From positions 68,190,205 through 68,254,204 of the forward strand of contig JAVHZZ010000002.1 in the NCBI GenBank assembly GCA_036250195.1: a stretch of DNA of 64,000 nucleotides. The letters are read 5' to 3'. Below are positions 1 to 64,000 of this stretch, one piece after another; the stretch's first letter is position 1, and each line of letters opens with the position of its first letter. This DNA comes from Mixophyes australis (lineage: Eukaryota > Chordata > Amphibia > Anura > Limnodynastidae). Under the pieces are notes generated by a model, which had not been told where the DNA came from, did no database searches, and saw only the letters and a program-made list of their open reading frames with translations. The position numbers and the translations under genes were made by a program.

Positions 1-164
1 CGAGCTACCGGTTAAACCACCGGTAGGCCCTGCTACTGTCTGGCCACACTCCCTTTCACCAGTGGGCAGAGCTCACCTGGAGGCCCCTCACATCGTCCCC
101 GCTGCGTCCCCGCTGCTCAATTGCGATCGCAGTATTAACCAGTTGTTTATATTGTTTGTGCTAT

Positions 165-166
<2 letters not shown>
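1..166. other. Unassigned left edge
   Basis: No gene is seen here. A short inverted repeat (CTACCGGT / ACCGGTAG) lies at about 5-27. The sequence is otherwise unremarkable and runs into the first AT microsatellite. Confidence 0.3.

Positions 167-213
<47 letters not shown>
167..213. repeat. (AT)n microsatellite
   Basis: This is an uninterrupted AT dinucleotide run of about 47 bases. Open reading frames through it encode only Ile-Tyr repeats and are not genes. Confidence 0.95.
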
Positions 214-217
<4 letters not shown>

Positions 218-295
218 CAAAAAACAGACATAGGTCCTCTGCACTCACCATGTACAGACTGGGGTGCAAGAGGGGGTTGACCACATTGTATAGAC

Positions 296-775
296 AAGAA
301 AACAGGGATACTCTGCACTCTCCAAACACATAATTAATGCTATATCAAGTACTGTTCTGTATTAAAAACAGGGAATGTTAGTTCCACATATTGCAATATA
401 TGTTTAAGCTGACCAACTCACGCCAAAGTCTTCCCATTCTGGTCATTCCTAACATGATCAAATGCTATGCTATTTTATCTGGGCTTAAGGCTTACCTGCA
501 CACAGCTTTTAAAGGCAAGTCTTTCCCTAGCACTAGCAGCCATGGGAGACCTGGGACTCACCTGACACAAGTTGGAATTAATTAATGTAAAGAATGGGGT
601 GCAAGAGTCATGGGACTTACATTGTATAAACAAAAACAGACATAGGTTTGGCGTGAGTTGGTCAGCTTAAACATATATTGCAATATGTGGAACTAACATT
701 CCCTGTTTTTAATATAGAACAGTACTTGATATAGCATTAATTATGTGTTTGGAGAGTGCAGAGTATCCCTGTTTT

Positions 776-778
<3 letters not shown>
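296..778. repeat. Foldback element with 132-bp arms
   Basis: Bases 296-427 are the reverse complement of 647-778, with about one mismatch seen by eye. They enclose a spacer of about 219 bp, and an AT microsatellite abuts the right arm. There is no coding content. It looks like a foldback or MITE-type DNA element. The family is not recognised. Confidence 0.85.

Positions 779-857
<79 letters not shown>
779..857. repeat. (AT)n microsatellite
   Basis: This AT dinucleotide run with one ACATAC interruption directly abuts the right arm of the foldback at 296-778. Confidence 0.95.
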
Positions 858-859
<2 letters not shown>

Positions 860-900
860 GTGTATGAATTGAGAGGACTATTGCAGGCATAATATGAATC

Positions 901-1131
901 GGGGACACTTGCGTGGCATAACATTGGGGGCACTACCGTGTGGCATAGCATTGTATTGGGGGAACTACCGTGTGGCATAGCATTGTTTTGGGGGCACTAC
1001 CGTGTGGCATAGCATTGGGGGCACTGCCGTGTGGCATAGCATTGGGGGCACTACCGTGTGGCATAGCATTGTTTTGGGGGCACTACCGTGTGGCATAGCA
1101 TTGTTTTGGGGGCACTACCGTGTGGCATAGG
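901..1131. repeat. Minisatellite, 27/32-bp units
   Basis: About eight tandem copies of a unit built on GGGGGCACTACCGTGTGGCA plus TAGCATT are present. Some copies carry an extra TTTTG, so two unit lengths alternate irregularly. Confidence 0.9.
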
Positions 1132-1284
1132 GGGGCTGCCTATCTATACTAAACTATAGGACGGCTGCCTATGCTAAACTATAGTTAGGGGGGGCTGCAC
1201 AGAGAACACTATAGGGAGGGGGTGATGGGACCTTTAATGCTGAGTTGGTTTGGGTCTATATATAATTGAATGTGGGGCTGAGTG

Positions 1285-1570
1285 TGGGGGCTATCTATTA
1301 AATGTGAATATTAATTATTTAATGCTAGGAATGGTCGTGGGAAATGGATGTATTAAACGTAAATACTAATAATTTATTGCTGGGACTGTTTAGAGGGAGG
1401 GTAATAGGTTTATTTATTAAATGGGAATACTATTAATTTAATGTTGGGGTTGGTTGGAGGGAAATAGATCTATTCATCAAATTTGAGCACTATTACTTTA
1501 ATGTTGAGGCTGGAGAGAGGCCTAATTATTAAATGTGGGTGCTGTTTATTTAATGGTAGGGATGGTTGAC
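1285..1570. repeat. Degenerate tandem repeat, about 60-75 bp
   Basis: Four to five diverged units follow the pattern 'TATTAAATGTGAATACTATT', then 'TTTAATGCTGGGGTTGG', then a purine-rich stretch. The units are diverged in sequence and length. No coding capacity is seen. Confidence 0.6.
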
Positions 1571-1726
1571 ATTTCTAAATGTACCCATTATTTTTTCCAA
1601 ATAGGGCCCTCAACATTCCAGGATCCAGACAAGCCGCAACTAAAGAAACCAGCAGCCACAGGTGGTAAAAGTGACAACAACAGGTAGGACAGTCTGTCAA
1701 ATGATCTGAGTCTAGTGCAGGCTTGG

Positions 1727-1868
1727 CTAACCTGTGGTACTCCAGGTGTTGTGAAACTATAAGTCCCAGCATACCCTTCCAGCAATAAGCTGCTATATAT
1801 TGGCAAACCATGCTGGGGCTTGTAGTTTCACAAAACCTGGAGTGCCACAGGTTAGCCACTCCTGGTCT
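1727..1868. mobile_element. Foldback MITE, family F1 copy 1
   Basis: Arms of about 55 bp (GGCTAACCTGTGGTACTCCA ... TGGAGTGCCACAGGTTAGCC) surround a short loop, and both arms contain a GTTGTGAAACTA / TAGTTTCACAA core. A second, better conserved copy of the family lies at 46078-46243. This copy is the more diverged one. Confidence 0.8.
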
Positions 1869-2069
1869 AGTGGGACAATCGTGATTTTTGGTGACTGTTC
1901 TCCCCAATCTAAGAGGCAGGTCAAGACTGCATTCTTTATATACACACTGCATTCTTTATATACTGCACTAAGGTGCTAGCTGTCCTTCGTGGACTGACCA
2001 CTCCTCCTCTAGTGTCTGGTCCCGCCTCTATGATGGCTGACCACACACCCTTTGGTGGGCCCCTAGTGT

Positions 2070-2365
2070 TGCATTGCTTGAGTGCAAATTCAGAAATATA
2101 TAGTGCTGGTATATCATAATTTCAGCACCAGAAAATAATTTTTTGGCAATGGGGAAAATGTCACACCCCAAGCACTTGTAGTAGAAATTCAGAATATATA
2201 TACTGCTGGTATATAATAATTTCAGCACCAGAAAATTGCTTTTCACTACAGGGGAATATATGACACCCAAGACTTGTAGTGCAAATTCATAAAGAAATTG
2301 TGCTGGTATATTACAATTTCTGCAGGCAGAAAATAGTTTCTTTAGGAGGGAATATGACACCCCAA
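2070..2365. repeat. Three tandem copies of a 100-bp unit
   Basis: Three diverged direct copies are present. Each holds AAATTCA, then TGCTGGTATAT, then AATTTC(A/T)GCA, then CAGAAAAT, and ends near ATGACACCCCAA. No gene is seen. Confidence 0.75.
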
Positions 2366-3560
2366 ACAGTTTGTAATTTTTGGAAAAATGCCTCCTCTAT
2401 ACTCCTCTCTTCCTGCTCTAATAACTGCTCTCTTAATGCTCTAATAACTGCTGTAATAACTGCTGTAATAACTGTTCTCTCCCTGCTGTATTTCTGCGAC
2501 CTAACCCTTCTCTCTCCCTCTGTCAAATGGCGCTGGATTGCTGTGGAGGTGGATATTTATGCATTTAAAACATCGCGAGAACCGAGCTCCGAGATCCGAC
2601 AACGTCACAATGACGTTTTGCCTCGTTTTGAATTCTGAATCAGTGGGAGAGTACCGAGCCGAGCAGGCTCTGTACTCGGATACCTAAAGTTCAGGCGGGT
2701 CGGTTCTCGAGGAACCAAGCCCACCCGTCTCTAGTTATAATAGTGTCCCCTTAAAAAAATATTTAAAAAAAATTCCCCCATAAGTTAATTTTAAATTCAT
2801 TTTGCCCCTTAATCAATAAATAATGCTTGCCCAAAACATTTAAATGTCAATCTTGCTTTCTCTTATGTTCTGAATGGCAAAATAGCTCAAACAGCATACA
2901 GGCTGAACAATCTCGCCACTCACAATCACCTTTTTCAGTTTGGCCATTTGGATAGCTGTTTTGCTGTGGTTTTGAAAACCCCAGCTTAGTAAATATGGTG
3001 GTTTGTATGTTTAGCATTGTTAAAATCAGGATGGCGATTTGTAAAACGGCCTGCAATTTAGGGGCGTGAAAAGGGCGGTGACGTATAGGGACTTGGGCGA
3101 ACGTATGCAATCGCGTGGTTTTTGGCGTATAGTATGCACCTGCTTGGGGTCTAGTTTAACTTTTAGTGCCAAACCACTAGCATAAACAATTAGGCTTCCG
3201 AATCGCCATGTGATCGTGACGTATGCTCCCAATCACCTGAATACTCTCTGGCAATTAAACATTGCTATTAAGCTCTAATTACAGCATGTGCCCTATATGC
3301 TGCTATGACTGCATTTACCGGTATGTTTGCTTTAAATGTTTTAAGCTTTTACCAAGGTTTGTTTGGTTTGTACTTTTTTAAGTGTCTGTTTACTGGTAGC
3401 CTATTTTCTATCATTTTAATACTTTTTTTTGGTCTTTCCCCCTGAGACAAATGTATGTGCTCTTTTTTAGTTTTCATACTTTGTGTCATGTTATAGTTTC
3501 CTTGTTTTTACTATGTTTCTTACCCTACACTTGGGGCTGTTTACTAGTTTTGTTATGTTT
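2366..3560. other. Intergenic, no gene seen
   Basis: A short AATAACTGCTGT tandem lies at about 2420-2480. A CpG-containing block at about 2570-2735 has the look of a degraded DNA-transposon end. The rest is AT-rich single-copy-looking sequence without a recognisable gene. Confidence 0.4.
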
Positions 3561-3900
3561 CCTTTCTTTAGCTTTCCATTGCCTAGGTGTGCAGGTTTAC
3601 ATAGCATATAAGAAGAAGGAATAATTTGCTTTTCTTTTTGGTTCTTTAGCTTTCCATTGCCTATTGCTGGACATTTGACAGAAACAATCAGCTTCTATTT
3701 TGAGGTAACTAAAATGGCCCTAGGTGTGCAGGCTTACATAGCATATAAAAAGAAGGAATCATTTGCCTTTCTTTTTTGTTCTTTAGCCTTCCATTGCCTA
3801 TTGCTGGACATTTGACAGAAACAATCGGCTTCCATTTTGAGTTAAGTAAAATAGCCCTAGGTGTGCAGGCTTACATAGCATATAAGGAGAAGGAATTTAT
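3561..3900. repeat. Subterminal tandem array, left, of Harbinger A
   Basis: Two to three units of about 130 bp are present. Each reads TTTAGCTTTCCATTGCCTA, then GGACATTTGACAGAAACAAT, then CCTAGGTGTGCAGG, then a pyrimidine-rich tract. The first unit lacks its middle. Inverted copies lie at 8283-8455, so the two arrays bracket the transposase at 4160-5837. I infer that they are long inverted ends or subterminal repeats of one DNA transposon. Confidence 0.6.
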
Positions 3901-4159
3901 TTTCGCCCCTGAGACATATGTATGTGTTCATTTGTTTTTTGCTTTTTCTTGCTTTGTTTAATGCCTAGTCATGTGGCACAATGGCAAATTGTGTTCTCTG
4001 TTTTATTTGTAAATAATTTTTTCTCTTTTTTCAGCTCCAATTATGAGTTTGGCCAACCCACTTGTAGGTGTAAGTAAATTGTAAACAGGAGTGAGATTTC
4101 AAAAATTGTGAGGTAATGTATTTTTTGTAACATCCTTCTCTCTGAAATATAGTGTTTCT

Positions 4160-5837
4160 TAGAAATAGACGAGACACATGTGGCAGCGCAGGAGGGCAAC
4201 CAGCATCGACGCTTCCAAAACCAGCAACTAGTCCATCGTCGCCGGCCCAGGGAGCGTGTCTTCAGGCCACGTGTCAGCCTCTTTGGGATGTCTGATGCTG
4301 AGGTGGTTCATTGTTATCGGCTCCTGCCTCGTGTCGTCCTGGACACCCTGCGCATTGTGCAGAGTGACTTGGAGCCAATGTGCAACATCCCGACAGCAAT
4401 ACCGCCATTGACCAAACTGTTAGCAGTATTGCACTTTTGCACCACTGGGTCTTTTCAGACCACTGTGGGAGTCGCGGCAGGGATGCCCCAGAAGTCCTTC
4501 AGTCATGTGCTGAAGGTTGTTCTGTGGGCTTTCCTGTCGGGGCTCAGGCAATTCATACATTTGCCACTCGATCAGGAGTCCCTTGTGCAGACCAAACGGC
4601 ATTTTGCCACCATAGCCAGTTTTCCGCACGTCATAGGGGCAGTAGATGGTACTCATGTAGCCTTGGTACCCTCTGGTGGGAATTCTGCGATGTATTTGAA
4701 TTGCAAGCGTTTCCACTCTATATACGTCCATGCTAAATGTGATGCATCTCTTGACCTGGTAGCTATGTGCAAATAAAAGAAAAATGTTGTCCGGCGCTCA
4801 GAAACAAACAGAATTTAAAAATCACTGTGTCAGCATAAACATAAAGGAGAATTTTGTGCACAATATAGCTATATTGGGGTTAAGCTCACCTGCCGGACGT
4901 CAAGGCATCTCCTGTAGGTGAGTCCCTAAGCTAGTGATACAAATTTACATTCAGGGTGTTCCATTTAAAACCTTTCCCTGAACCTCCATCTTATAAAGCC
5001 TGCAGCACCTTTGTAGGGAGTGGTCAACTCCCAAAAAACTAGAAAATAGTGAAAAAAAAAAAAAAGCTATGGTAGCTATGTGGCCAGGGAGTACACATGA
5101 CTCCTTTGCCTTCCGGCAATCAGGGATGTGGCAAAGATTGCAACAGAGGCAAGGGGGTGCAAGGCCGAATGGTGACGCGTGGCTATTAGGTACTAGGTTT
5201 TTTTCTTTGTAACCTAAATAGACGTCTTATATGTAGTACTTTAAAGTGTTAATATTCATGTCTTAAGTTTTATAGCTAAGTAGACATATTACAATGGAGC
5301 ATTGCAATATCATTCCCAGTAATATTTAATTGTGATGTGTAACTTAAAATACCACCTGGTCAGCTCCTCATATAAAAAGCTTTCCAAAAGATTTACCCTT
5401 GGGTCAAAATAAATTGAGTGTATTATGTAAGCTTTTCTGAAGTAATATCTGCGTTATTTCTAATTTGTACATATGCCGCTATTTGTCATCTAACATGTTG
5501 CTTGTGTTCTTGATGGAGCTACAATTATGTCACTCATATTTTTGCCCTTTGTCCTTCTTGTCACTCCTTCAAGGAGATAATGTGTACCCTTTTCGCCCTT
5601 GGCTCCTCACTCCTCTTTTGAACCCGCATGGAGCAGGAGGTCGCATACAACTCGGCACATACAGCCATTAGATCGGTTGTCGAGCTGGCATTTGGTCTTT
5701 TAAAGGCCAAATTCCATTGCCTAGATCGGTCTGGTGGTGCTCTAATGTATGCTCCAACCACTGTGTGTGATATCATTGCTCTGTGTATGGTGTTCCATAA
5801 CATTGCTATTGGCATTCTGCGATGGATGATACCATAG
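4160..5837 (+). pseudogene. PIF/Harbinger (HARBI1-like) transposase, broken
   Basis: The reading frame from about 4180 shows the Harbinger helical N-terminal region and then GAVDGTHV, whose Asp (4645-4647) is the first catalytic residue. A 300-bp retroposon with a 13-bp target duplication interrupts it at 4770-5069. The frame resumes with PGSTHDS, which holds the second catalytic Asp (about 5099). A splice donor lies at 5190 and an acceptor at 5573, and exon 2 opens with YPFRPWLLTPLLNP. A one- or two-base frameshift near 5620-5630 precedes the conserved AHT...FGLLKAKF block and the C-terminus at about 5837. Family knowledge: such proteins are DDE transposases that act with a partner MYB-like protein in the nucleus. 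The insertion and frameshift make this copy non-functional. Confidence 0.88.
4770..5069 (+). mobile_element. Retroposon (SINE-like) inserted in transposase
   Basis: The insert is flanked by a perfect 13-bp duplication, TGGTAGCTATGTG, at 4757-4769 and 5070-5082, and has an A-rich 3' tail at about 5051-5065. No internal ORF is seen. The poly(A) tail and target duplication show insertion by target-primed reverse transcription. The family is not recognised. Confidence 0.8.
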
Positions 5838-6290
5838 GTGTGCAGCAGGAGGTCTCATAGATAAAGAATCACCTCAGGAGTTACCTTATATTCAGACAGA
5901 ACGAGTCTTGACATGTATATATTCTTTATATAGTACTAAGTACCAGGATCAGTATAACAACAGCTTTCAGTAACAGCTTCTTAACATAACATATCAGTAA
6001 CATGAGCTGCTCAGCTCATCTCTTTTCCCGGAGAGAGAATCTTCTAGAACACAGAGAGTTGAGACAGGAAAAATACAAACAAGTACATGCATATACAGCA
6101 GACAAACAATACACCTCAGTATGAATACAGCGCCATCTGCTGACCCTCCATGGTAACTACATGCATATAAACAAACCCATAGTCTGTTGTACATATTTCA
6201 ACACCCCTTCTCAACAGACTGGGTTTCTTCAGTTAGACCCATCTTTGACGTAAGTCTCCAATGTCTCTTTCTGACAAGAGGCTTAGTCAG
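5838..6290 (-). mobile_element. Ty1/copia element 3' end: RNase H tail, PPT and LTR
   Basis: Reading the minus strand from about 6290, a short frame gives LTKPL...H..L...MGL, the C-terminal signature of copia RNase H. It stops just before a purine tract (GAGAAGGGG, complement of 6204-6212). The tract abuts TGTTGAAATATG, a typical copia LTR start at 6203. The LTR runs to about 5839, is about 365 bp long, and holds a TATA-like CTATATAAAG. Only the 3' end survives. The rest of the element is missing to the right. Confidence 0.7.
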
Positions 6291-6585
6291 TAAGACGTGT
6301 AAGTGTATTGTTTATAGAGGTTAGGTTTAGGTCCAAAGTGTTCTCTATATGGGTGAGACTACTGTGTAAAGTATGCTCCATATGGGTGATGGTTGCGTGT
6401 TGAAGGATATCTGTGGTGTTGGACTGAATAGTGGTATTAGTCTCCAGAATACTGTGATAGCAGGAATGCAGTGATTCCCGTTTACTGACTTCTGCTTTCT
6501 CAGCCATCTGATGCTTTTCCATATCGCATGCCTCTTCCATTAGCTCATCCTCAGAATTGTCTCCAGCTGTATTGGCACCTACAAT
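6283..6585 (-). pseudogene. Terminal exon of a possible Harbinger MYB-like protein
   Basis: An open minus-strand stretch follows a plausible acceptor (TTCATTGTAG ending at about 6580). It encodes an acidic segment (NSEDELMEEACDMEK) and then a polar helical tail rich in NTT and THIE motifs. Such acidic and polar tails follow the DNA-binding domain in MYB/SANT-like partners of Harbinger transposases, and convergent order with the transposase at 4160-5837 fits. Its end fuses into the copia fragment. Upstream exons are lost to the block at 6915-8280. The assignment is tentative. Confidence 0.35.
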
Positions 6586-6774
6586 GAATGACAAATTAAA
6601 AAGCAAAAGTTAATGACATGTAATGTGCCTTTATGTAACGATACATTGGCAATACAATTTTTCTACTTTTCTGTGTGTGGTGGTTAAAATGTCGCTTCTT
6701 TTTTTTCTCACTATATCTAACTGCAACTATGTTTGAGTTTAGGATTTGCTACTTAAAGGGTAATTAAATTTTTT

Positions 6775-6778
<4 letters not shown>

Positions 6779-6818
<40 letters not shown>
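6779..6818. repeat. (AT)n microsatellite
   Basis: This is a pure AT run of about 40 bases in an otherwise featureless interval (6600-6914). Confidence 0.95.
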
Positions 6819-6821
<3 letters not shown>

Positions 6822-6914
6822 AACAGATTTAAGCAAACAGGTGCTTAGAAGTGCAAATGTGCAGTAATGAAAGAAATGTATACTCAGTAAACAGGATGGC
6901 AGCTCCCCAACACA

Positions 6915-8280
6915 TTCAACACTTGTCTACAAGTGTCAACCTAATAGACACAAATACAAAAGAGAAGGGGCGCCAAACATAGTGCATTAAATGTGTGACA
7001 TCCCAAGTGTATTCCACATATATATAGTTCCCGTACCAGAGATTCTCGTGATAACAGCTTGAAATATATGCTGATGAATCCACTCAAGTACCGTCTATGA
7101 TGGATCACTGAACCACATGTATCACAGCTCCGGAGTGTACTAGAACTCAAAAATGCCCACAATAGTGTAATGCCATCAGACACAAATGGACAGGCAAATA
7201 TAATAAAATAACTTTTAATAAAAGGAGGCACAGATGCCTCACACTGCAACTCAAGTACAATATGCTCGTACATAAGAATAGTTAAAATCAGCTTATCTGT
7301 CCTGTCCACATGCAAGGATGGAATCTCGAGCAGGGCAAATTCTGGCCAGTAAGCCCACACTGGTGCATGGATCCAGGACAGGAGCAGAAACAGTCTCGAC
7401 GCGTTTCGTCCTCCTAATCGAAGACTTTCTCAAGGGATATAATTCAAACACCAGAACAACGAGCTTATATAGTAAAATACATAGTCCAAATTGAAAAGCA
7501 CACACCTCCGAGCTGTGGGCGGAACTCCGGGAGTTACGATACCTCACTTCCGGTATCTCACTTCCGGGCAGAGAGCAGCACGAAAAAGTATCAGAACACC
7601 ATCCCAAACAGCAAAAGTCAACAATCAAAAACCACCAGCAACCGGAACACAACTGGACACGAGGTCAACATGTAAGTAAGTTAGAAATTACCATGGAAAT
7701 TGACAATGGGAATTAATATTAGAATTAAAGCGTCACCATAGCAATATGTAAATATATTTCAGACTGAATACCACCTAAACTCAACAGCACCAAACACGGA
7801 GCCCACCACTCCCACCCAACATAAACCTCCCAACCACCAACACACAGAAGAAGCGAGCCCCGGTGGGACCACCAAGAACCCACATGCATGTTACAAATAA
7901 AAAGATACTATTTAAACATCACCATGGTAACATATGAAAACACAATCAGCTGAATACCGCCCACTGAATATTCCGCATGGAGCCCACCAAATCCTACCTA
8001 ATACACAGATCTCCTAGCTAAATCTATACATAGGGGAGTGAGCTCCGATAAGATTACTAGAAATCCACATACATATTGCAAATAAGGGCTGACACAGTGT
8101 TACAAACAGGCTAATGACACAGATATACCCTATAGCATCTTATATATAGGGCTTGGTGCATCCACTAAAGCAAAAATGCCACATCTTATCTAATACAAAT
8201 GAATCCTAAGCTCATAAAACAAAAATAAATGGCTAAAAGCCCCACTAGACAATGACATATTGTTTAGTCCATCACTATAC
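6915..8280 (-). mobile_element. Penelope-like element 3' region (non-coding)
   Basis: No convincing ORF is present. The block carries GACGCGTTTCG (about 7398), then GACTTTCTCAAGG about 23 bases later. The same pairing occurs at 55876 and at 58552, the last directly linked to a GIY-YIG endonuclease ORF. By this link I assign the block to a PLE 3' untranslated region read on the minus strand. The right half (7700-8280) is AT-rich with repeated 'GGAGCCCACCA' and 'ACCATGGTAAC' motifs and may belong to the same element. Its limits are approximate. Confidence 0.45.
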
Positions 8281-8282
8281 AA

Positions 8283-8455
8283 ATAGGCGCACACCTAGGG
8301 CCATTTTACGTACCTCAAAATGGAGGCTAATTGTGTCAAATGTTCAGCAATAGGCAATGGAAAGCTAAAGATCGAAAAGAAAGGCAAATTATTCCTTATT
8401 TTTGTATGCTATGTAAGCCTGCACACCTAGGGCCATTTTATTTACCTCAAAATCA
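8283..8455. repeat. Subterminal tandem array, right, inverted copy of 3561-3900
   Basis: Two units read as the reverse complement of the 3561-3900 array: CACACCTAGGGCCATTTTA, then GTCAAATGTTCAGCAATAGG, then CAATGGAAAGCTAAAG. They lie about 4.4 kb away in opposite orientation. See the left array for interpretation. Confidence 0.6.
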
Positions 8456-8507
8456 ACAAGTCAAATCCTATTCCTAACAGCAAGAACTTGTCAGCCATGC
8501 ATAAATT

Positions 8508-8822
8508 CATACTTACCTACTTTCTTCAGCTCTCTTCCGGGAGCCAGCCAGTGGAGGGGGGCGTGAGGGGGCGGGGCGGCCAAAATCGCGTCATTTCGGC
8601 CCCGCCCCCTGTGACGTCATGACGCAAATTGCGTCATTTGACAGCGGGGGGCGGGGCTAAACGCCGCGATTCATCGGGAATCGCGGCGTTTGGGATCTAA
8701 TTCTGCCCACTTCACTAGGAAGTGGGCAGAATTCGGGAGATTGCCACACTCGCCCGGGAGTCCGGGAGACTCTCGCAAAATGCGGGAGTCTCCCGGACAT
8801 TCCGGGAGAGTTGGCAAGTATG
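8508..8822. mobile_element. GC-rich palindromic hAT-like MITE
   Basis: The element begins CATACTTACC and ends GGCAAGTATG. It is flanked by ATAAATT on both sides (8501-8507 and 8824-8830), giving a 7-8 bp target duplication of hAT type. Nested palindromes are visible: CGCCGCGATTC/GAATCGCGGCG, TCTGCCCACTT/AAGTGGGCAGA and GGGAGACT/AGTCTCCC. There is no ORF of its own. GC content is far above that of its surroundings. Confidence 0.8.
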
Positions 8823-9057
8823 GATAAATTGTCAGGGCTGACTATCGAATACAGTGTGAGTTTTATAGTGGATATCAGTGTGTTCTCTTGCGTAGGCGTT
8901 AGCATGCTAGGCCCACCCATTGGCAGGAAAGTTCATTTCATTGACAGGTGAGTCAGCCATCTTGCTAATGGTTCTGCGCATGACGTGCAGACGCACCGAC
9001 GTGCACTGAGAACCAATAGCTAGGCAGAATATTAAAGTGTCTCAGTTTTCAGACACC

Positions 9058-10344
9058 ATGCAAGCAGCTACTTTCTCACATACCGAACTGCGGGTCCTTA
9101 CAGCAACACTGGACCGTTGCTTTAAACCCGCAGGTCGGTATGTAAGTAACGACGAGACAGTCAATGCCTATCGAGCCGTCAGCAGGCATCTGTGCATGCA
9201 ATTGGGCAGCCGGCGCTCCATCGTCCAATTGCAGCGCAGATGGAGCGATCTGCAGAGATGGCAGCCCGACCTCCTCGCTGACTTAAGGGCAGAAATAGAT
9301 GCTCGTAAGTATGCCCAAAACATAGTATAACATGCAAATGGATCACCACAAAGAAAACATGGAGACATGTTTGCAAAGGCCTCTTTTGTGTCCATTCCCT
9401 ACTGATTATCATATCAAGTATTATATCCTATTATATACTTTCTAGTGCTTATTATGCTTCTTTTAATGCATTTCATTTGCAAAAATATTTTTGGTCCCAT
9501 GGACAGTATTTGTCATTGTTTCAAACGTTAACCGTTTCATTTATGGAACATGACTGGTATTTCCCATTGAAAGCTACCATTATCTGCATGTTTGTGTATG
9601 TTGGAGAAAATAAAAAAATTAAAACAAATACAACACACCCCGCTCTCCAATAGGACTCCAACGCAGCTACCGCCGCAATGAACAAGAGGAGGTGGTCCAA
9701 CAGGAAGAGCCAGGGGTGGTCCAGGAGGAGGTGGAAGTGGGAAGGGAACAGCCACAGGAGGATGAGTCAGCGGTGGCAGAAGACTACCTTTCTATCTCCC
9801 CAGTAATCTTCCAGAGCCACCCTGAACCCTCTCAGCAGCCAGAGGTGCTGGTGGAAGAAAGTAAGTACAGGGTAATTGTCATATAGTGGAGTTTTGAATT
9901 TTTTTTTTAACGAGATAGACTTTGACATGAGAAACAGTTTTCCCTGCCCATTCACAGTAGAGGCCATCCTAAGTTACCCTAATGGGGAAACTGCTCCCCC
10001 CACTTCTAGTGTTGTGCACAGCTGACTGTGTTGCAAAATTGCAGCCTAGAGGGTGAGACTCTGCTTGCAATGTATGCAAGGAAAAAATAAAAAATATAGT
10101 CAAACACACACAATTATACTATATACTTCTTATTACAACTGCGTTTAGCATAATAAAAAACTTTGGCGCAGTTTTTTTGTAACACTACACTGCACTATAC
10201 CGAGCATGAAAAATGCGTACCCATATGCACAGGAACCTAGACCTAGCATTTCACCACATGAATGTATTAAGAGTGCATTAATTACATTTTTGCATTTTGT
10301 TTTTTGCAGCTGACGAAGAGTTGATAGATCCAACCAGACCATAG
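9058..10344 (+). CDS. MYB/SANT-like protein of a PIF/Harbinger transposon
   Basis: Three exons join in frame: 9058-9304, 9654-9860 and 10310-10344. The total is 489 bases, or 162 residues plus a stop. Donors are GTAAGT at 9305 and at 9861. Acceptors are ..CCAATAG and ..TTTTGCAG. Residues 1-85 form a MYB/SANT-like domain with a tryptophan and basic helix pattern (LQRRWSDLQRW). Residues from about 86 on are a basic patch and then an acidic Glu/Gln-rich tail. Family knowledge: Harbinger transposons encode such a protein to help the transposase enter the nucleus and bind DNA. No transposase on this strand is linked to it here, so the element may be internally deleted. ATG 9058 was chosen because the only earlier in-frame start is a GTG. 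A host-domesticated gene is possible but less likely. Confidence 0.72.
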
Positions 10345-11135
10345 AGTCAGAGACTGCTAAAAGAGCTTGGAAAAAATATCAAAAATATAAAAAAGCAAAA
10401 ATAAACAAAATAAATAAATAAATATCTTAAAAAAAAATATGAAATAAGTTTTATAAAAAATGTTAATGTTCCTAAAATTGTTCACATTGTTGTTGTTTGT
10501 AGGTTAAAATTGTTTATTTTGTTAGAAAAACTGGTGTGTGTGATTTGATTTACAAATTATTATTATTATCATTATTAATTTAATTAAAGTAGTAAGTTAA
10601 AAGGCAATAAAGGAAAAGGCCAAGCACGGTACAATAGGGGCACACCTCGTATTAATGCCAGACTTAGTGGCAAAGTTTGTCAATTGTAGAAACAACAATC
10701 ACCTATTCATGGGTGCCAGGTCAATAGGCATACTGACACTTTGGGATTCACAGAGACCATTGGTGCTATAGGGGAACAAAGTAGCATAACAAGGGGGAAC
10801 ACATATTTTAGTGTTCATTACAACCAACACTATATAACAATCAAGGGTAGTCAGTAAAACATGAATCAACGCTTGAGAGATACACTGATGATGTTCCTGT
10901 GGCATTTGAAAGCGTAGCGTTCGCTTCTGCGCGTACAGCAGAACATGTATTCAGAGTATTTGCTGACATGCACGGGCATGAGCACATGCGGTAGGAACAG
11001 TAGTACCCGAAGTCATTAAGCTGCGTATGTGACAAAACGCGGCTTGTTGACTTCGGCCATTCGCAACGGCCAGGTACATGCATCATTTCACATACGTGCG
11101 CTGCTCTGAGTATGTGTCCCTTAATGACTCAGGCC
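10345..11135 (+). mobile_element. 3' flank and candidate right terminus of Harbinger B
   Basis: No gene is seen. The stretch 10880-11135 is CpG-rich with several inverted short motifs and ends GTGTCCCTTAATGACTCAGG at about 11109-11128. Its complement (CCTGAGTCATTAAGGG) resembles the CCTGATTCATTAAGG terminus of the MITEs at 37676 and 38080. A matching left end was not found. Confidence 0.4.
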
Positions 11136-11554
11136 CGATATGTTTTGAAATCATTATTTTAATCCAGTAAAGGGCTTGTTCTTGGGCATGGCAGACCTGC
11201 CACTAAGCAATCGTTCTTCACTTACTAAATATAGGTGTAAATTAAAGTGTCCTAATTCTATTGTGAAACTATACATTGCTTTGTTTTTATGTTAAACTTC
11301 AATGTGATTTAAATTAAATATATCTTATTCATAGTGTTATTTTAAAATAGGCCACACAACAAGTTTGTCCTTATTATTAAGAGAACTCTACAACTGAATT
11401 TAAAGCCCATCTGTCAATCGGTACAACCTATTATTTGTTACAAAGTGCCAACTATGTCTTCAATCTAATAATAATTACATATTCCTCTATTAGGGTTGTT
11501 TCTATTCATATTTCCCAGAAACATATTTTTTTAAAGTTCTGCTTCACTCACCAG

Positions 11555-11589
<35 letters not shown>

Positions 11590-13230
11590 GCTTGCTAACC
11601 TAAAAAAGAGTGATCAACATGTTTTTTGCCGAATTAGTAGAGAGGATCTATAAATAAGGTGAAATAACCCATGGATAAAAATAATTCATCAGTAAAAAGT
11701 CCAATGCAATCGGTTAGTATTATGTATACTAACCACACAAAGCACAAACATCTTGCAAATTTGCTAATGGATTTATTCACCTACTTTCAATATCTTTAAA
11801 ATTGCGGTGATGGATCATACATGGTCAAAGAGGTAATCCCATTATTAGATGTGAACGCCAGGTCCACGACTCACATTTTACTCTTGGACTCCCTCTTTGA
11901 CCAAATATGCCCCACTGCCAAGTTCCCTGGCCAATTACAATAAATACTGTGATGCAGCTGGGGGTCACCATTGCCTTTAAGTGTAAAAATACACATTTTA
12001 TTATATGACCATCAAAGCTTATACTTGTTAACTGTTACACTCACAAGCATGGTTAAATATAGAATATATCCCCAGGGATTTATTGTACTTGTATTTGTCT
12101 CAAAAATCATTATCACTGTTGTGATGAGATCAAAGCTGGAATTAACATATTTAAGTATAAATGACACTATAAATTAGAGGCTATAATTACAAGGATGCAA
12201 TTTATACCTCACCCAGCTCAAGACCTACCCTGTAGGGAGGTTCCAGCTAATGATTTATTCTTACTTTCTCATTTCTATTATTATAGCAGTACTGTACTGT
12301 ACTATCATAACTGTGAAGGATCAACATATTAAATCTATTATAATAAATATATTAAAAAGGGCTACTTACTGAAGTCCATGAGGTGCCATGTCCAAGAATG
12401 TAAGGTTGACTGAATGGAAAAAGATAAATGCAAAGTGTTAGCAACGCTATATGATGGCAAACACATTTACCAAAATAAAGCATTAGCTGTTTGTCATATT
12501 TTGCTATAGTAAGTGTTTAATTTTCATCACTCATTGATGATTAAGATGGCTAGTTCATATTTCATATCTTCACCTTCCACTTCCTTTCCTCATTTGAACC
12601 ATACCCCATGACGGGTAGCTGAACAGGAATGCCAGTCATCAATGGATGCTTTAAAATTAGTGGCTAGTAATGCTTCTGCCTTACAGTAACCACACCGAAA
12701 ATTGCAATTCGTATTCCGCTACCTTATGTATCATTTGTTTCCTATACCTCTTAGATTGTAAGCTCATTTGGATAGGGTAACCTTTACCTCCTGTTTCTAG
12801 TCATTGTAGGTAATGAATTTGTTTCATGATATCCTCAATGTACAGTGCAGTGTAAAATGTTGACACTTTATAGATTAATGATAATAGTTATAACAGTATT
12901 AAAAATATATGACCTGATTTCCATTATAAAATTGTTTGAATAAATGAATATTCTGAAAAAAATAGTGAAAATCAGAAATCTTAATGTCTTTCTGAGAAAA
13001 CATTATTTAGTTATAGAGCTTAAACCAGTAGTCGAAGTAGGGGCGTGTATGGTGGTATGCAATACTGCCACTTCTTCTTCTGCCTTCAAATTCCATTCAC
13101 TTACATGCTTATTACATTTTTCATACCACCACTTCTAAAATTCCATACCAGTGTGGAGATGTGCACCGAGAACGTGCACGTCAAGAGGGCAAAGAACAGC
13201 ATAGAAGAAAAGAGAGGATTATGCTTACCA
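11136..13230. other. AT-rich intergenic stretch
   Basis: A (CTAA)n microsatellite lies at about 11554-11590. A fragment at about 12750-12790 (TTAGATTGTAAGCTCATTTG) resembles an L2/CR1 LINE tail. ORFs in this interval are short and without recognisable domains. Confidence 0.4.
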
Positions 13231-13239
13231 ATCCAGCGA

Positions 13240-13824
13240 TCCCACCTAGGTAAGTCCATTTTTTCTTCCCACAGGTCCCGGCAGCAGAGGGTAAGTGAGC
13301 CAGTGAGGGCTCACTTTCCCCTGCTAGCCAATCAGTGGCCAGAAAGGTGAGCCAATCTTGGCTCTCCTCCAGCCATTTGAGCCTTTGGCGCCACAGAGAG
13401 CCAATCAAAGAATATGAACCAAAATAGTATAACATATGAGTATACTAGCAGGATATGCAATTATACATGTTTGACTTCTATTTAGGCCTCTGGGCGCCGC
13501 CATCATAGTTTCAGTTCGCGGGCGGAGCAGAGGGAAGACGTCGTGGGATATCCAGTGGCGTAGAAGATGAAGACGTTGGTGGAAGTGGTAGGTAACCCTT
13601 GCAATGGCTAGGAGCTACCCTGCCACAAGAAGACAGCCCACAGAAAGAAGACAGGAGACACTGAGATCAAGAACCACAACAGATCATTGGCAGGGAGCCC
13701 TTGTGAGGGACCCTGCCAAAAACACTGCAGAAAATTCAGCGCCGAAGAGGAGAAGCGGCGCTGCCGGCTGGAGGTCTTCAGGTATACCTGAAGACGCAGA
13801 GCAGGTAAGTTTACTAGTCCTGTA
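13240..13824 (+). promoter_or_regulatory. CpG-rich, CCAAT-containing block with splice donor
   Basis: Three CCAAT boxes (about 13328, 13351 and 13402) precede a CpG-rich segment at 13490-13800 that ends CAGAGCAG|GTAAGT near 13805. It looks like a promoter plus first non-coding exon, perhaps of an unclassified retroelement whose 3' part lies beyond the ERV at 29859. It could also be an old LTR. No ORF of note is seen. Confidence 0.35.
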
Positions 13825-14240
13825 GGTCGGGCACAAGGCCTGTTGGCTAAATTCGGGCAGTATGCCAGTTGGCAAGTAAGGGGGCACAAGGCCCTGGCCC
13901 AGTTTGGACAGTGAGACACTAGCCCAAGTATAGTTAGTTGGGCTCTAGTCCATAGGTAGTTCGTTTAGTGGGCACAAGGCCCTAGACCAGTCAGATGGGC
14001 ACAAGGCACCATAGTTAGTATAGTGGGCACCAGACCAATTAGGTTAGGTGGGTATGTGGCCCATATGTGTAACAGGGAACAAGGCCCAATACTTAGTTTA
14101 GTTAGGCTGAAAGTCCATAGGTAGACAGGGCACAAAGCCCTTAGCTTAGTGATTGGACACAAGGCCCATTAGGTTGGCTGAGTGCAAGGCCCATTTGGCT
14201 GGCTGAGTGGAAGGCCCATTAGAATAGTGGTTTTCCAGGC
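13825..14240. repeat. Degenerate GGGCACAAGGCCC array
   Basis: About ten or more diverged units of about 30-40 bp are each centred on GGCACAAGGCCC or a variant, followed by (A/T)TTAG(G/T)TT. The core is near-palindromic (GGGC..GCCC). No coding potential is seen. Confidence 0.75.
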
Positions 14241-14364
14241 CCCTGTTAGGTGTTTAGAGGGCAGTAGCTATGGTAGAAGGGCATAACTTCCTCATTGCCA
14301 TTTCATTAACCCTCCCTCTAGCCAATTCATTAACCCCCACCCCAGTCAACTCCTCCCTCTCCCT

Positions 14365-15202
14365 TGTCGAAGTCAGCAAATTGGATAAAGTCATTTCAAT
14401 TAAAGTCTAGGAAACTTGGTTGTCTTTGTCTGAAAAGATGCGTACGATACGCTACGGCGTACAAGGGCACGCTACGGCGTGAAAGGGCATGCGCATCCAC
14501 TACACGTGGCGGCAACAGTAATCGGTCTTTTACCATACATTCGCACAAACACGCATACTTATAAAATAGTACACATTAATGGTAGTTGCAACACATAGTC
14601 AGTTATGTCGAAATATAGTAGTATTTATTTGTTATATCAGAGTTACATGCATATTAGTGATATACACGGAATGGGTTGAAGGAATAACATCATGAGTGGT
14701 ATCATAATGAACCTCGTTACATATCCTACTGTTTGGTTCACTCTGCGAGGGAATCGCAGAGTGCATACACAAGTTATGAATGATAGGGAATTATGAACTA
14801 CTTAAGACTAAGGAATCTTGGCGGGAAGAGCAGAGCATACCCCCTGCAGAGATGACCCCCTCCTTTGGATTCCTTTGTATGAACTGGCCAATGATGACGA
14901 CCCCTTGGACCTTCCTGAGACCTGGACCAATAGATGCAAGCTATTCCATCTTCATTGTATTACTGTATTTGATTGTGTATATAAGCAGCAGCTTGTGATC
15001 CAGAGTGCAGACTTCTTGTCCCCAGACTTCAGGATTGAATGACTGCACTGGATCAAGAGCGCCTGCGATAAGTAACGACTGTATTTACTATTACTTCGCT
15101 TGAGCATATTTATTCTACTATTTGTGAATAAATCTTTGTGCTTTGGAAACACAAATCGAGGTTCGACAATCGTTATTGGTTAGCGACAATACGCACATAA
15201 CA
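14365..15202 (+). repeat. ERV 5' LTR
   Basis: The LTR is 838 bp long and runs TG...CA. A TATA box (TATATAA) lies at 14978-14984, and a poly(A) signal AATAAA at 15127-15132 puts R between them. It also holds an inverted CTCTGCGA..TCGCAGAG pair at about 14741-14764. Confidence 0.93.
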
Positions 15203-15205
15203 ATT

Positions 15206-15223
15206 TGGGGGCTCGTGAGCTTT
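15206..15223 (+). other. ERV primer binding site, tRNA-Pro-like
   Basis: TGGGGGCTCGT follows the LTR by three bases and matches the first eleven positions of the classic proline-tRNA primer site. The remaining bases (GAGC...) diverge. Confidence 0.7.
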
Positions 15224-15650
15224 GGAGGTTTCGTTGCCGATGATACGCAAGACCAACGGATTTCGGTTCCTCAACAAAGGGTGGAGACGCGTCATAAACG
15301 GGTAAGAACGCATGGTGTTCAAAACCTGAATTTTACTCTGTGTTGCGAAACCGAATGTCCGTTTTGCATTATCTAGGTGTCACTCACCGGACTGTGAGTG
15401 CTACTTCTCGTGTGTTTAGGAACCGTGGCCGTCCACCATCCTGAGGGTCTGCGCATGTGCAGCCATTTCAAACCTTCAGTACATGTTCCTTTTAGTTAAT
15501 TGGCTGATCAGGCAACACTCCCTATTTAAAGCACCTGTGGTCTATGCCTCGTTGCCTGATCTTGGAGTCTCATTCCCCATGAGCCTCTGAAGGTGTTCCT
15601 GTGTTTCCTCGTGTATTCAGCTCCTGCTGATTCCTGTTGTTCGTTTGTGG

Positions 15651-15893
15651 TTTCCAGACCACTTCAACTCTCCTGTGTTTCATCGTGACTTCACCAGCTG
15701 ATTCCTATCCGCTGCCTCTGTGCTTCTACAGTTTCCAGACCACTTCAACTCTCCTGTGTTTCATCGTGACTTCACCAGCTGATTCCTATCCGCTGCCTCT
15801 GTGCTTCTACAGTTTCCAGTCCACTTCAACTCTCCCGTGTTTCATCGTGACTGCACCAGCTGATTCCTATCCGCTGCCTCCGTGTATCTGCAG
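15651..15893 (+). repeat. 81-bp LTR minisatellite, three units
   Basis: Units start TTTCCAG at 15651, 15732 and 15813, exactly 81 bp apart. The 3' LTR has five units and the solo LTR at 54232-54735 has seven. Confidence 0.9.
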
Positions 15894-16512
15894 TGTCCTG
15901 CTCATCGCAACCCTCCAGTACTCCTCGTGTCTGCAGCCAGCCGATCCGCTGTCCCCGTGCTTCTACAGTGTTCCTGCTTGTGTCAACTCGCCTGTCTGCA
16001 TCAGATCAACGCTCCGCTGCTTTCATCTCGGCTAGACCGCCTCTACTCTCCTGTGTTCTCCGGGTGTCCAGTTCTATATACTACTGCTTCCTGAGTATTG
16101 TTTATATCCTTGCTGGTTTACCTACTGTGCGCTGCACCTACTTGGTTACCGCTTCCACCCTCCTGGGACTTCGTATCCTGCCGGCCTCCAACCGTTCAGG
16201 TATCCCTGCACTTCTTTCTGACAGCCTGCTCTCCTGAACCACGGTATGCATACTTCTCATTGACTGTGCTGGTGTATTGCATATCTAGCTGGACTGAGTT
16301 GTTCTCCTCTGGAGTTTCCTATCCACTGAGACTATTGCCATCATCTGACTGTGTTACCTTTTAGCCTGGATAGTTCTTGTGACTTTGTATATTTGTGCAG
16401 TGCTGATCAGTTATTACTATTTTGTGCATATCATCGTGGGATCAAGTTCAGTGTGCCCGTGTATACTCTGCATTGCATTTATCTCCCTGTGCTCCTCCTC
16501 ACATATATATTT

Positions 16513-16774
16513 CAGTGGTACAACTTGCTAGAGGCAGACCACTGTTCCCTGTTTCCTGAGTCACCAGTTTCCAGTATCCTTTCACATAGCAGTGGTACAA
16601 CTTGCTAACGCAGACCACTGACTTCCCAGATACCTTCATCTGGATTCCATTCCCTCACCTAGACAGCGGTACAACTTTCTATACGTAGACCGCTGACTCT
16701 CATCACCTCCTCGTTACTTCTGAACATTCCTCCTCACTATAGCAGTGGTACAACTTGCTACCCGCAGACCACTG
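16513..16774 (+). other. Four hairpin modules in the LTR (5' copy)
   Basis: Modules lie at 16513-16544, 16590-16620, 16664-16695 and 16743-16774. Each reads CAGYGGTACAACTT(G/T)CTA, then a variable 2-4 bases, then GCAGACCRCTG. The ends form a 7-bp stem, CAGTGGU/ACCACTG. In the third module both arms change together (CAGCGGT/ACCGCTG). They are repeated at 20517-20778 and, inverted, at 53202-53461. The function is unknown. Confidence 0.8.
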
Positions 16775-17006
16775 ACTACCCTCACGTTTCCTTGTCCATC
16801 CAGTTCCTCGTGTACAGTTATCTATATATTACCAGTGCTGTTAGTCATAGACTTTCCACGAGCATTCTCTTACCATCTGCTGTCTCCTGTTCCGTGATCA
16901 CCCCGCTACCAGAGTACCATATTACCACCTATACTGCTCTGGTAAGTCCATCATCTGGTGATACCTGGGTAAAGACTCCTAGTGCCCGTGACAGTAAGAT
17001 CAGGCC

Positions 17007-17918
17007 ATGACAGACCCAGATTCGGAACCTACAGCTAAAGAGATGCTGCGGCATCTGGTTACCCGTATTGAGCAACAGGAAGTTTGCCAACGGCATTTGC
17101 TGCGGTGTTACCAGGCGTTAGCCTCACAAAGAACGTCTGTGCAAAATATCACAGCTACTGTTGATGCTCCTGTGCCTTCCTCCGATTCCCCAGTGCCATC
17201 CCAGGTGTCTACGGCTTCTACGCTTCACCTGCCTACTCCGTCAAAGTATGATGGAGACCCCAAAACATGTAGGGGTTTTCTTACTCAATGCTCAGTTCAT
17301 TTTGAGCTCCAACCTCAAAATTTCTCTACTCATCGTTCCAGAGTGGCCTATCTTATTTTATTGTTTTCTGGACAAGCTCTCGCATGGGCTTCCCCTCTGT
17401 GGGAAAGAAACGATCCATTATTACAGGATAGTGCCAAATTTATTTCCACGTTCCGAAGTGTATTCGATGAACCAGGTTGTGTTATTTCCGCTGCATCCAG
17501 CATTCTCCGTCTTCGCCAAGGATCTCGCACTGTGGCTCAGTACGTCATTCAATTTCGGATACTAGCCTCTGAACTTCAGTGGAACGCTGAGGCACTGATC
17601 GCCGCCTTCTGGCAGGGGCTTTCCGATAAAATTAAAAACGCACTGACCTCACAAGAAGTACCCTTCTCTTTGGATGATTTGATTTCCCTTTGCCTTCGTG
17701 TAGACATGAGGTTTCGTGAGAATGATTCCGAAAAAGTAACTTCCTTCAAAGCGCCTCTTCGCTCGGTACCTCAATTTCACCCAGCTTCATCTCCGGTGAT
17801 ACCCATGGAGATAGGTCGCTCCAAATTAACTTCAGAGGAGAGGGAACGAAGAGTAAAAAATAGACTTTGTATCTATTGTGCTGATTCCACGCATATGCTC
17901 AATTCTTGTCCCAGGTAA
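17007..17918 (+). CDS. Chromovirus Gag
   Basis: This uninterrupted 303-residue ORF starts 13 bases after the 5' LTR. Residues 1-25 hold a helical/coiled segment, and about residues 75-230 show the Ty3/gypsy Gag capsid pattern (FLTQC..F, Y.I..LSG.AL.WA..LW). The C-terminus carries one CCHC knuckle, CIYCADSTHMLNSC. Family knowledge: it packages the element's RNA into cytoplasmic particles, and mammalian RTL/PEG10-type genes descend from this group. It ends with TAA at 17916-17918. The pol frame that follows is the same frame, so a single stop separates them. The frame is intact despite loss of most of pol, so particles could be supplied in trans. Confidence 0.88.
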   Translation: MTDPDSEPTAKEMLRHLVTRIEQQEVCQRHLLRCYQALASQRTSVQNITATVDAPVPSSDSPVPSQVSTASTLHLPTPSKYDGDPKTCRGFLTQCSVHFELQPQNFSTHRSRVAYLILLFSGQALAWASPLWERNDPLLQDSAKFISTFRSVFDEPGCVISAASSILRLRQGSRTVAQYVIQFRILASELQWNAEALIAAFWQGLSDKIKNALTSQEVPFSLDDLISLCLRVDMRFRENDSEKVTSFKAPLRSVPQFHPASSPVIPMEIGRSKLTSEERERRVKNRLCIYCADSTHMLNSCPR

Positions 17919-19286
17919 TGCCGGGCTCTAACCAATACTGGGGAGATAAGGTTAGGGTTCCTGGAGTCCTCTCCTTGTTCTACGAAATTAAAAGTCTGTG
18001 CTTTTGATGTTTCAGTTTCCTTTGCTACCAAATCCTTTAAGTCCCAAGCACTTATTGACTCTGGAGCTGCGGGAAACTTTATTTCTGAATCCCTCGTGAA
18101 TCAATGGTCCCTACCAGTGATTACTTTAAAGACACCTATTACTGTGACTGCTATCGATGAATCACGCATTGTCAATGGTCTCATCACCCAGAGTACGTCT
18201 CCAGTAACCCTTCAAATTGGTGTTTTACACCAAGAAGAAATTTCATTTCTAATTCTTCCTGTTACTACAAGTCCGATTGTATTAGGCCTTCCATGGCTTC
18301 AACGTCACTCTCCCCAGATTGATTGGCACACTTCTCAAGTTACGTCTTGGGGAGCTGAATGTCATCATCATTGTCTCTCTCAAGTTGTTCCATTCAAAAT
18401 ACAGCAGTCGTCTATTTCACCGGGTCCACCAGGTCTCCCTCCACAGGATCCTTCATCTACGGATCTGTGCGATAAGGTTCAGTCCGAACGCCTTCCTCCT
18501 CATGGGGCGTTCGTCACGTCCTCGGACGTTGAAGATGGATCTCAGGAGTCATCTTCAAAAAGTCAAGTGCTTGTGGTTTACGGTCACCATCCGTCTTTTC
18601 CGGAATTTCCTGCCCTCCCTCCCACCCAAGTTCCTGCTGTAGAGACTGTTTGCCAAACCTTCAAAAATATTTGGTCTCAGGTCAAAACCTGTTTAAAGAA
18701 CACATCTGCCAAATATAAGTCTTTTGCAGATAAAAAGAGGCGGGCTATTCCACCACTGAAAATTGGAGATCGTGTCTGGTTATCTACCAAAAATATTCGT
18801 TTGAAGGTCCCATCTATGAAATTCGCTCCTCGTTTTATTGGTCCATATAGGATCATTCAAGTGATAAATCCAGTTTGTTTCAAACTTCTACTTCCTAAGA
18901 ATCTTCGTATTTCCAACGCCTTCCATGTGTCCTTGCTCAAACCTCTCATCATCAACCGTTTCTCGGTCCCTCCTTCAGCACCTCGGCCAGTTCAAATTCA
19001 TCAGGAGGAAGACTTTGAGATTACTCATATATTGGATGCAAAAATTTCGCGAGGAGTTCTTCGTTTCCTCGTTCATTGGAAGGGCTTTGGTCCTGAGGAG
19101 CGTTCTTGGATCAAAGCTGAAGATCTCACCGCTCCAGCTCTTCTTAAGAAGTTTTATTCCAAGTTTCCGGACAAACCCGGTTCCAGGTGTTCTGTGCCCA
19201 CCTTTAAAAGGGGGGGTACTGTCACTCACCGGACTGTGAGTGCTACTTCTCGTGTGTTTAGGAACCGTGGCCACCCACCATCCTGA
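17919..19286 (+). pseudogene. Chromovirus Pol, internally deleted: protease + integrase tail + chromodomain
   Basis: The frame is open from 17919, in frame with gag. The protease active site reads LIDSGA, with Asp at 18057-18059, followed by the VLGLPWL motif. At about 18570 the sequence jumps straight into the end of integrase (VVYGHHPSFPEFP, with KF.P.FIGPY at about 18820). A chromodomain follows at about 19010-19170 (LVHWKGFGPEERSW). RT, RNase H and the integrase catalytic core are absent, so about 2-2.5 kb is missing by comparison with the family. Family knowledge: the chromodomain steers integration to marked chromatin. The protein cannot reverse transcribe. Confidence 0.85.
19206..19219 (+). 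other. Chromovirus polypurine tract
   Basis: AAAAGGGGGGGTAC directly precedes the 3' LTR start at 19220, the expected place of the plus-strand primer. Confidence 0.8.
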
Positions 19287-20997
19287 GGGTCTGCACATGT
19301 GCAGCCCTTTCAAACCTTCAGTACATGTTCCTTTTAGTTAATTGGCTGATCAGGCAACACTCCCTATTTAAAGCACCTGTGGTCTATGCCTCGTTGCCTG
19401 ATCTTGGAGTCTCATTCCCCATGAGCCTCTGAAGGTGTTCCTGTGTTTCCTCGTGTATTCAGCTCCTGCTGATTCCTGTTGTTCGTTTGTGGTTTCCAGA
19501 CCACTTCAACTCTCCTGTGTTTCATCGTGACTTCACCAGCTGATTCCTATCCGCTGCCTCTGTGCTTCTACAGTTTCTAGTCCACTTCAACTCTCCCGTG
19601 TTTCATCGTGACTGCACCAGCTGATTCCTATCTGCTGCTTCCGTGTATCTACAGTATCCTGCTTATCTCAACTCTCCCGTGTTTCATCGTGACTGCACCA
19701 GCTGATTCCTATCCGCTGCCTCCGTGTATCTACAGTATCCTGCTTATCTCAACTCTCCCGTGTTTCATCGTGACTGCACCAGCTGATTCCTATCCGCTGC
19801 CTCCGTGTATCTACAGTATCCTGCTCACCTCAACTCTCCCGTGTTTCATCGTGACTGCACCAGCTGATTCCTATCCGCTGCCTCCGTGTATCTGCAGTGT
19901 CCTGCTCATCGCAACCCTCCAGTACTCCTCGTGTCTGCAGCCAGCCGATCCGCTGTCCCCGTGCTTCTACAGTGTTCCTGCTTGTGTCAACTCGCCTGTC
20001 TGCATCGGATCAACGCTCCGCTGCTTTCATCTCGGCTAGACCGCCTCTACTCTCCTGTGTTCTCCGGGTGTCCAGTTCTATATACTACTGCTTCCTGAGT
20101 ATTGTTTATATCCTTGCTGGTCTACCTACTGTGCGCTGCACCTACTTGGTTACCGCTTCCACCCTCCTGGGACTTCGTATCCTGCCGGCCTCCAGCCGTT
20201 CAGGTATCCCTGCACTTCTTTCTGACAGCCTGCTCTCCTGAACCACGGTATGCATACTTCTCATTGACTGTGCTGGTGTATTGCATATCTAGCTGGACTG
20301 AGTTGTTCTCCTCTGGAGTTTCCTATCCACTGAGACTATTGCCATCATCTGACTGTGTTACCTTTTAGCCTGGATAGTTCTTGTGACTTTGTATATTTGT
20401 GCAGTGCTGCTCAGTTATTACTATTTTGTGCATATCATCGTGGGATCAAGTTCAGTGTGCCCGTGTATACTCTGCCTTGCATTTATCTCCCCGTGCTCCT
20501 CCTCACATATATATTTCAGTGGTACAACTTGCTAGAGGCAGACCACTGTTCCCTGTTTCCTGAGTCACCAGTTTCCAGTATCCTTTCACATAGCAGTGGT
20601 ACAACTTGCTAACGCAGACCACTGACTTATCGGATACCTTCACCTGGATTCCATTCCCTCACCTAGACAGCGGTACAACTTGCTATACGCAGACCGCTGA
20701 CTCTCATCACCTCCTCGTTACTTCTGAACATTCCTCCTCACTATAGCAGTGGTACAACTTGCTACCTGCAGACCACTGACTACCCTCACGTTTCCTTGTC
20801 CATCCAGTTCCTCGTGTACAGTTATCTATATATTACCAATGCTGCTAGTCATAGACTTTCCACGAGCATTCTCTTACCATCTGCTGTCTCCTGTTCCGTG
20901 ATCACCCCGCTACCAGAGTACCATATTACCACCTATACTGCTCTGGTAAGTCCATCATCTGGTGATACCTGAGTAAAGACTCCTAGTGCCCGTGACA
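19220..20997 (+). repeat. Chromovirus 3' LTR
   Basis: The LTR is 1778 bp, which is 162 bp longer than the 5' LTR because of two extra 81-bp-class units in its minisatellite (five units, about 19494-19890). Outside this block the two LTRs are nearly identical. Hairpin modules lie at 20517-20548, 20594-20624, 20668-20699 and 20747-20778. Confidence 0.92.
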
Positions 20998-21002
20998 CTA
21001 GG

Positions 21003-21842
21003 GCACGCTAACTAGAACCCAGGGACAAAAGAGAGAACTGTTTCTTTTTTCTGTCATTGTGCGTTTTAACTGTATTGCATTGCTTAGCGTATGTGTATTT
21101 CTTGCTGTGCATACGCAAACTTCCGGTAAACTTGCCACGTGGTTAAACAATCGTTTTGATAGTTATTGTACATGCATAGTATAATCACTTGTGAAAGCCT
21201 CTGAGACATTTTTACTATTGTTGGGAACTTTTGATTTTCTGCGCAGAAAAGGTGTATAGTGTGTGATGTTGTAACGTAGATACACTGTTTTATTGTGGAT
21301 TGTGCTCAGTTGCTGTCTGACGAGGCGGATTGCCCAACTGAAGGACGGTATACAGGGCAGGTATACCGAATGCGAAAACGTGTTTTTCGCAAAGCGCTAC
21401 CAATAGATCGCAAGGTTTGCTAATAATTAGTATTGGTAGGCAGTGCGATCCGATCGCACCGTTAGTGCGAATTGGTGAAGCAGCTAGGAGGAATTATACT
21501 GGAAAGGCAGGTTGATTGTATCGACTTTGCGCTCCCAGCGATAATAAACTCAGCAGATTTTTGTGGTTAAGCCAGGGTATCGAGGAGCTGATAGCCCTTG
21601 GGGCCCACAGTGATATTTCTGTATTAGGGATCCTCGCCTGGTGCGAGAAAAGCGAGTGAACGCGGCTAAAGGAAATACGTTCACCGAGCATTATAGATCT
21701 CTAGCGGTGAGTATAGCAACAGAGTTGAAATTATTAGGTGGAAAGAACAGAGCATTGCGGTGTGTCTGTATTTCACATTTGGCCGGAAGGAACAGAGCAT
21801 TGCGGTGTGTCTGTGTTCCGGGTAGAAAGTATATTGTTCAAC
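21003..21842 (+). other. ERV leader (3' part)
   Basis: With 15203-15372 this makes a leader of about 1 kb between LTR and gag, interrupted by the chromovirus. A 46-bp direct duplication (GAACAGAGCATTGCGGTGTG at about 21745 and 21791) precedes the gag start. Packaging signals would be expected here, but none is recognised. Confidence 0.6.
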
Positions 21843-22274
21843 ATGGGTGCTAAGCATACGCTAGAGATGGTCAGTGTACTGCCTAAGGAAGGCCCTATTG
21901 GTTCAGCGAGGTTTCTCATGTGTAAGAAATATGGTGCATATGCAACTGTGTATTGTGACACGTGGGTCGGGATGACCAAAGCTTGTGATAGGCCTTTCCC
22001 AACAATAGGGAGTTTTAATGCAGAGGTACTAAATACTGTAAAAGATAAAGTATGGTTGATCAAGTCAACGAAAAAGAGAAATAGACATAATGATTGTTTA
22101 AAATTGTGGCAAATGGAAGGTAACACGTGGCAGAGCAGCGAATGCAAACCGGAAGTAGTCGTGGCGAAAAACGCGCGTGAGGCGGATGTAATCATTGAGA
22201 AGCGTGGCGAACTCAGCGCAAGCGCGCCCCCGCTACCTTATGTGGCGGGAGGGGTAAGTACAGCCGCTTTTTAA
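21843..22274 (+). pseudogene. ERV gag, matrix part
   Basis: ATG 21843 begins MGAK, the N-myristoylation context of retroviral Gag, so this start is preferred over the earlier in-frame ATG at 21738. The domain has the matrix pattern with several basic residues (KSTKKRNRH) and ends in a Pro-rich segment. A stop at 22272-22274 is reached in this frame, and the capsid part continues in the +1 frame, so a one-base lesion lies near 22250-22275. Family knowledge: matrix directs Gag to the plasma membrane. Confidence 0.8.
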
Positions 22275-22275
22275 A

Positions 22276-23463
22276 ACTGAAAATAGAAAAATTGCTAAGT
22301 TGTACCCTGTTTTAAGCCAGTTTCAATCAAGTGTATCTGAAAATGAAGATGAACCCACTGTGATTTCGGCCATTGCCCATGTTGTTAGTGTACTAGAAGC
22401 TCAGCGCAAGTATGAGAAAATGGCTGAGATAGGTGAGAGTAGCGTGATCACTAGGAGTGAAAGCGTCCTAAATCTAGGACCAGTAAATCCTGTAGTGTCC
22501 CCTGAAGTTAGTGTACCAGAGGGTGCGTTCCCAGTCCGCACAATATCGGTTCCCAATGGGAAACTGGATAAGGATGGTGTAGTTCCTTTAAGAAATGTTA
22601 CAATGCATTGTCCCTGGACTAGATCAGAATTACGTTCCATTATGACTGAATTCCCAGACCCTAGAAAGGAGTTAGCTAAATGTCAGAAATTTGTTAAAGA
22701 CTTAGGGAATGCTCACGAACCAACCAGTAAGGATTGGCGGGTAGTGTTGAGGGCGTGTCTTCCTCCCAATACTAACATACAAAAATTTATTGAAGATTGT
22801 TTGTTGGAGGAAGATGACACCTTGACTGATGAGATTAACCAACGGAATATAGAACAAATTGTCAAACACTTAGCCATCTGTTTTCCAGTAGTAGAAAATT
22901 GGAGTAAGATTTTCACCATTAAACAAAAGGATAGTGAAACTGCCTCAGATTACTTTTCTAGAGCTATAACAGCGATCGCACGATTTACTGGGATATCCAA
23001 CATAAGTGAGGATCCATATCACAGAGAGTTAGCTGTAGGAGTACTGATGGACGGCCTTAGAGAAAATTTAAAGACGAGAGTACAAACCACATTACCTAAT
23101 TGGAGAGGCGTCACGGTAGACTCTCTTAGGGAGTCTGCTGTGGAGCATGACAAGAACCTTTTTAGAAAAAGGGAAGAGAAAAGTGATAAGTTAATGACGG
23201 TAAGTATACAGGCTCTAGAAGGGGTGCATACACGACCACCAGCATACAACCCATATAACAGGAAATCTAAAGTGATCAGGTGTTTCAACTGTAACGAGGA
23301 AGGACATTACAGGAGAGATTGTAATAAAGAAAGACTCAATACACATAGGGGTGGGTCACATAGATATCCTCCAAGGAAGGATTCACATAGACTAGAAGAC
23401 TCACATCTACCCGCGCATATTACGGCAGCAAATGCTGCGCGGGAAATCAATAGTCAGCGCTAG
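22276..23463 (+). pseudogene. ERV gag, capsid and nucleocapsid part
   Basis: This part is open from about 22276 to the UAG at 23461-23463 and has no ATG of its own that fits. Capsid homology runs roughly from 22600 to 23170 (CPWTRSEL, FPDPRKE, then DYFSRAITAIARF). One CCHC knuckle, C-X2-C-X4-H-X4-C, lies at 23281-23322, followed by a basic tail. It is frame-shifted relative to the matrix segment upstream. The UAG is followed in the same frame by pol, the gamma/epsilon arrangement in which readthrough makes Gag-Pol. Confidence 0.85.
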
Positions 23464-26103
23464 GGGTCAGGTCATACCTGTAGTCTACAGCCAGTGAGGT
23501 TAACTGAGAGTCAGAGTGAAGAACCAACAATGATAGTTGACATAGCGGGTAGGAAACAAACTTTTCTTGTAGATACAGGGGCGGCCCGATCTGTGATAAC
23601 CTCTCCTTTCAATCTACAGGTGACCAGTAAAACCATTCCAGCTATGGGGGTGACAGGAAAAGTGTTACATTATCCTCTAACTAAACCCTCTGAAGTTACT
23701 ATCGGCCCTCTGCATACTAAGCATTCGTTTCTCTTAGCTGCAGCGGCTCCTACTAACTTGCTAGGGAGAGAATTGTTATGTAAAATGGGATGTGTCATAT
23801 ACTGTACTTCAGATGGTGTGTTCCTAGATATACCCGAGAAGGTTGCACATGAGGTACAGGACATATTGGACACCCCTCAAAGGTTAATGTTACACTCTTC
23901 TGTTATAGAACAAAGTCCATCTCAAGTAAAGGGGATGTTGCTGGAAATACCAGGTTCCCTATGGACCAGAGATGGACAGGACACTGGACTGATGGCAAAC
24001 GTAGCCCCTGTCATGGTCAATCTAAAGAGTGGTAGGATAGCTCCAAAAATCCTACAGTATCCATTAAAACCGGAGGTGGAACTAGGGGTATATCCTGTTA
24101 TTGAGAGGCTAATACAACAAGGGATTTTAATCCGTACGGCCAGTACAGCAAATAGTCACATTTTCCCTGTGAAGAAGAGTGGGGGGAGGGGCTATAGATT
24201 AGTCCAGGACTTAAGGGGAATTAACAAAGTTGTTGAGAGCCAATTCCCCGTAGTGCCGAATCCAGCTGTCATCCTCATGCAGATTCCACCGTCTGCCAGT
24301 CATTTTACTGTCAATGATCTATGTTCTGCTTTCTTTTCAGTCCCTCTTCACCCTGACTGCCAATACCTTTTTGCATTCTCCTACAGGGGAGTGCAATACA
24401 CATGGACCAGACTACCCCAGGGGTTCATTGACAGCCCCAGTATTTTCTCCCAAGCCTTACATGACTGTTTGCAATCCTTTCAACCCCACAATGGGTCTGT
24501 TCTAATTCAATATGTGGACGATTTGTTGTTGTGCTCTGATTCTTTTATGTCATGTTTACATGATACTAAATTGTTGTTGCTTCATCTTTCACAAACAGGG
24601 CACAAGGTGGCAAAGGATAAATTACAGCCATGTCAGACTAAGGTCAAATACTTAGGACACTGCCTCACTAAGGGGCTAAGACACCTGACAACCGACAGAA
24701 TTGAGGCCATACAACACATGACCCTGCCACAGAGCCAGAAGCAGATTCGTACTTTCTTGGGGATGTGTGGATACTGTAGGTCCTGGATCCCAGGTTTTTC
24801 TATTCTGGCATTACCATTGCAGGAGCTAGTCTCTTCCTCGAAACCAGAACGTGTTGTACACACAGAAGAGTCAGAGCAAGCGTTCTTTAATCTTAAAGAT
24901 AGTCTGACAAGAGCACCTGCATTGGGAATACCTGATTATGAAAAGCCTTTTGAGCTATTTTGTACAGAAGCTAATGGTTGTGCAGCAGGTGTCCTCGCAC
25001 AGAAACATGGTGACGCTAGCAGACCGGTAGCATACTATAGTGCACAATTAGACAATGTGGCAAGATCACTCCCAACATGTCTCAGAAGTGTAGCAGCAAC
25101 GGCCCTTCTAGTAAGTAAGAGCGAGGATGTAGTATTAGGACATAATTCAACCATCTATACACCCCATGCTGTATCAGCTCTGTTAAATTCAGCCCAAACC
25201 AGACATGTTTCTTCAGCTAGATTCACAAAATGGGAACTAGCCCTGATGGCACCCTCAAACATCACCATCAAACGATGTAGCACCTTAACTCCAGCTACAT
25301 ACCTTCCGTATGTGTCTCTAGAGACACAAAGGGTGGGAGGTGAAGAGACCCTGGTTGATGATGAGTTAGGCAAGAATACTGACACGCATGACTGTATGGA
25401 ACACCTGAATCAGACCTTTACTGCAAGGCCCGACATACGTGACACCCCCTTAGAAAATGTAGATTTTACGTTTTATACAGACGGAAGTTGCCATAGACAG
25501 ACAGAGACAGGAGAGCTATGTACTGGTTACGCTGTTGTAGATGATCAGGATGTGGTAGAAGCTGAACCCCTTGGCCCACCTCACTCAGCCCAGGTGGCGG
25601 AATTAGTAGCACTAAGGAGAGCGTGTGAATTGGCAGAGGGTAAATCAGCCAATATATATACTGACTCTAGGTACGCCTTCGGGGTAGTGCACGATTTTGG
25701 GGCCCTTTGGCGTCTTAGAAACTTTACGACAGCAGCAGGTACACCAGTAGCACATTCACAACACATAAAAGGACTTCTGAAAGCGATACAGTTACCCAGA
25801 ACAGTAGCCGTCATAAAGTGCAAAGCCCATACCTTTGAAGAAGACCCAGTGTCACTGGGCAACAACAGGGCAGACGAAGCTGCTAAATGGGCAGCAGGGC
25901 AACCTATGACTCTATCGCTCGAGACTATGATGGTTTTTCAGACATTAGACATGCAGAAATTAATTGAAATGCAAGATTTGTGTTCCCTGCAGGAAAAGGC
26001 GGTCTGGAAGGCGAAGGGATGTGGTCAAGAGTCCTCAGGACTCTGGAGGGATGGACAAGGTAAGCCTGTAGCTCCCCCGAACATACTATCCAAGCCTGGC
26101 TGA
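23464..26103 (+). pseudogene. ERV pol: protease, reverse transcriptase, RNase H
   Basis: In frame with gag after UAG. Protease motif LVDTGA is at 23566-23583 (Asp 23572-23574) and GREL at about 23770. RT runs about 24030-24900 with LPQGF and the catalytic YVDD at 24511-24522. RNase H runs about 25450-25860 (TDGSC, then E at ELVALRRA, then YTDSRYA). The frame ends at 26101-26103, where the integrase continues in another frame, so a one-base frameshift lies near 26075-26100. The RT and RNase H catalytic motifs look intact. Confidence 0.9.
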
Positions 26104-27139
26104 AGCAGCACACGGCCTGACTCACCTGGGTAAAGAAGGTATGCACAAACTGGTGAGAGCATACTGGTGTGCTCCCGGATTTTCCTCTCAAGCTGGTAAG
26201 AAAGCAATGTCATGTCTTACTTGTTTGAGGAAAAATTTTGGGAAAACTATTCCAACTGAGCCATTCCACATCCCTCCTACAGACGGACCTTTTCAAGTAA
26301 TACAAATTGACTATATCCAATTACCACCGTGCAGGAATCTAAAGTATGTGTTAGTGTGTATTGATGTGTTTTCCGGTTGGGTAGAAGCATATCCGGCAGC
26401 CACTAATACTGCTGTGTTCACTGCAAAGAAAATTGTACAAGACTTTGTGTGTAGGTTCGGTATCCCTAGAATCATTGAAAGTGATAGGGGTACCCATTTT
26501 ACTGGTGATATCTTCCAAAATATGTGTAAACTCATGGGAATCAGTAGCAGACTTCACACCCCTTACCGACCACAAGCCAGTGGTAAGGTGGAGAGAGTAA
26601 ACGGTACTATCAAGAACAAACTGGGTAAGATAATGGCTGAAACTGGGTTGGCATGGCCTGAGGCTTTGCCGTTGGTCCTCCATAGCATTCGAACCACTCC
26701 TAGACCTCCTCTTAATCTGTCCCCCTTTGAGATACTGTTCGGACGACAACCTCATTTGATCGTGAGTCCACAAGACGACTTAAAGTGTAATAATGAAGTG
26801 ACTGTACAATATCTTATAAGAATGAGTAGACAGCTGAAACAACAACAACAAAAACTAAAAATGCTGTCACCTGGTATGCCAGAGACGAACTGTCATGATG
26901 TTGAACCTGGAGACTATGTTATGATCCGCAATTTCTTACGTTCAGGTTGTTTAATAGACCGTTGGGAAGGCCCGTACCAAGTGCTGCTGACCAGTACTAC
27001 ATCACTGAAGGTTGCAGAGAGAGACACTTGGGTCCATTCCACCCACTGCAGGAGAGTCCATAATCCGGAGAAAGTGCAAGACAAAACTCAGACCGACGAC
27101 ATAGAACTGTCACTTGTGAGCCTGTTCCGGGAGACCTAA
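26104..27139 (+). pseudogene. ERV pol: integrase
   Basis: The frame is shifted relative to RT/RNase H. The N-terminal HHCC zinc site shows CLTC at about 26215, with its histidines just downstream of the shift. The catalytic triad is present: Asp in IQIDYIQ (about 26306), Asp in SDRGTHF (about 26480), and Glu in KVERVNG 36 residues later, which is the D,D-35-E spacing. The C-terminal domain includes GDYVMIRNF and RWEGPYQVLL. The stop is at 27137-27139, upstream of env. Confidence 0.9.
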
Positions 27140-27196
27140 AGCCTGCAGTTGAGACACCTGAACCAGAGACGTTGCCTCAGAACTATCTTTCCAGCG

Positions 27197-28987
27197 ATGG
27201 AGTGGCGGTTTTTGTTTTTCTTTTGTTCCAGGATTTTCCTTGTTTTTACTTTTTCTAGGACATTCTATTTTTGTGAAGGGGGATGGAGGACGGAGGAGAG
27301 TTCTGGGAGTGATACGGATGAAATGGAGGCCGAAGAAAAGTTAATAGGATACTCTGAACAGCCCATTATCAAACTTGGTCCAGGGGTTATGAAAAGGTCT
27401 GCTAGCTCAGGAACTCGGAGGCAGTGTGAGGGGCTATTGTCTAATGAATATTGTATCTGCAAGTTCTGCGACTCCCTAGTTGAAGAGAGATGCATCCAAT
27501 GATGCCAGTCCCCCAGTACTCTGAATATAGGCGGGCATCCTTTGGAGGATTATCACTCCCTGGTGGGTAAGGTGCTAAACCAAACCGAGTGTTGGGTGTG
27601 CTCTCACGTGCCTCAAGGGCAGCATAACATAGGACTAGTGCCATTCCCTCTAAACATATCCGAAGTACTCGAATTAAGGGGTGGGAGGCCCATAGAAGGG
27701 AGGTACAATAACACTAGGTCCCCTAGTCTGACGCTTCGACAATACTCCATAGGCAGATCTTTGCTGTGCCTAAACATATCTCATGCAAAGCGCCTGGAGA
27801 ATTGGGAGGCTGACCTATCAGATTAGACAATGGCTCGCCACACTCATTTTAGAGGGAGACTCACAAGGTCACTACTAGGCAGGAATGTTGATGGAAGTCA
27901 CAAGTTAGGGCGTATAACCAAACATAAGAAGGTATCCATTGGAAAAGTCTCTACAGATAAATGTGAAAATGTCATTAATGCCGACACGTGTCTAGAGCAG
28001 ATGGAGACACTAGGCATGGGTAGTTTTATCAAAACTCTGTGTGATATAATTCATGGGCATACTGTTCCTTATGTTCTCCCTGAGGATGTGTATTTTGTTT
28101 GTGGAAGAAAAGCTTATTTCTGGGTGACTCCGAGTTCCAAGGGCTTGTGTTTCCTAGCTAAACTGGTTCCTGAAATCATGACTATTACTCATGAAGAAAT
28201 GGTTGATATTCACAAGACTACATCACCACCATACATACACACACAGTATGAACACCGTGGCAAGAGAAATATGATTCCTGGTGAGGAACCCATAGCTACA
28301 AAATTGATTAGTGAAACTGCTGGTTTCCAAGTTATGGTTGCTCTAGATCTCACCAGGACCGCTCGGGGAACATTAAACTTTAAATATATCCAAGACCTAG
28401 TCAAATTAATAGATCATATCACCGAGATGTATGATGACACTTTCAGGTATACTGGAAGGGAGCTACAAGCGTACAAGAAAGAGTTGGTGCAACATAGACT
28501 GGTACTAAATTATCTCACCTCTATTACTGGTGGGTACTGTGTGACACTGGCCATCCAGTTCGGTGTCAAATGTTGCACGTACATTACAAATAATATGGAT
28601 GGCCCTAAAGAGGTTAAAGACCGGAAGATGGATGAAATTTTGCAGCTGAAATGGGAATTTCGAAAGAGCCATACTTCTTCGTTATATGAGGTCGGGGAAA
28701 AGGTGGCGGGTTGGTTCTCATGGTTGAACCCAGCAAAATGGTTCTCCGGTCTGGGGGAGTGGGTACAGGAAATGATTGCGAGTGTAGGTAAGCTCCTTCT
28801 CCTTATACTGGGTGTCATCTTAGCAATTGGTTTAGTTGTCAAATGTGTTCCTACTGTGTTGAAGTGTGTAAAATGGTCTCATAGGAGTAACACTGAGAAA
28901 GAGACTGAAAGGGTGGTACCAGATACCGAGATCATGGTCTGTGAAGAAGTATTGTATAATCCTGAACTTGAAACGGTGATTGGGTGA
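27197..28987 (+). pseudogene. ERV env with two premature stops
   Basis: A single frame of 597 codons begins with a hydrophobic signal-peptide-like segment at 27197. It is interrupted by TGA at 27500-27502 and TAG at 27824-27826. The surface part holds CWVC (27590-27601), the CXXC type motif of gamma-type Env. A furin-type RGKR site lies near 28254-28268. In the transmembrane part one Cys (28538-28540) is followed by CC (28571-28576) ten residues later, not the usual six. A membrane helix lies at about 28793-28850, then a cytoplasmic tail. Family knowledge: Env mediates receptor binding and fusion. This copy cannot make full-length Env. Confidence 0.85.
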
Positions 28988-29003
28988 TAGTTTATTACAC
29001 TAT

Positions 29004-29016
29004 CAAAGGGTGGAAC
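29004..29016 (+). other. ERV polypurine tract
   Basis: The purine-rich tract CAAAGGGTGGAAC directly precedes the 3' LTR and is the expected plus-strand primer. Confidence 0.75.
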
Positions 29017-29854
29017 TGTCGAAGTCAGCAAATTGGATAAAGTCATTTCAATTAAAGTCTAGCAAACTTGGTTGTCTTTGTCTGAAAAGATGCGTACGAT
29101 ACGCTACGGCGTACAAGGGCACGCTACGGCGTGAAAGGGCGTGCGCATCCACTACACGTGGCGGCAACAGTAATCGGTCTTTTACCATACATTCGCACAA
29201 ACACGCATACTTATAAAATAGTACACATTAATGGTAGTTGCAACACATAGTCAGTTATGTCGAAATATAGTAGTATTTATTTGTTATATCAGAGTTACAT
29301 GCATATTAGTGAAATACACGGAATGGGTTGAAGGAATAACATCATGAGTGGTATCATAATGAACCTCATTACATATCGTACTGTTTGGTTCACTCTGCGA
29401 GGGAATCGCAGAGTGCATACACAAGTTATGAATGATAGGGAATTATGAACTACTTAAGACTAAGGAATCTTGGCGGGAAGAGCAGAGCATACCCCCTGCA
29501 GAGATGACCCCCTCCTTTGGATTCCTTTGTATGAACTGGCCAATGATGACGACCCCTTGGACTTTCCTGAGACCTGGACCAATAGATGCAAGCTATTCCA
29601 TCTTCATTGTATTACTGTATTTGATTGTGTATATAAGCAGCAGCTTGTGATCCAGAGTGCAGACTTCTTGTCCCCAGACTTCAGGATTGAATGACTGCAC
29701 TGGATCCAGAGCGCCTGCGATAAGTAACGACTGTATTTACTATTACTTCGCTTGAGCATATTTATTCTACTATTTGCGAATAAATCTTTGTGCTTTGGAA
29801 ACACAAATCGAGGTTCGACAATCGTTATTGGTTAGCGACAATACGCACATAACA
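29017..29854 (+). repeat. ERV 3' LTR
   Basis: The LTR is 838 bp, the same length as the 5' LTR, with about eight substitutions noticed between the two. It ends CACATAACA and is followed by the CCCT target duplication. Confidence 0.93.
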
Positions 29855-29910
29855 CCCTAGCCAATTCATTAATTTCCTCCCCCTCTATCCATTTCATTCA
29901 TGGAATCATC

Positions 29911-30918
29911 TCAACCTACCCGTCCACGAATCTGGCAGTTACCGTGTCTCATATGTGAATGCAAAAGCCGCATAAATTTATTGCAGACCTGTTCTGAGTC
30001 CAAAGAATCATCCCCAGTACTCAGAATATCCAAATAGGAGTCCAGGCACCCAGCACATACATGTCTCTCATATCCACCAGAAGAAAGCGTACTGGATACA
30101 CCTGCGACTGCCCCTGCATCATTCCGAGCCGTCTGATCCTGGCCGACATCCTCTCGCTGATGACTCTGGGGCTGCATTTCAAAATGGACATCTGTAATCT
30201 GTAGCCCTGAAATGGGAGAGGGGTTAGAAAGAGCAATATCCTGATGTACAGGTTGGGAAGCATGACAGACACCTGGTTCTGTAGGGGTCTTGCGGTGAGG
30301 TACCGGGTTGTAGGGAACTAACAGAAACGTGTTTGCACTGTAAAATTTGCTGATTAGAGCCGAGTGAAGCTGTAGGGAGCCTGGACAGGTCAGAGTAAGG
30401 CTGGTATAAAATAGTGTCATAGGCTATTGCTGTCCAGGAAACACACCTGCAGGATAAAATTGTTGAGACCATTGATTCGAGGGCATGGGGGTCATGTGGA
30501 AAGGACTGGAAAACTGGAAAGGTTGAAAGGGGGACAAATGAACTGAGAAGAGTGATTGGCTCCAATATGGGTAACATTGGAGATTATACAGCGGCCCTGT
30601 GGTAGGTGCCACAGGGCTGCTGTATGAGAATAAAGGGAGCTGGGAATACCATGACTGGAGGGAAGGGGGTTTGGGAAAATTAAAGTCTGGGGGGTTGTGG
30701 AGCATGGAGGGGGGACAGGAAAGGGTATCGGAGGGGAACCAATGGGAGGCAACACAGGATGTGTGCACCAGGATTGGGATATGAGGAAGAGGGAAATGTG
30801 GATGCAGAATGATCTGGGGGGAGCGCTCTGCGACATTGGCTGAGATAATCCTTGGATAAGGGTGGGGACCAACGGAAAGGGGTAAATCTTGGCCGGCATG
30901 GGGCACAGGTGAAACCAA
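29911..30918 (-). pseudogene. Unrecognised Pro/Ser-rich ORF, one stop (retroelement gag-like?)
   Basis: The minus strand is open in one frame from 30918 to 29911 except for one TAG at 30424-30426. The N-terminal half is Pro-, Ser- and Phe-rich (PFQPFQFSSPF). The C-terminal part has HVCAGCLDSYLD and an acidic/polar region. It starts about ten bases downstream, on the minus strand, of the LTR-like unit at 30928-31553. I infer a Gag-like or ORF1 product of an unclassified retroelement and cannot name the family. DIRS-like was considered without proof. Confidence 0.35.
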
Positions 30919-30927
30919 GTGGAGCTG

Positions 30928-31553
30928 TCACAACTGTATGTTGCAAACCTGCTAGCGTTGACACTACTTGGAGGAAAGTTCGGAATCTAACTTGCCCCTG
31001 GTACTCACCAGGGACCCCCGCAAGGAGGTATGGACTCCGCCGCAGGAGACACGAACGTCGCGGTCCTTCCCCAAGTCGGATAGCGAGGCACGTGAGAAGA
31101 ATGGTCAGACAAGCTGGATCTGTAACAATGCTGGCAACCAAGGTACACTAGGAGTATCCAGAAGAATGGTGAGACAAGCTGGGTAGTTAACAGTCTGGTA
31201 ATGCGGTACAACAGGGAAATCCAGTGGTCAAACGTTCCGGGTAGAAAGGGCACTGGAAGGCAGGATAGTCAAGACAAGGCAAATGTACAGGAACGCTGGA
31301 GGCAGGCAATGAGACCTGATACTCTGGCACTAGAGGGCAGACAGGATATGCCTTATATAGGCTGGGCAGCCTATGGATGGAAGGGGTGGCGGCGCTGTCA
31401 TCAGCCACCTCCGGAGGTTATGAGTAGCGTCCCGTTGCCTAGGAACAGGACGCGCATGCGCAGACGGCCGGGCGGCCGGAAGTTCCACATCTGTTTGCCA
31501 GGCGGAGAGGATATGCAGGCGACAGACCCGGAGATACAGCGGGACGGCGGCTG
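30928..31553 (-). repeat. LTR-like unit, minus strand
   Basis: Read on the minus strand it starts TGTCAGCCGCC and ends GTTGTGACA. It has a TATA-like CCTATATAAGG (about 31352-31362), followed by the pyrimidine-rich transcribed style of frog gypsy LTRs. An internal near-duplicate (AGACAAGCTGG at about 31107 and 31171) is seen. No target duplication or purine tract was found at its right edge, so it may be a 5' LTR or a truncated copy. Confidence 0.5.
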
Positions 31554-32000
31554 ACAGGGGCAAAGTAATAACCCGGGGGAAGTGGGTGTGGTGGTTTATA
31601 CACTGTATTGAGAGGGGGGAAGATTAGCTGGTAAGGAATGAGCATCTGATGTGTCACTATTGCCTGCAGCTGAGAGGGACTCTAATGCTGCAGACACAAA
31701 AACTGTGAGCTTGACAGTGGCCCCTTATATGCGGGGCAGCAACAAAACGTGTGGGGGCTGACAGTGCAGCTGCAGGTGCCCTCCAGCTCTGACAGTCACA
31801 CTGAGACACTGGCGCAAGAGCTTAGCAGTGGGGGGGATACGAGACTCCTCTGCAGCCGGAACTATAATGGCGAAGGCGCAAGTGCGGCTGCACGGCCACG
31901 CAATGACAGAGAGGAGGAAGGGGATGCAGGATTTACTTACTAGACGCATGCATTCATATTAGCCTTATTATATGTTTAAGGTGTTTTTTTCATATAGGTA
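31554..32000. other. CpG-containing stretch without a gene
   Basis: The composition resembles 13490-13800, and it may be part of the same old element. I see no supported ORF. Confidence 0.3.
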
Positions 32001-32345
32001 ATCAGCATCATCATCATTTATTTATATAGCGCCACAGATTCCGCAACGCTGTACAGAGAACTCATTCACATCAGTCCCTGTCCCATTGGAGCTTACAGTC
32101 TAAATTCGCTAACATACACACACAGAGAGAGAAAGAGAGAGACTAGAGTCAATTTTTGATAGCAGCCAATTAACCTACAAAGTATGTTTTCGGAGTGTGG
32201 GAGGAAACCGCAGCACCTGGAGGAAACCCACGCAACACAGGGAGAAAAAAAAAAATCCACATAGATAAGGCCATGGTCGGGAATTGAACTCATGACCCCA
32301 GTGCTGTGAGGCAGAAGTGGTAACCACTTAGCCACCATGCTGCCC
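32001..32345 (-). mobile_element. Non-LTR element 3' tail, family T copy 1
   Basis: On the minus strand it ends ...TATATAAATAAATGATGATG, that is, an (ATG)n tail preceded by TCTGTACAGCG. It includes CTCCAATGGG and TTAATTGGCTGCTATCAA. The same family occurs in the same orientation at 51924-52134 and 57721-57902. The class (LINE tail or SINE) is not settled. Confidence 0.7.
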
Positions 32346-33316
32346 AAAGTAATATCCTTCTTCCTTCACCATGAGGTCACCAATTATGATTGCACTTATT
32401 AGCACTAATCATTAAACTAGAGGTAGTATACAAAATTTTGTTGATATCTCCTTTCAAGTAATTCTTCTGTTCTCTTATATTCCTTCTCAGATGTACTTAG
32501 TAATCAATCATATATTGGGAAACAGAAAGCAGAGCAAATAAAGTGCAATATTGTTTTAAGATGACATCCTTTAATATACATTAGTATTTGATCTGATAAT
32601 AAAAATAATTGTACATAAAAACAAATAACCTTAAACATCTAATAAGACTAATATAAATGCATGCGTCTAGTAAGTGCATTCCCATCAGGGAACACTAATT
32701 GGGAATGGTTACACATCAATATTAGAGTGAAGATTTACACACAGCAAAAATTGTATTACTTTTTCTGTTTTGAGATACATATAGATTTGTTGAAACAAAA
32801 TCACGCTATGTTAAGTTTTTTGTCTCTTTACATACAGTGTGCGATAAACATTATTTAAAAGTCTTTGAGGAGTCCACACTACACAGTAGTGTATTGAAAT
32901 ATTGAAGGAAGAACACATACTGCAGAAAAAAATAAGTATATTTTTATTTTTTTACTATTTCTGTTTCACTATAATCTGAAATAATAATACCAACAGCGCT
33001 GGAAGCTCTATCTTCTATTTTTAGTTTTATATATTTTCTTAGAATTTATGTGTGATTCTTATTGAGTGGGCAGCGGTGATTGGTAAGTGCACTGTCTATT
33101 GCTTATTGCATCACATTTTTAATGTACATTAAGGGCATGCCTGAGGGCGTATCAACACGGATGCGGCCGATTCAAGTTTTGGGGCATCTTTTACCAACGT
33201 GTTTTTTAGCCATATCATTTGCACCAGCTTCAGGGCAGGTGTAAGTGTATGTCACTAGATAGCACAGAACATGTGTATGTAAGAAAGATAAACTATAAAA
33301 ACTACATTGCCTTTGT
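32346..33316. other. AT-rich intergenic, nothing recognised
   Basis: I see no ORF with known domains, no repeat structure and no RNA gene here. Confidence 0.4.
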
Positions 33317-33317
33317 T

Positions 33318-34545
33318 TAATCGGCCTGCTGTACTACTTGTTCAGCCACTTCCTACCCATGCAACAGCTGTTTCGGTCCTCCATCTCATCACTGTGCTTT
33401 CAATTCTACTTAAGGCTTTGTCTGCCATCACAAGTAGGAAGAAATTATACTGAATTTGAACCACTCTCCTCTCTCATGACTCTGCAAAAACTCAGCTACT
33501 CAATCACCTCCTCTTTATTTCTCTCCATTTAACACTTCCACCCACTCCCCCACATGGCTCCCACATCATTACTCTAAACTATCCAGGCATCCAGGAATAT
33601 ACTACATTTGCTGCAGCCTCACTCTACACTAATTCTCTGCTTACACAGGACACTCCAATTAGATAATTCTTTAAATTCCCTAATTTTTGCAATTGTACTC
33701 ATTAATGGTAATTACTACAGCCTTATTGCAAGTTGTCCTTTTACTATTTGTTTGTTTAAACCTTTTATGGCTACTGTTGGTTGGGGGAGTTTATTGTGGG
33801 CTTGATTGAAAAACACTGATCACATGTGTCTGTTAACCAGCTTTATTCATTGTAGAATGGCTGCAAAGTCAGTGATGGCTGCATAGTTAATGTGTATAGC
33901 TCTAAGTGTATAGATACAAGTGTAAAACAAAAAATGTAAACATCATAATTCAGAGTTATGCCGGAGGAAACAGGAGAAGAACATTCTGCCTATTATCACA
34001 GGAACACAAAGACTACAGTCAGTATTCACTTGCAACTCCATATTTTACCTCTGATGTCTTCAACTCACCCTGGCTACAAGCTCCATGCAGCATGAGGACT
34101 GTTTTGGACTCTGAACTTATTTTCTTCTCATCTCATGAAAGTTTGTTCTATCTGTCACTTTGTTTTCACTGCAAAATCCACTATGTTTAATCAGCCTGCT
34201 GTACTACTTGCTCAACCACTACCTACCCATGCTACAGTTTTTTCAGTCCCTTATCTTATAACTGTGCTCTCAGTTCTACTTAATGCCTTGTCTGCCATCA
34301 CAAGTAGGAAGAATTGATACTGATTTTGAACCACTCTCCTCTCTAATGACTCTGCAAAAACTGCTCTTTATTACTCTCCATTCAACACTTCCACCCATTC
34401 CCCCTCATGGCTCCCACATCATTACTCTATACTATCCAGACATCCATGGATAAACTACATTTGCTGCAGCATAGCGCTGAACTACTTATCTGATTACACT
34501 GGACATTGCAATTAGGTAATTCCTTAATTCCCTCATTTTGCTATT
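33318..34545 (+). repeat. Directly repeated LINE 5' region
   Basis: About 300 bp at 33318-33620 recur at 34188-34480 (ATCRGCCTGCTGTACTACTT, then CTGCCATCACAAGTAGGAAG, then CCACTCTCCTCTCT). The offset is about 870 bp and the copies are clearly diverged. The second copy leads straight into the LINE endonuclease at 34930. It could be a duplicated 5'UTR/promoter or two overlapping insertions. Confidence 0.65.
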
Positions 34546-34929
34546 TGACTCATAAATCCCTATGCTTGCCAAAATATTTTTCTTATCTCTCTTCATGGCA
34601 TTATCTTTAGGAGTATATCATCCCTCACCCATCCTGCAACACACACCTCTGTCCACATTGCCCCTTCATTACTTCACTCACCTCTAGTGAACACTCATGA
34701 ACTGTTGTCCTATTTAAATTCAATAACTTTAACTGCCTCATCCTGCCGCCAGAAACTAAAAAACATCTTACAATCATTTTTCCTACCTTTCCTCCTCCCT
34801 GCTTCTATTAGCTGGTAAATATATCACCTAATCCAGGCCCCCCTCAATTCTCCCACACGCATATATCTCAACACTACAGAAATCCAGCAAACCTCAAACG
34901 CATCACCTGTCTCCTCTCTCTTCCAAAGT

Positions 34930-37676
34930 CCTTTAAATGTGCCCTTTGGAATGCAAGTTCTGTTTGTAACAAACTTACCTCCATTCATTATCTCTTCCTC
35001 TCAAACAACCTAAACCTTTTAGCAATAACAAAAACATGGCTCACGCAATCAGACACTGCCTCACCTGCATCCCTTTCACATGGTGGTCTACATTTCACAC
35101 ACACCCTCAGCCCGGGAGGCAGACAAGGAGGGGGGTTTGGACTACTTCTTTCCTCACAGTGCACATTTACAGTTCTACCAAGTGTCCCATCACTCACGTT
35201 CACATCTTTTGAAGTACATGCTGTTAGGATTTTTAACACTTTCTCTATGCGTGTTGCTGTCATCTATCGCTCCCCTGGTCCACACCAACAATTTCTTGAA
35301 CACTTCTTTGCATGGCTCCCTCACTTCTTATTCTTTGACATCCCCACCATCATCATGGGTGATTTCAACATCCCTATTTCTAATCCACGTTCCAATGCTG
35401 CTTCCAAACAACTCTCTCAAACATCCTCACTTGACCTCTCCCAGTGGATTGAATCCGCTACTCATCAAGATGGCCACTGTCTTGATCTTGTTTTCTCTAG
35501 ACTATGCTCAGTTTCTCATTTCCTTAACACTCCTTTCCACCTCTCGGATCATGATACCTTATTAGATACTCGCTCACCCCCAGTCCATTACTCTTCCAAG
35601 CCTTCTCGCAACTGCAGGAATATCAAATCTATTGATCTTCAACAGTTTTCCACCTCTCTCCAACACCTTCACTCCCCAATTTTTACATTCTCCTCCCCTG
35701 ATCGGGCAGTACCCCATTTGCACGAAACCCTAGCAATTGCTCTTGATCACGTGACTCCAGCGACACTACATACTCCGCGTAGACTTCATTGCCAACCGTG
35801 GCACACTACAGTAACACGAACTTTACAAAAACTATCTCGTAAAGCAGAACGTCACTGATGTAAATCTTGCACCTCTAATCATTTCATCACATATACTGGT
35901 ATCTACCACTCCTATAGAAATGTCCTGGACACTGCTAAGCAAACATACTTTCAATCTCTCATCTATGCCCAGGCTTCTAACCCCAAACACCTTCTTAACA
36001 CATTTAAATCTCTTCTGAATCCTCCTGCCCCAAATCCTCCAACTACCATCCATGCCCAGGATCTTGCTTTCTATTACAAGGACAAAATAGACAAGATCAG
36101 ATTTGAAATGGTATCATCTCCCTCGACAAGCAATCAGCTCAATTCCTTTGTAGCACCCTCTAACATACTCTCTTCATTTGATCCCACAAATGAAGAGGAA
36201 GTTTATACTCTGTTCTCATCTTCCTACTCTACCTCCTGTTCTCTTGATCACATTCCCTCACAAATTAGTAGGTCCCTGTCTCCTGTGCTCATTCCCCCTC
36301 TAACTAAAATCTGTAATCTATCTCTTTCTACTGGTATTTTTTCATCACTATTCAAGCATGCAGTGATTGCTCCCATTTTAAAAAACAAAATTCTGAACCA
36401 AAATCTTTCGCAAATTACCACCCCATCTCTCAGCTCTCATGTCCCTAAAAGCTTCTTGAGAGAATTGCCTACACTCGCCTCACACACTTTCTTACAGCAA
36501 ACAACCCATTGGATCCTCTTCAGTCAGGCTTTCACTCTCAACACTCCGCAAAGACTGCACTGAACAAGGTAGTCAATGATTTGATCACAGCAAAAGTAAA
36601 AACCATTACTCTCTTCTAATTCTCCTGGATCTCTCTGCTGCATTTGACACTGTTGACCACACTCTCCTCATACAAACGTAACTATCCCTAGGTCTTGAAG
36701 TCACTGTCCTATCCTGGTTCTCATTCTACCTATGTAACCGCTCTTTCACTGTTAATTTCTCTGGATCCACCTCTGCTCCGCTTCCTTTATCAGTTGGAGT
36801 ACCGCAATGCTCAGTCCTAGGTCCTCTGCTATTCTCTATCTACACCACTTCTCTTGGAAAACTAATAAGTTCCTTTGGATTTCAGTATCATCTCTACGTG
36901 AATGATACACAAATCTATCTATCCTCTCCTGATCTTTCACCATCTGTGTTGTCTCGCGTTACTGACTGTCTTTCTGCCATTTCATCTTGGATGTCTTCTC
37001 GCCAACTCAAACTCAATCTTTCAAAAACTGAATTAATAATATTCCCACCCAAAAAGAGAAGCTTCCTGCCTGACATTTCTATTTCTGTTGATAACATGAC
37101 CATAAATCCCACCCCGCAAGCTCGTTGCCTAGGTGTTATCCTTGACTCACAACTATCATTTATTCCCCACATCAACTCCATATCTAAATCATGTTATATA
37201 CATCTAAAGAACATTTCCAGAATATGCACTTATCTCACACAAGACACTGCAAAAACCTTAATTTATGCACTCATCATCTCCCGCATGGACTATTGCAATT
37301 ACCTCTTTACTGGTCTTCCCAAAGTCAGACTTGAACCCCTACAATCTATTATGCACCCAGCGGCTAGATTGATTTTCCTTGCAAACCGTTCTTTCTCTGC
37401 TGAGCCACTCTGTTTGTTTCTACATTGGTTGCCTGTATTTCAACGAATCAAATATAAAATTTTTCTACTAACATACAAAGCCTTCAACAAAATTGCACCG
37501 ACATACATTTCCTCACTTGTCTCAAAATATCTCCCTACTCGACACCTCCGTTCTGCACAAGATCTGCGTCTCTCTTCCACTCTCATCACATCCTCCCATT
37601 CACAGTTACAGGAGTTTTTTCGGGCTGCACCCACTTTGTGGAATTCCCTCCCTCGCACATTAAGACTATCCTCTAG
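34930..37676 (+). pseudogene. L2/CR1-like LINE: endonuclease and reverse transcriptase, degraded
   Basis: The endonuclease starts near 34930 (ALWNASSVCNKL, LAITKTWL), shifts frame near 35080-35240, and continues through VIYRSPG, MGDFN (about 35356) and SDHD (35546). RT block A reads [12 protein letters not shown] (about 36627-36662). Block C reads YVNDTQ (about 36894), so the catalytic YADD-type pair is altered. A C-terminal block ([26 protein letters not shown]) runs to 37676, where a MITE cuts it. Several stops and frameshifts are present. Family knowledge: such LINEs move by target-primed reverse transcription. This copy is dead. Confidence 0.85.
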
Positions 37677-38352
37677 GGCCTGATTCATTAGGGATCTTAA
37701 CTTGAGAAGCTTCTTATTTCAGTCTCCTGGACAAAACCATGTTACAATGCAAGGGGTGCAAATTAGTATTCTGTTTTGCACATATGTTAAATACTGACTG
37801 TTTTTTCATGTAGCACACAAATACTTGATAGCTTATTTGTACACTGAAATTTAAAGTTGATATTTGTGTGCTACATGAAAAAACAGTCAGTATTTAACTT
37901 GCACCGACATACATTTCCTCACTTGTCTCAAAATATCTCCCAACTCGACACCGTTCTGCAAAAGATCTGCATCTCTCTTTCACTCTCATCACATCCTCCT
38001 ATTCTCAGTTACATCAGTTTTTTCGGGCTGCACCCACTTTGTGGAATTCCCTCCCTCGCACAGTAAGAATTTTCCTCTAGGGCCTAATTCATTAAGGATC
38101 TTAACTTGAGAAACTTCTTATTTCAGTCTCCTGGACAAAACCATGGTACAATGCAAGGGGTGCAAATTAGTATTCTGTTTTGCACATAAGTTAAATACTG
38201 ACTGTTTTTTCATGTAGCACACAAATACTTGATAGCTTATTTGTACACTGAAATTTAAAGTTGATATTTGTGTGCTACATGAAAAAACAGTCAGTATTTA
38301 ACTTGCACCGACATACATTTCCTCACTTATCTCAAAATATCTCCCAACTCGA
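37497..38352 (+). repeat. 404-bp tandem duplication containing a MITE
   Basis: LINE sequence ACCGACATACATTTCCTCAC recurs at 37497-37500, 37901 and 38305, exactly 404 bp apart. Each full unit holds about 180 bp of LINE 3' coding sequence and one MITE (37676-37899 and 38080-38303). The third unit is cut off at about 38352, where a second LINE begins. Confidence 0.85.
37676..37899. mobile_element. MITE, GGGCCTGATTCATTA family
   Basis: It starts GGGCCTGATTCATTAGGG. Its distal half is a hairpin with arms of about 42 bp (37787-37829 and 37857-37898) that share GTGCTACATGAAAAAACAGT. A duplicate lies at 38080-38303, and a diverged left part at 51262-51366. The terminus resembles that at 11109-11133. 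Confidence 0.75.
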
Positions 38353-40062
38353 CACCTTTCTTTCTGACTTCTCCATCTCTCCCTTCCCACTATCTGACTA
38401 CCATCTCCTCTTATCCTCACTCTCCTTTGCTCCTACCCCCATCACGTCCAAATCAACCCAGCCCTCAGTTTATTCTGCTATTCTGTCCTCTTCTCTCGAA
38501 ACTCTCCTCTCTCCCCTATACACCTTGGCCTGCTCCAATCAGATGGCATCCCGCTACAACCAATCCCTCACCTCCGCTCTTGATGTTGTCGCCCCTTCGC
38601 TGCTCCCAATCCCAACTGTGGCATTCCAAATTTACCTGCTTCCTCCAAAAACATACGTACAGCTGAACGCCACTGGAGAAAATCTCGCTCCCTGGCTGAT
38701 TTCCTCCACTTCAAGTTTATCTTATCATCTTACAGTTCTGCCCTCTCACTCACTAAACAATCTTTCTTTAAATCCCACATCTCCTATCAGTCCTCTAACC
38801 GCCGCCACCTCTTCGGCACCTTCCACAAACTCCTGCCCTCCTCCTCCCCTCCATTCTCCCTAACTGCCACTGACTTTTTCTCCTTTTTTACTCTAAAATT
38901 GAGGCCATCAGACTTGAAATCTCCTCCTCTATTCACTCTTCTGCCCCCCCCCATTCTACCCTCCTCTCCACCCAGCCACCAATTCCTATACTCTTTCCAC
39001 CTTACAATGGGTGGGGAAGTCCACTCTCTCATTTCATCCTCCCCCCTTCAACCTGCCTCCTGGATCCATTCCCGTTCCACCTTCCTCGCTCTCTTTCCAG
39101 ACCACCTGCTCCCGCCTCGCTCACCACTCACCTGTCCCTCTCCACTGGCATCTTCGCCTCTTCTTTTAAACATGCTCTCGTCTCACCCATTCTAAAGAAA
39201 CCTAATCTTGACCCCTCTTCACTCTTCAACTATCGTCCAATTTCTCTTCTCCCTTTTGCCTCCAAAATACTTGAGAGGCTCGTCTGCAACCATCTCACCA
39301 CTTACCTTTCTGAACACTCCCTCCTTAATCCTCTCCAATCTGGTTTCCACCGCCTCCACTCTACTGAAACTGCCCTGACTAAAGTCGCCAACGATCTCCT
39401 ATCAGCTAATGTCAGGGTCCATTTCTCCCTTCTGATCCTCTTGGACTTCTCAGCGGCCTTTGACACCATGGACCACCCCCCCCCCTCCTGCTTCCCACCC
39501 TCCAGTCTATTGGCCTCTCCGGCACCATCCTTTCCTGGTTCACAGCTTACCTGGCTGACCTTCCTTATCTATTTCCACCTCTGGTTCTCTCTCCCCCTCT
39601 TCCACCCTTCTAGTTGGGGTCCAACAGCGCTAAGTTCATGCACCCTTACTCTTTTCACTATACACCTCCTCTTTGGGTGAACTCATCAGCTCCTTCGGAC
39701 TCTAGTACCACCTTTATGCAGATAACACTCAACTCTACCTCTTATATCTCTCCCTTATTAAAATCAAACTCGTTGTCGTTTCTCCTTCTCGAACCTCCTC
39801 TATCTTTGACCTATCTATCACTGTTGACAATTCCTCTATCTCTCCGGTTCTCCAACTTCACTGCCTGGGTGTCATCCTCAACTCATCTCTCTCCTTTGCC
39901 CCACACATTCATTTTCTTGCCAAATCTTGCCATTTCCAGCTACATAACATTACTCGCATTCAGCCCTTCCTCTCCCAGGATGCCACCAAATCTCTCATAA
40001 ACTCCCTGATCATCTCACGCTTGGACTACTGTAACCTTCTCCTTATTAGCCTCCCCATTCTC
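38353..40062 (+). pseudogene. Second L2/CR1-like LINE, truncated and degraded
   Basis: The RT N-terminal region is at about 39165-39480 ([46 protein letters not shown]). YADNTQLYL at about 39713 marks the active site with an Asp-to-Asn change. A C-terminal LISRLDYCN is at about 40010. Frameshifts separate the blocks, and a polyproline-like C-rich composition is evident. Both the 5' end and the 3' tail are missing. Confidence 0.75.
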
Positions 40063-40291
40063 AGTCTGAAGAGGATTAACTGTAGGGGGCAAACACTAAT
40101 TTTACCGTCTGTAGCACCTCTGTGGCCTCATCCCCACATACAAATAAATTTATGTGGTTGAAGAGGAATGGAAGGAATGGATAATGGTTGACTCATCATA
40201 GTTTTTCTCCATACAGAACAGCATCCACATGAACTATATACTATTAAAGTCATTTTATCGCTTACCAATATAACATTGTCCAATGCGATTG
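40063..40291. other. Unassigned spacer left of duplication copy A
   Basis: No gene or repeat is recognised. It ends where similarity with 59488 and beyond begins. Confidence 0.4.
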
Positions 40292-41341
40292 TTGTGGTTC
40301 CAAAGCACTAAGATATTTAATTGCAAAATATAGCAGGATTACAGCAAGCCATTTTTACACATTAAAGATGTTACAAAAAAGCAATAAAAGATATTATAAT
40401 CAAACAGGAAACTATAAACATAAATCAAATACATTACATGTTAAGTACTGCTTCACCCGGGCCCATGATAAGATAGGGTCATGTTGTCTGTAGTCAGGCT
40501 AAGAGATCTAGCTGGGGGAGCAGCTTGCTTATATGCAGTTTCAGTATAGAAAAAAACACTGATGATGTCACTATGTATACAGATAACACTTAGTGAGGTC
40601 TTCATTGGTTCAGGGTTAATGATATTCCAGTTGTCTGCTGGTCAAAGGTCAGTTCATTTGATCCTTTCAAAGGGTGAGGGGCAACTTCCCCCAACTGTTG
40701 ACTATGTGTCTTCCTTCTGAATACCCAGTTCAAACTGACCCACACAAAGTACTTTTGAGTATTAATCTCATATTGATTATATCTTGCGACCGCTAGATGC
40801 GATCGCTACCCTGTTCAAACCAGGTTAATGCTGGTGAAATAAGCTTTAATATGAGGCCAAACTCTTTACCTTTTACAAGACCTGAACCATTATTACCTTT
40901 ACTATAGTATTATCTATGCATAAATAAACAATCTAATACATTTTACTAATAAATAAATGTGGATTGCAACCTTAATAAATGTGTATTATTTACAAGTGTA
41001 AGTGCAAATTTAAATGTGTGTGTTATGAATCCGTGCGATTGCGTTATAACACATGGCGTATTAATCACAATCGCACGGTAAAACAATATTAATCCATTTG
41101 GCTTACTTCATCCAATTATTTGATTTCCACAATACTATATAGTATGCTATAACTAGCTGGCATTGCCCGGGTTTAAATGTTCAAGTTATTAAGTTGACAA
41201 TGAGATGAATGTAACTGTCAACATTTTAAAAATAATTAGAAGCTAAGATGTCACCCCAATCCATCCAGTGGAAGGCCCAAAACTTCCTCCCAGGGTCAAA
41301 GTTCTGTCCTGTGTACAACAATGGGAGGTTGGTGTACACAA

Positions 41342-41548
41342 TGCGATGATGTCACAAATGGGGAAGAAAAAAGAAAAAGAGAAAAACATATGTGTAGCAC
41401 GTAGGATGAGGGAGCACCTTATCTATTAGAGGGCCCCATATACCAAACAAGGTACAACTAATCTTATAGATCTTACATGAGCATATCTATGTGCTACACA
41501 TATGTTTTTCTATTTTTCTTTTTTCTACCCCATTTTTGACATCATCGC
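41342..41548. mobile_element. Foldback MITE-like hairpin
   Basis: Arms of about 60 bp (GCGATGATGTCACAAATGGG ... ACATATGTGTAGCAC and its complement) are separated by about 85 bp. The same structure is at about 60524-60735 in copy B. A tight CCGTGCGATTG/CAATCGCACGG hairpin lies nearby at 41031-41078. Confidence 0.7.
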
Positions 41549-42219
41549 TTTGGAGCTCGTTATAAACAACAAGTAAGTCAGCTTATGAACTTTTATGCAG
41601 TGTAAGAATATTCATTCTACTCTGGTCAATTCTATAAACATTGACAATAATCAAGTCATTGTTGAAGGACTCTTTGATATTAAGAACTTATATGGTTTTA
41701 TATGATTGAATTTCTAAGTATATTGAAACTTAATGACTATATTAGTTGTGTAAGGTTTGTGCCTTGGTTGTACTCCATATACTGTTCATTAACTATGAGC
41801 TTAGTTTACATACACAGCAGAGGAGAATGACCATTGGAGTTGATAAAATGTAGTCAGCAGTGAGAAGACAACTATGATTTAATGTGTTTCACAACGAATT
41901 ATTACTTGTGCTCTAAGTGCACTAATGTTTTATCAAGTGAATTTGGTTGAATTAGTTTTTTATACTGTATATTACATGGGCCATTTGGGGTTCTGTATAA
42001 TATGTAAACACCTTTTAATTATGATACAACATTGAATATTTGCATTCATAATATTAGAAATATTTATATTGTTCTGTGTTTTGAATGTTATGTGAAAAGT
42101 GACTTGAACTACTTGAAAGAGACAGAAAGGAGCCCTGACCTGATTGTTGGATTAGGCCTTGATGATTTATTTTGTTCTTTGCTGTGATCCTCTGCCAATG
42201 TAATTCAAAACTGTAATTG

Positions 42220-42278
42220 GCCATTTCACTAGCAGGGAAGTGGCTCCACGGCAGCTACTTCCCTGCTAGTGAAATGGC
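42220..42278. repeat. Short near-perfect hairpin
   Basis: The arms (GCCATTTCACTAGCAGGGAA and complement) are 25 bp with one mismatch and a 9-base loop. It is preserved in copy B at about 61413-61471. Too short for a coding role, and its function is unknown. Confidence 0.8.
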
Positions 42279-42465
42279 GTAGTTGGGACATCTATGTTAT
42301 GGAGGAAGAGGGAGCACGGCTTTAGCCCCCCCATCAGGCAGACTTAGCAGGTCTTCTTGGGCCTTAAGGGGTGTTTATTTTTATTTTTATCTGAGAAGTT
42401 CACAGTGTTTGGATTTCAGTACATGGTTTTAATGGCCTGGTCTCTATAATGTAAAAGAAGACGTG

Positions 42466-42957
42466 CCTCTGTTTCTCTCTTCCATTCTCATCACATCCTC
42501 CCATTCCTGCTTACAGGACTTTTTTTGGGCTGCACCCACTTGATGGAATTTCCTCCCTCACACAGTAAGACTTTCCTTTAGTCTCAAAACCTTCAAGCGT
42601 TCTCTGAAAACCCACCTCTTCAGGCATGCTTATGATATTCCACAACCACCATCTTAATCTCCCTAGGTTACCCTATTACCACCCTCTACACAGCTAACAC
42701 AAGACAACAACCCTCTGACCAAAATTGCTGTGAGACTGATAACACAGCCCACTCAATACTTTTATCTTCGCTTTCTAGCTGGTCCAGTGTGCAATATGAT
42801 GTAGCACGTGCCCTTGTGTTTCAAACTCCCATTGTCCCATAGATTGTAAGCTTGCGAGCAGGGTTCTCTGTCTTCCCCTTCCCTTCCCTTGCTTTTTTTC
42901 TGTACTCCCAGAAAATATCTTATAAAACTCAATAAACTTATTTCCAGTTAAAAAAAA
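42466..42957 (+). mobile_element. L2/CR1-like LINE 3' end
   Basis: The sequence is homologous to 37567-37676 (TCATCACATCCTCCCATT, GGGCTGCACCCACTT) and continues through the missing C-terminus (LKTHLFRHAYD) and a 3'UTR with ATTGTAAGCTTGCGAGCAGG. It is a 5'-truncated insertion. Copy B holds it at about 61659-62150. Confidence 0.75.
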
Positions 42958-43060
42958 ACTGTATTGTCCATGACAATATTTCATAGTTTTATGCCATTAG
43001 AAAATATCTAAAATTATACCATGGTAAAAATAGCACAATGCACTTGAGATCCATATGCAG

Positions 43061-43066
43061 TTTATT
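43061..43066 (-). terminator. Keratin A poly(A) signal
   Basis: TTTATT on the plus strand is AATAAA on the minus strand, about 600 bases past the keratin stop. It implies a 3'UTR of about 600 nt. The same signal lies at 62254-62259 in copy B. Confidence 0.6.
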
Positions 43067-43662
43067 TAAGATATATAGAAAAGACAAGAAAGGCGAGCTT
43101 ATAGATCAAACATCCAGTAATGCATTAAACAGGATTTTATATACAACAAACACCCAGATCCCTGACTCCCATTACTCTCAGGAACAAAAATAAGCAAGAA
43201 CTTAGGACTGGTAAAAGCCAAACTCAAACAAACTCACCTAGATATGTTACAGGGATACACAAGTGCAATTACATTCATACAAAGGGAATATAAAAGATAT
43301 AACGCCCTCTCTAAAAAATATCTTTTGATCTTCTGTTTGACAGTTGCAGTAGTGGTAGGTTGCTTTCCCCATTTTCAAAAAATATCTGAGACTATATTTA
43401 GGGTTATTTATGGTTATACTGTAGACTCTATGGAACAAGTGTGGCCGAGACACTTAATGAATAGAAATTCTTTGGGTCAATGTTACGGTAAAACACGGAA
43501 TGTCTACATTATAGTCAATTGTATCCTTGAGAAAAAGCAAGGAGAGAGCCAGGATGATACAACTGAACATACTAGTGAAGCTGTTATTTGAGCAGATTAA
43601 CAAAGGTATAGGGGAATTTTGGCTTTTAAGGGTGGTGAATAGTGCTCTAACTCTGGCACATC

Positions 43663-45893
43663 TTAATAGGTTTTCTTCATTGAGGATGATGATGTTTTTG
43701 ACACCGCCACTGTGGATCTGCTGTAACTGCCGCTTCCCTGAGAGGCACCATATTGGCCGCTGCTGCTGCCTCCTCCATATCCTCCTCCAGAGCCATATCC
43801 ACTTCCGCCACCTGCACCATATCCACTTCCGCCACCTGCGCCATATCCACTTCCGCCACCTGCGCCATATCCACTTCCTCCACCTGCGCCATATCCACTT
43901 CCTCCACCTGCGCCATATCCACCTCCTCCACCAGCACCGAATCCACTTCCAGCTCCGTATCCTCCTCCACCACCAGCAGAGACACTGGAGCCTCCGCCAA
44001 CTACGGCTAGAATAAAAAATAAGATGTTTTGGTTTTTTCATACATGAGATTTAGACAGCAATGAAAGTTCATCAGTCACAGAACTGGTGTATACTTACAG
44101 ATGGTTACATTGTTGACTACTTCTCCAGACATTCTGCAATCACAAAAATTGATGTTGTTACAAATAAAAATACTAAAAATGTTGTACTTTTATTTTGTTT
44201 GCAAGTGGCTTAATTTATGCTTTATATTTCAATATTAATGAGCAAAAGAGATTTTTTTGTACTAGTTCAGTTGTGGGTAGATTGGCATTTTTTACACACT
44301 GTTATATATATGTGTGTCATATTATACAATACTGTCTATGAAGAAAGTTGCCAAGAAAACCTTGGTGTGCTGGATCTGGTCCTTGGTCAAACAATTAAGC
44401 ATAAAGCTAGATGTTATTCCAAGTCTTTATTTATATAAGCTAAATATTCTGGTTTGTGCACACAATATCATTTTATAATAATACTGTCATAGATCACACT
44501 GAACTAACCTTTCCTCCTCTCCTACCAGTATGGTACTGTAAGTGGCTATTTCAATATCAAGTGCAAGTTTCAAATTCATAAGTTCCTGGTAGTCACGCAA
44601 TTGACGGGCCAGATCTTCTTTGGCCTTTTTCAAAGCAGCTTCAAGTTCAGCCAGCTTCTGTTTGGCATCCTTCAAAGCAAGTTCCCCACGCTCCTCAGCC
44701 TCCTTAACGGAAGACTCTAAACCTGTAATCTGTATGTTTAAAATATTTAATGTTAGTATTTTATTCTCAATTATCAAATCATTTTTCTTTCTAAAGCCCC
44801 ACTTCTTAATTCCCCAGTCTCAAAACGTTTGCACCCACAAAATATTTCTATCAGAAACCTTATATTATAAGTTCTCAACCTCCATAGTAAATCAATACAC
44901 TTCAATTAGGGCTACCTGCTTCTTGATGTTTTCAATCTCACTCTTCAGTCTCTGGATCATACGTTTCAGTTCTGAGATTTCAGTCTTGGTGTCCTTCAGG
45001 CTGTCTCCCTGTTGTCCAGCAGCAGCCTGCAACTGCTTGAACTAATAACCAGAAAGCAAAAGCCTACATTAGTAATTAAAAACTAAAATTTAGATCACAT
45101 ATATATTTAAGGTCTTAATATAATAAATGACTCAATATGCATTTAACCCTTGATTTATTACAGTATGCTAAGATTTTATGATAAAATCATCTGTAGTTTC
45201 AGTTCTAGAATACTGGCCATTTAAAGTACACTTCACATACCATCATGAAACCACAAGAAAGAATTTTTAAAATTAAAAGCAACATTAAATTGTAAATATA
45301 TTTTTGAAGTTAATGATGATTTAATGTATATGCAATAATATATAATTAATAAAAATATGAAATAGATGTGAGCTTCTTTAAGTAGTTCTGTAAGGCTGTA
45401 TGTAAATATTTATAATTATATGTGCGCAATGAAATATTTAATGACATATTGTGTAAGTTTCAACTTGTATTGGCAATATATCTAAGTGGACTATAGGGTG
45501 TGGTCTAATTACATGTGCTGATTAGGGTTTCATATTACACACATTATCAAGTTGATTGCACTCACTTTGTTGTCATATAATGCTTCTGCTTCAGCTTTGC
45601 TTCTTGCTGCAATCTGGTCATATTGATTCTTAATATCCTTGATTATGTCATTCAAGTTCAGGTCTCTGTTATTATTCATAGACAGAACAACTGAGGTATC
45701 ACCCATGCCACCCTGAGCCTGTGAGAGTTCCTGCAAAACACACAAAGCATCATTCATGAGCTTGGACTCACCATTAAAGTTACCAGATGATTTCTCACTA
45801 ACTACTGCACCCCAAAACCAAGTGGTCTCATGTAGCATGTTTCATAACGGTAAAGTAAGGGGAAACTAAAAAAGTAACTCTATCGCCCTCTGG

Positions 45894-45958
<65 letters not shown>

Positions 45959-48331
45959 TATATATATTGCTGTATGCTTCTTTAAATATAACGTAACTCG
46001 ATGAACCATACCCCAGTCCGTGGTAAAGATTTAAATTACCCATACTTATTCATAGACATTAGCAGCAGTTGTAGTTCCTTTAAAGCAGGTCTGTCCAACC
46101 TGCGGCCCTCCAGGTGTTGTGAAACTACAAGCCCCAGCATGCTTTGCCAGTAGACAACCGGTTGATAGCTGGAAGGGCATGCTGGAACTTGTAGTTTCAC
46201 AACACCTGGAGGGCCGCAGGTTGGACAGGCCTGCTTTAAAGTGTAGTGAAAAAAAATGCTTACTTAATAACTATTCCCCTGACTCGGACCATTACGACAT
46301 ACTGCAGCCCATCTCCCTGACAAGCAGTAATCATTACCTTACCTGAGCAGCTCATATTACCTGACCAGCTCATTGTCCCTCCTTATATGTAAATCAGAAG
46401 GACAATACCAGGCATACCCAAAATATTCCTTTTAAAGCAACCTCAAAAGGGTTGGCTTTAACATAGTAGGATACAGAGACAAGAACAATAACAGTTTGTG
46501 CCACATAAAAGCCCTTGGTGGGCTGCATTTTAGGCAACCTTAATCTTTACAGTACCACATGCTTCGCATGTTCAGCAGAAAAAGTGCCCCTGAGATGTCC
46601 CAGAGTAGGTCATAAGGATAACACTTGCGTGACATACTGCATACTGAAGTTGTACAGTATAAATAGATATAAAATACACACATTTTGATGGAAGGGAAAA
46701 GACAAATTATACCCCTGAGGAGAGCTTGTGCTTGCCCCAGCTGAGCTAATCACATTTACGATAGAAATTTATATGTTTAGAAACAAAAGAAGAAATCTTA
46801 CTGCATCATAGAGCGTTCTCAAGAAGTTTATCATATCTGTCAGTCCCTGCACCTTGGTTTCCAAGTCCACCTTGATCATGTATGCAGCATCTACATCCTG
46901 TAGCAGATCAATAGTCATTTCATTAATTTAGAATACATTTTAAATCTTCACATAGCTTATAATTTCAGCTGGTTTCTTTAAAGAAGGAACAAATACTTTT
47001 TTTTCAAACTGTAAAAGAAACAGGATTTATTTCACTAATCAAACATAACTTACCTTCTTAAGCACCACAAATTCATTTTCTGCTGCTGTGCGCTTATTAA
47101 TTTCATCTTCATATCTGCAGAAAAATGTTTTGAAATTCTTTTTCGTTAAGTGATTTTATATGGCATACATTGAGTTGAACAAAAATATCATTGTAAAGAA
47201 TATGTAAAACAAGGTTTGAGGCAGAAAACTTTCTAATAAGGAATATGTTAAAAGCATAATGCAAACATACTTTTTCTTGTAGTCTTCTACCAATTCTTGC
47301 ATGTTCTTTAGTTCACTCTCCAGACGGCTTCTCTCGCTTATTATACTGTCATGTTGTCTCTTCAGATTACTTATAAAAGCCTCAAAAAGAGGGTCTAAGC
47401 TGGGTTTTTTGGAGCCACCTTTTTGTCCTTGTTCTTGTAAAAGGTGCCATTTTGTCTCTAGTACTTGATTTTGCTGTTCCAGGAATCTAACCTATAAATA
47501 GAAAGGGAGGCATTTTAACTCTCAATGACGTCTCAAAAACGTTCAGTATACAGTGCAACAAAATTTCAGTTTAAGCATTGTCTGAGCCAAACAAAAGCTT
47601 AGACTTATATATTTTCTGTAGCAAACGTTAGCCCTCTAGCTTAAAATATAAAAAACTTAAAAAATTACATAATGTGACAGTATTAATGTTATATTATTCA
47701 TTGTTATATTTCTTACCTTATCAATGAAGCTAGCAAATTTGTTGTTCAGGGCTTTGATCTGTTCTCTTTCTTCAGTTTTTACTTTTTGAATGGCTGGATC
47801 TATTTCCACATTTAGTGGTTGCAAAAGGCTTTGGTTGATGGTGACCTGCTGGATTCCACCAGGTGGGCAAACAGGGAAGCCAAGGTCACCTCCAGGTCCA
47901 CCACCATATCCTCCAGCACCTCCACCATATCCTCCTGCTCCTCCACCGAACCCTCCAGCTCCTCCACCGAATCCTCCTGCACCTCCACCATATCCTCCAG
48001 CTCCTCCACCGAATCCTCCTGCACCTCCGCCGTATCCTCCTGCACCTCCACCGTATCCTCCTGCACCTCCACCGTATCCTCCTGCACCTCCGCTGTATCC
48101 TCCTGCACCTCCACCATGTCCTCCTGCACCCCCACCGAATCCTCCACCACCAGCACCATAGCTGCTTGTACTAATTGAAATTCTTTTACTTCCACCAAGG
48201 CTAATTAGACTTCGTGATCCAAAGCCACCTCCAGCACGAGAGCCACCACTTGATTTTCCTCCGCCAACTGAGCAAACACTAAAGCCCCTGCTTCCACCAC
48301 CACCACCAATACTCTGCTTTGGCCTTTGCAT
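43663..48331 (-). CDS. Type II keratin, complete nine-exon gene
   Basis: Exons on the minus strand are 48331-47717, 47491-47271, 47114-47054, 46897-46802, 45730-45566, 45041-44916, 44729-44509, 44133-44099 and 44006-43663. The lengths of 615, 221, 61, 96, 165, 126, 221, 35 and 344 match the conserved type II pattern in exons 2-8. The total is 1884 bases, 627 residues plus stop, with all junctions GT-AG and in frame. The Gly-rich head holds GGAGGY repeats. The rod opens [18 protein letters not shown] and closes [16 protein letters not shown]. The tail has GAGGGSGY repeats and ends [12 protein letters not shown]. Family knowledge: type II keratins pair with type I to form epithelial intermediate filaments in the cytoplasm, and Gly-rich ends are typical of epidermal types. 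The orthologue is not assigned. A second copy starts to the right. Confidence 0.95.
45896..45965. repeat. (TA)n microsatellite in keratin intron 4
   Basis: A TA run of about 65-70 bases with one interruption lies inside the intron between exons 5 and 4, and is likely length-variable. Confidence 0.95.
46078..46243. mobile_element. Foldback MITE, family F1 copy 2, in keratin intron 4
   Basis: Arms of about 55 bp (CTTTAAAGCAGGTCTGTCCA..., AACCTGCGGCCCTCCAGG, GTTGTGAAACTACAAGCCCC) enclose a loop of about 50 bp. The family also has a copy at 1727-1868. The arm core reads ACTACAAGCCCCAGCATGCT. Confidence 0.85.
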
Positions 48332-48424
48332 AATGGCTTTTTGCAGAATGAAGCTGAAAGGGAACAAAAGGAACAGATAAGATGAAGGAGAGTGGGCCCC
48401 TTTGCACTGAATGACAAAAGCCTC

Positions 48425-48434
48425 CCTTTTTATC
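48425..48434 (-). promoter_or_regulatory. Keratin A TATA box
   Basis: GATAAAAAGG on the minus strand lies about 95-105 bases upstream of ATG 48331, a fitting distance for a keratin promoter with a short 5'UTR. Confidence 0.65.
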
Positions 48435-48639
48435 TGTTTGAAGAGTTGGGCTTGGTTGCAAGGGTGGCAGGATAACAGTTTAATGCAATAGTGGGTTTGG
48501 CAAAGCTGGCAGCCACCCATCAATCCTCTAAACTGATCACACCTATGGGAAATATTGCTTTGCTTGCACTGATTAATTCCACTAATCTGTCTCAATGTGC
48601 CTAGTTGTGACAAAGTTAATACATCAAAAATCATTGTAT

Positions 48640-50150
48640 ATACAATGTGTCCTATTTTATTTCTATGTGCTATATTAAAAAAAGCCTTTAGGCTTTTATT
48701 TCCATTTTCACACGATCATTAGAACACATTAACATTTGCTGTGTGATTTTAACATATGCATGAACTTAATTATTAAAAAAAAATCTGCACATACTTGCTC
48801 ATGAGATTATTGTTTGTTGACTGCAGATTGCTGTAAACTGTCTATGTAAAAACTGACATAAATATATTTTTTACCTTAGAAAAAATGATTTATTTGTTAC
48901 TTACATGTGTTTTCGTGTACCGGAGTAAGCCGATCCTATCAGTACACAATACTAGACAAAATCTATTTGTATACAAAAATGCAATTAACACGAGTGAACA
49001 GTTCAGTCTTTATGGGGGTGATGTCACTCAAAATATTACCATTGTTTGAACTGTACCTTCATACAAAGAAAATGCTTCTTTACAATTATTATAAAACAGT
49101 ATTCATTGATGAGAACAACAAACTTTAAGAAAACATGACTCATCTGTTCAGAACCAGGAATTCATTGAAACATGGAATTCTCCAGCAGAAAGGAATTGTG
49201 GGAGAAGCCATACCAAGGAGCACATTTCTACTTTGTTGCAGTCTAAGAAAAACAAAAGTTATAGAAACAAAATTTGATGATGGATTACCACTAAATGGGG
49301 CTCTGAGCAGATCAGCAGATTTCAAATTCACACCTCCGGTCTCCTTCATTCCTCCTACACACCATACTAGGAATGCCCCTCATAATAAGTGCCCGATTAT
49401 ATACAAGTCAGTCAAAGGTGGCCACATGATTTTATTCCAGCCAGAACTATCCATATGATTATACAGTAGTCAGAAGTGTTCTTATCATTAAATACCAGTC
49501 ACAGGTGCATAAGACGTGCCTTCCTTATCTGTACTTCTGGTCTGCATTGACAGATTGGTCACTTTGGAATGGGAATCACTCTGGTTGGTGTAAGCTTGTT
49601 TACTGAACACACCTGAGGTGTAAAGGATAGTAGGATCATTTTAGAAAACAATAAAGCTGATAGTCAGACCTCCAATATTTGCTGAGCCCCAGGCTCCTGC
49701 CTAGGTTGCATGTCAGGTATTCCAACACTGCATCTGCTAAATGTCTGTTAAAAGTAATTACTACTCATTCAGTAATATATATATTTGCAATGTTATACTG
49801 TAGTTGGCAGATAAAGCAGGTTGGAATGAAAAGGCAGAACAATGAAAGATAAACACCTTTTCATTAAGATAAAAATCTAAAACTTGCATTTTGACTGTAT
49901 GTTAATTTTTATGTCAATTCCAGTCCCACGTGGCGCGGAATCTGCATCACTGTGTTTTGTATCGATGTATATTGCACCTGTCTGGCTGCAGACCATTACA
50001 CTTGTGTAAAGCACGTGTGTTATTACCCTTTGCGTCTATGTATTCATATTTACTCTTTATACACTTATACCTTTATAACCTATTACATTTATATTAACCT
50101 TTATTAACCTATAATTGTGAATTAATCAGAAGGGAGTTAACTATAGGTAA
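48640..50150. other. Keratin upstream intergenic region
   Basis: AT-rich. An ORF at 49135-49458 has no recognisable domain. No repeats or RNA genes were noticed. Confidence 0.4.
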
Positions 50151-50416
50151 AGCTCTGCCCCTTTATGCTAATGTCTTCGGTATCTCGTACATTTCCCCGC
50201 AAATGTCGCTGCAGTGTGTACGGAATTTAAATCATTGTTCACGACAACATGGCTGTAAAAAGTCGCTAACGGGACGTCCGCTCATCCCTTTCTCGTCCTA
50301 AACAAGGCTAGTGTGTATGCAGTCCATGGACCGAGCGATCAGACCATCGATCGCATGTAAAACTGCTCGGCATAAAAAGTTGGTCGAAATTTCTGTAGTG
50401 TGTACCCAGCTTTGGA
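50151..50416. mobile_element. Possible DNA-transposon fragment
   Basis: It starts TAAAGCTCTGCCCC and ends TGTGTACCCAGCTTT, a weak inverted pair, with internal CpG-rich palindromes (GATCAGACCATCGATC). The assignment is tentative. Confidence 0.3.
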
Positions 50417-50810
50417 AATTATATAGAGAACAAGTGCCAAGCGACACAACCAATGTCTAGTTTGGCCATGTGGGTGGCCAAATTGGTCAAGAGCCAGCCA
50501 TTCAGCGGTTCCAAACCACATGGATGCCTGTTAGTGCATTTGGAAAATGACCACATGCACAAGCAGATCTACCACCTGGATTTACAGTTATACCCGATAG
50601 TCATCCAGTTATTAATTTTGGATTGTGATGTGGCTAGTTTTGAGAGAGTGTTATGTGGATTTTTGGGGACATTTTTGCTATAGCACCCACTGCCCCTTCA
50701 AACACACATGGACACGTATCTATAGAGCTAAATTGTACCAACCTCCACAATGTTCCTTCTTTAATAAAGGAAAATGTATTTACCTCTTAATTTTAACAAA
50801 TCAGTACACC

Positions 50811-51008
50811 TGGGGGTAAATGTATCAAGCTGCGAGTTTGCAACTCCAGCGATTTTCTCAGGAGAGTTGAAACTCGCCGATGTATGAAGCTGAGATTTCA
50901 TGCAAAATCGCCAGAGTTCTGCTTCTGTCAAAATCGCTACTTGCTACCCGCGATTTGCTGCGATTTAAACACGCTGGCAAACTCGCAGTTTGATACATCT
51001 ACCCCCTG
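50811..51008. mobile_element. MITE with about 29-bp terminal inverted repeats
   Basis: The ends GGGGGTAAATGTATCAAGCT and its near complement AGTTTGATACATCTACCCCC are joined to GCGAGTTTGC/GCAAACTCGC. The interior holds several GCGATTT motifs. There is no ORF. The target duplication is unclear. Confidence 0.8.
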
Positions 51009-51261
51009 GTCTTTTATTAACTGCAGACAAATCCACAGATCTGCCTAAATCACTCTTATGTCCTTGAAGACCATGTCATTTTCCAACATGATACACCTGT
51101 TCCAGCTGCCATAAAACATGACTTTTGTCAAGTATGCTATAAATAATTAAAAATAAAAGTAAAAACAAGATAATGAATTATAAATTATCTATGGAAACTT
51201 AATAAAACAAAAGTAAAAAATGTGATAACATAATGAAGCATTGGACAACAGGCTGAAGGCC

Positions 51262-51366
51262 ATAGTTCATTAAGGAACTTAAATTAAGAAACTTCTTATT
51301 TAAGTCTCCTGGACAAAACCATGTTACAATGCAAGGGGTGACAATTAGTTTTCTGTTTTGCCATAA
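51262..51366. mobile_element. MITE fragment, GGGCCTGATTCATTA family
   Basis: Matches the left 100 bp of the MITE at 37676 (TTCATTAAGGAACTTAAATT, CTCCTGGACAAAACCATGTT). The hairpin half is missing. Confidence 0.65.
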
Positions 51367-51923
51367 AAATTAGAAATAGACTCTCATGTGCGCATGTAGG
51401 GGGGTTTCCAGTGGCCTTGCAATATGTCAAGGAGCGTTAGGAAAAGGATATGTCAAAATGCAAGCTCTAAATTTAATCTTTTCCTTCCCCATCTTATATA
51501 CCTCACTATATACCCACTTAATCTATATTGTATGGCCAGCTCTGCTTTGGGAATTTTAGAAAATGGGAAGGGCTTGCACTGATTATAAAGACACTGCTGA
51601 TTGAAGGAGCAAGGTCTGTACCTGGGGTGAGTAATATCTTATATGGAGAGTTCCTGGTGATGGGATCCCTATAGTTCCATTACTTTAAGGAAGGGATTTT
51701 AGAAAGAGTGTATATTTTGGCTGGGGTATTATATAGGATGTAAAAAAATATGTATTTGTTCTTGCATAAAAGGCACTTCATCAGACCAAATTTGCATGGC
51801 CCAATTATCACATACTAAATGTAGGAAGTACTCCCTTAGTTCTGCCTATAGCAAACAGTAGTACTCTAGGAAAACATGAGTGAGCCAGAGATTTGTAGCA
51901 ACTAGAGAGAGGCTATAGGGTAA

Positions 51924-52134
51924 AATCATCATCACCATTTATTTATATAGCGCCACTGATTACGCAGCACTGTACAGAGAACTCATTCCCATCAGTCCCT
52001 GCCCCATTGGAGCTTACAGTCTAAATTCCCTAACATACACTCAAACAGATAGAGAGAGAGAGAGAGATAGAGAGAGAGACTAGGGTCATATTTTGATAGC
52101 AGCCAATTAACCTACTAGTATGTTTTTGGAATAC
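51924..52134 (-). mobile_element. Non-LTR element 3' tail, family T copy 2
   Basis: Same family and orientation as 32001-32345. It has an (ATC)n start on the plus strand, TATATAGCGCCACTGATT, an (AGAG)n patch, and is cut at TGTTTTTGGA by the MITE that follows. Confidence 0.7.
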
Positions 52135-52588
52135 AGCCAGCCAGCGCCGGTGCTAGGGTCCTTGGCGCACTAGGCACAGTTTACAAATCGCCCCCCCCCC
52201 CTTTAAAAATCGCCCCCCCCCTCTTTAAAAATCGCCGCTCCCTCCCTTTAAAAATCGCCGCTGCGCTTCCCTCCCCACCCCTCCCCATGTCTATCTTTAA
52301 CTTACCTGCATGAAGCTGCTCCTCTCTGCTCTGTCTTCTCCCCTCCACTCACAGACACTGTCGGGCCGTGATGATGACATCATCACAGCCTGTCACTGTC
52401 AGTGAGCGGAGGGGAGAAGACAGAGCAGAGAGGAGCAGCTTCATGCAGGTAAGATTCAATAGCCCCTTCCCTCCTCTCCTCCCCGTGGATTTCACTTTTT
52501 TTTTTATTTCGAGGCGCCCTGCAGAGCCCGGCGCCCTAGGCAATTGCCTAACCTTGCCTAATGGGAGCGCCAGGCCTGCAGCCAGCCA
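52135..52588. mobile_element. Palindromic MITE with perfect inner hairpin
   Basis: An imperfect outer pair (CCAGCGCCGGTGCTAGGG ... GGGAGCGCCAGGC) encloses an inner hairpin of about 46-bp arms (about 52303-52350 and 52408-52454, with GCATGAAGCTGCTCCTCTCT and complement). A repeated AAAAATCGCC block lies at 52187-52260. No ORF of its own. Confidence 0.75.
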
Positions 52589-52986
52589 TGACATACAGAA
52601 TCAGGCTGTTTCCACTAAACAGACAAATTGCCTGGGAAATGCTGGGAATAATGTAAACTATTACTATACTAGTAGAAGTTACTCTTTGGTTAGCTGCTTC
52701 AGGTTGTTTCAGTCTGCTGCCTTGAATTGGGATGTCTCGCCAAAATCGGGACAGTTGGTAGGTATGAATAAGATGCACAGGGGACATTTTTGTTTGGAAG
52801 GGAATAGTTCACAGAGTACAACCACTCACTCATGTCTGGGGCCTTGGAGAGGGGCCACATTCTAGTGATACACATTCATAGTACAGAGTTTCACAGAGAC
52901 AGGCAGGTGTTTGTGTGAACGTGTTGAGCACCATAATGAAAACTGGTTTCTAAACTATATATATATATATTTTGATAGAAACACTG

Positions 52987-55074
52987 TGTCACGGGCACTA
53001 GGAGTCTTTACCCAGGGATCACCGGGTGGTAGGCATACCAGAGCAATGTAGATGGTAATAGGGTACTCTGGTAGCTGGGTGATCACGGAACAGGAAATGG
53101 TAACTGATGAGATGCTCAGGAAAGTCTATGACTAGCAGCACTGGTAATGTGGAGGTAATAATACACGAGGAACTGTATGGACAAGGGCACGTGAAGGTAG
53201 TCAGTGGTCTGCGATAGCAAGTTGTACCACTGCTATAGTGAGGAGGAATGTCCAACAGAGACAAGGAGGTGATGAGAGTCAGCGGTCTGCGGATAGCAAG
53301 TTGTACCGCTGTCTGAGTGAAGGAATGGAATCCAAGTGGAGGTATCCGGGTAGTCAGTGGTCTGCGGTAGCAAGTTGTACCACTGCTATGTGAAAGGATA
53401 CTGGAACAGGTGATACAGGAAACAGGGATCAGTGGTCTGTCATGAGCAAGTTGTACCACTGAATATATATGTGAGGAGCTGCACGGGGAGGGACTGCAAC
53501 ACAGGATATACACAGGCACCTTATACACGATCCACAGTAATATGCACAATATATATATATAAATGACTGAGCAGGTCTGCAAATCTAGAAAGTCACTTGA
53601 AGTAGTCCAGCACAAGATAACACAGTCAATGATGGCAAAAGACTCAGCGGATAGCAGACTCCAGAGAGAACCAAACACAGTCCAGCAAGATATGCAATAC
53701 ACCAGCACAGTCAATGAGAAGTATGCATACCGTGGTTCAGAAGCAGGCAGTCAGATAGGAGTGCAGCGATACCTGAGCGGCCGGAGGCCGACTGGATGAG
53801 AAGTCCCTGGATGGATGAGGCAGCGGACTAGTAGGTGCAGCGCACAGGTAAGTAAACCAACAGGGACACGAATCCACAGGAATCAATAACACGTGGAACT
53901 GGACTCAAAGAGGACCCAGGAGAATGGAGATGATCCAGCAGAGGAGTAGTTGTTGAGATACGAATCCAACGCTGACAGGAGGGTAGAGACCAGCGGAACA
54001 CGTGAAGGCGTGGAGAGCGGATCAGCAGGAGATGGACGATAGCGCTGACAGCAGCAGCAGCAGGACTCTGCGCCCACGGAGGTAACCAGGGGCAACCAAC
54101 AGGACCCACGGTGATGGAAAACAGGATGGCAGAGTAGACCAGGAGCTGTAGATCCAGAAGTGTAGCGGATGGCAACGTGAGCAGTAGACTGGGAACACAG
54201 GAGAGCTGAGATGAGGCGGCAATGCACAGGGGCAGCGGATAGGAATCAGCTAACAGTCACGATGATGAACACAGGCGAGTTGCAAGCTGGAGACTGTAGT
54301 GCACGGAGGCAGCGGATAGGAATCAGCTAACAGTCACGATGATGAACACAGGCGAGTTGCAAGCTGGAGACTGTAGTGCACGGAGGCAGCGGATAGGAAT
54401 CAGCTAACAGTCACGATGATGAACACAGGCGAGTTGCAAGCTGGAGACTGTAGTGCACGGAGGCAGCAGATAGGAATCAGCTCAGGAACTTGATGATGAT
54501 CAGGTGAGTGGATGTGAAGTGAAGGCTGGAGTGCACGGAGGCAGCAGATAGGAATCAGCAAACAGCCACAATGATAATAATAGCGTTGAAGTGATTTAGA
54601 AGACTGTAGTGCACGGAGGCAGCGGATAGGAATCAGCAAACAGTCACAACGATGTATAATAGCGGTGAAGTGGTTTTAGAAGACTGTAGTGCACGGAGGC
54701 AGCGGATAGGAATCAGCAAACAGTCACGATGATACAGTTGATGGTAGAAGTGGTATGGGAACCACAGTAGTAGAAGTGGTTTGGAAACCACAGAGATAGA
54801 AGTGGTTTGGAAACCACAGGAATCAGCAGCGCTGAATACACGAGGAATACAGGAACGCCTTCAGAGACTCATGGGGAATGAGACTCCAAGATCAGGCAAC
54901 GTGGTGTTGACCACAGGTGCTTAATATAGGGAGTGTTGCCTGATCTGCCAATTGAGTTAAAGGGACATACACTGAAGTATAGGAAAGGGCTGCGCATGCG
55001 CAGACCCTCAGGATGGCGGACGGCCACGGTTCCTAAATGTCCGAGAAGAGGCACTCACGGTCCGGTGAGTGACA
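52987..55074 (-). mobile_element. Solo LTR of the chromovirus family
   Basis: On the minus strand it runs TGTCACTCACCGG...GTGCCCGTGACA like the LTRs at 15378 and 19220. A 5-bp target duplication CACTG flanks it (52982-52986 and 55075-55079). Length is 2088 bp, longer than either other LTR because its minisatellite (54232-54735) has seven units of 77-80 bp. The four hairpin modules are at 53202-53232, 53280-53311, 53355-53385 and 53430-53461. The interior was lost by LTR recombination. The long ORF at 53019-53714 is a chance frame through it. Confidence 0.92.
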
Positions 55075-55194
55075 CACTGGGGAAGTGGTTAATGGCAGGT
55101 ATATATTATGATATGGTAATTGGTATATCTGCGCAGGTCAACTGAAGGCAGCCCTCTGTACACACACACACAATCCACATATAATGTGCAACAA

Positions 55195-56060
55195 ATAATT
55201 TAAACAATAACTAATGGTGACAGAGCTGGCGCTCACAGTTCTCAAAAGTTAGTCTTATAGTACTGTGTATATCTTCTTTCAAATTAGACGTATATCCTCC
55301 AAAGGTTCCAATAATTGGTGGTAGTGCAAATAAATTTCAGATCTCTGATATTCCCTCTCCACGAATATGATGTAATATATGATTTCATAATAGACTAGAT
55401 GTCCCAGGGATCTGGTGAAAGTAGATAATTAAAATACACACACCACGTGATGAAGGTTATCGATCCCCTATGGGGTGCACACTTACAAGATTTCAATCTT
55501 GAACCACACAGATCAATATATGGACATAGATGTCCTCCTCCAATTATGTCTTCTTACCGGATCCTCTCAAATCGATACTCAAAAAGAGAAGTAAAAGGAC
55601 TAATAGTACATTATCTCCCATAAAAGATATTTTATTGCACCAAAGTAAACATAAAAACAATGTATAAAAAAACTTCCAACATATCCAGATCGTACAGAGA
55701 CACCAGTGAAGCTGGACTCTTACCGAATCTCAGATGGAACAGCGCATGTAAGGAGAACGTTAATCCCATCCACACGGTCGGGTAGCCGGCTCACTCCTTG
55801 CAAGTAGTAGAGATCCAGAATCAGTACAGATTAACCAGCGTGTCCGTGCGTCCGGACATCCGCTCCTTTCCTGCCGACGCGTTTCAATTTATCAAAATCT
55901 TTATCAAGGCATAAGGGCAGACATGAACATAAGGGCATATAAAGTCCCTTCATCCAATAGAAACCCATGGAATTAACATACAGTATCCATAGTAACCAGA
56001 GCTTCATATAACTAAACACATTTTCGACCAACATAATATCAAAGTAATTAACCTAAGGGG
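55195..56060 (-). mobile_element. Penelope-like 3' region, second type
   Basis: No ORF. GACGCGTTTC at 55876 is followed by AAAATCTTTATCAAGGC, the module seen at 7398 and 58552. The start resembles the others (GGCGCTCACAGTTCTC). The assignment rests on this shared module. Confidence 0.45.
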
Positions 56061-57720
56061 TTATGTCCTATCACATTAACCCCCTAAAACGTGTGTCTTT
56101 CTAAAGTCCGAGATAAAACTTAACAAAAATCGGACTACAACTCACACAGCAGGTTTCAAAAAATGGAACACAAATATTTGTGACTTCCATATCTTCTTAA
56201 TAAAGTGCATCAGTGTAATCATACGTGAACATAGATTCAGTTTCTGTACAAGAAAAATAGTCCAAATAACGGACTTCACATACTGTAACATCTTATCAGT
56301 GAATGCAGGGTATAAATATAGCCTACCCTAGTGTCAAAAACACCATATGTAGCTCCTATCAAAAATTTACATATAAAATATATAAACATATAACATACAG
56401 TGATCACAACATTTAATATCGTGAAATGTGTTAAAAAATAAGCCCTATTTCCAGAGGGGTAAGCACTAGACTGTAAAAATATAAAAATCATGTAAAAAAA
56501 TATATAAAATAATAGATCCATCCTGACTATATTTGGACTATAAGGATAGCCATAAGTATATCAACGGTTATGAAGAATATCCCTGTTTAGCATCACCTAC
56601 TGGTAACAGCGCACATAACCTCCTAACATCCATGATCATAATATTGTTCCCATGAGATATATAATTACAACCTCACGGTACCATATACAACAAAAAAATT
56701 CAAGTGTAATCAAAGGACTGAACATATAACAGGAAGATGAGGATGTAACAGATATACATATATTGTGCACCAGTACTTTGAACACCAAGTTATTGCTTGT
56801 GTCAAATGCTAATATTTATAGGTATAAAACATATAATGTCCATAATGACATATCCATATCGAAAAACTTATTATGAAAAAACTCTTAATTGAAGGGATGC
56901 AGACTTCACATAAAATAAAAAAATCATATATAAGAATAATACTCCTATGTGTATTACTCTGGAACATGTACCATGCCTTATCCAATATATATACATCCAA
57001 CATAATGGCAGGTATATATGTTTTAGGTTTCTGTCCTATGTGTTTTAAAACCCGAAGGAGATTGATTGTGCTTCGGGAAAGAGCTACCCAAATATCGGTC
57101 CAGCTTCAGTAAGGGTTATGAATGTTAAAAGAAGGGTGGGATACATTCAGGCTCATTCCAAGTCTTCCAACCTGCTAGCCAGTTGCTGGCTAAATTTAGA
57201 GTTGCATCTGGGAGGTGTAGTTAAAAGGGTGTGAGATTTATGATTATGTTTTGTTTCTTTTTTACGCTGCTAAATGAAACTAGCTGCGACTACTTGTACC
57301 AAGGCATTGGACTGGTGTGCTATTACAAGTCTGATGTATGGGAGGTGCTGCTGTTTACCCCAGGAAAACGGCAATGCTAACCTAATCTTGCGACACATGG
57401 TGGAGAATGCAAACATTGCACTTCAAATGCAGCCATAAAAGAAAAACTATGTGAAAAATATTAAGTGACAGACACCCATTTTTTGAAGAGACTGTTATAT
57501 AGAAAAATCCTATGAACCCTAATGCGGGTCATCGTCAGCTGATTAAGGAAGCTACATTCTGCCCTTCCTCTGCAATAAGAGGTAATATGGAGGACATAAT
57601 TAAGGCCTTGCAACAGGCTACCCTACACAACAGGAAGCTACCTGGGTGCAGCATTTAGCCATTGAGTAGGCCTGGAGGCAACAGCAATCAGATGTTGAGG
57701 AAATCTGGAGTTAACAGCAA
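56061..57720. other. AT-rich, no gene
   Basis: Short AT-rich repeats (ATATAACATA-like) are present, with no supported ORF. It may extend the PLE-like block to about 57000. Confidence 0.35.
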
Positions 57721-57902
57721 TCATCATCATCGTCATCATCATCATCATCATCAGCTATTTATATATCGCCACTAATTCCGCAGCACTGTACAGAGAACTC
57801 ACACACATTAGTCTCTGCCCCATTGGAGCTCACAGTGTAAATTCCCTAACATTCACACACACAGACAGAGAGAAAGAGAGACTAGGGTCAATTTGATAGC
57901 AT
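57721..57902 (-). mobile_element. Non-LTR element 3' tail, family T copy 3, with (ATC)n
   Basis: Begins with a run of about ten ATC/GTC triplets, then TATATCGCCACTAATTCCGC and the family sequence up to TTGATAGCA, where the PLE 3' end abuts it. Confidence 0.75.
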
Positions 57903-59000
57903 ATATAATATAGGTGAATTGTAAATATGGCGCTTCACTCGGTGTGCAGCCTAGTATGTATCAGCAAAGTACCACTAACACTTCACAATCGGTATGAAAG
58001 AAATAAAGATAATACATACATATGGCGCTGCCTTCACGCACACTACTGGGTAGTCGTAGATAGACACGTATAATCAATGCCCTTTAAAAAATCTGGAATG
58101 CAAGGTTATACATACAGAGAAAAAAATGATAGTGTGGTATGTTTAACATTAAACATAAAGAGACACATGTGTAAATCTCCAGAACAGAATCCTGTGCATG
58201 GATATCTAAAGATGGCACCCCTGTATTCACTCATATAAAACCCCTCTCGGCTATATGCTTACTGGAACGAAGCTGTAATCACGCTCTTAAATGGAAAATT
58301 ACAAGGTTCCCACTCAGCACCAACTCCTCACAGCTGATGTTCCATGCTCAAAGAAAAGAAAGCAGATTCTAGCGCATTAACCTTTTAATAGACAATAAGG
58401 GTGAACACATACAAATGGCCCCGTACCGGGAACAGATTGTAAACTCAAATTCAATAAGGTAAGTATTGAACCACCAGAGTCCTCTCACCACAGGAAATCT
58501 CGTACATCATTCCTGCTCTTTATGGTCCCGTTGTCATCCAGATTAAAACCAACGCGTTTCGACTCGTATAAAAAGTCTTTCTCAAGGTTTGAAAATCAAG
58601 TTCCATATCATCATTTTTATACTCCTCTTTTACTGCTTGACACCTGTTTCTGATTCAAAATTTCCAAAACGAGGCTTGGATACATCATGTACGACAGAGT
58701 TCCTGTTTCTTTTTTCTCGCAAAATGGTAAAATCAGCTATATTGTATCATAGAATTAATCCAAAAACACATCTCTATCTAATACATAGACCATCTATGCA
58801 AAACACAGTATTGCCATGTATTTTCCTCCTCCAGATGAAATTAATTGATAGGTTACTGATCCTCGGAATACGGAAAAAATAGGGACAAGAAATATGAAAT
58901 TACTTGAGATCTAATTGAAAAGTAAATAAGGGCAAAAATAAATCATACATTCTAAAAGGATGAATATGTTTTATAAAGACGTGTATAAAAATACATAAAA

Positions 59001-59309
59001 CTATAAAAACCACTTTAATTCAAAATCAGCGTTGAGACCTTTTGGGATCAACTTATCTATACTAAAAATCCATCTCATCTCAGAAGTGGATAGAGTAGTA
59101 AGAGTATCCTTATTTTTCCAACTCTCTTCAATTTTCTGAAGTCCCCAGAAACCTACCACATGTTCATCTGAACAAGAATGGTAACACTTAAAATGCTGAG
59201 AGAGTGTGTGTGTCTTCAGACCCCTTCTTATATTATAAAAGTGTTCTCGCAATCTCACTTTCAATGGACGAGAGGTTCTCCCTATATACACTTTCTCACA
59301 ATTGCATTA
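59001..59309 (-). pseudogene. PLE GIY-YIG endonuclease domain
   Basis: About 100 residues start NCEKVYIGRTSRPLKVRLRE, the GIY-YIG core in which the usual GIY/VYVG pair is VYIG and the helix Arg and Glu/His positions follow. Later come HFKCYHSCSDEH and a final KGLNADFELKWFL end. Family knowledge: this domain nicks target DNA for Penelope reverse transcription. It is intact in itself but has lost its RT, and the coding continuity is broken by the inversion at 59307. Confidence 0.88.
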
Positions 59310-59483
59310 GAACTAAAGGTTTTCATAGGTGCGCACAGTGTGTAGCATGTAGAACATGCAAAATGGCTCGAAATAAAACAACTATACTGATACTTAATGG
59401 TAAAGAGGTCAAGATAGACCAATTTATCACATGTCATTCTAAGAATGTTGTGTATGCCATTAAATGCAGTTGTGAGAAAGTGT
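59307..59483 (+). pseudogene. PLE region upstream of endonuclease, inverted
   Basis: The plus strand encodes a Cys-rich linker (FHRCAQCVACRTC, then FITCHSKNVVYAIKCSCEKV), which is the segment that normally precedes the GIY-YIG core. It is the inverted 5' part of the same PLE insertion. Its last 19 bases repeat those of the 3' part. Confidence 0.85.
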
Positions 59484-59487
59484 CGTA

Positions 59488-62400
59488 TTGTGGTTCCAAA
59501 GCACAAAGATATTTAATTGCAAACTATGGCAGGATTTACAGCAAGCCATTATTATGCATTAAAGATGTTACAGTAAAGCAATAAAAGATATTATAATCAA
59601 ACAGGAAAATATAAACATAAACCGAATACGTTACATGTTAAGTACTGCTTCACCCGGGCCCATGATAAGATAGGATCATGTTGTCTGTAGTCAGGCTAAG
59701 AGATCTAGCTGGGGGAGCAGCTTGCTTATATGCAGTTTCAGTATGGAAAAAAAAAAACAATGATGATGTCACTATGTATACAGATAACACTTAGTGATTG
59801 GTCCAGACTTAATGATATTCCAGTTGCCTGCTGGTCATAGGTCAGTTCATTTGATGATCCTTTCGAAGGGTGAGGGGCAACTTCCCCCAACTGTTGTCTA
59901 CGTGTCTTCTCTCTGAATATCCAGTTCAAACTGACCCACACAAAAAGTACTTTTGAGTATTAATCTCATATTGCTTATATCTTGCGACCGCTAGATGCAA
60001 ACGCTACTCTGTTCAAACCGGGTTAATGCTGGTCAAATAAGCTTTAATATGAGACCAAACTCTTTACCTTTTACAAGACCTGAACCATTATTACCTTTAC
60101 TATAGTATTATCTATGCATAAATAAACAATCTAATAAATTTTACTAATAAATAAATGTGGATTGGAACCTTAATAAATGTGTATTATTTCCAAGTGTAAG
60201 TGCGAATTTAAATGTGTGTGTTATGAATCCGTGCGATTGCGTATTAATCACAATCGCACGGTAAAACAATATTAATCCATTTGGCTTACTTCATCCAATT
60301 ATTTGATTTCCACAATACTATATAGTATGCTATAACTAGCTGGCATTGCCCGGGTTTAAATGTTCAAGTTATTGAGTTGTCAATGAGTTGGATGTAACTG
60401 TCAACATTTTAAAAATAATTAGAAGCTAAGATGTCACCCCAATCCATCCAGTGGAAGGCCCAGAACTGGCTCCCAGGGTCAAAGTTCTGTCCTGTGTACA
60501 ACAATGGGAGGTTGGTGTACACAATGCGATGATGTCACAAATGGGGAAGAAAAAAGAAAAAGAGAAAAACATATGTGTAGCACGTAGGATGAGGGAGCAC
60601 CTTATCTATTAGAGGCCCCATATACCAAACAAGGTACAACTAATCTTATAGATCTTACATGAGCATATCTATGTGCTACACATATGTTTTTCTATTTTTC
60701 TTTTTTCTACCCCATTTTTGACATCATCGCTTTGGAGCTCGTTATAAACAACAAGTAAGTCAGCTTATGAACTTTTATGCAGTGTAAGAATATTCATTCT
60801 ACTCTGGTCAATTCTATAAACATTGACAATAATCAAGTCATTGTTGAAGGACTCTTTGATATTAAGAACTTATATGGTTTTATATGATTGAATTTCTAAG
60901 TATATTGAAACTTAATGACTATATTAGTTGTGTAAGGTTTGTGCCTTGGTTGTACTCCATATACTGTTCATTAACTATGAGCTTAGTTTACATACACAGC
61001 AGAGGAGAATGACCATTGGAGTTGATAAAATGTAGTCAGCAGTGAGAAGACAGCTATGATTTAATGTGTTTCACAACAAATTATTACTTGTGCTCTAAGT
61101 GCACTAATGTTTTATCAAGTGAATTTGGTTGAATTCGTTTTTTATACTGTATATTACATGGGCCATTTGGGGTTCTGTATAAAAAGTAAACACATTTTAA
61201 TTATGATTCAACATTGAATATTTGCATTCATAATATTAGAAATATCTAAATTGTTCTGTGTTTTGAATGTTATGTGAAAAGTGACTTGAACTACTTGAAA
61301 GAGACAGAAAGGAGCCCTGACCTGATTGTTGGATTAGGCCTTGATGATTTCTTTTGTTCTCTGCTGTGATCCTCTGCCAATGTAATTCAAAACTGTAATT
61401 GGCCATTTCACTAGCAGGGAAGTGGCTCCACGGCAGCTACTTCCCTGCTAGTGAAATGGCGTAGTTGGCAGATCTATGTTACGGAGAGAGAGGGAGCACG
61501 GCTTCGCCCCCCCCCCCCCCCCCCCATCAGGCAGACTTAGCAGGTCTTCTTGGGCCTTAAGGGGTGTTTATTTTTATTTTTATCTGAGAAGTTGACAGTG
61601 TTTGGATTTCAGTACATGGTTTTAATTGCCTGGTCTCTATAATGTAAAAGAAGACGTGCCTCTGTTTCTCTCTTCCATTCTCATCACATCCTCCCATTCC
61701 TGCTTACAGGACTTTTTTTGGGCTGCACCCACTTGATGGAATTTCCTCCCTCACACAGTAAGACTTTCCTTTAGTCTCAAAACCTTCAAGCGTTCTCTGA
61801 AAACCCACCTCTTCAGGCATGCTTATGATATTCCACAACCACCATCTTAATCTCCCTAGGTTACCCTATTACCACCCTCTACACAGCTAACACAAGACAA
61901 CAACCCTCTGACCAAAATTGCTGTGAGACTGATAACACAGCCCACTCAATACTTTTATCTTCGCTTTCTAGCTGGTCCAGTGTGCAATATGATGTAGCAC
62001 GTGCCCTTGTGTTTCAAACTCCCATTGTCCCATAGATTGTAAGCTTGCGAGCAGGGTTCTCTGTCTTCCCCTTCCCTTCCCTTGCTTTTTTTCTGTACTC
62101 CCAGAAAATATCTTATAAAACTCAATAAACTTATTTCCAGTTAAAAAAAAACTGTATTGTCCATGACAATATTTCATAGTTTTATGCCATTAGAAAATAT
62201 CTAAAATTATACCATGGTAAAAATAGCACAATGCACTTGAGATCCATATGCAGTTTATTTAAGATATATAGAAAAGACAAGAAAGGCGAGCTTATAGATC
62301 AAACATCCAGTAATGCATTAAACAGGATTTTATATACAACAAACACCCAGATCCCTGACTCCCATTACTCTCAGGAACAAAAATAAGCAAGAACTTAGGA

Positions 62401-64000
62401 CTGGTAAAAGCCAAACTCAAACAAACTCACCTAGATATGTTACAGGGATACACAAGTGCAATTACATTCATACAAAGGGAATATAAAAGATATAACGCCC
62501 TCTCTAAAAAATATCTTTTGATCTTCTGTTTGACAGTTGCAGTAGTGGTAGGTTGCTTTCCCCATTTTCAAAAAATATCTGAGACTATATTTATGTTTAT
62601 TTATGGTTATACTGTAGACTCTATGGAACAAGTGTGGCCGAGACACTTAATGAATAGAAATTCTTTGGGTCAATGTTACGGTAAAACATGGAATGTCTAC
62701 ATTATAGTCAATTGTATCCTTGAGAAAAAGCAAGGAGAGAGCCAGGATGATACAACTGAACATACTAGTGAAGCTGTTATTTGAGCAGATTAACAAAGGT
62801 ATAGGGGAATTTTGGCTTTTAAGGGTGGTGAATAGTGCTCTAACTCTGGCACATCTTAATAGGTTTTCTTCATTGAGGATGATGATGTTTTTGACACCGC
62901 CACTGTGGATCTGCTGTAACTGCCGCTTCCCTGAGAGGCACCATATTGGCCGCTGCTGCTGCCTCCTCCATATCCTCCTCCAGAGCCATATCCACTTCCG
63001 CCACCTGCACCATATCCACTTCCGCCACCTGCGCCATATCCACTTCCGCCACCTGCGCCATATCCACTTCCTCCACCTGCGCCATATCCACTTCCTCCAC
63101 CTGCGCCATATCCACCTCCTCCACCAGCACCGAATCCACTTCCAGCTCCGTATCCTCCTCCACCACCAGCAGAGACACTGGAGCCTCCGCCAACTACGGC
63201 TAGAATAAAAAATTAGATGTTTTGGTTTTTTCATACATGAGATTTAGACAGCAATGAAAGTTCATCAGTCACAGAACTGGTGTATACTTACAGATGGTTA
63301 CATTGTTGACTACTTCTCCAGACATTCTGCAATCACAAAAATTGATGTTGTTACAAATAAAAATACTGAAAATGTTGTACTTTTATTTTGTTTGCAAGTG
63401 GCTTAATTTATGCTTTATATTTCAATATTAATGAGCAAAAGAGATTTTTTTGTACTAGTTCAGTTGTGGGTAGATTGGCATTTTTTACACACTGTTATAT
63501 ATATGTGTGTCATATTATACAATACTGTCTATGAAGAAAGTTGCCAAGAAAACCTTGGTGTGCTGGATCTGGTCCTTGGTCAAACAATTAAGCATAAAGC
63601 TAGATGTTATTCCAAGTCTTTATTTGTATAAGCTAAATATTCTGGTTTGTGCACACAATATCATTTTATAATAATACTGTCATAGATCACACTGAACTAA
63701 CCTTTCCTCCTCTCCTACCAGTATGGTACTGTAAGTGGCTATTTCAATATCAAGTGCAAGTTTCAAATTCATAAGTTCCTGGTAGTCACGCAATTGACGG
63801 GCCAGATCTTCTTTGGCCTTTTTCAAAGCAGCTTCAAGTTCAGCCAGCTTCTGTTTGGCATCCTTCAAAGCAAGTTCCCCACGCTCCTCAGCCTCCTTAA
63901 CGGAAGACTCTAAAACTGTAATCTGTATGTTTAAAATATTTAATGTTAGTATTTTATTCTCAATTATCAAATCATTTTTCTTTCTAAAGCCCCCCTTAAT
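59488..64000. repeat. Segmental duplication, copy B (to window end)
   Basis: Copy of 40292-44816. Differences noticed include a 15-bp deletion near 60240, an expanded C run at about 61507-61525, and scattered substitutions. Copy B continues past the window edge. Confidence 0.95.
62856..63922 (-). CDS. Second type II keratin gene, 3' exons only (partial)
   Basis: Exon 9 is at 63199-62856, exon 8 at 63326-63292 and exon 7 at 63922-63702. All are at the expected offset from the complete gene, with the same GT-AG sites and the same stop. The tail repeats look identical. Exon 7 has one noticed coding change, Gly to Val near its start (ACC to AAC on the plus strand). Exons 1-6 lie beyond 64000. 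The open frames and high identity suggest a recent functional tandem paralogue. Confidence 0.93.

What the first reader, a model, noticed from the sequence alone, without database searches (positions are those of the whole stretch)
59285..59500. Twin-primed PLE sits exactly on the boundary of the keratin tandem duplication
The PLE has its 5' part inverted, with a 19-bp overlap at the inversion point (59288-59306 on the minus strand, 59465-59483 on the plus strand). Its outer end is followed within about four bases (59488) by the start of copy B, equivalent to 40292. In copy A the sequence left of 40292 is unrelated to PLE and to the sequence left of the PLE. So one of the two breakpoints of a 19.2-kb gene duplication coincides with a retroelement insertion junction. 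This suggests that the PLE end, or its repair, was used in the duplication. Twin priming is well documented for L1. For Penelope-like elements it would be noteworthy.
Basis: partly seen in the sequence, partly recalled or inferred. Interest (0 to 1): 0.8.

Follow-up and report, generated by a model that had tools for sequence, protein, structure and literature searches.

The report
Retroelement beside, not at, duplication junction
A jumping gene with a flipped end does sit next to a duplicated keratin gene, but the shared sequence that seemed to mark the edge of the duplication is a common repeat, so the two events are probably unrelated.

Summary
The anatomy is real. A 5'-truncated Penelope-like element (PLE; about 57927-59306, minus) carries an inverted 177-bp 5' arm (59307-59483, plus) overlapping the body by 19-21 bp, as in twin priming; an uninverted relative (L023) confirms it.

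The link to the duplication does not hold. A's 40242-41131 is an intact copy of a high-copy 0.9-kb repeat. B's match begins inside another copy (59486-60314, first ~48 bp missing) that abuts the PLE. Over its first ~570 bp, A and B differ by 6.06%, as much as from copies on other contigs; the best genome match to B's part is on C10, not A. A/B-specific identity begins only at A 40.81-41.01 kb, 0.5-0.7 kb right of the PLE (permutation p 0.0002). So the junction probably lies inside the repeat and the PLE is a bystander. Against this: two substitutions shared only by A and B.

The duplicate is about 10 kb, not 19.2 kb; B ends at 69457 without a PLE. Inverted arms occur in 5 of 9 other PLE loci examined, and a PLE protein extends both target strands (PMC11167929).

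The parts
57927..59306 (-). 3' part (body) of a 5'-truncated Penelope-like element, endonuclease domain at 59306-59004; 3' end placed near 57927
   Evidence: Pfam GIY-YIG; collinear with L023; homology to L029 and L026 stops at 57927 / 57928
59307..59483 (+). inverted 5' arm of the same element, coding for the Cys-rich linker
   Evidence: tblastn 59315-59482; L023 1501-1682
59288..59306 (-). 19-bp overlap, body side
59465..59483 (+). 19-bp overlap, inverted-arm side; outer end of the PLE
59484..59485 (.). about two unassigned bases between PLE and repeat
59486..60314 (+). copy of the high-copy 0.9-kb repeat at B's left edge, lacking its first ~48 bp; probably a hybrid (left part from another repeat copy, right part as in A)
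40242..41131 (+). intact copy of the same repeat at A's left edge, flanked by ATAC on both sides
60008..60208 (+). interval in which A/B-specific identity begins (inferred left junction of the duplicate; A 40810-41010)
40810..51264 (.). copy A of the duplicated segment, with a type II keratin gene on the minus strand
   Evidence: Pfam Keratin_2_head and Filament
60008..64000 (.). copy B inside the window; it continues to 69457 on the extended contig
57735..57901 (-). 5'-truncated SINE-like repeat just left of the PLE

Best explanation
Two events lie side by side. (1) A Penelope-like element inserted by target-primed reverse transcription; the second target strand primed inside the same RNA near the linker/endonuclease border, giving an inverted 177-bp 5' arm. 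The insertion took away at least the first ~48 bp of a neighbouring copy of a high-copy 0.9-kb repeat and left no detectable target-site duplication. (2) A ~10-kb keratin segment was duplicated with its left junction inside that repeat, where it pairs with the repeat at 40242-41131: either by unequal recombination between the two repeats followed by loss of the right part of B, or by a break in the repeat repaired by copying from the upstream repeat and closed at 69457 by end joining. The PLE is a bystander 0.5-0.7 kb from the junction; the A/B alignment starts at the PLE only because the PLE cuts off the repeat there. Shown: the anatomy, the repeat, and the loss of A/B-specific relationship left of about 40.81-41.01 kb. 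Inferred: priming details, order of events, repair pathway.
For: Repeat at the start of B: genome search with 40092-41091 gave 42 matches from 40 scored of 5113 first-look candidates, 34 of the 42 starting at query 141-153. Left part: A-B 6.06%, A-L033 5.63%, B-L033 6.22%; A and B together in 16% of 200 bootstrap trees; right part A-B 1.56%, next nearest 4.69%. Pair-private shared sites: left A-B 2, with 11 of 351 pairs at 2 or more; right A-B 5, next highest 2; change of pattern p 0.0002 (1 of 5000 shuffles). Fisher test left against right 0.0006. B's left part matches C10 (837 bits) better than A (830 bits). Left-part divergence 33/561 against 3.8% in the duplicate, P 0.010; 0 of 7626 same-size windows reach it. 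B's end is not at a PLE. PLE flanks share only a 5-nt word, the commonest value in 500 random pairs.
Against: Two substitutions (40448, 40815) are shared by A and B and absent from 25 other copies. A old duplicate whose left part escaped gene conversion would also look divergent; 250-bp windows elsewhere in the duplicate reach 6%. The repeat copies compared were chosen as A's best matches. No second repeat follows B within the 84 kb held, so simple unequal crossing-over needs a later deletion.
Confidence: 0.8

Rival explanations
1. PLE-bridged duplication: the PLE's second strand was primed on, or joined to, a free end inside the repeat at 40292 of the sister chromatid, so that one event made both the inverted arm and the duplicate.
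For: PLE end and repeat are 2-4 nt apart; no target-site duplication; two substitutions shared only by A and B left of the proposed junction; retroelement-bridged duplications exist for L1 in cancer (PMC7058536, passages).
Against: Left ~570 bp of B is not closer to A than to copies on other contigs; B ends at A 51264, not at the PLE target.
Confidence: 0.07
2. PLE insertion with a target deletion that erased an original duplication junction further left in B.
For: No target-site duplication, and the repeat's first ~48 bp are missing.
Against: Does not explain why A/B-specific identity stops inside the repeat.
Confidence: 0.08
3. Assembly join at the PLE/repeat border.
For: The border lies between two repeated sequences.
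Against: No N in the window plus 20 kb, inside a contig of 421,896,032 bases; reads were not available.
Confidence: 0.03

Closest known systems
Endonuclease-containing Penelope-like elements with inverted 5' repeats (PMC3846280; parts 1-4 of 5 read)
   Same: GIY-YIG endonuclease; inverted 5' piece; short overlap at the inversion (15 bp there, 19-21 bp here); truncated and rearranged copies
   Different: There the inverted piece is a pLTR; [quoted passage not shown]
Two-strand cleavage and extension by the Anolis PLE protein PAc (PMC11167929; passages seen)
   Same: Gives a direct biochemical route to inverted PLE ends
   Different: In vitro; internal priming there is within a stem-loop of the template, here inferred near the linker/endonuclease border
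L1 twin priming (recalled, no call)
   Same: Inverted 5' part, short overlap at the inversion
   Different: Different class of retroelement
L1-bridged tandem duplication in tumours (PMC7058536; passages seen)
   Different: Element must lie at the junction; here the junction lies 0.5-0.7 kb away
Repair-mediated duplication by capture of nearby DNA (PMC2671141; abstract and outline seen)
   Same: Closely linked, same-chromosome copy inserted at a break
   Different: The 824 human cases there are up to 619 bp; here about 10 kb, with repeat homology at one end

Membership tests
Penelope-like element | GIY-YIG endonuclease domain | tested here: met
   PF01541, 26.4 bits against cut-off 22.6, E 8.4e-6
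Penelope-like element | PLE reverse transcriptase upstream of the endonuclease | tested here: inconclusive
   Truncated in the window copy; open frames upstream exist in relatives such as L028 but were not scanned against a family library; the RT reading there is recalled from motif
Penelope-like element (Neptune-like) | Cys-rich stretch between RT and endonuclease (as stated in PMC3846280) | tested here: met
   Linker translation; no tree was made, so the clade is not established
Target-primed insertion of a PLE | Target-site duplication | tested here: not met
   Longest word shared by the flanks is 5 nt; relatives have one (L026 16 bp, L029 15-18 bp)
Twin priming | Inverted 5' segment plus direct 3' segment from one template with a short overlap or gap | tested here: met
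Twin priming | Pairing of the second primer with the RNA at its start | tested here: inconclusive
   Only 2-4 unassigned bases; the pre-insertion target is unknown
Retroelement-bridged duplication | Element end at the duplication junction | tested here: not met
Duplication by unequal recombination between repeats | Switch between repeat copies inside the junction repeat | tested here: met
Duplication by unequal recombination between repeats | Second unit as long as the repeat spacing and followed by the second repeat | tested here: not met
   B stops at 69457; no copy of the repeat found from there to 84000; a later deletion could explain this

The most novel reading that the evidence does not exclude
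A PLE cDNA, primed on both strands, used a free end inside a repeat 19 kb upstream as its second primer and so fused retrotransposition with duplication of a keratin gene; the repeat's left part then diverged or was overwritten by another copy, so that its sister relation to copy A is no longer visible. It would be a germline PLE-bridged gene duplication.
Probability: 0.07. Interest if true: 0.75.

Novelty: new member of a known kind. Interest (0 to 1): 0.22.

Why it matters
It is a worked example of how a high-copy repeat can make a transposon junction look like a duplication breakpoint: the alignment of two copies starts where the repeat is cut, not where the duplication starts. The PLE itself is a clean, twin-priming-like insertion with a 19-21-bp overlap, in a genome where the other inverted PLEs examined have long overlapping arms; that fits the report that a PLE protein cleaves and extends both target strands (PMC11167929). 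The patchy divergence of the two keratin copies is a modest side result.

Tried and rejected
Rejected: 57901, where a SINE-like repeat stops, as a PLE target inside that repeat; its missing part was found neither beside the PLE nor at 69458, so ordinary 5' truncation is simpler. Rejected: A 52141-52579 / B 69715-70168 as part of the duplicate; it is the same MITE-like element inserted separately with different flanking repeats. Rejected: remains of the repeat's first 50 bp left of the PLE (best local alignment score 23; no shuffled control was run). Nothing found: Rfam at gathering level in the window, only weak hits with E 0.69 or more at the PLE; PDB for the two PLE pieces (two thymidine kinase hits with E 0.7 and 0.84; none); protein search for the endonuclease piece. 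Paper search for 'Penelope-like' with 'twin priming': 3 papers, listing only. Paper searches: listings; only the papers named in this report were opened further. PMC8969392 and PMC5718144: passages. Not done because unanswered: genome searches with 55200-57700, with the right flank of B (L030:5440-6940), and for a diagnostic 19-mer.

Full report
Where it lies. The window is G000:C2:68190205-68254204 of a 3.126-Gb genome in 680 contigs. I fetched the next 20 kb (L030, L031) and keep counting coordinates to 84000; no N occurs.

The PLE. Minus-strand 59306-59004 encodes a GIY-YIG endonuclease (PF01541, E 8.4e-6; tblastn). Plus-strand 59315-59482 encodes the Cys-rich stretch that belongs upstream of it. 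In the closest relative (L023, C5) both lie in one open frame in the normal order. Window 59301-59483 corresponds to L023 1501-1682, and window 59306->58336 to L023 1664->2613. So the 5' arm is inverted and about 19 bp are used twice; the repeat finder gives 21 nt at 95%. The 3' end lies near 57927, where homology to L029 and L026 stops. The two flanks share no target-site duplication: longest common word 5 nt, the commonest value (213 of 500) among random pairs. Two relatives have one: L026 16 bp, L029 15-18 bp (read from the sequences).

How usual is an inverted end. I examined nine other PLE loci: L023-L029, the seven best non-self hits; L013, met among 20 stretches sampled from C1, a distant relative (endonuclease 35% identical); and L056, chosen because two opposite hits lay close, hence biased. 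Inverted arms were found in five: L025 (pieces of 56-142 bp, 92-97%), L026 (949 bp, 98.5%), L029 (804 bp, 99.0%), L013 (1200 bp, 97.7%) and L056 (1384 bp, 97.9%). No such arms were seen in L023, L024, L027 and L028, of which only 3.2 kb each is held, so their 5' ends may lie outside. Without L056 it is four of eight. The window copy differs by overlapping only 19-21 bp, as single-template twin priming would give. Inverted 5' pLTRs, one overlapping by 15 bp, are described for rotifer PLEs, where self-priming is proposed (PMC3846280; parts 1-4 of 5 read). A lizard PLE protein cleaves and extends both target strands (PMC11167929; passages).

The duplication. A 40292 aligns with B 59488. In the extended contig homology ends at A 51264 / B 69457. 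A further match, A 52141-52579 / B 69715-70168, is the same MITE-like element inserted separately with different flanking repeats. So the copy is about 10 kb; 8.2 kb right of A's copy (51265-59487) has no counterpart after B, and B carries no PLE at its end within the 84 kb held. The duplicate holds a type II keratin gene (Keratin_2_head and Filament). A/B divergence is patchy: 250-bp windows from 0 to 6%, plus one of 18% in a poorly aligned stretch. A two-state fit gives 0.38% and 3.8% (170 of 4477 bases in the higher state), with 43700-44010, 45780-46300 and 47860-48180 left out. This suggests gene conversion.

The start of B is a repeat. A genome search with 40092-41091 gave 42 matches from 40 scored of 5113 first-look candidates; 34 of the 42 begin at query 141-153, that is at about 40242. 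The repeat spans 40242-41131 in A, with ATAC on both sides. A match of 4 bp or more, allowing 0-2 bases of slack, was found in 8 of 22 copies with both ends recognised, A included; several right flanks were short, so this is weak support. In B it spans 59486-60314 and lacks its first ~48 bp, exactly where the PLE abuts. Similarity at 59488 could therefore be family similarity between two repeat copies.

Test. I aligned A, B and 23 other copies, later 25. In the left part (A 40292-40860) A-B distance is 6.06%, A-L033 5.63%, A-L034 6.01%, B-L033 6.22%; A is B's nearest of those aligned, by a hair, and B is A's third nearest. A and B form one side of a branch in 16% of 200 bootstrap trees. In the right part A-B is 1.56% and the next nearest 4.69%. 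Pair-private shared sites: left 2 for A-B, with 11 of 351 pairs at 2 or more and B-L036 also 2; right 5 for A-B, next highest pair 2. The change of pattern has permutation p 0.0002 (1 of 5000), best position 41006-41010, with lesser support at 40810-40815 and 40856-40891; Fisher test left against right 0.0006, with the split chosen after seeing the data. A genome search with B's left part ranks a copy on C10 (837 bits) above A (830 bits), both 91%. Left-part divergence, 33 of 561, exceeds the 3.8% of the duplicate (P 0.010), and 0 of 7626 same-size windows reach it, the highest being 31.

Against this reading: two substitutions (40448, 40815) are shared by A and B and absent from 25 other copies; the copies were chosen as A's best matches; an old duplicate spared by gene conversion in its left part would look similar.

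Reading. The left junction of the duplicate lies most likely inside the repeat, at A 40.81-41.01 kb / B about 60.01-60.21 kb, 0.5-0.7 kb right of the PLE. Either the two repeats recombined and B later lost its right part, or a break in the repeat beside the PLE was repaired by copying about 10 kb from the upstream repeat and closed by end joining at 69457. I cannot separate these. The PLE bridge predicts A/B sister sequence up to the PLE and a duplicate that runs to the PLE target; the first is not seen beyond two sites, the second is not seen. L1-bridged duplications are known (PMC7058536, passages), so the idea was reasonable.

Limits. The genome search answered 3 of 40 requests, so the count of the diagnostic states in all repeat copies and two other searches were not done. 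No related species or allele was available.

Noticed in passing
40292-51264 against 59488-69457: The two keratin copies are a mosaic of nearly identical (0.38%) and diverged (3.8%) stretches, which suggests gene conversion between them.
   Followed up: partly
52141-52579 and 69715-70168: The same MITE-like element inserted independently a few hundred bases after the end of homology in both A and B, with different flanking repeats.
   Followed up: partly
14365-29854: Provirus-like element: end repeats 14365-15202 / 29017-29854 at 99.0%, pol-like and env-like frames by Pfam. A second LTR-type element (repeats 15378-16993 / 19220-20997) lies between them. Described only.
   Followed up: no
52986-55075: Looks like a solo LTR, minus strand, of the family seen at 15378-20998.
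   Followed up: no
L026, L029, L056, L013, L025: Penelope-like elements with long head-to-head inverted arms; two have target-site duplications of 15-18 bp.
   Followed up: partly
78392-78677 (extended contig): Tandem array with a 36-bp period near LTR-element fragments.
   Followed up: no
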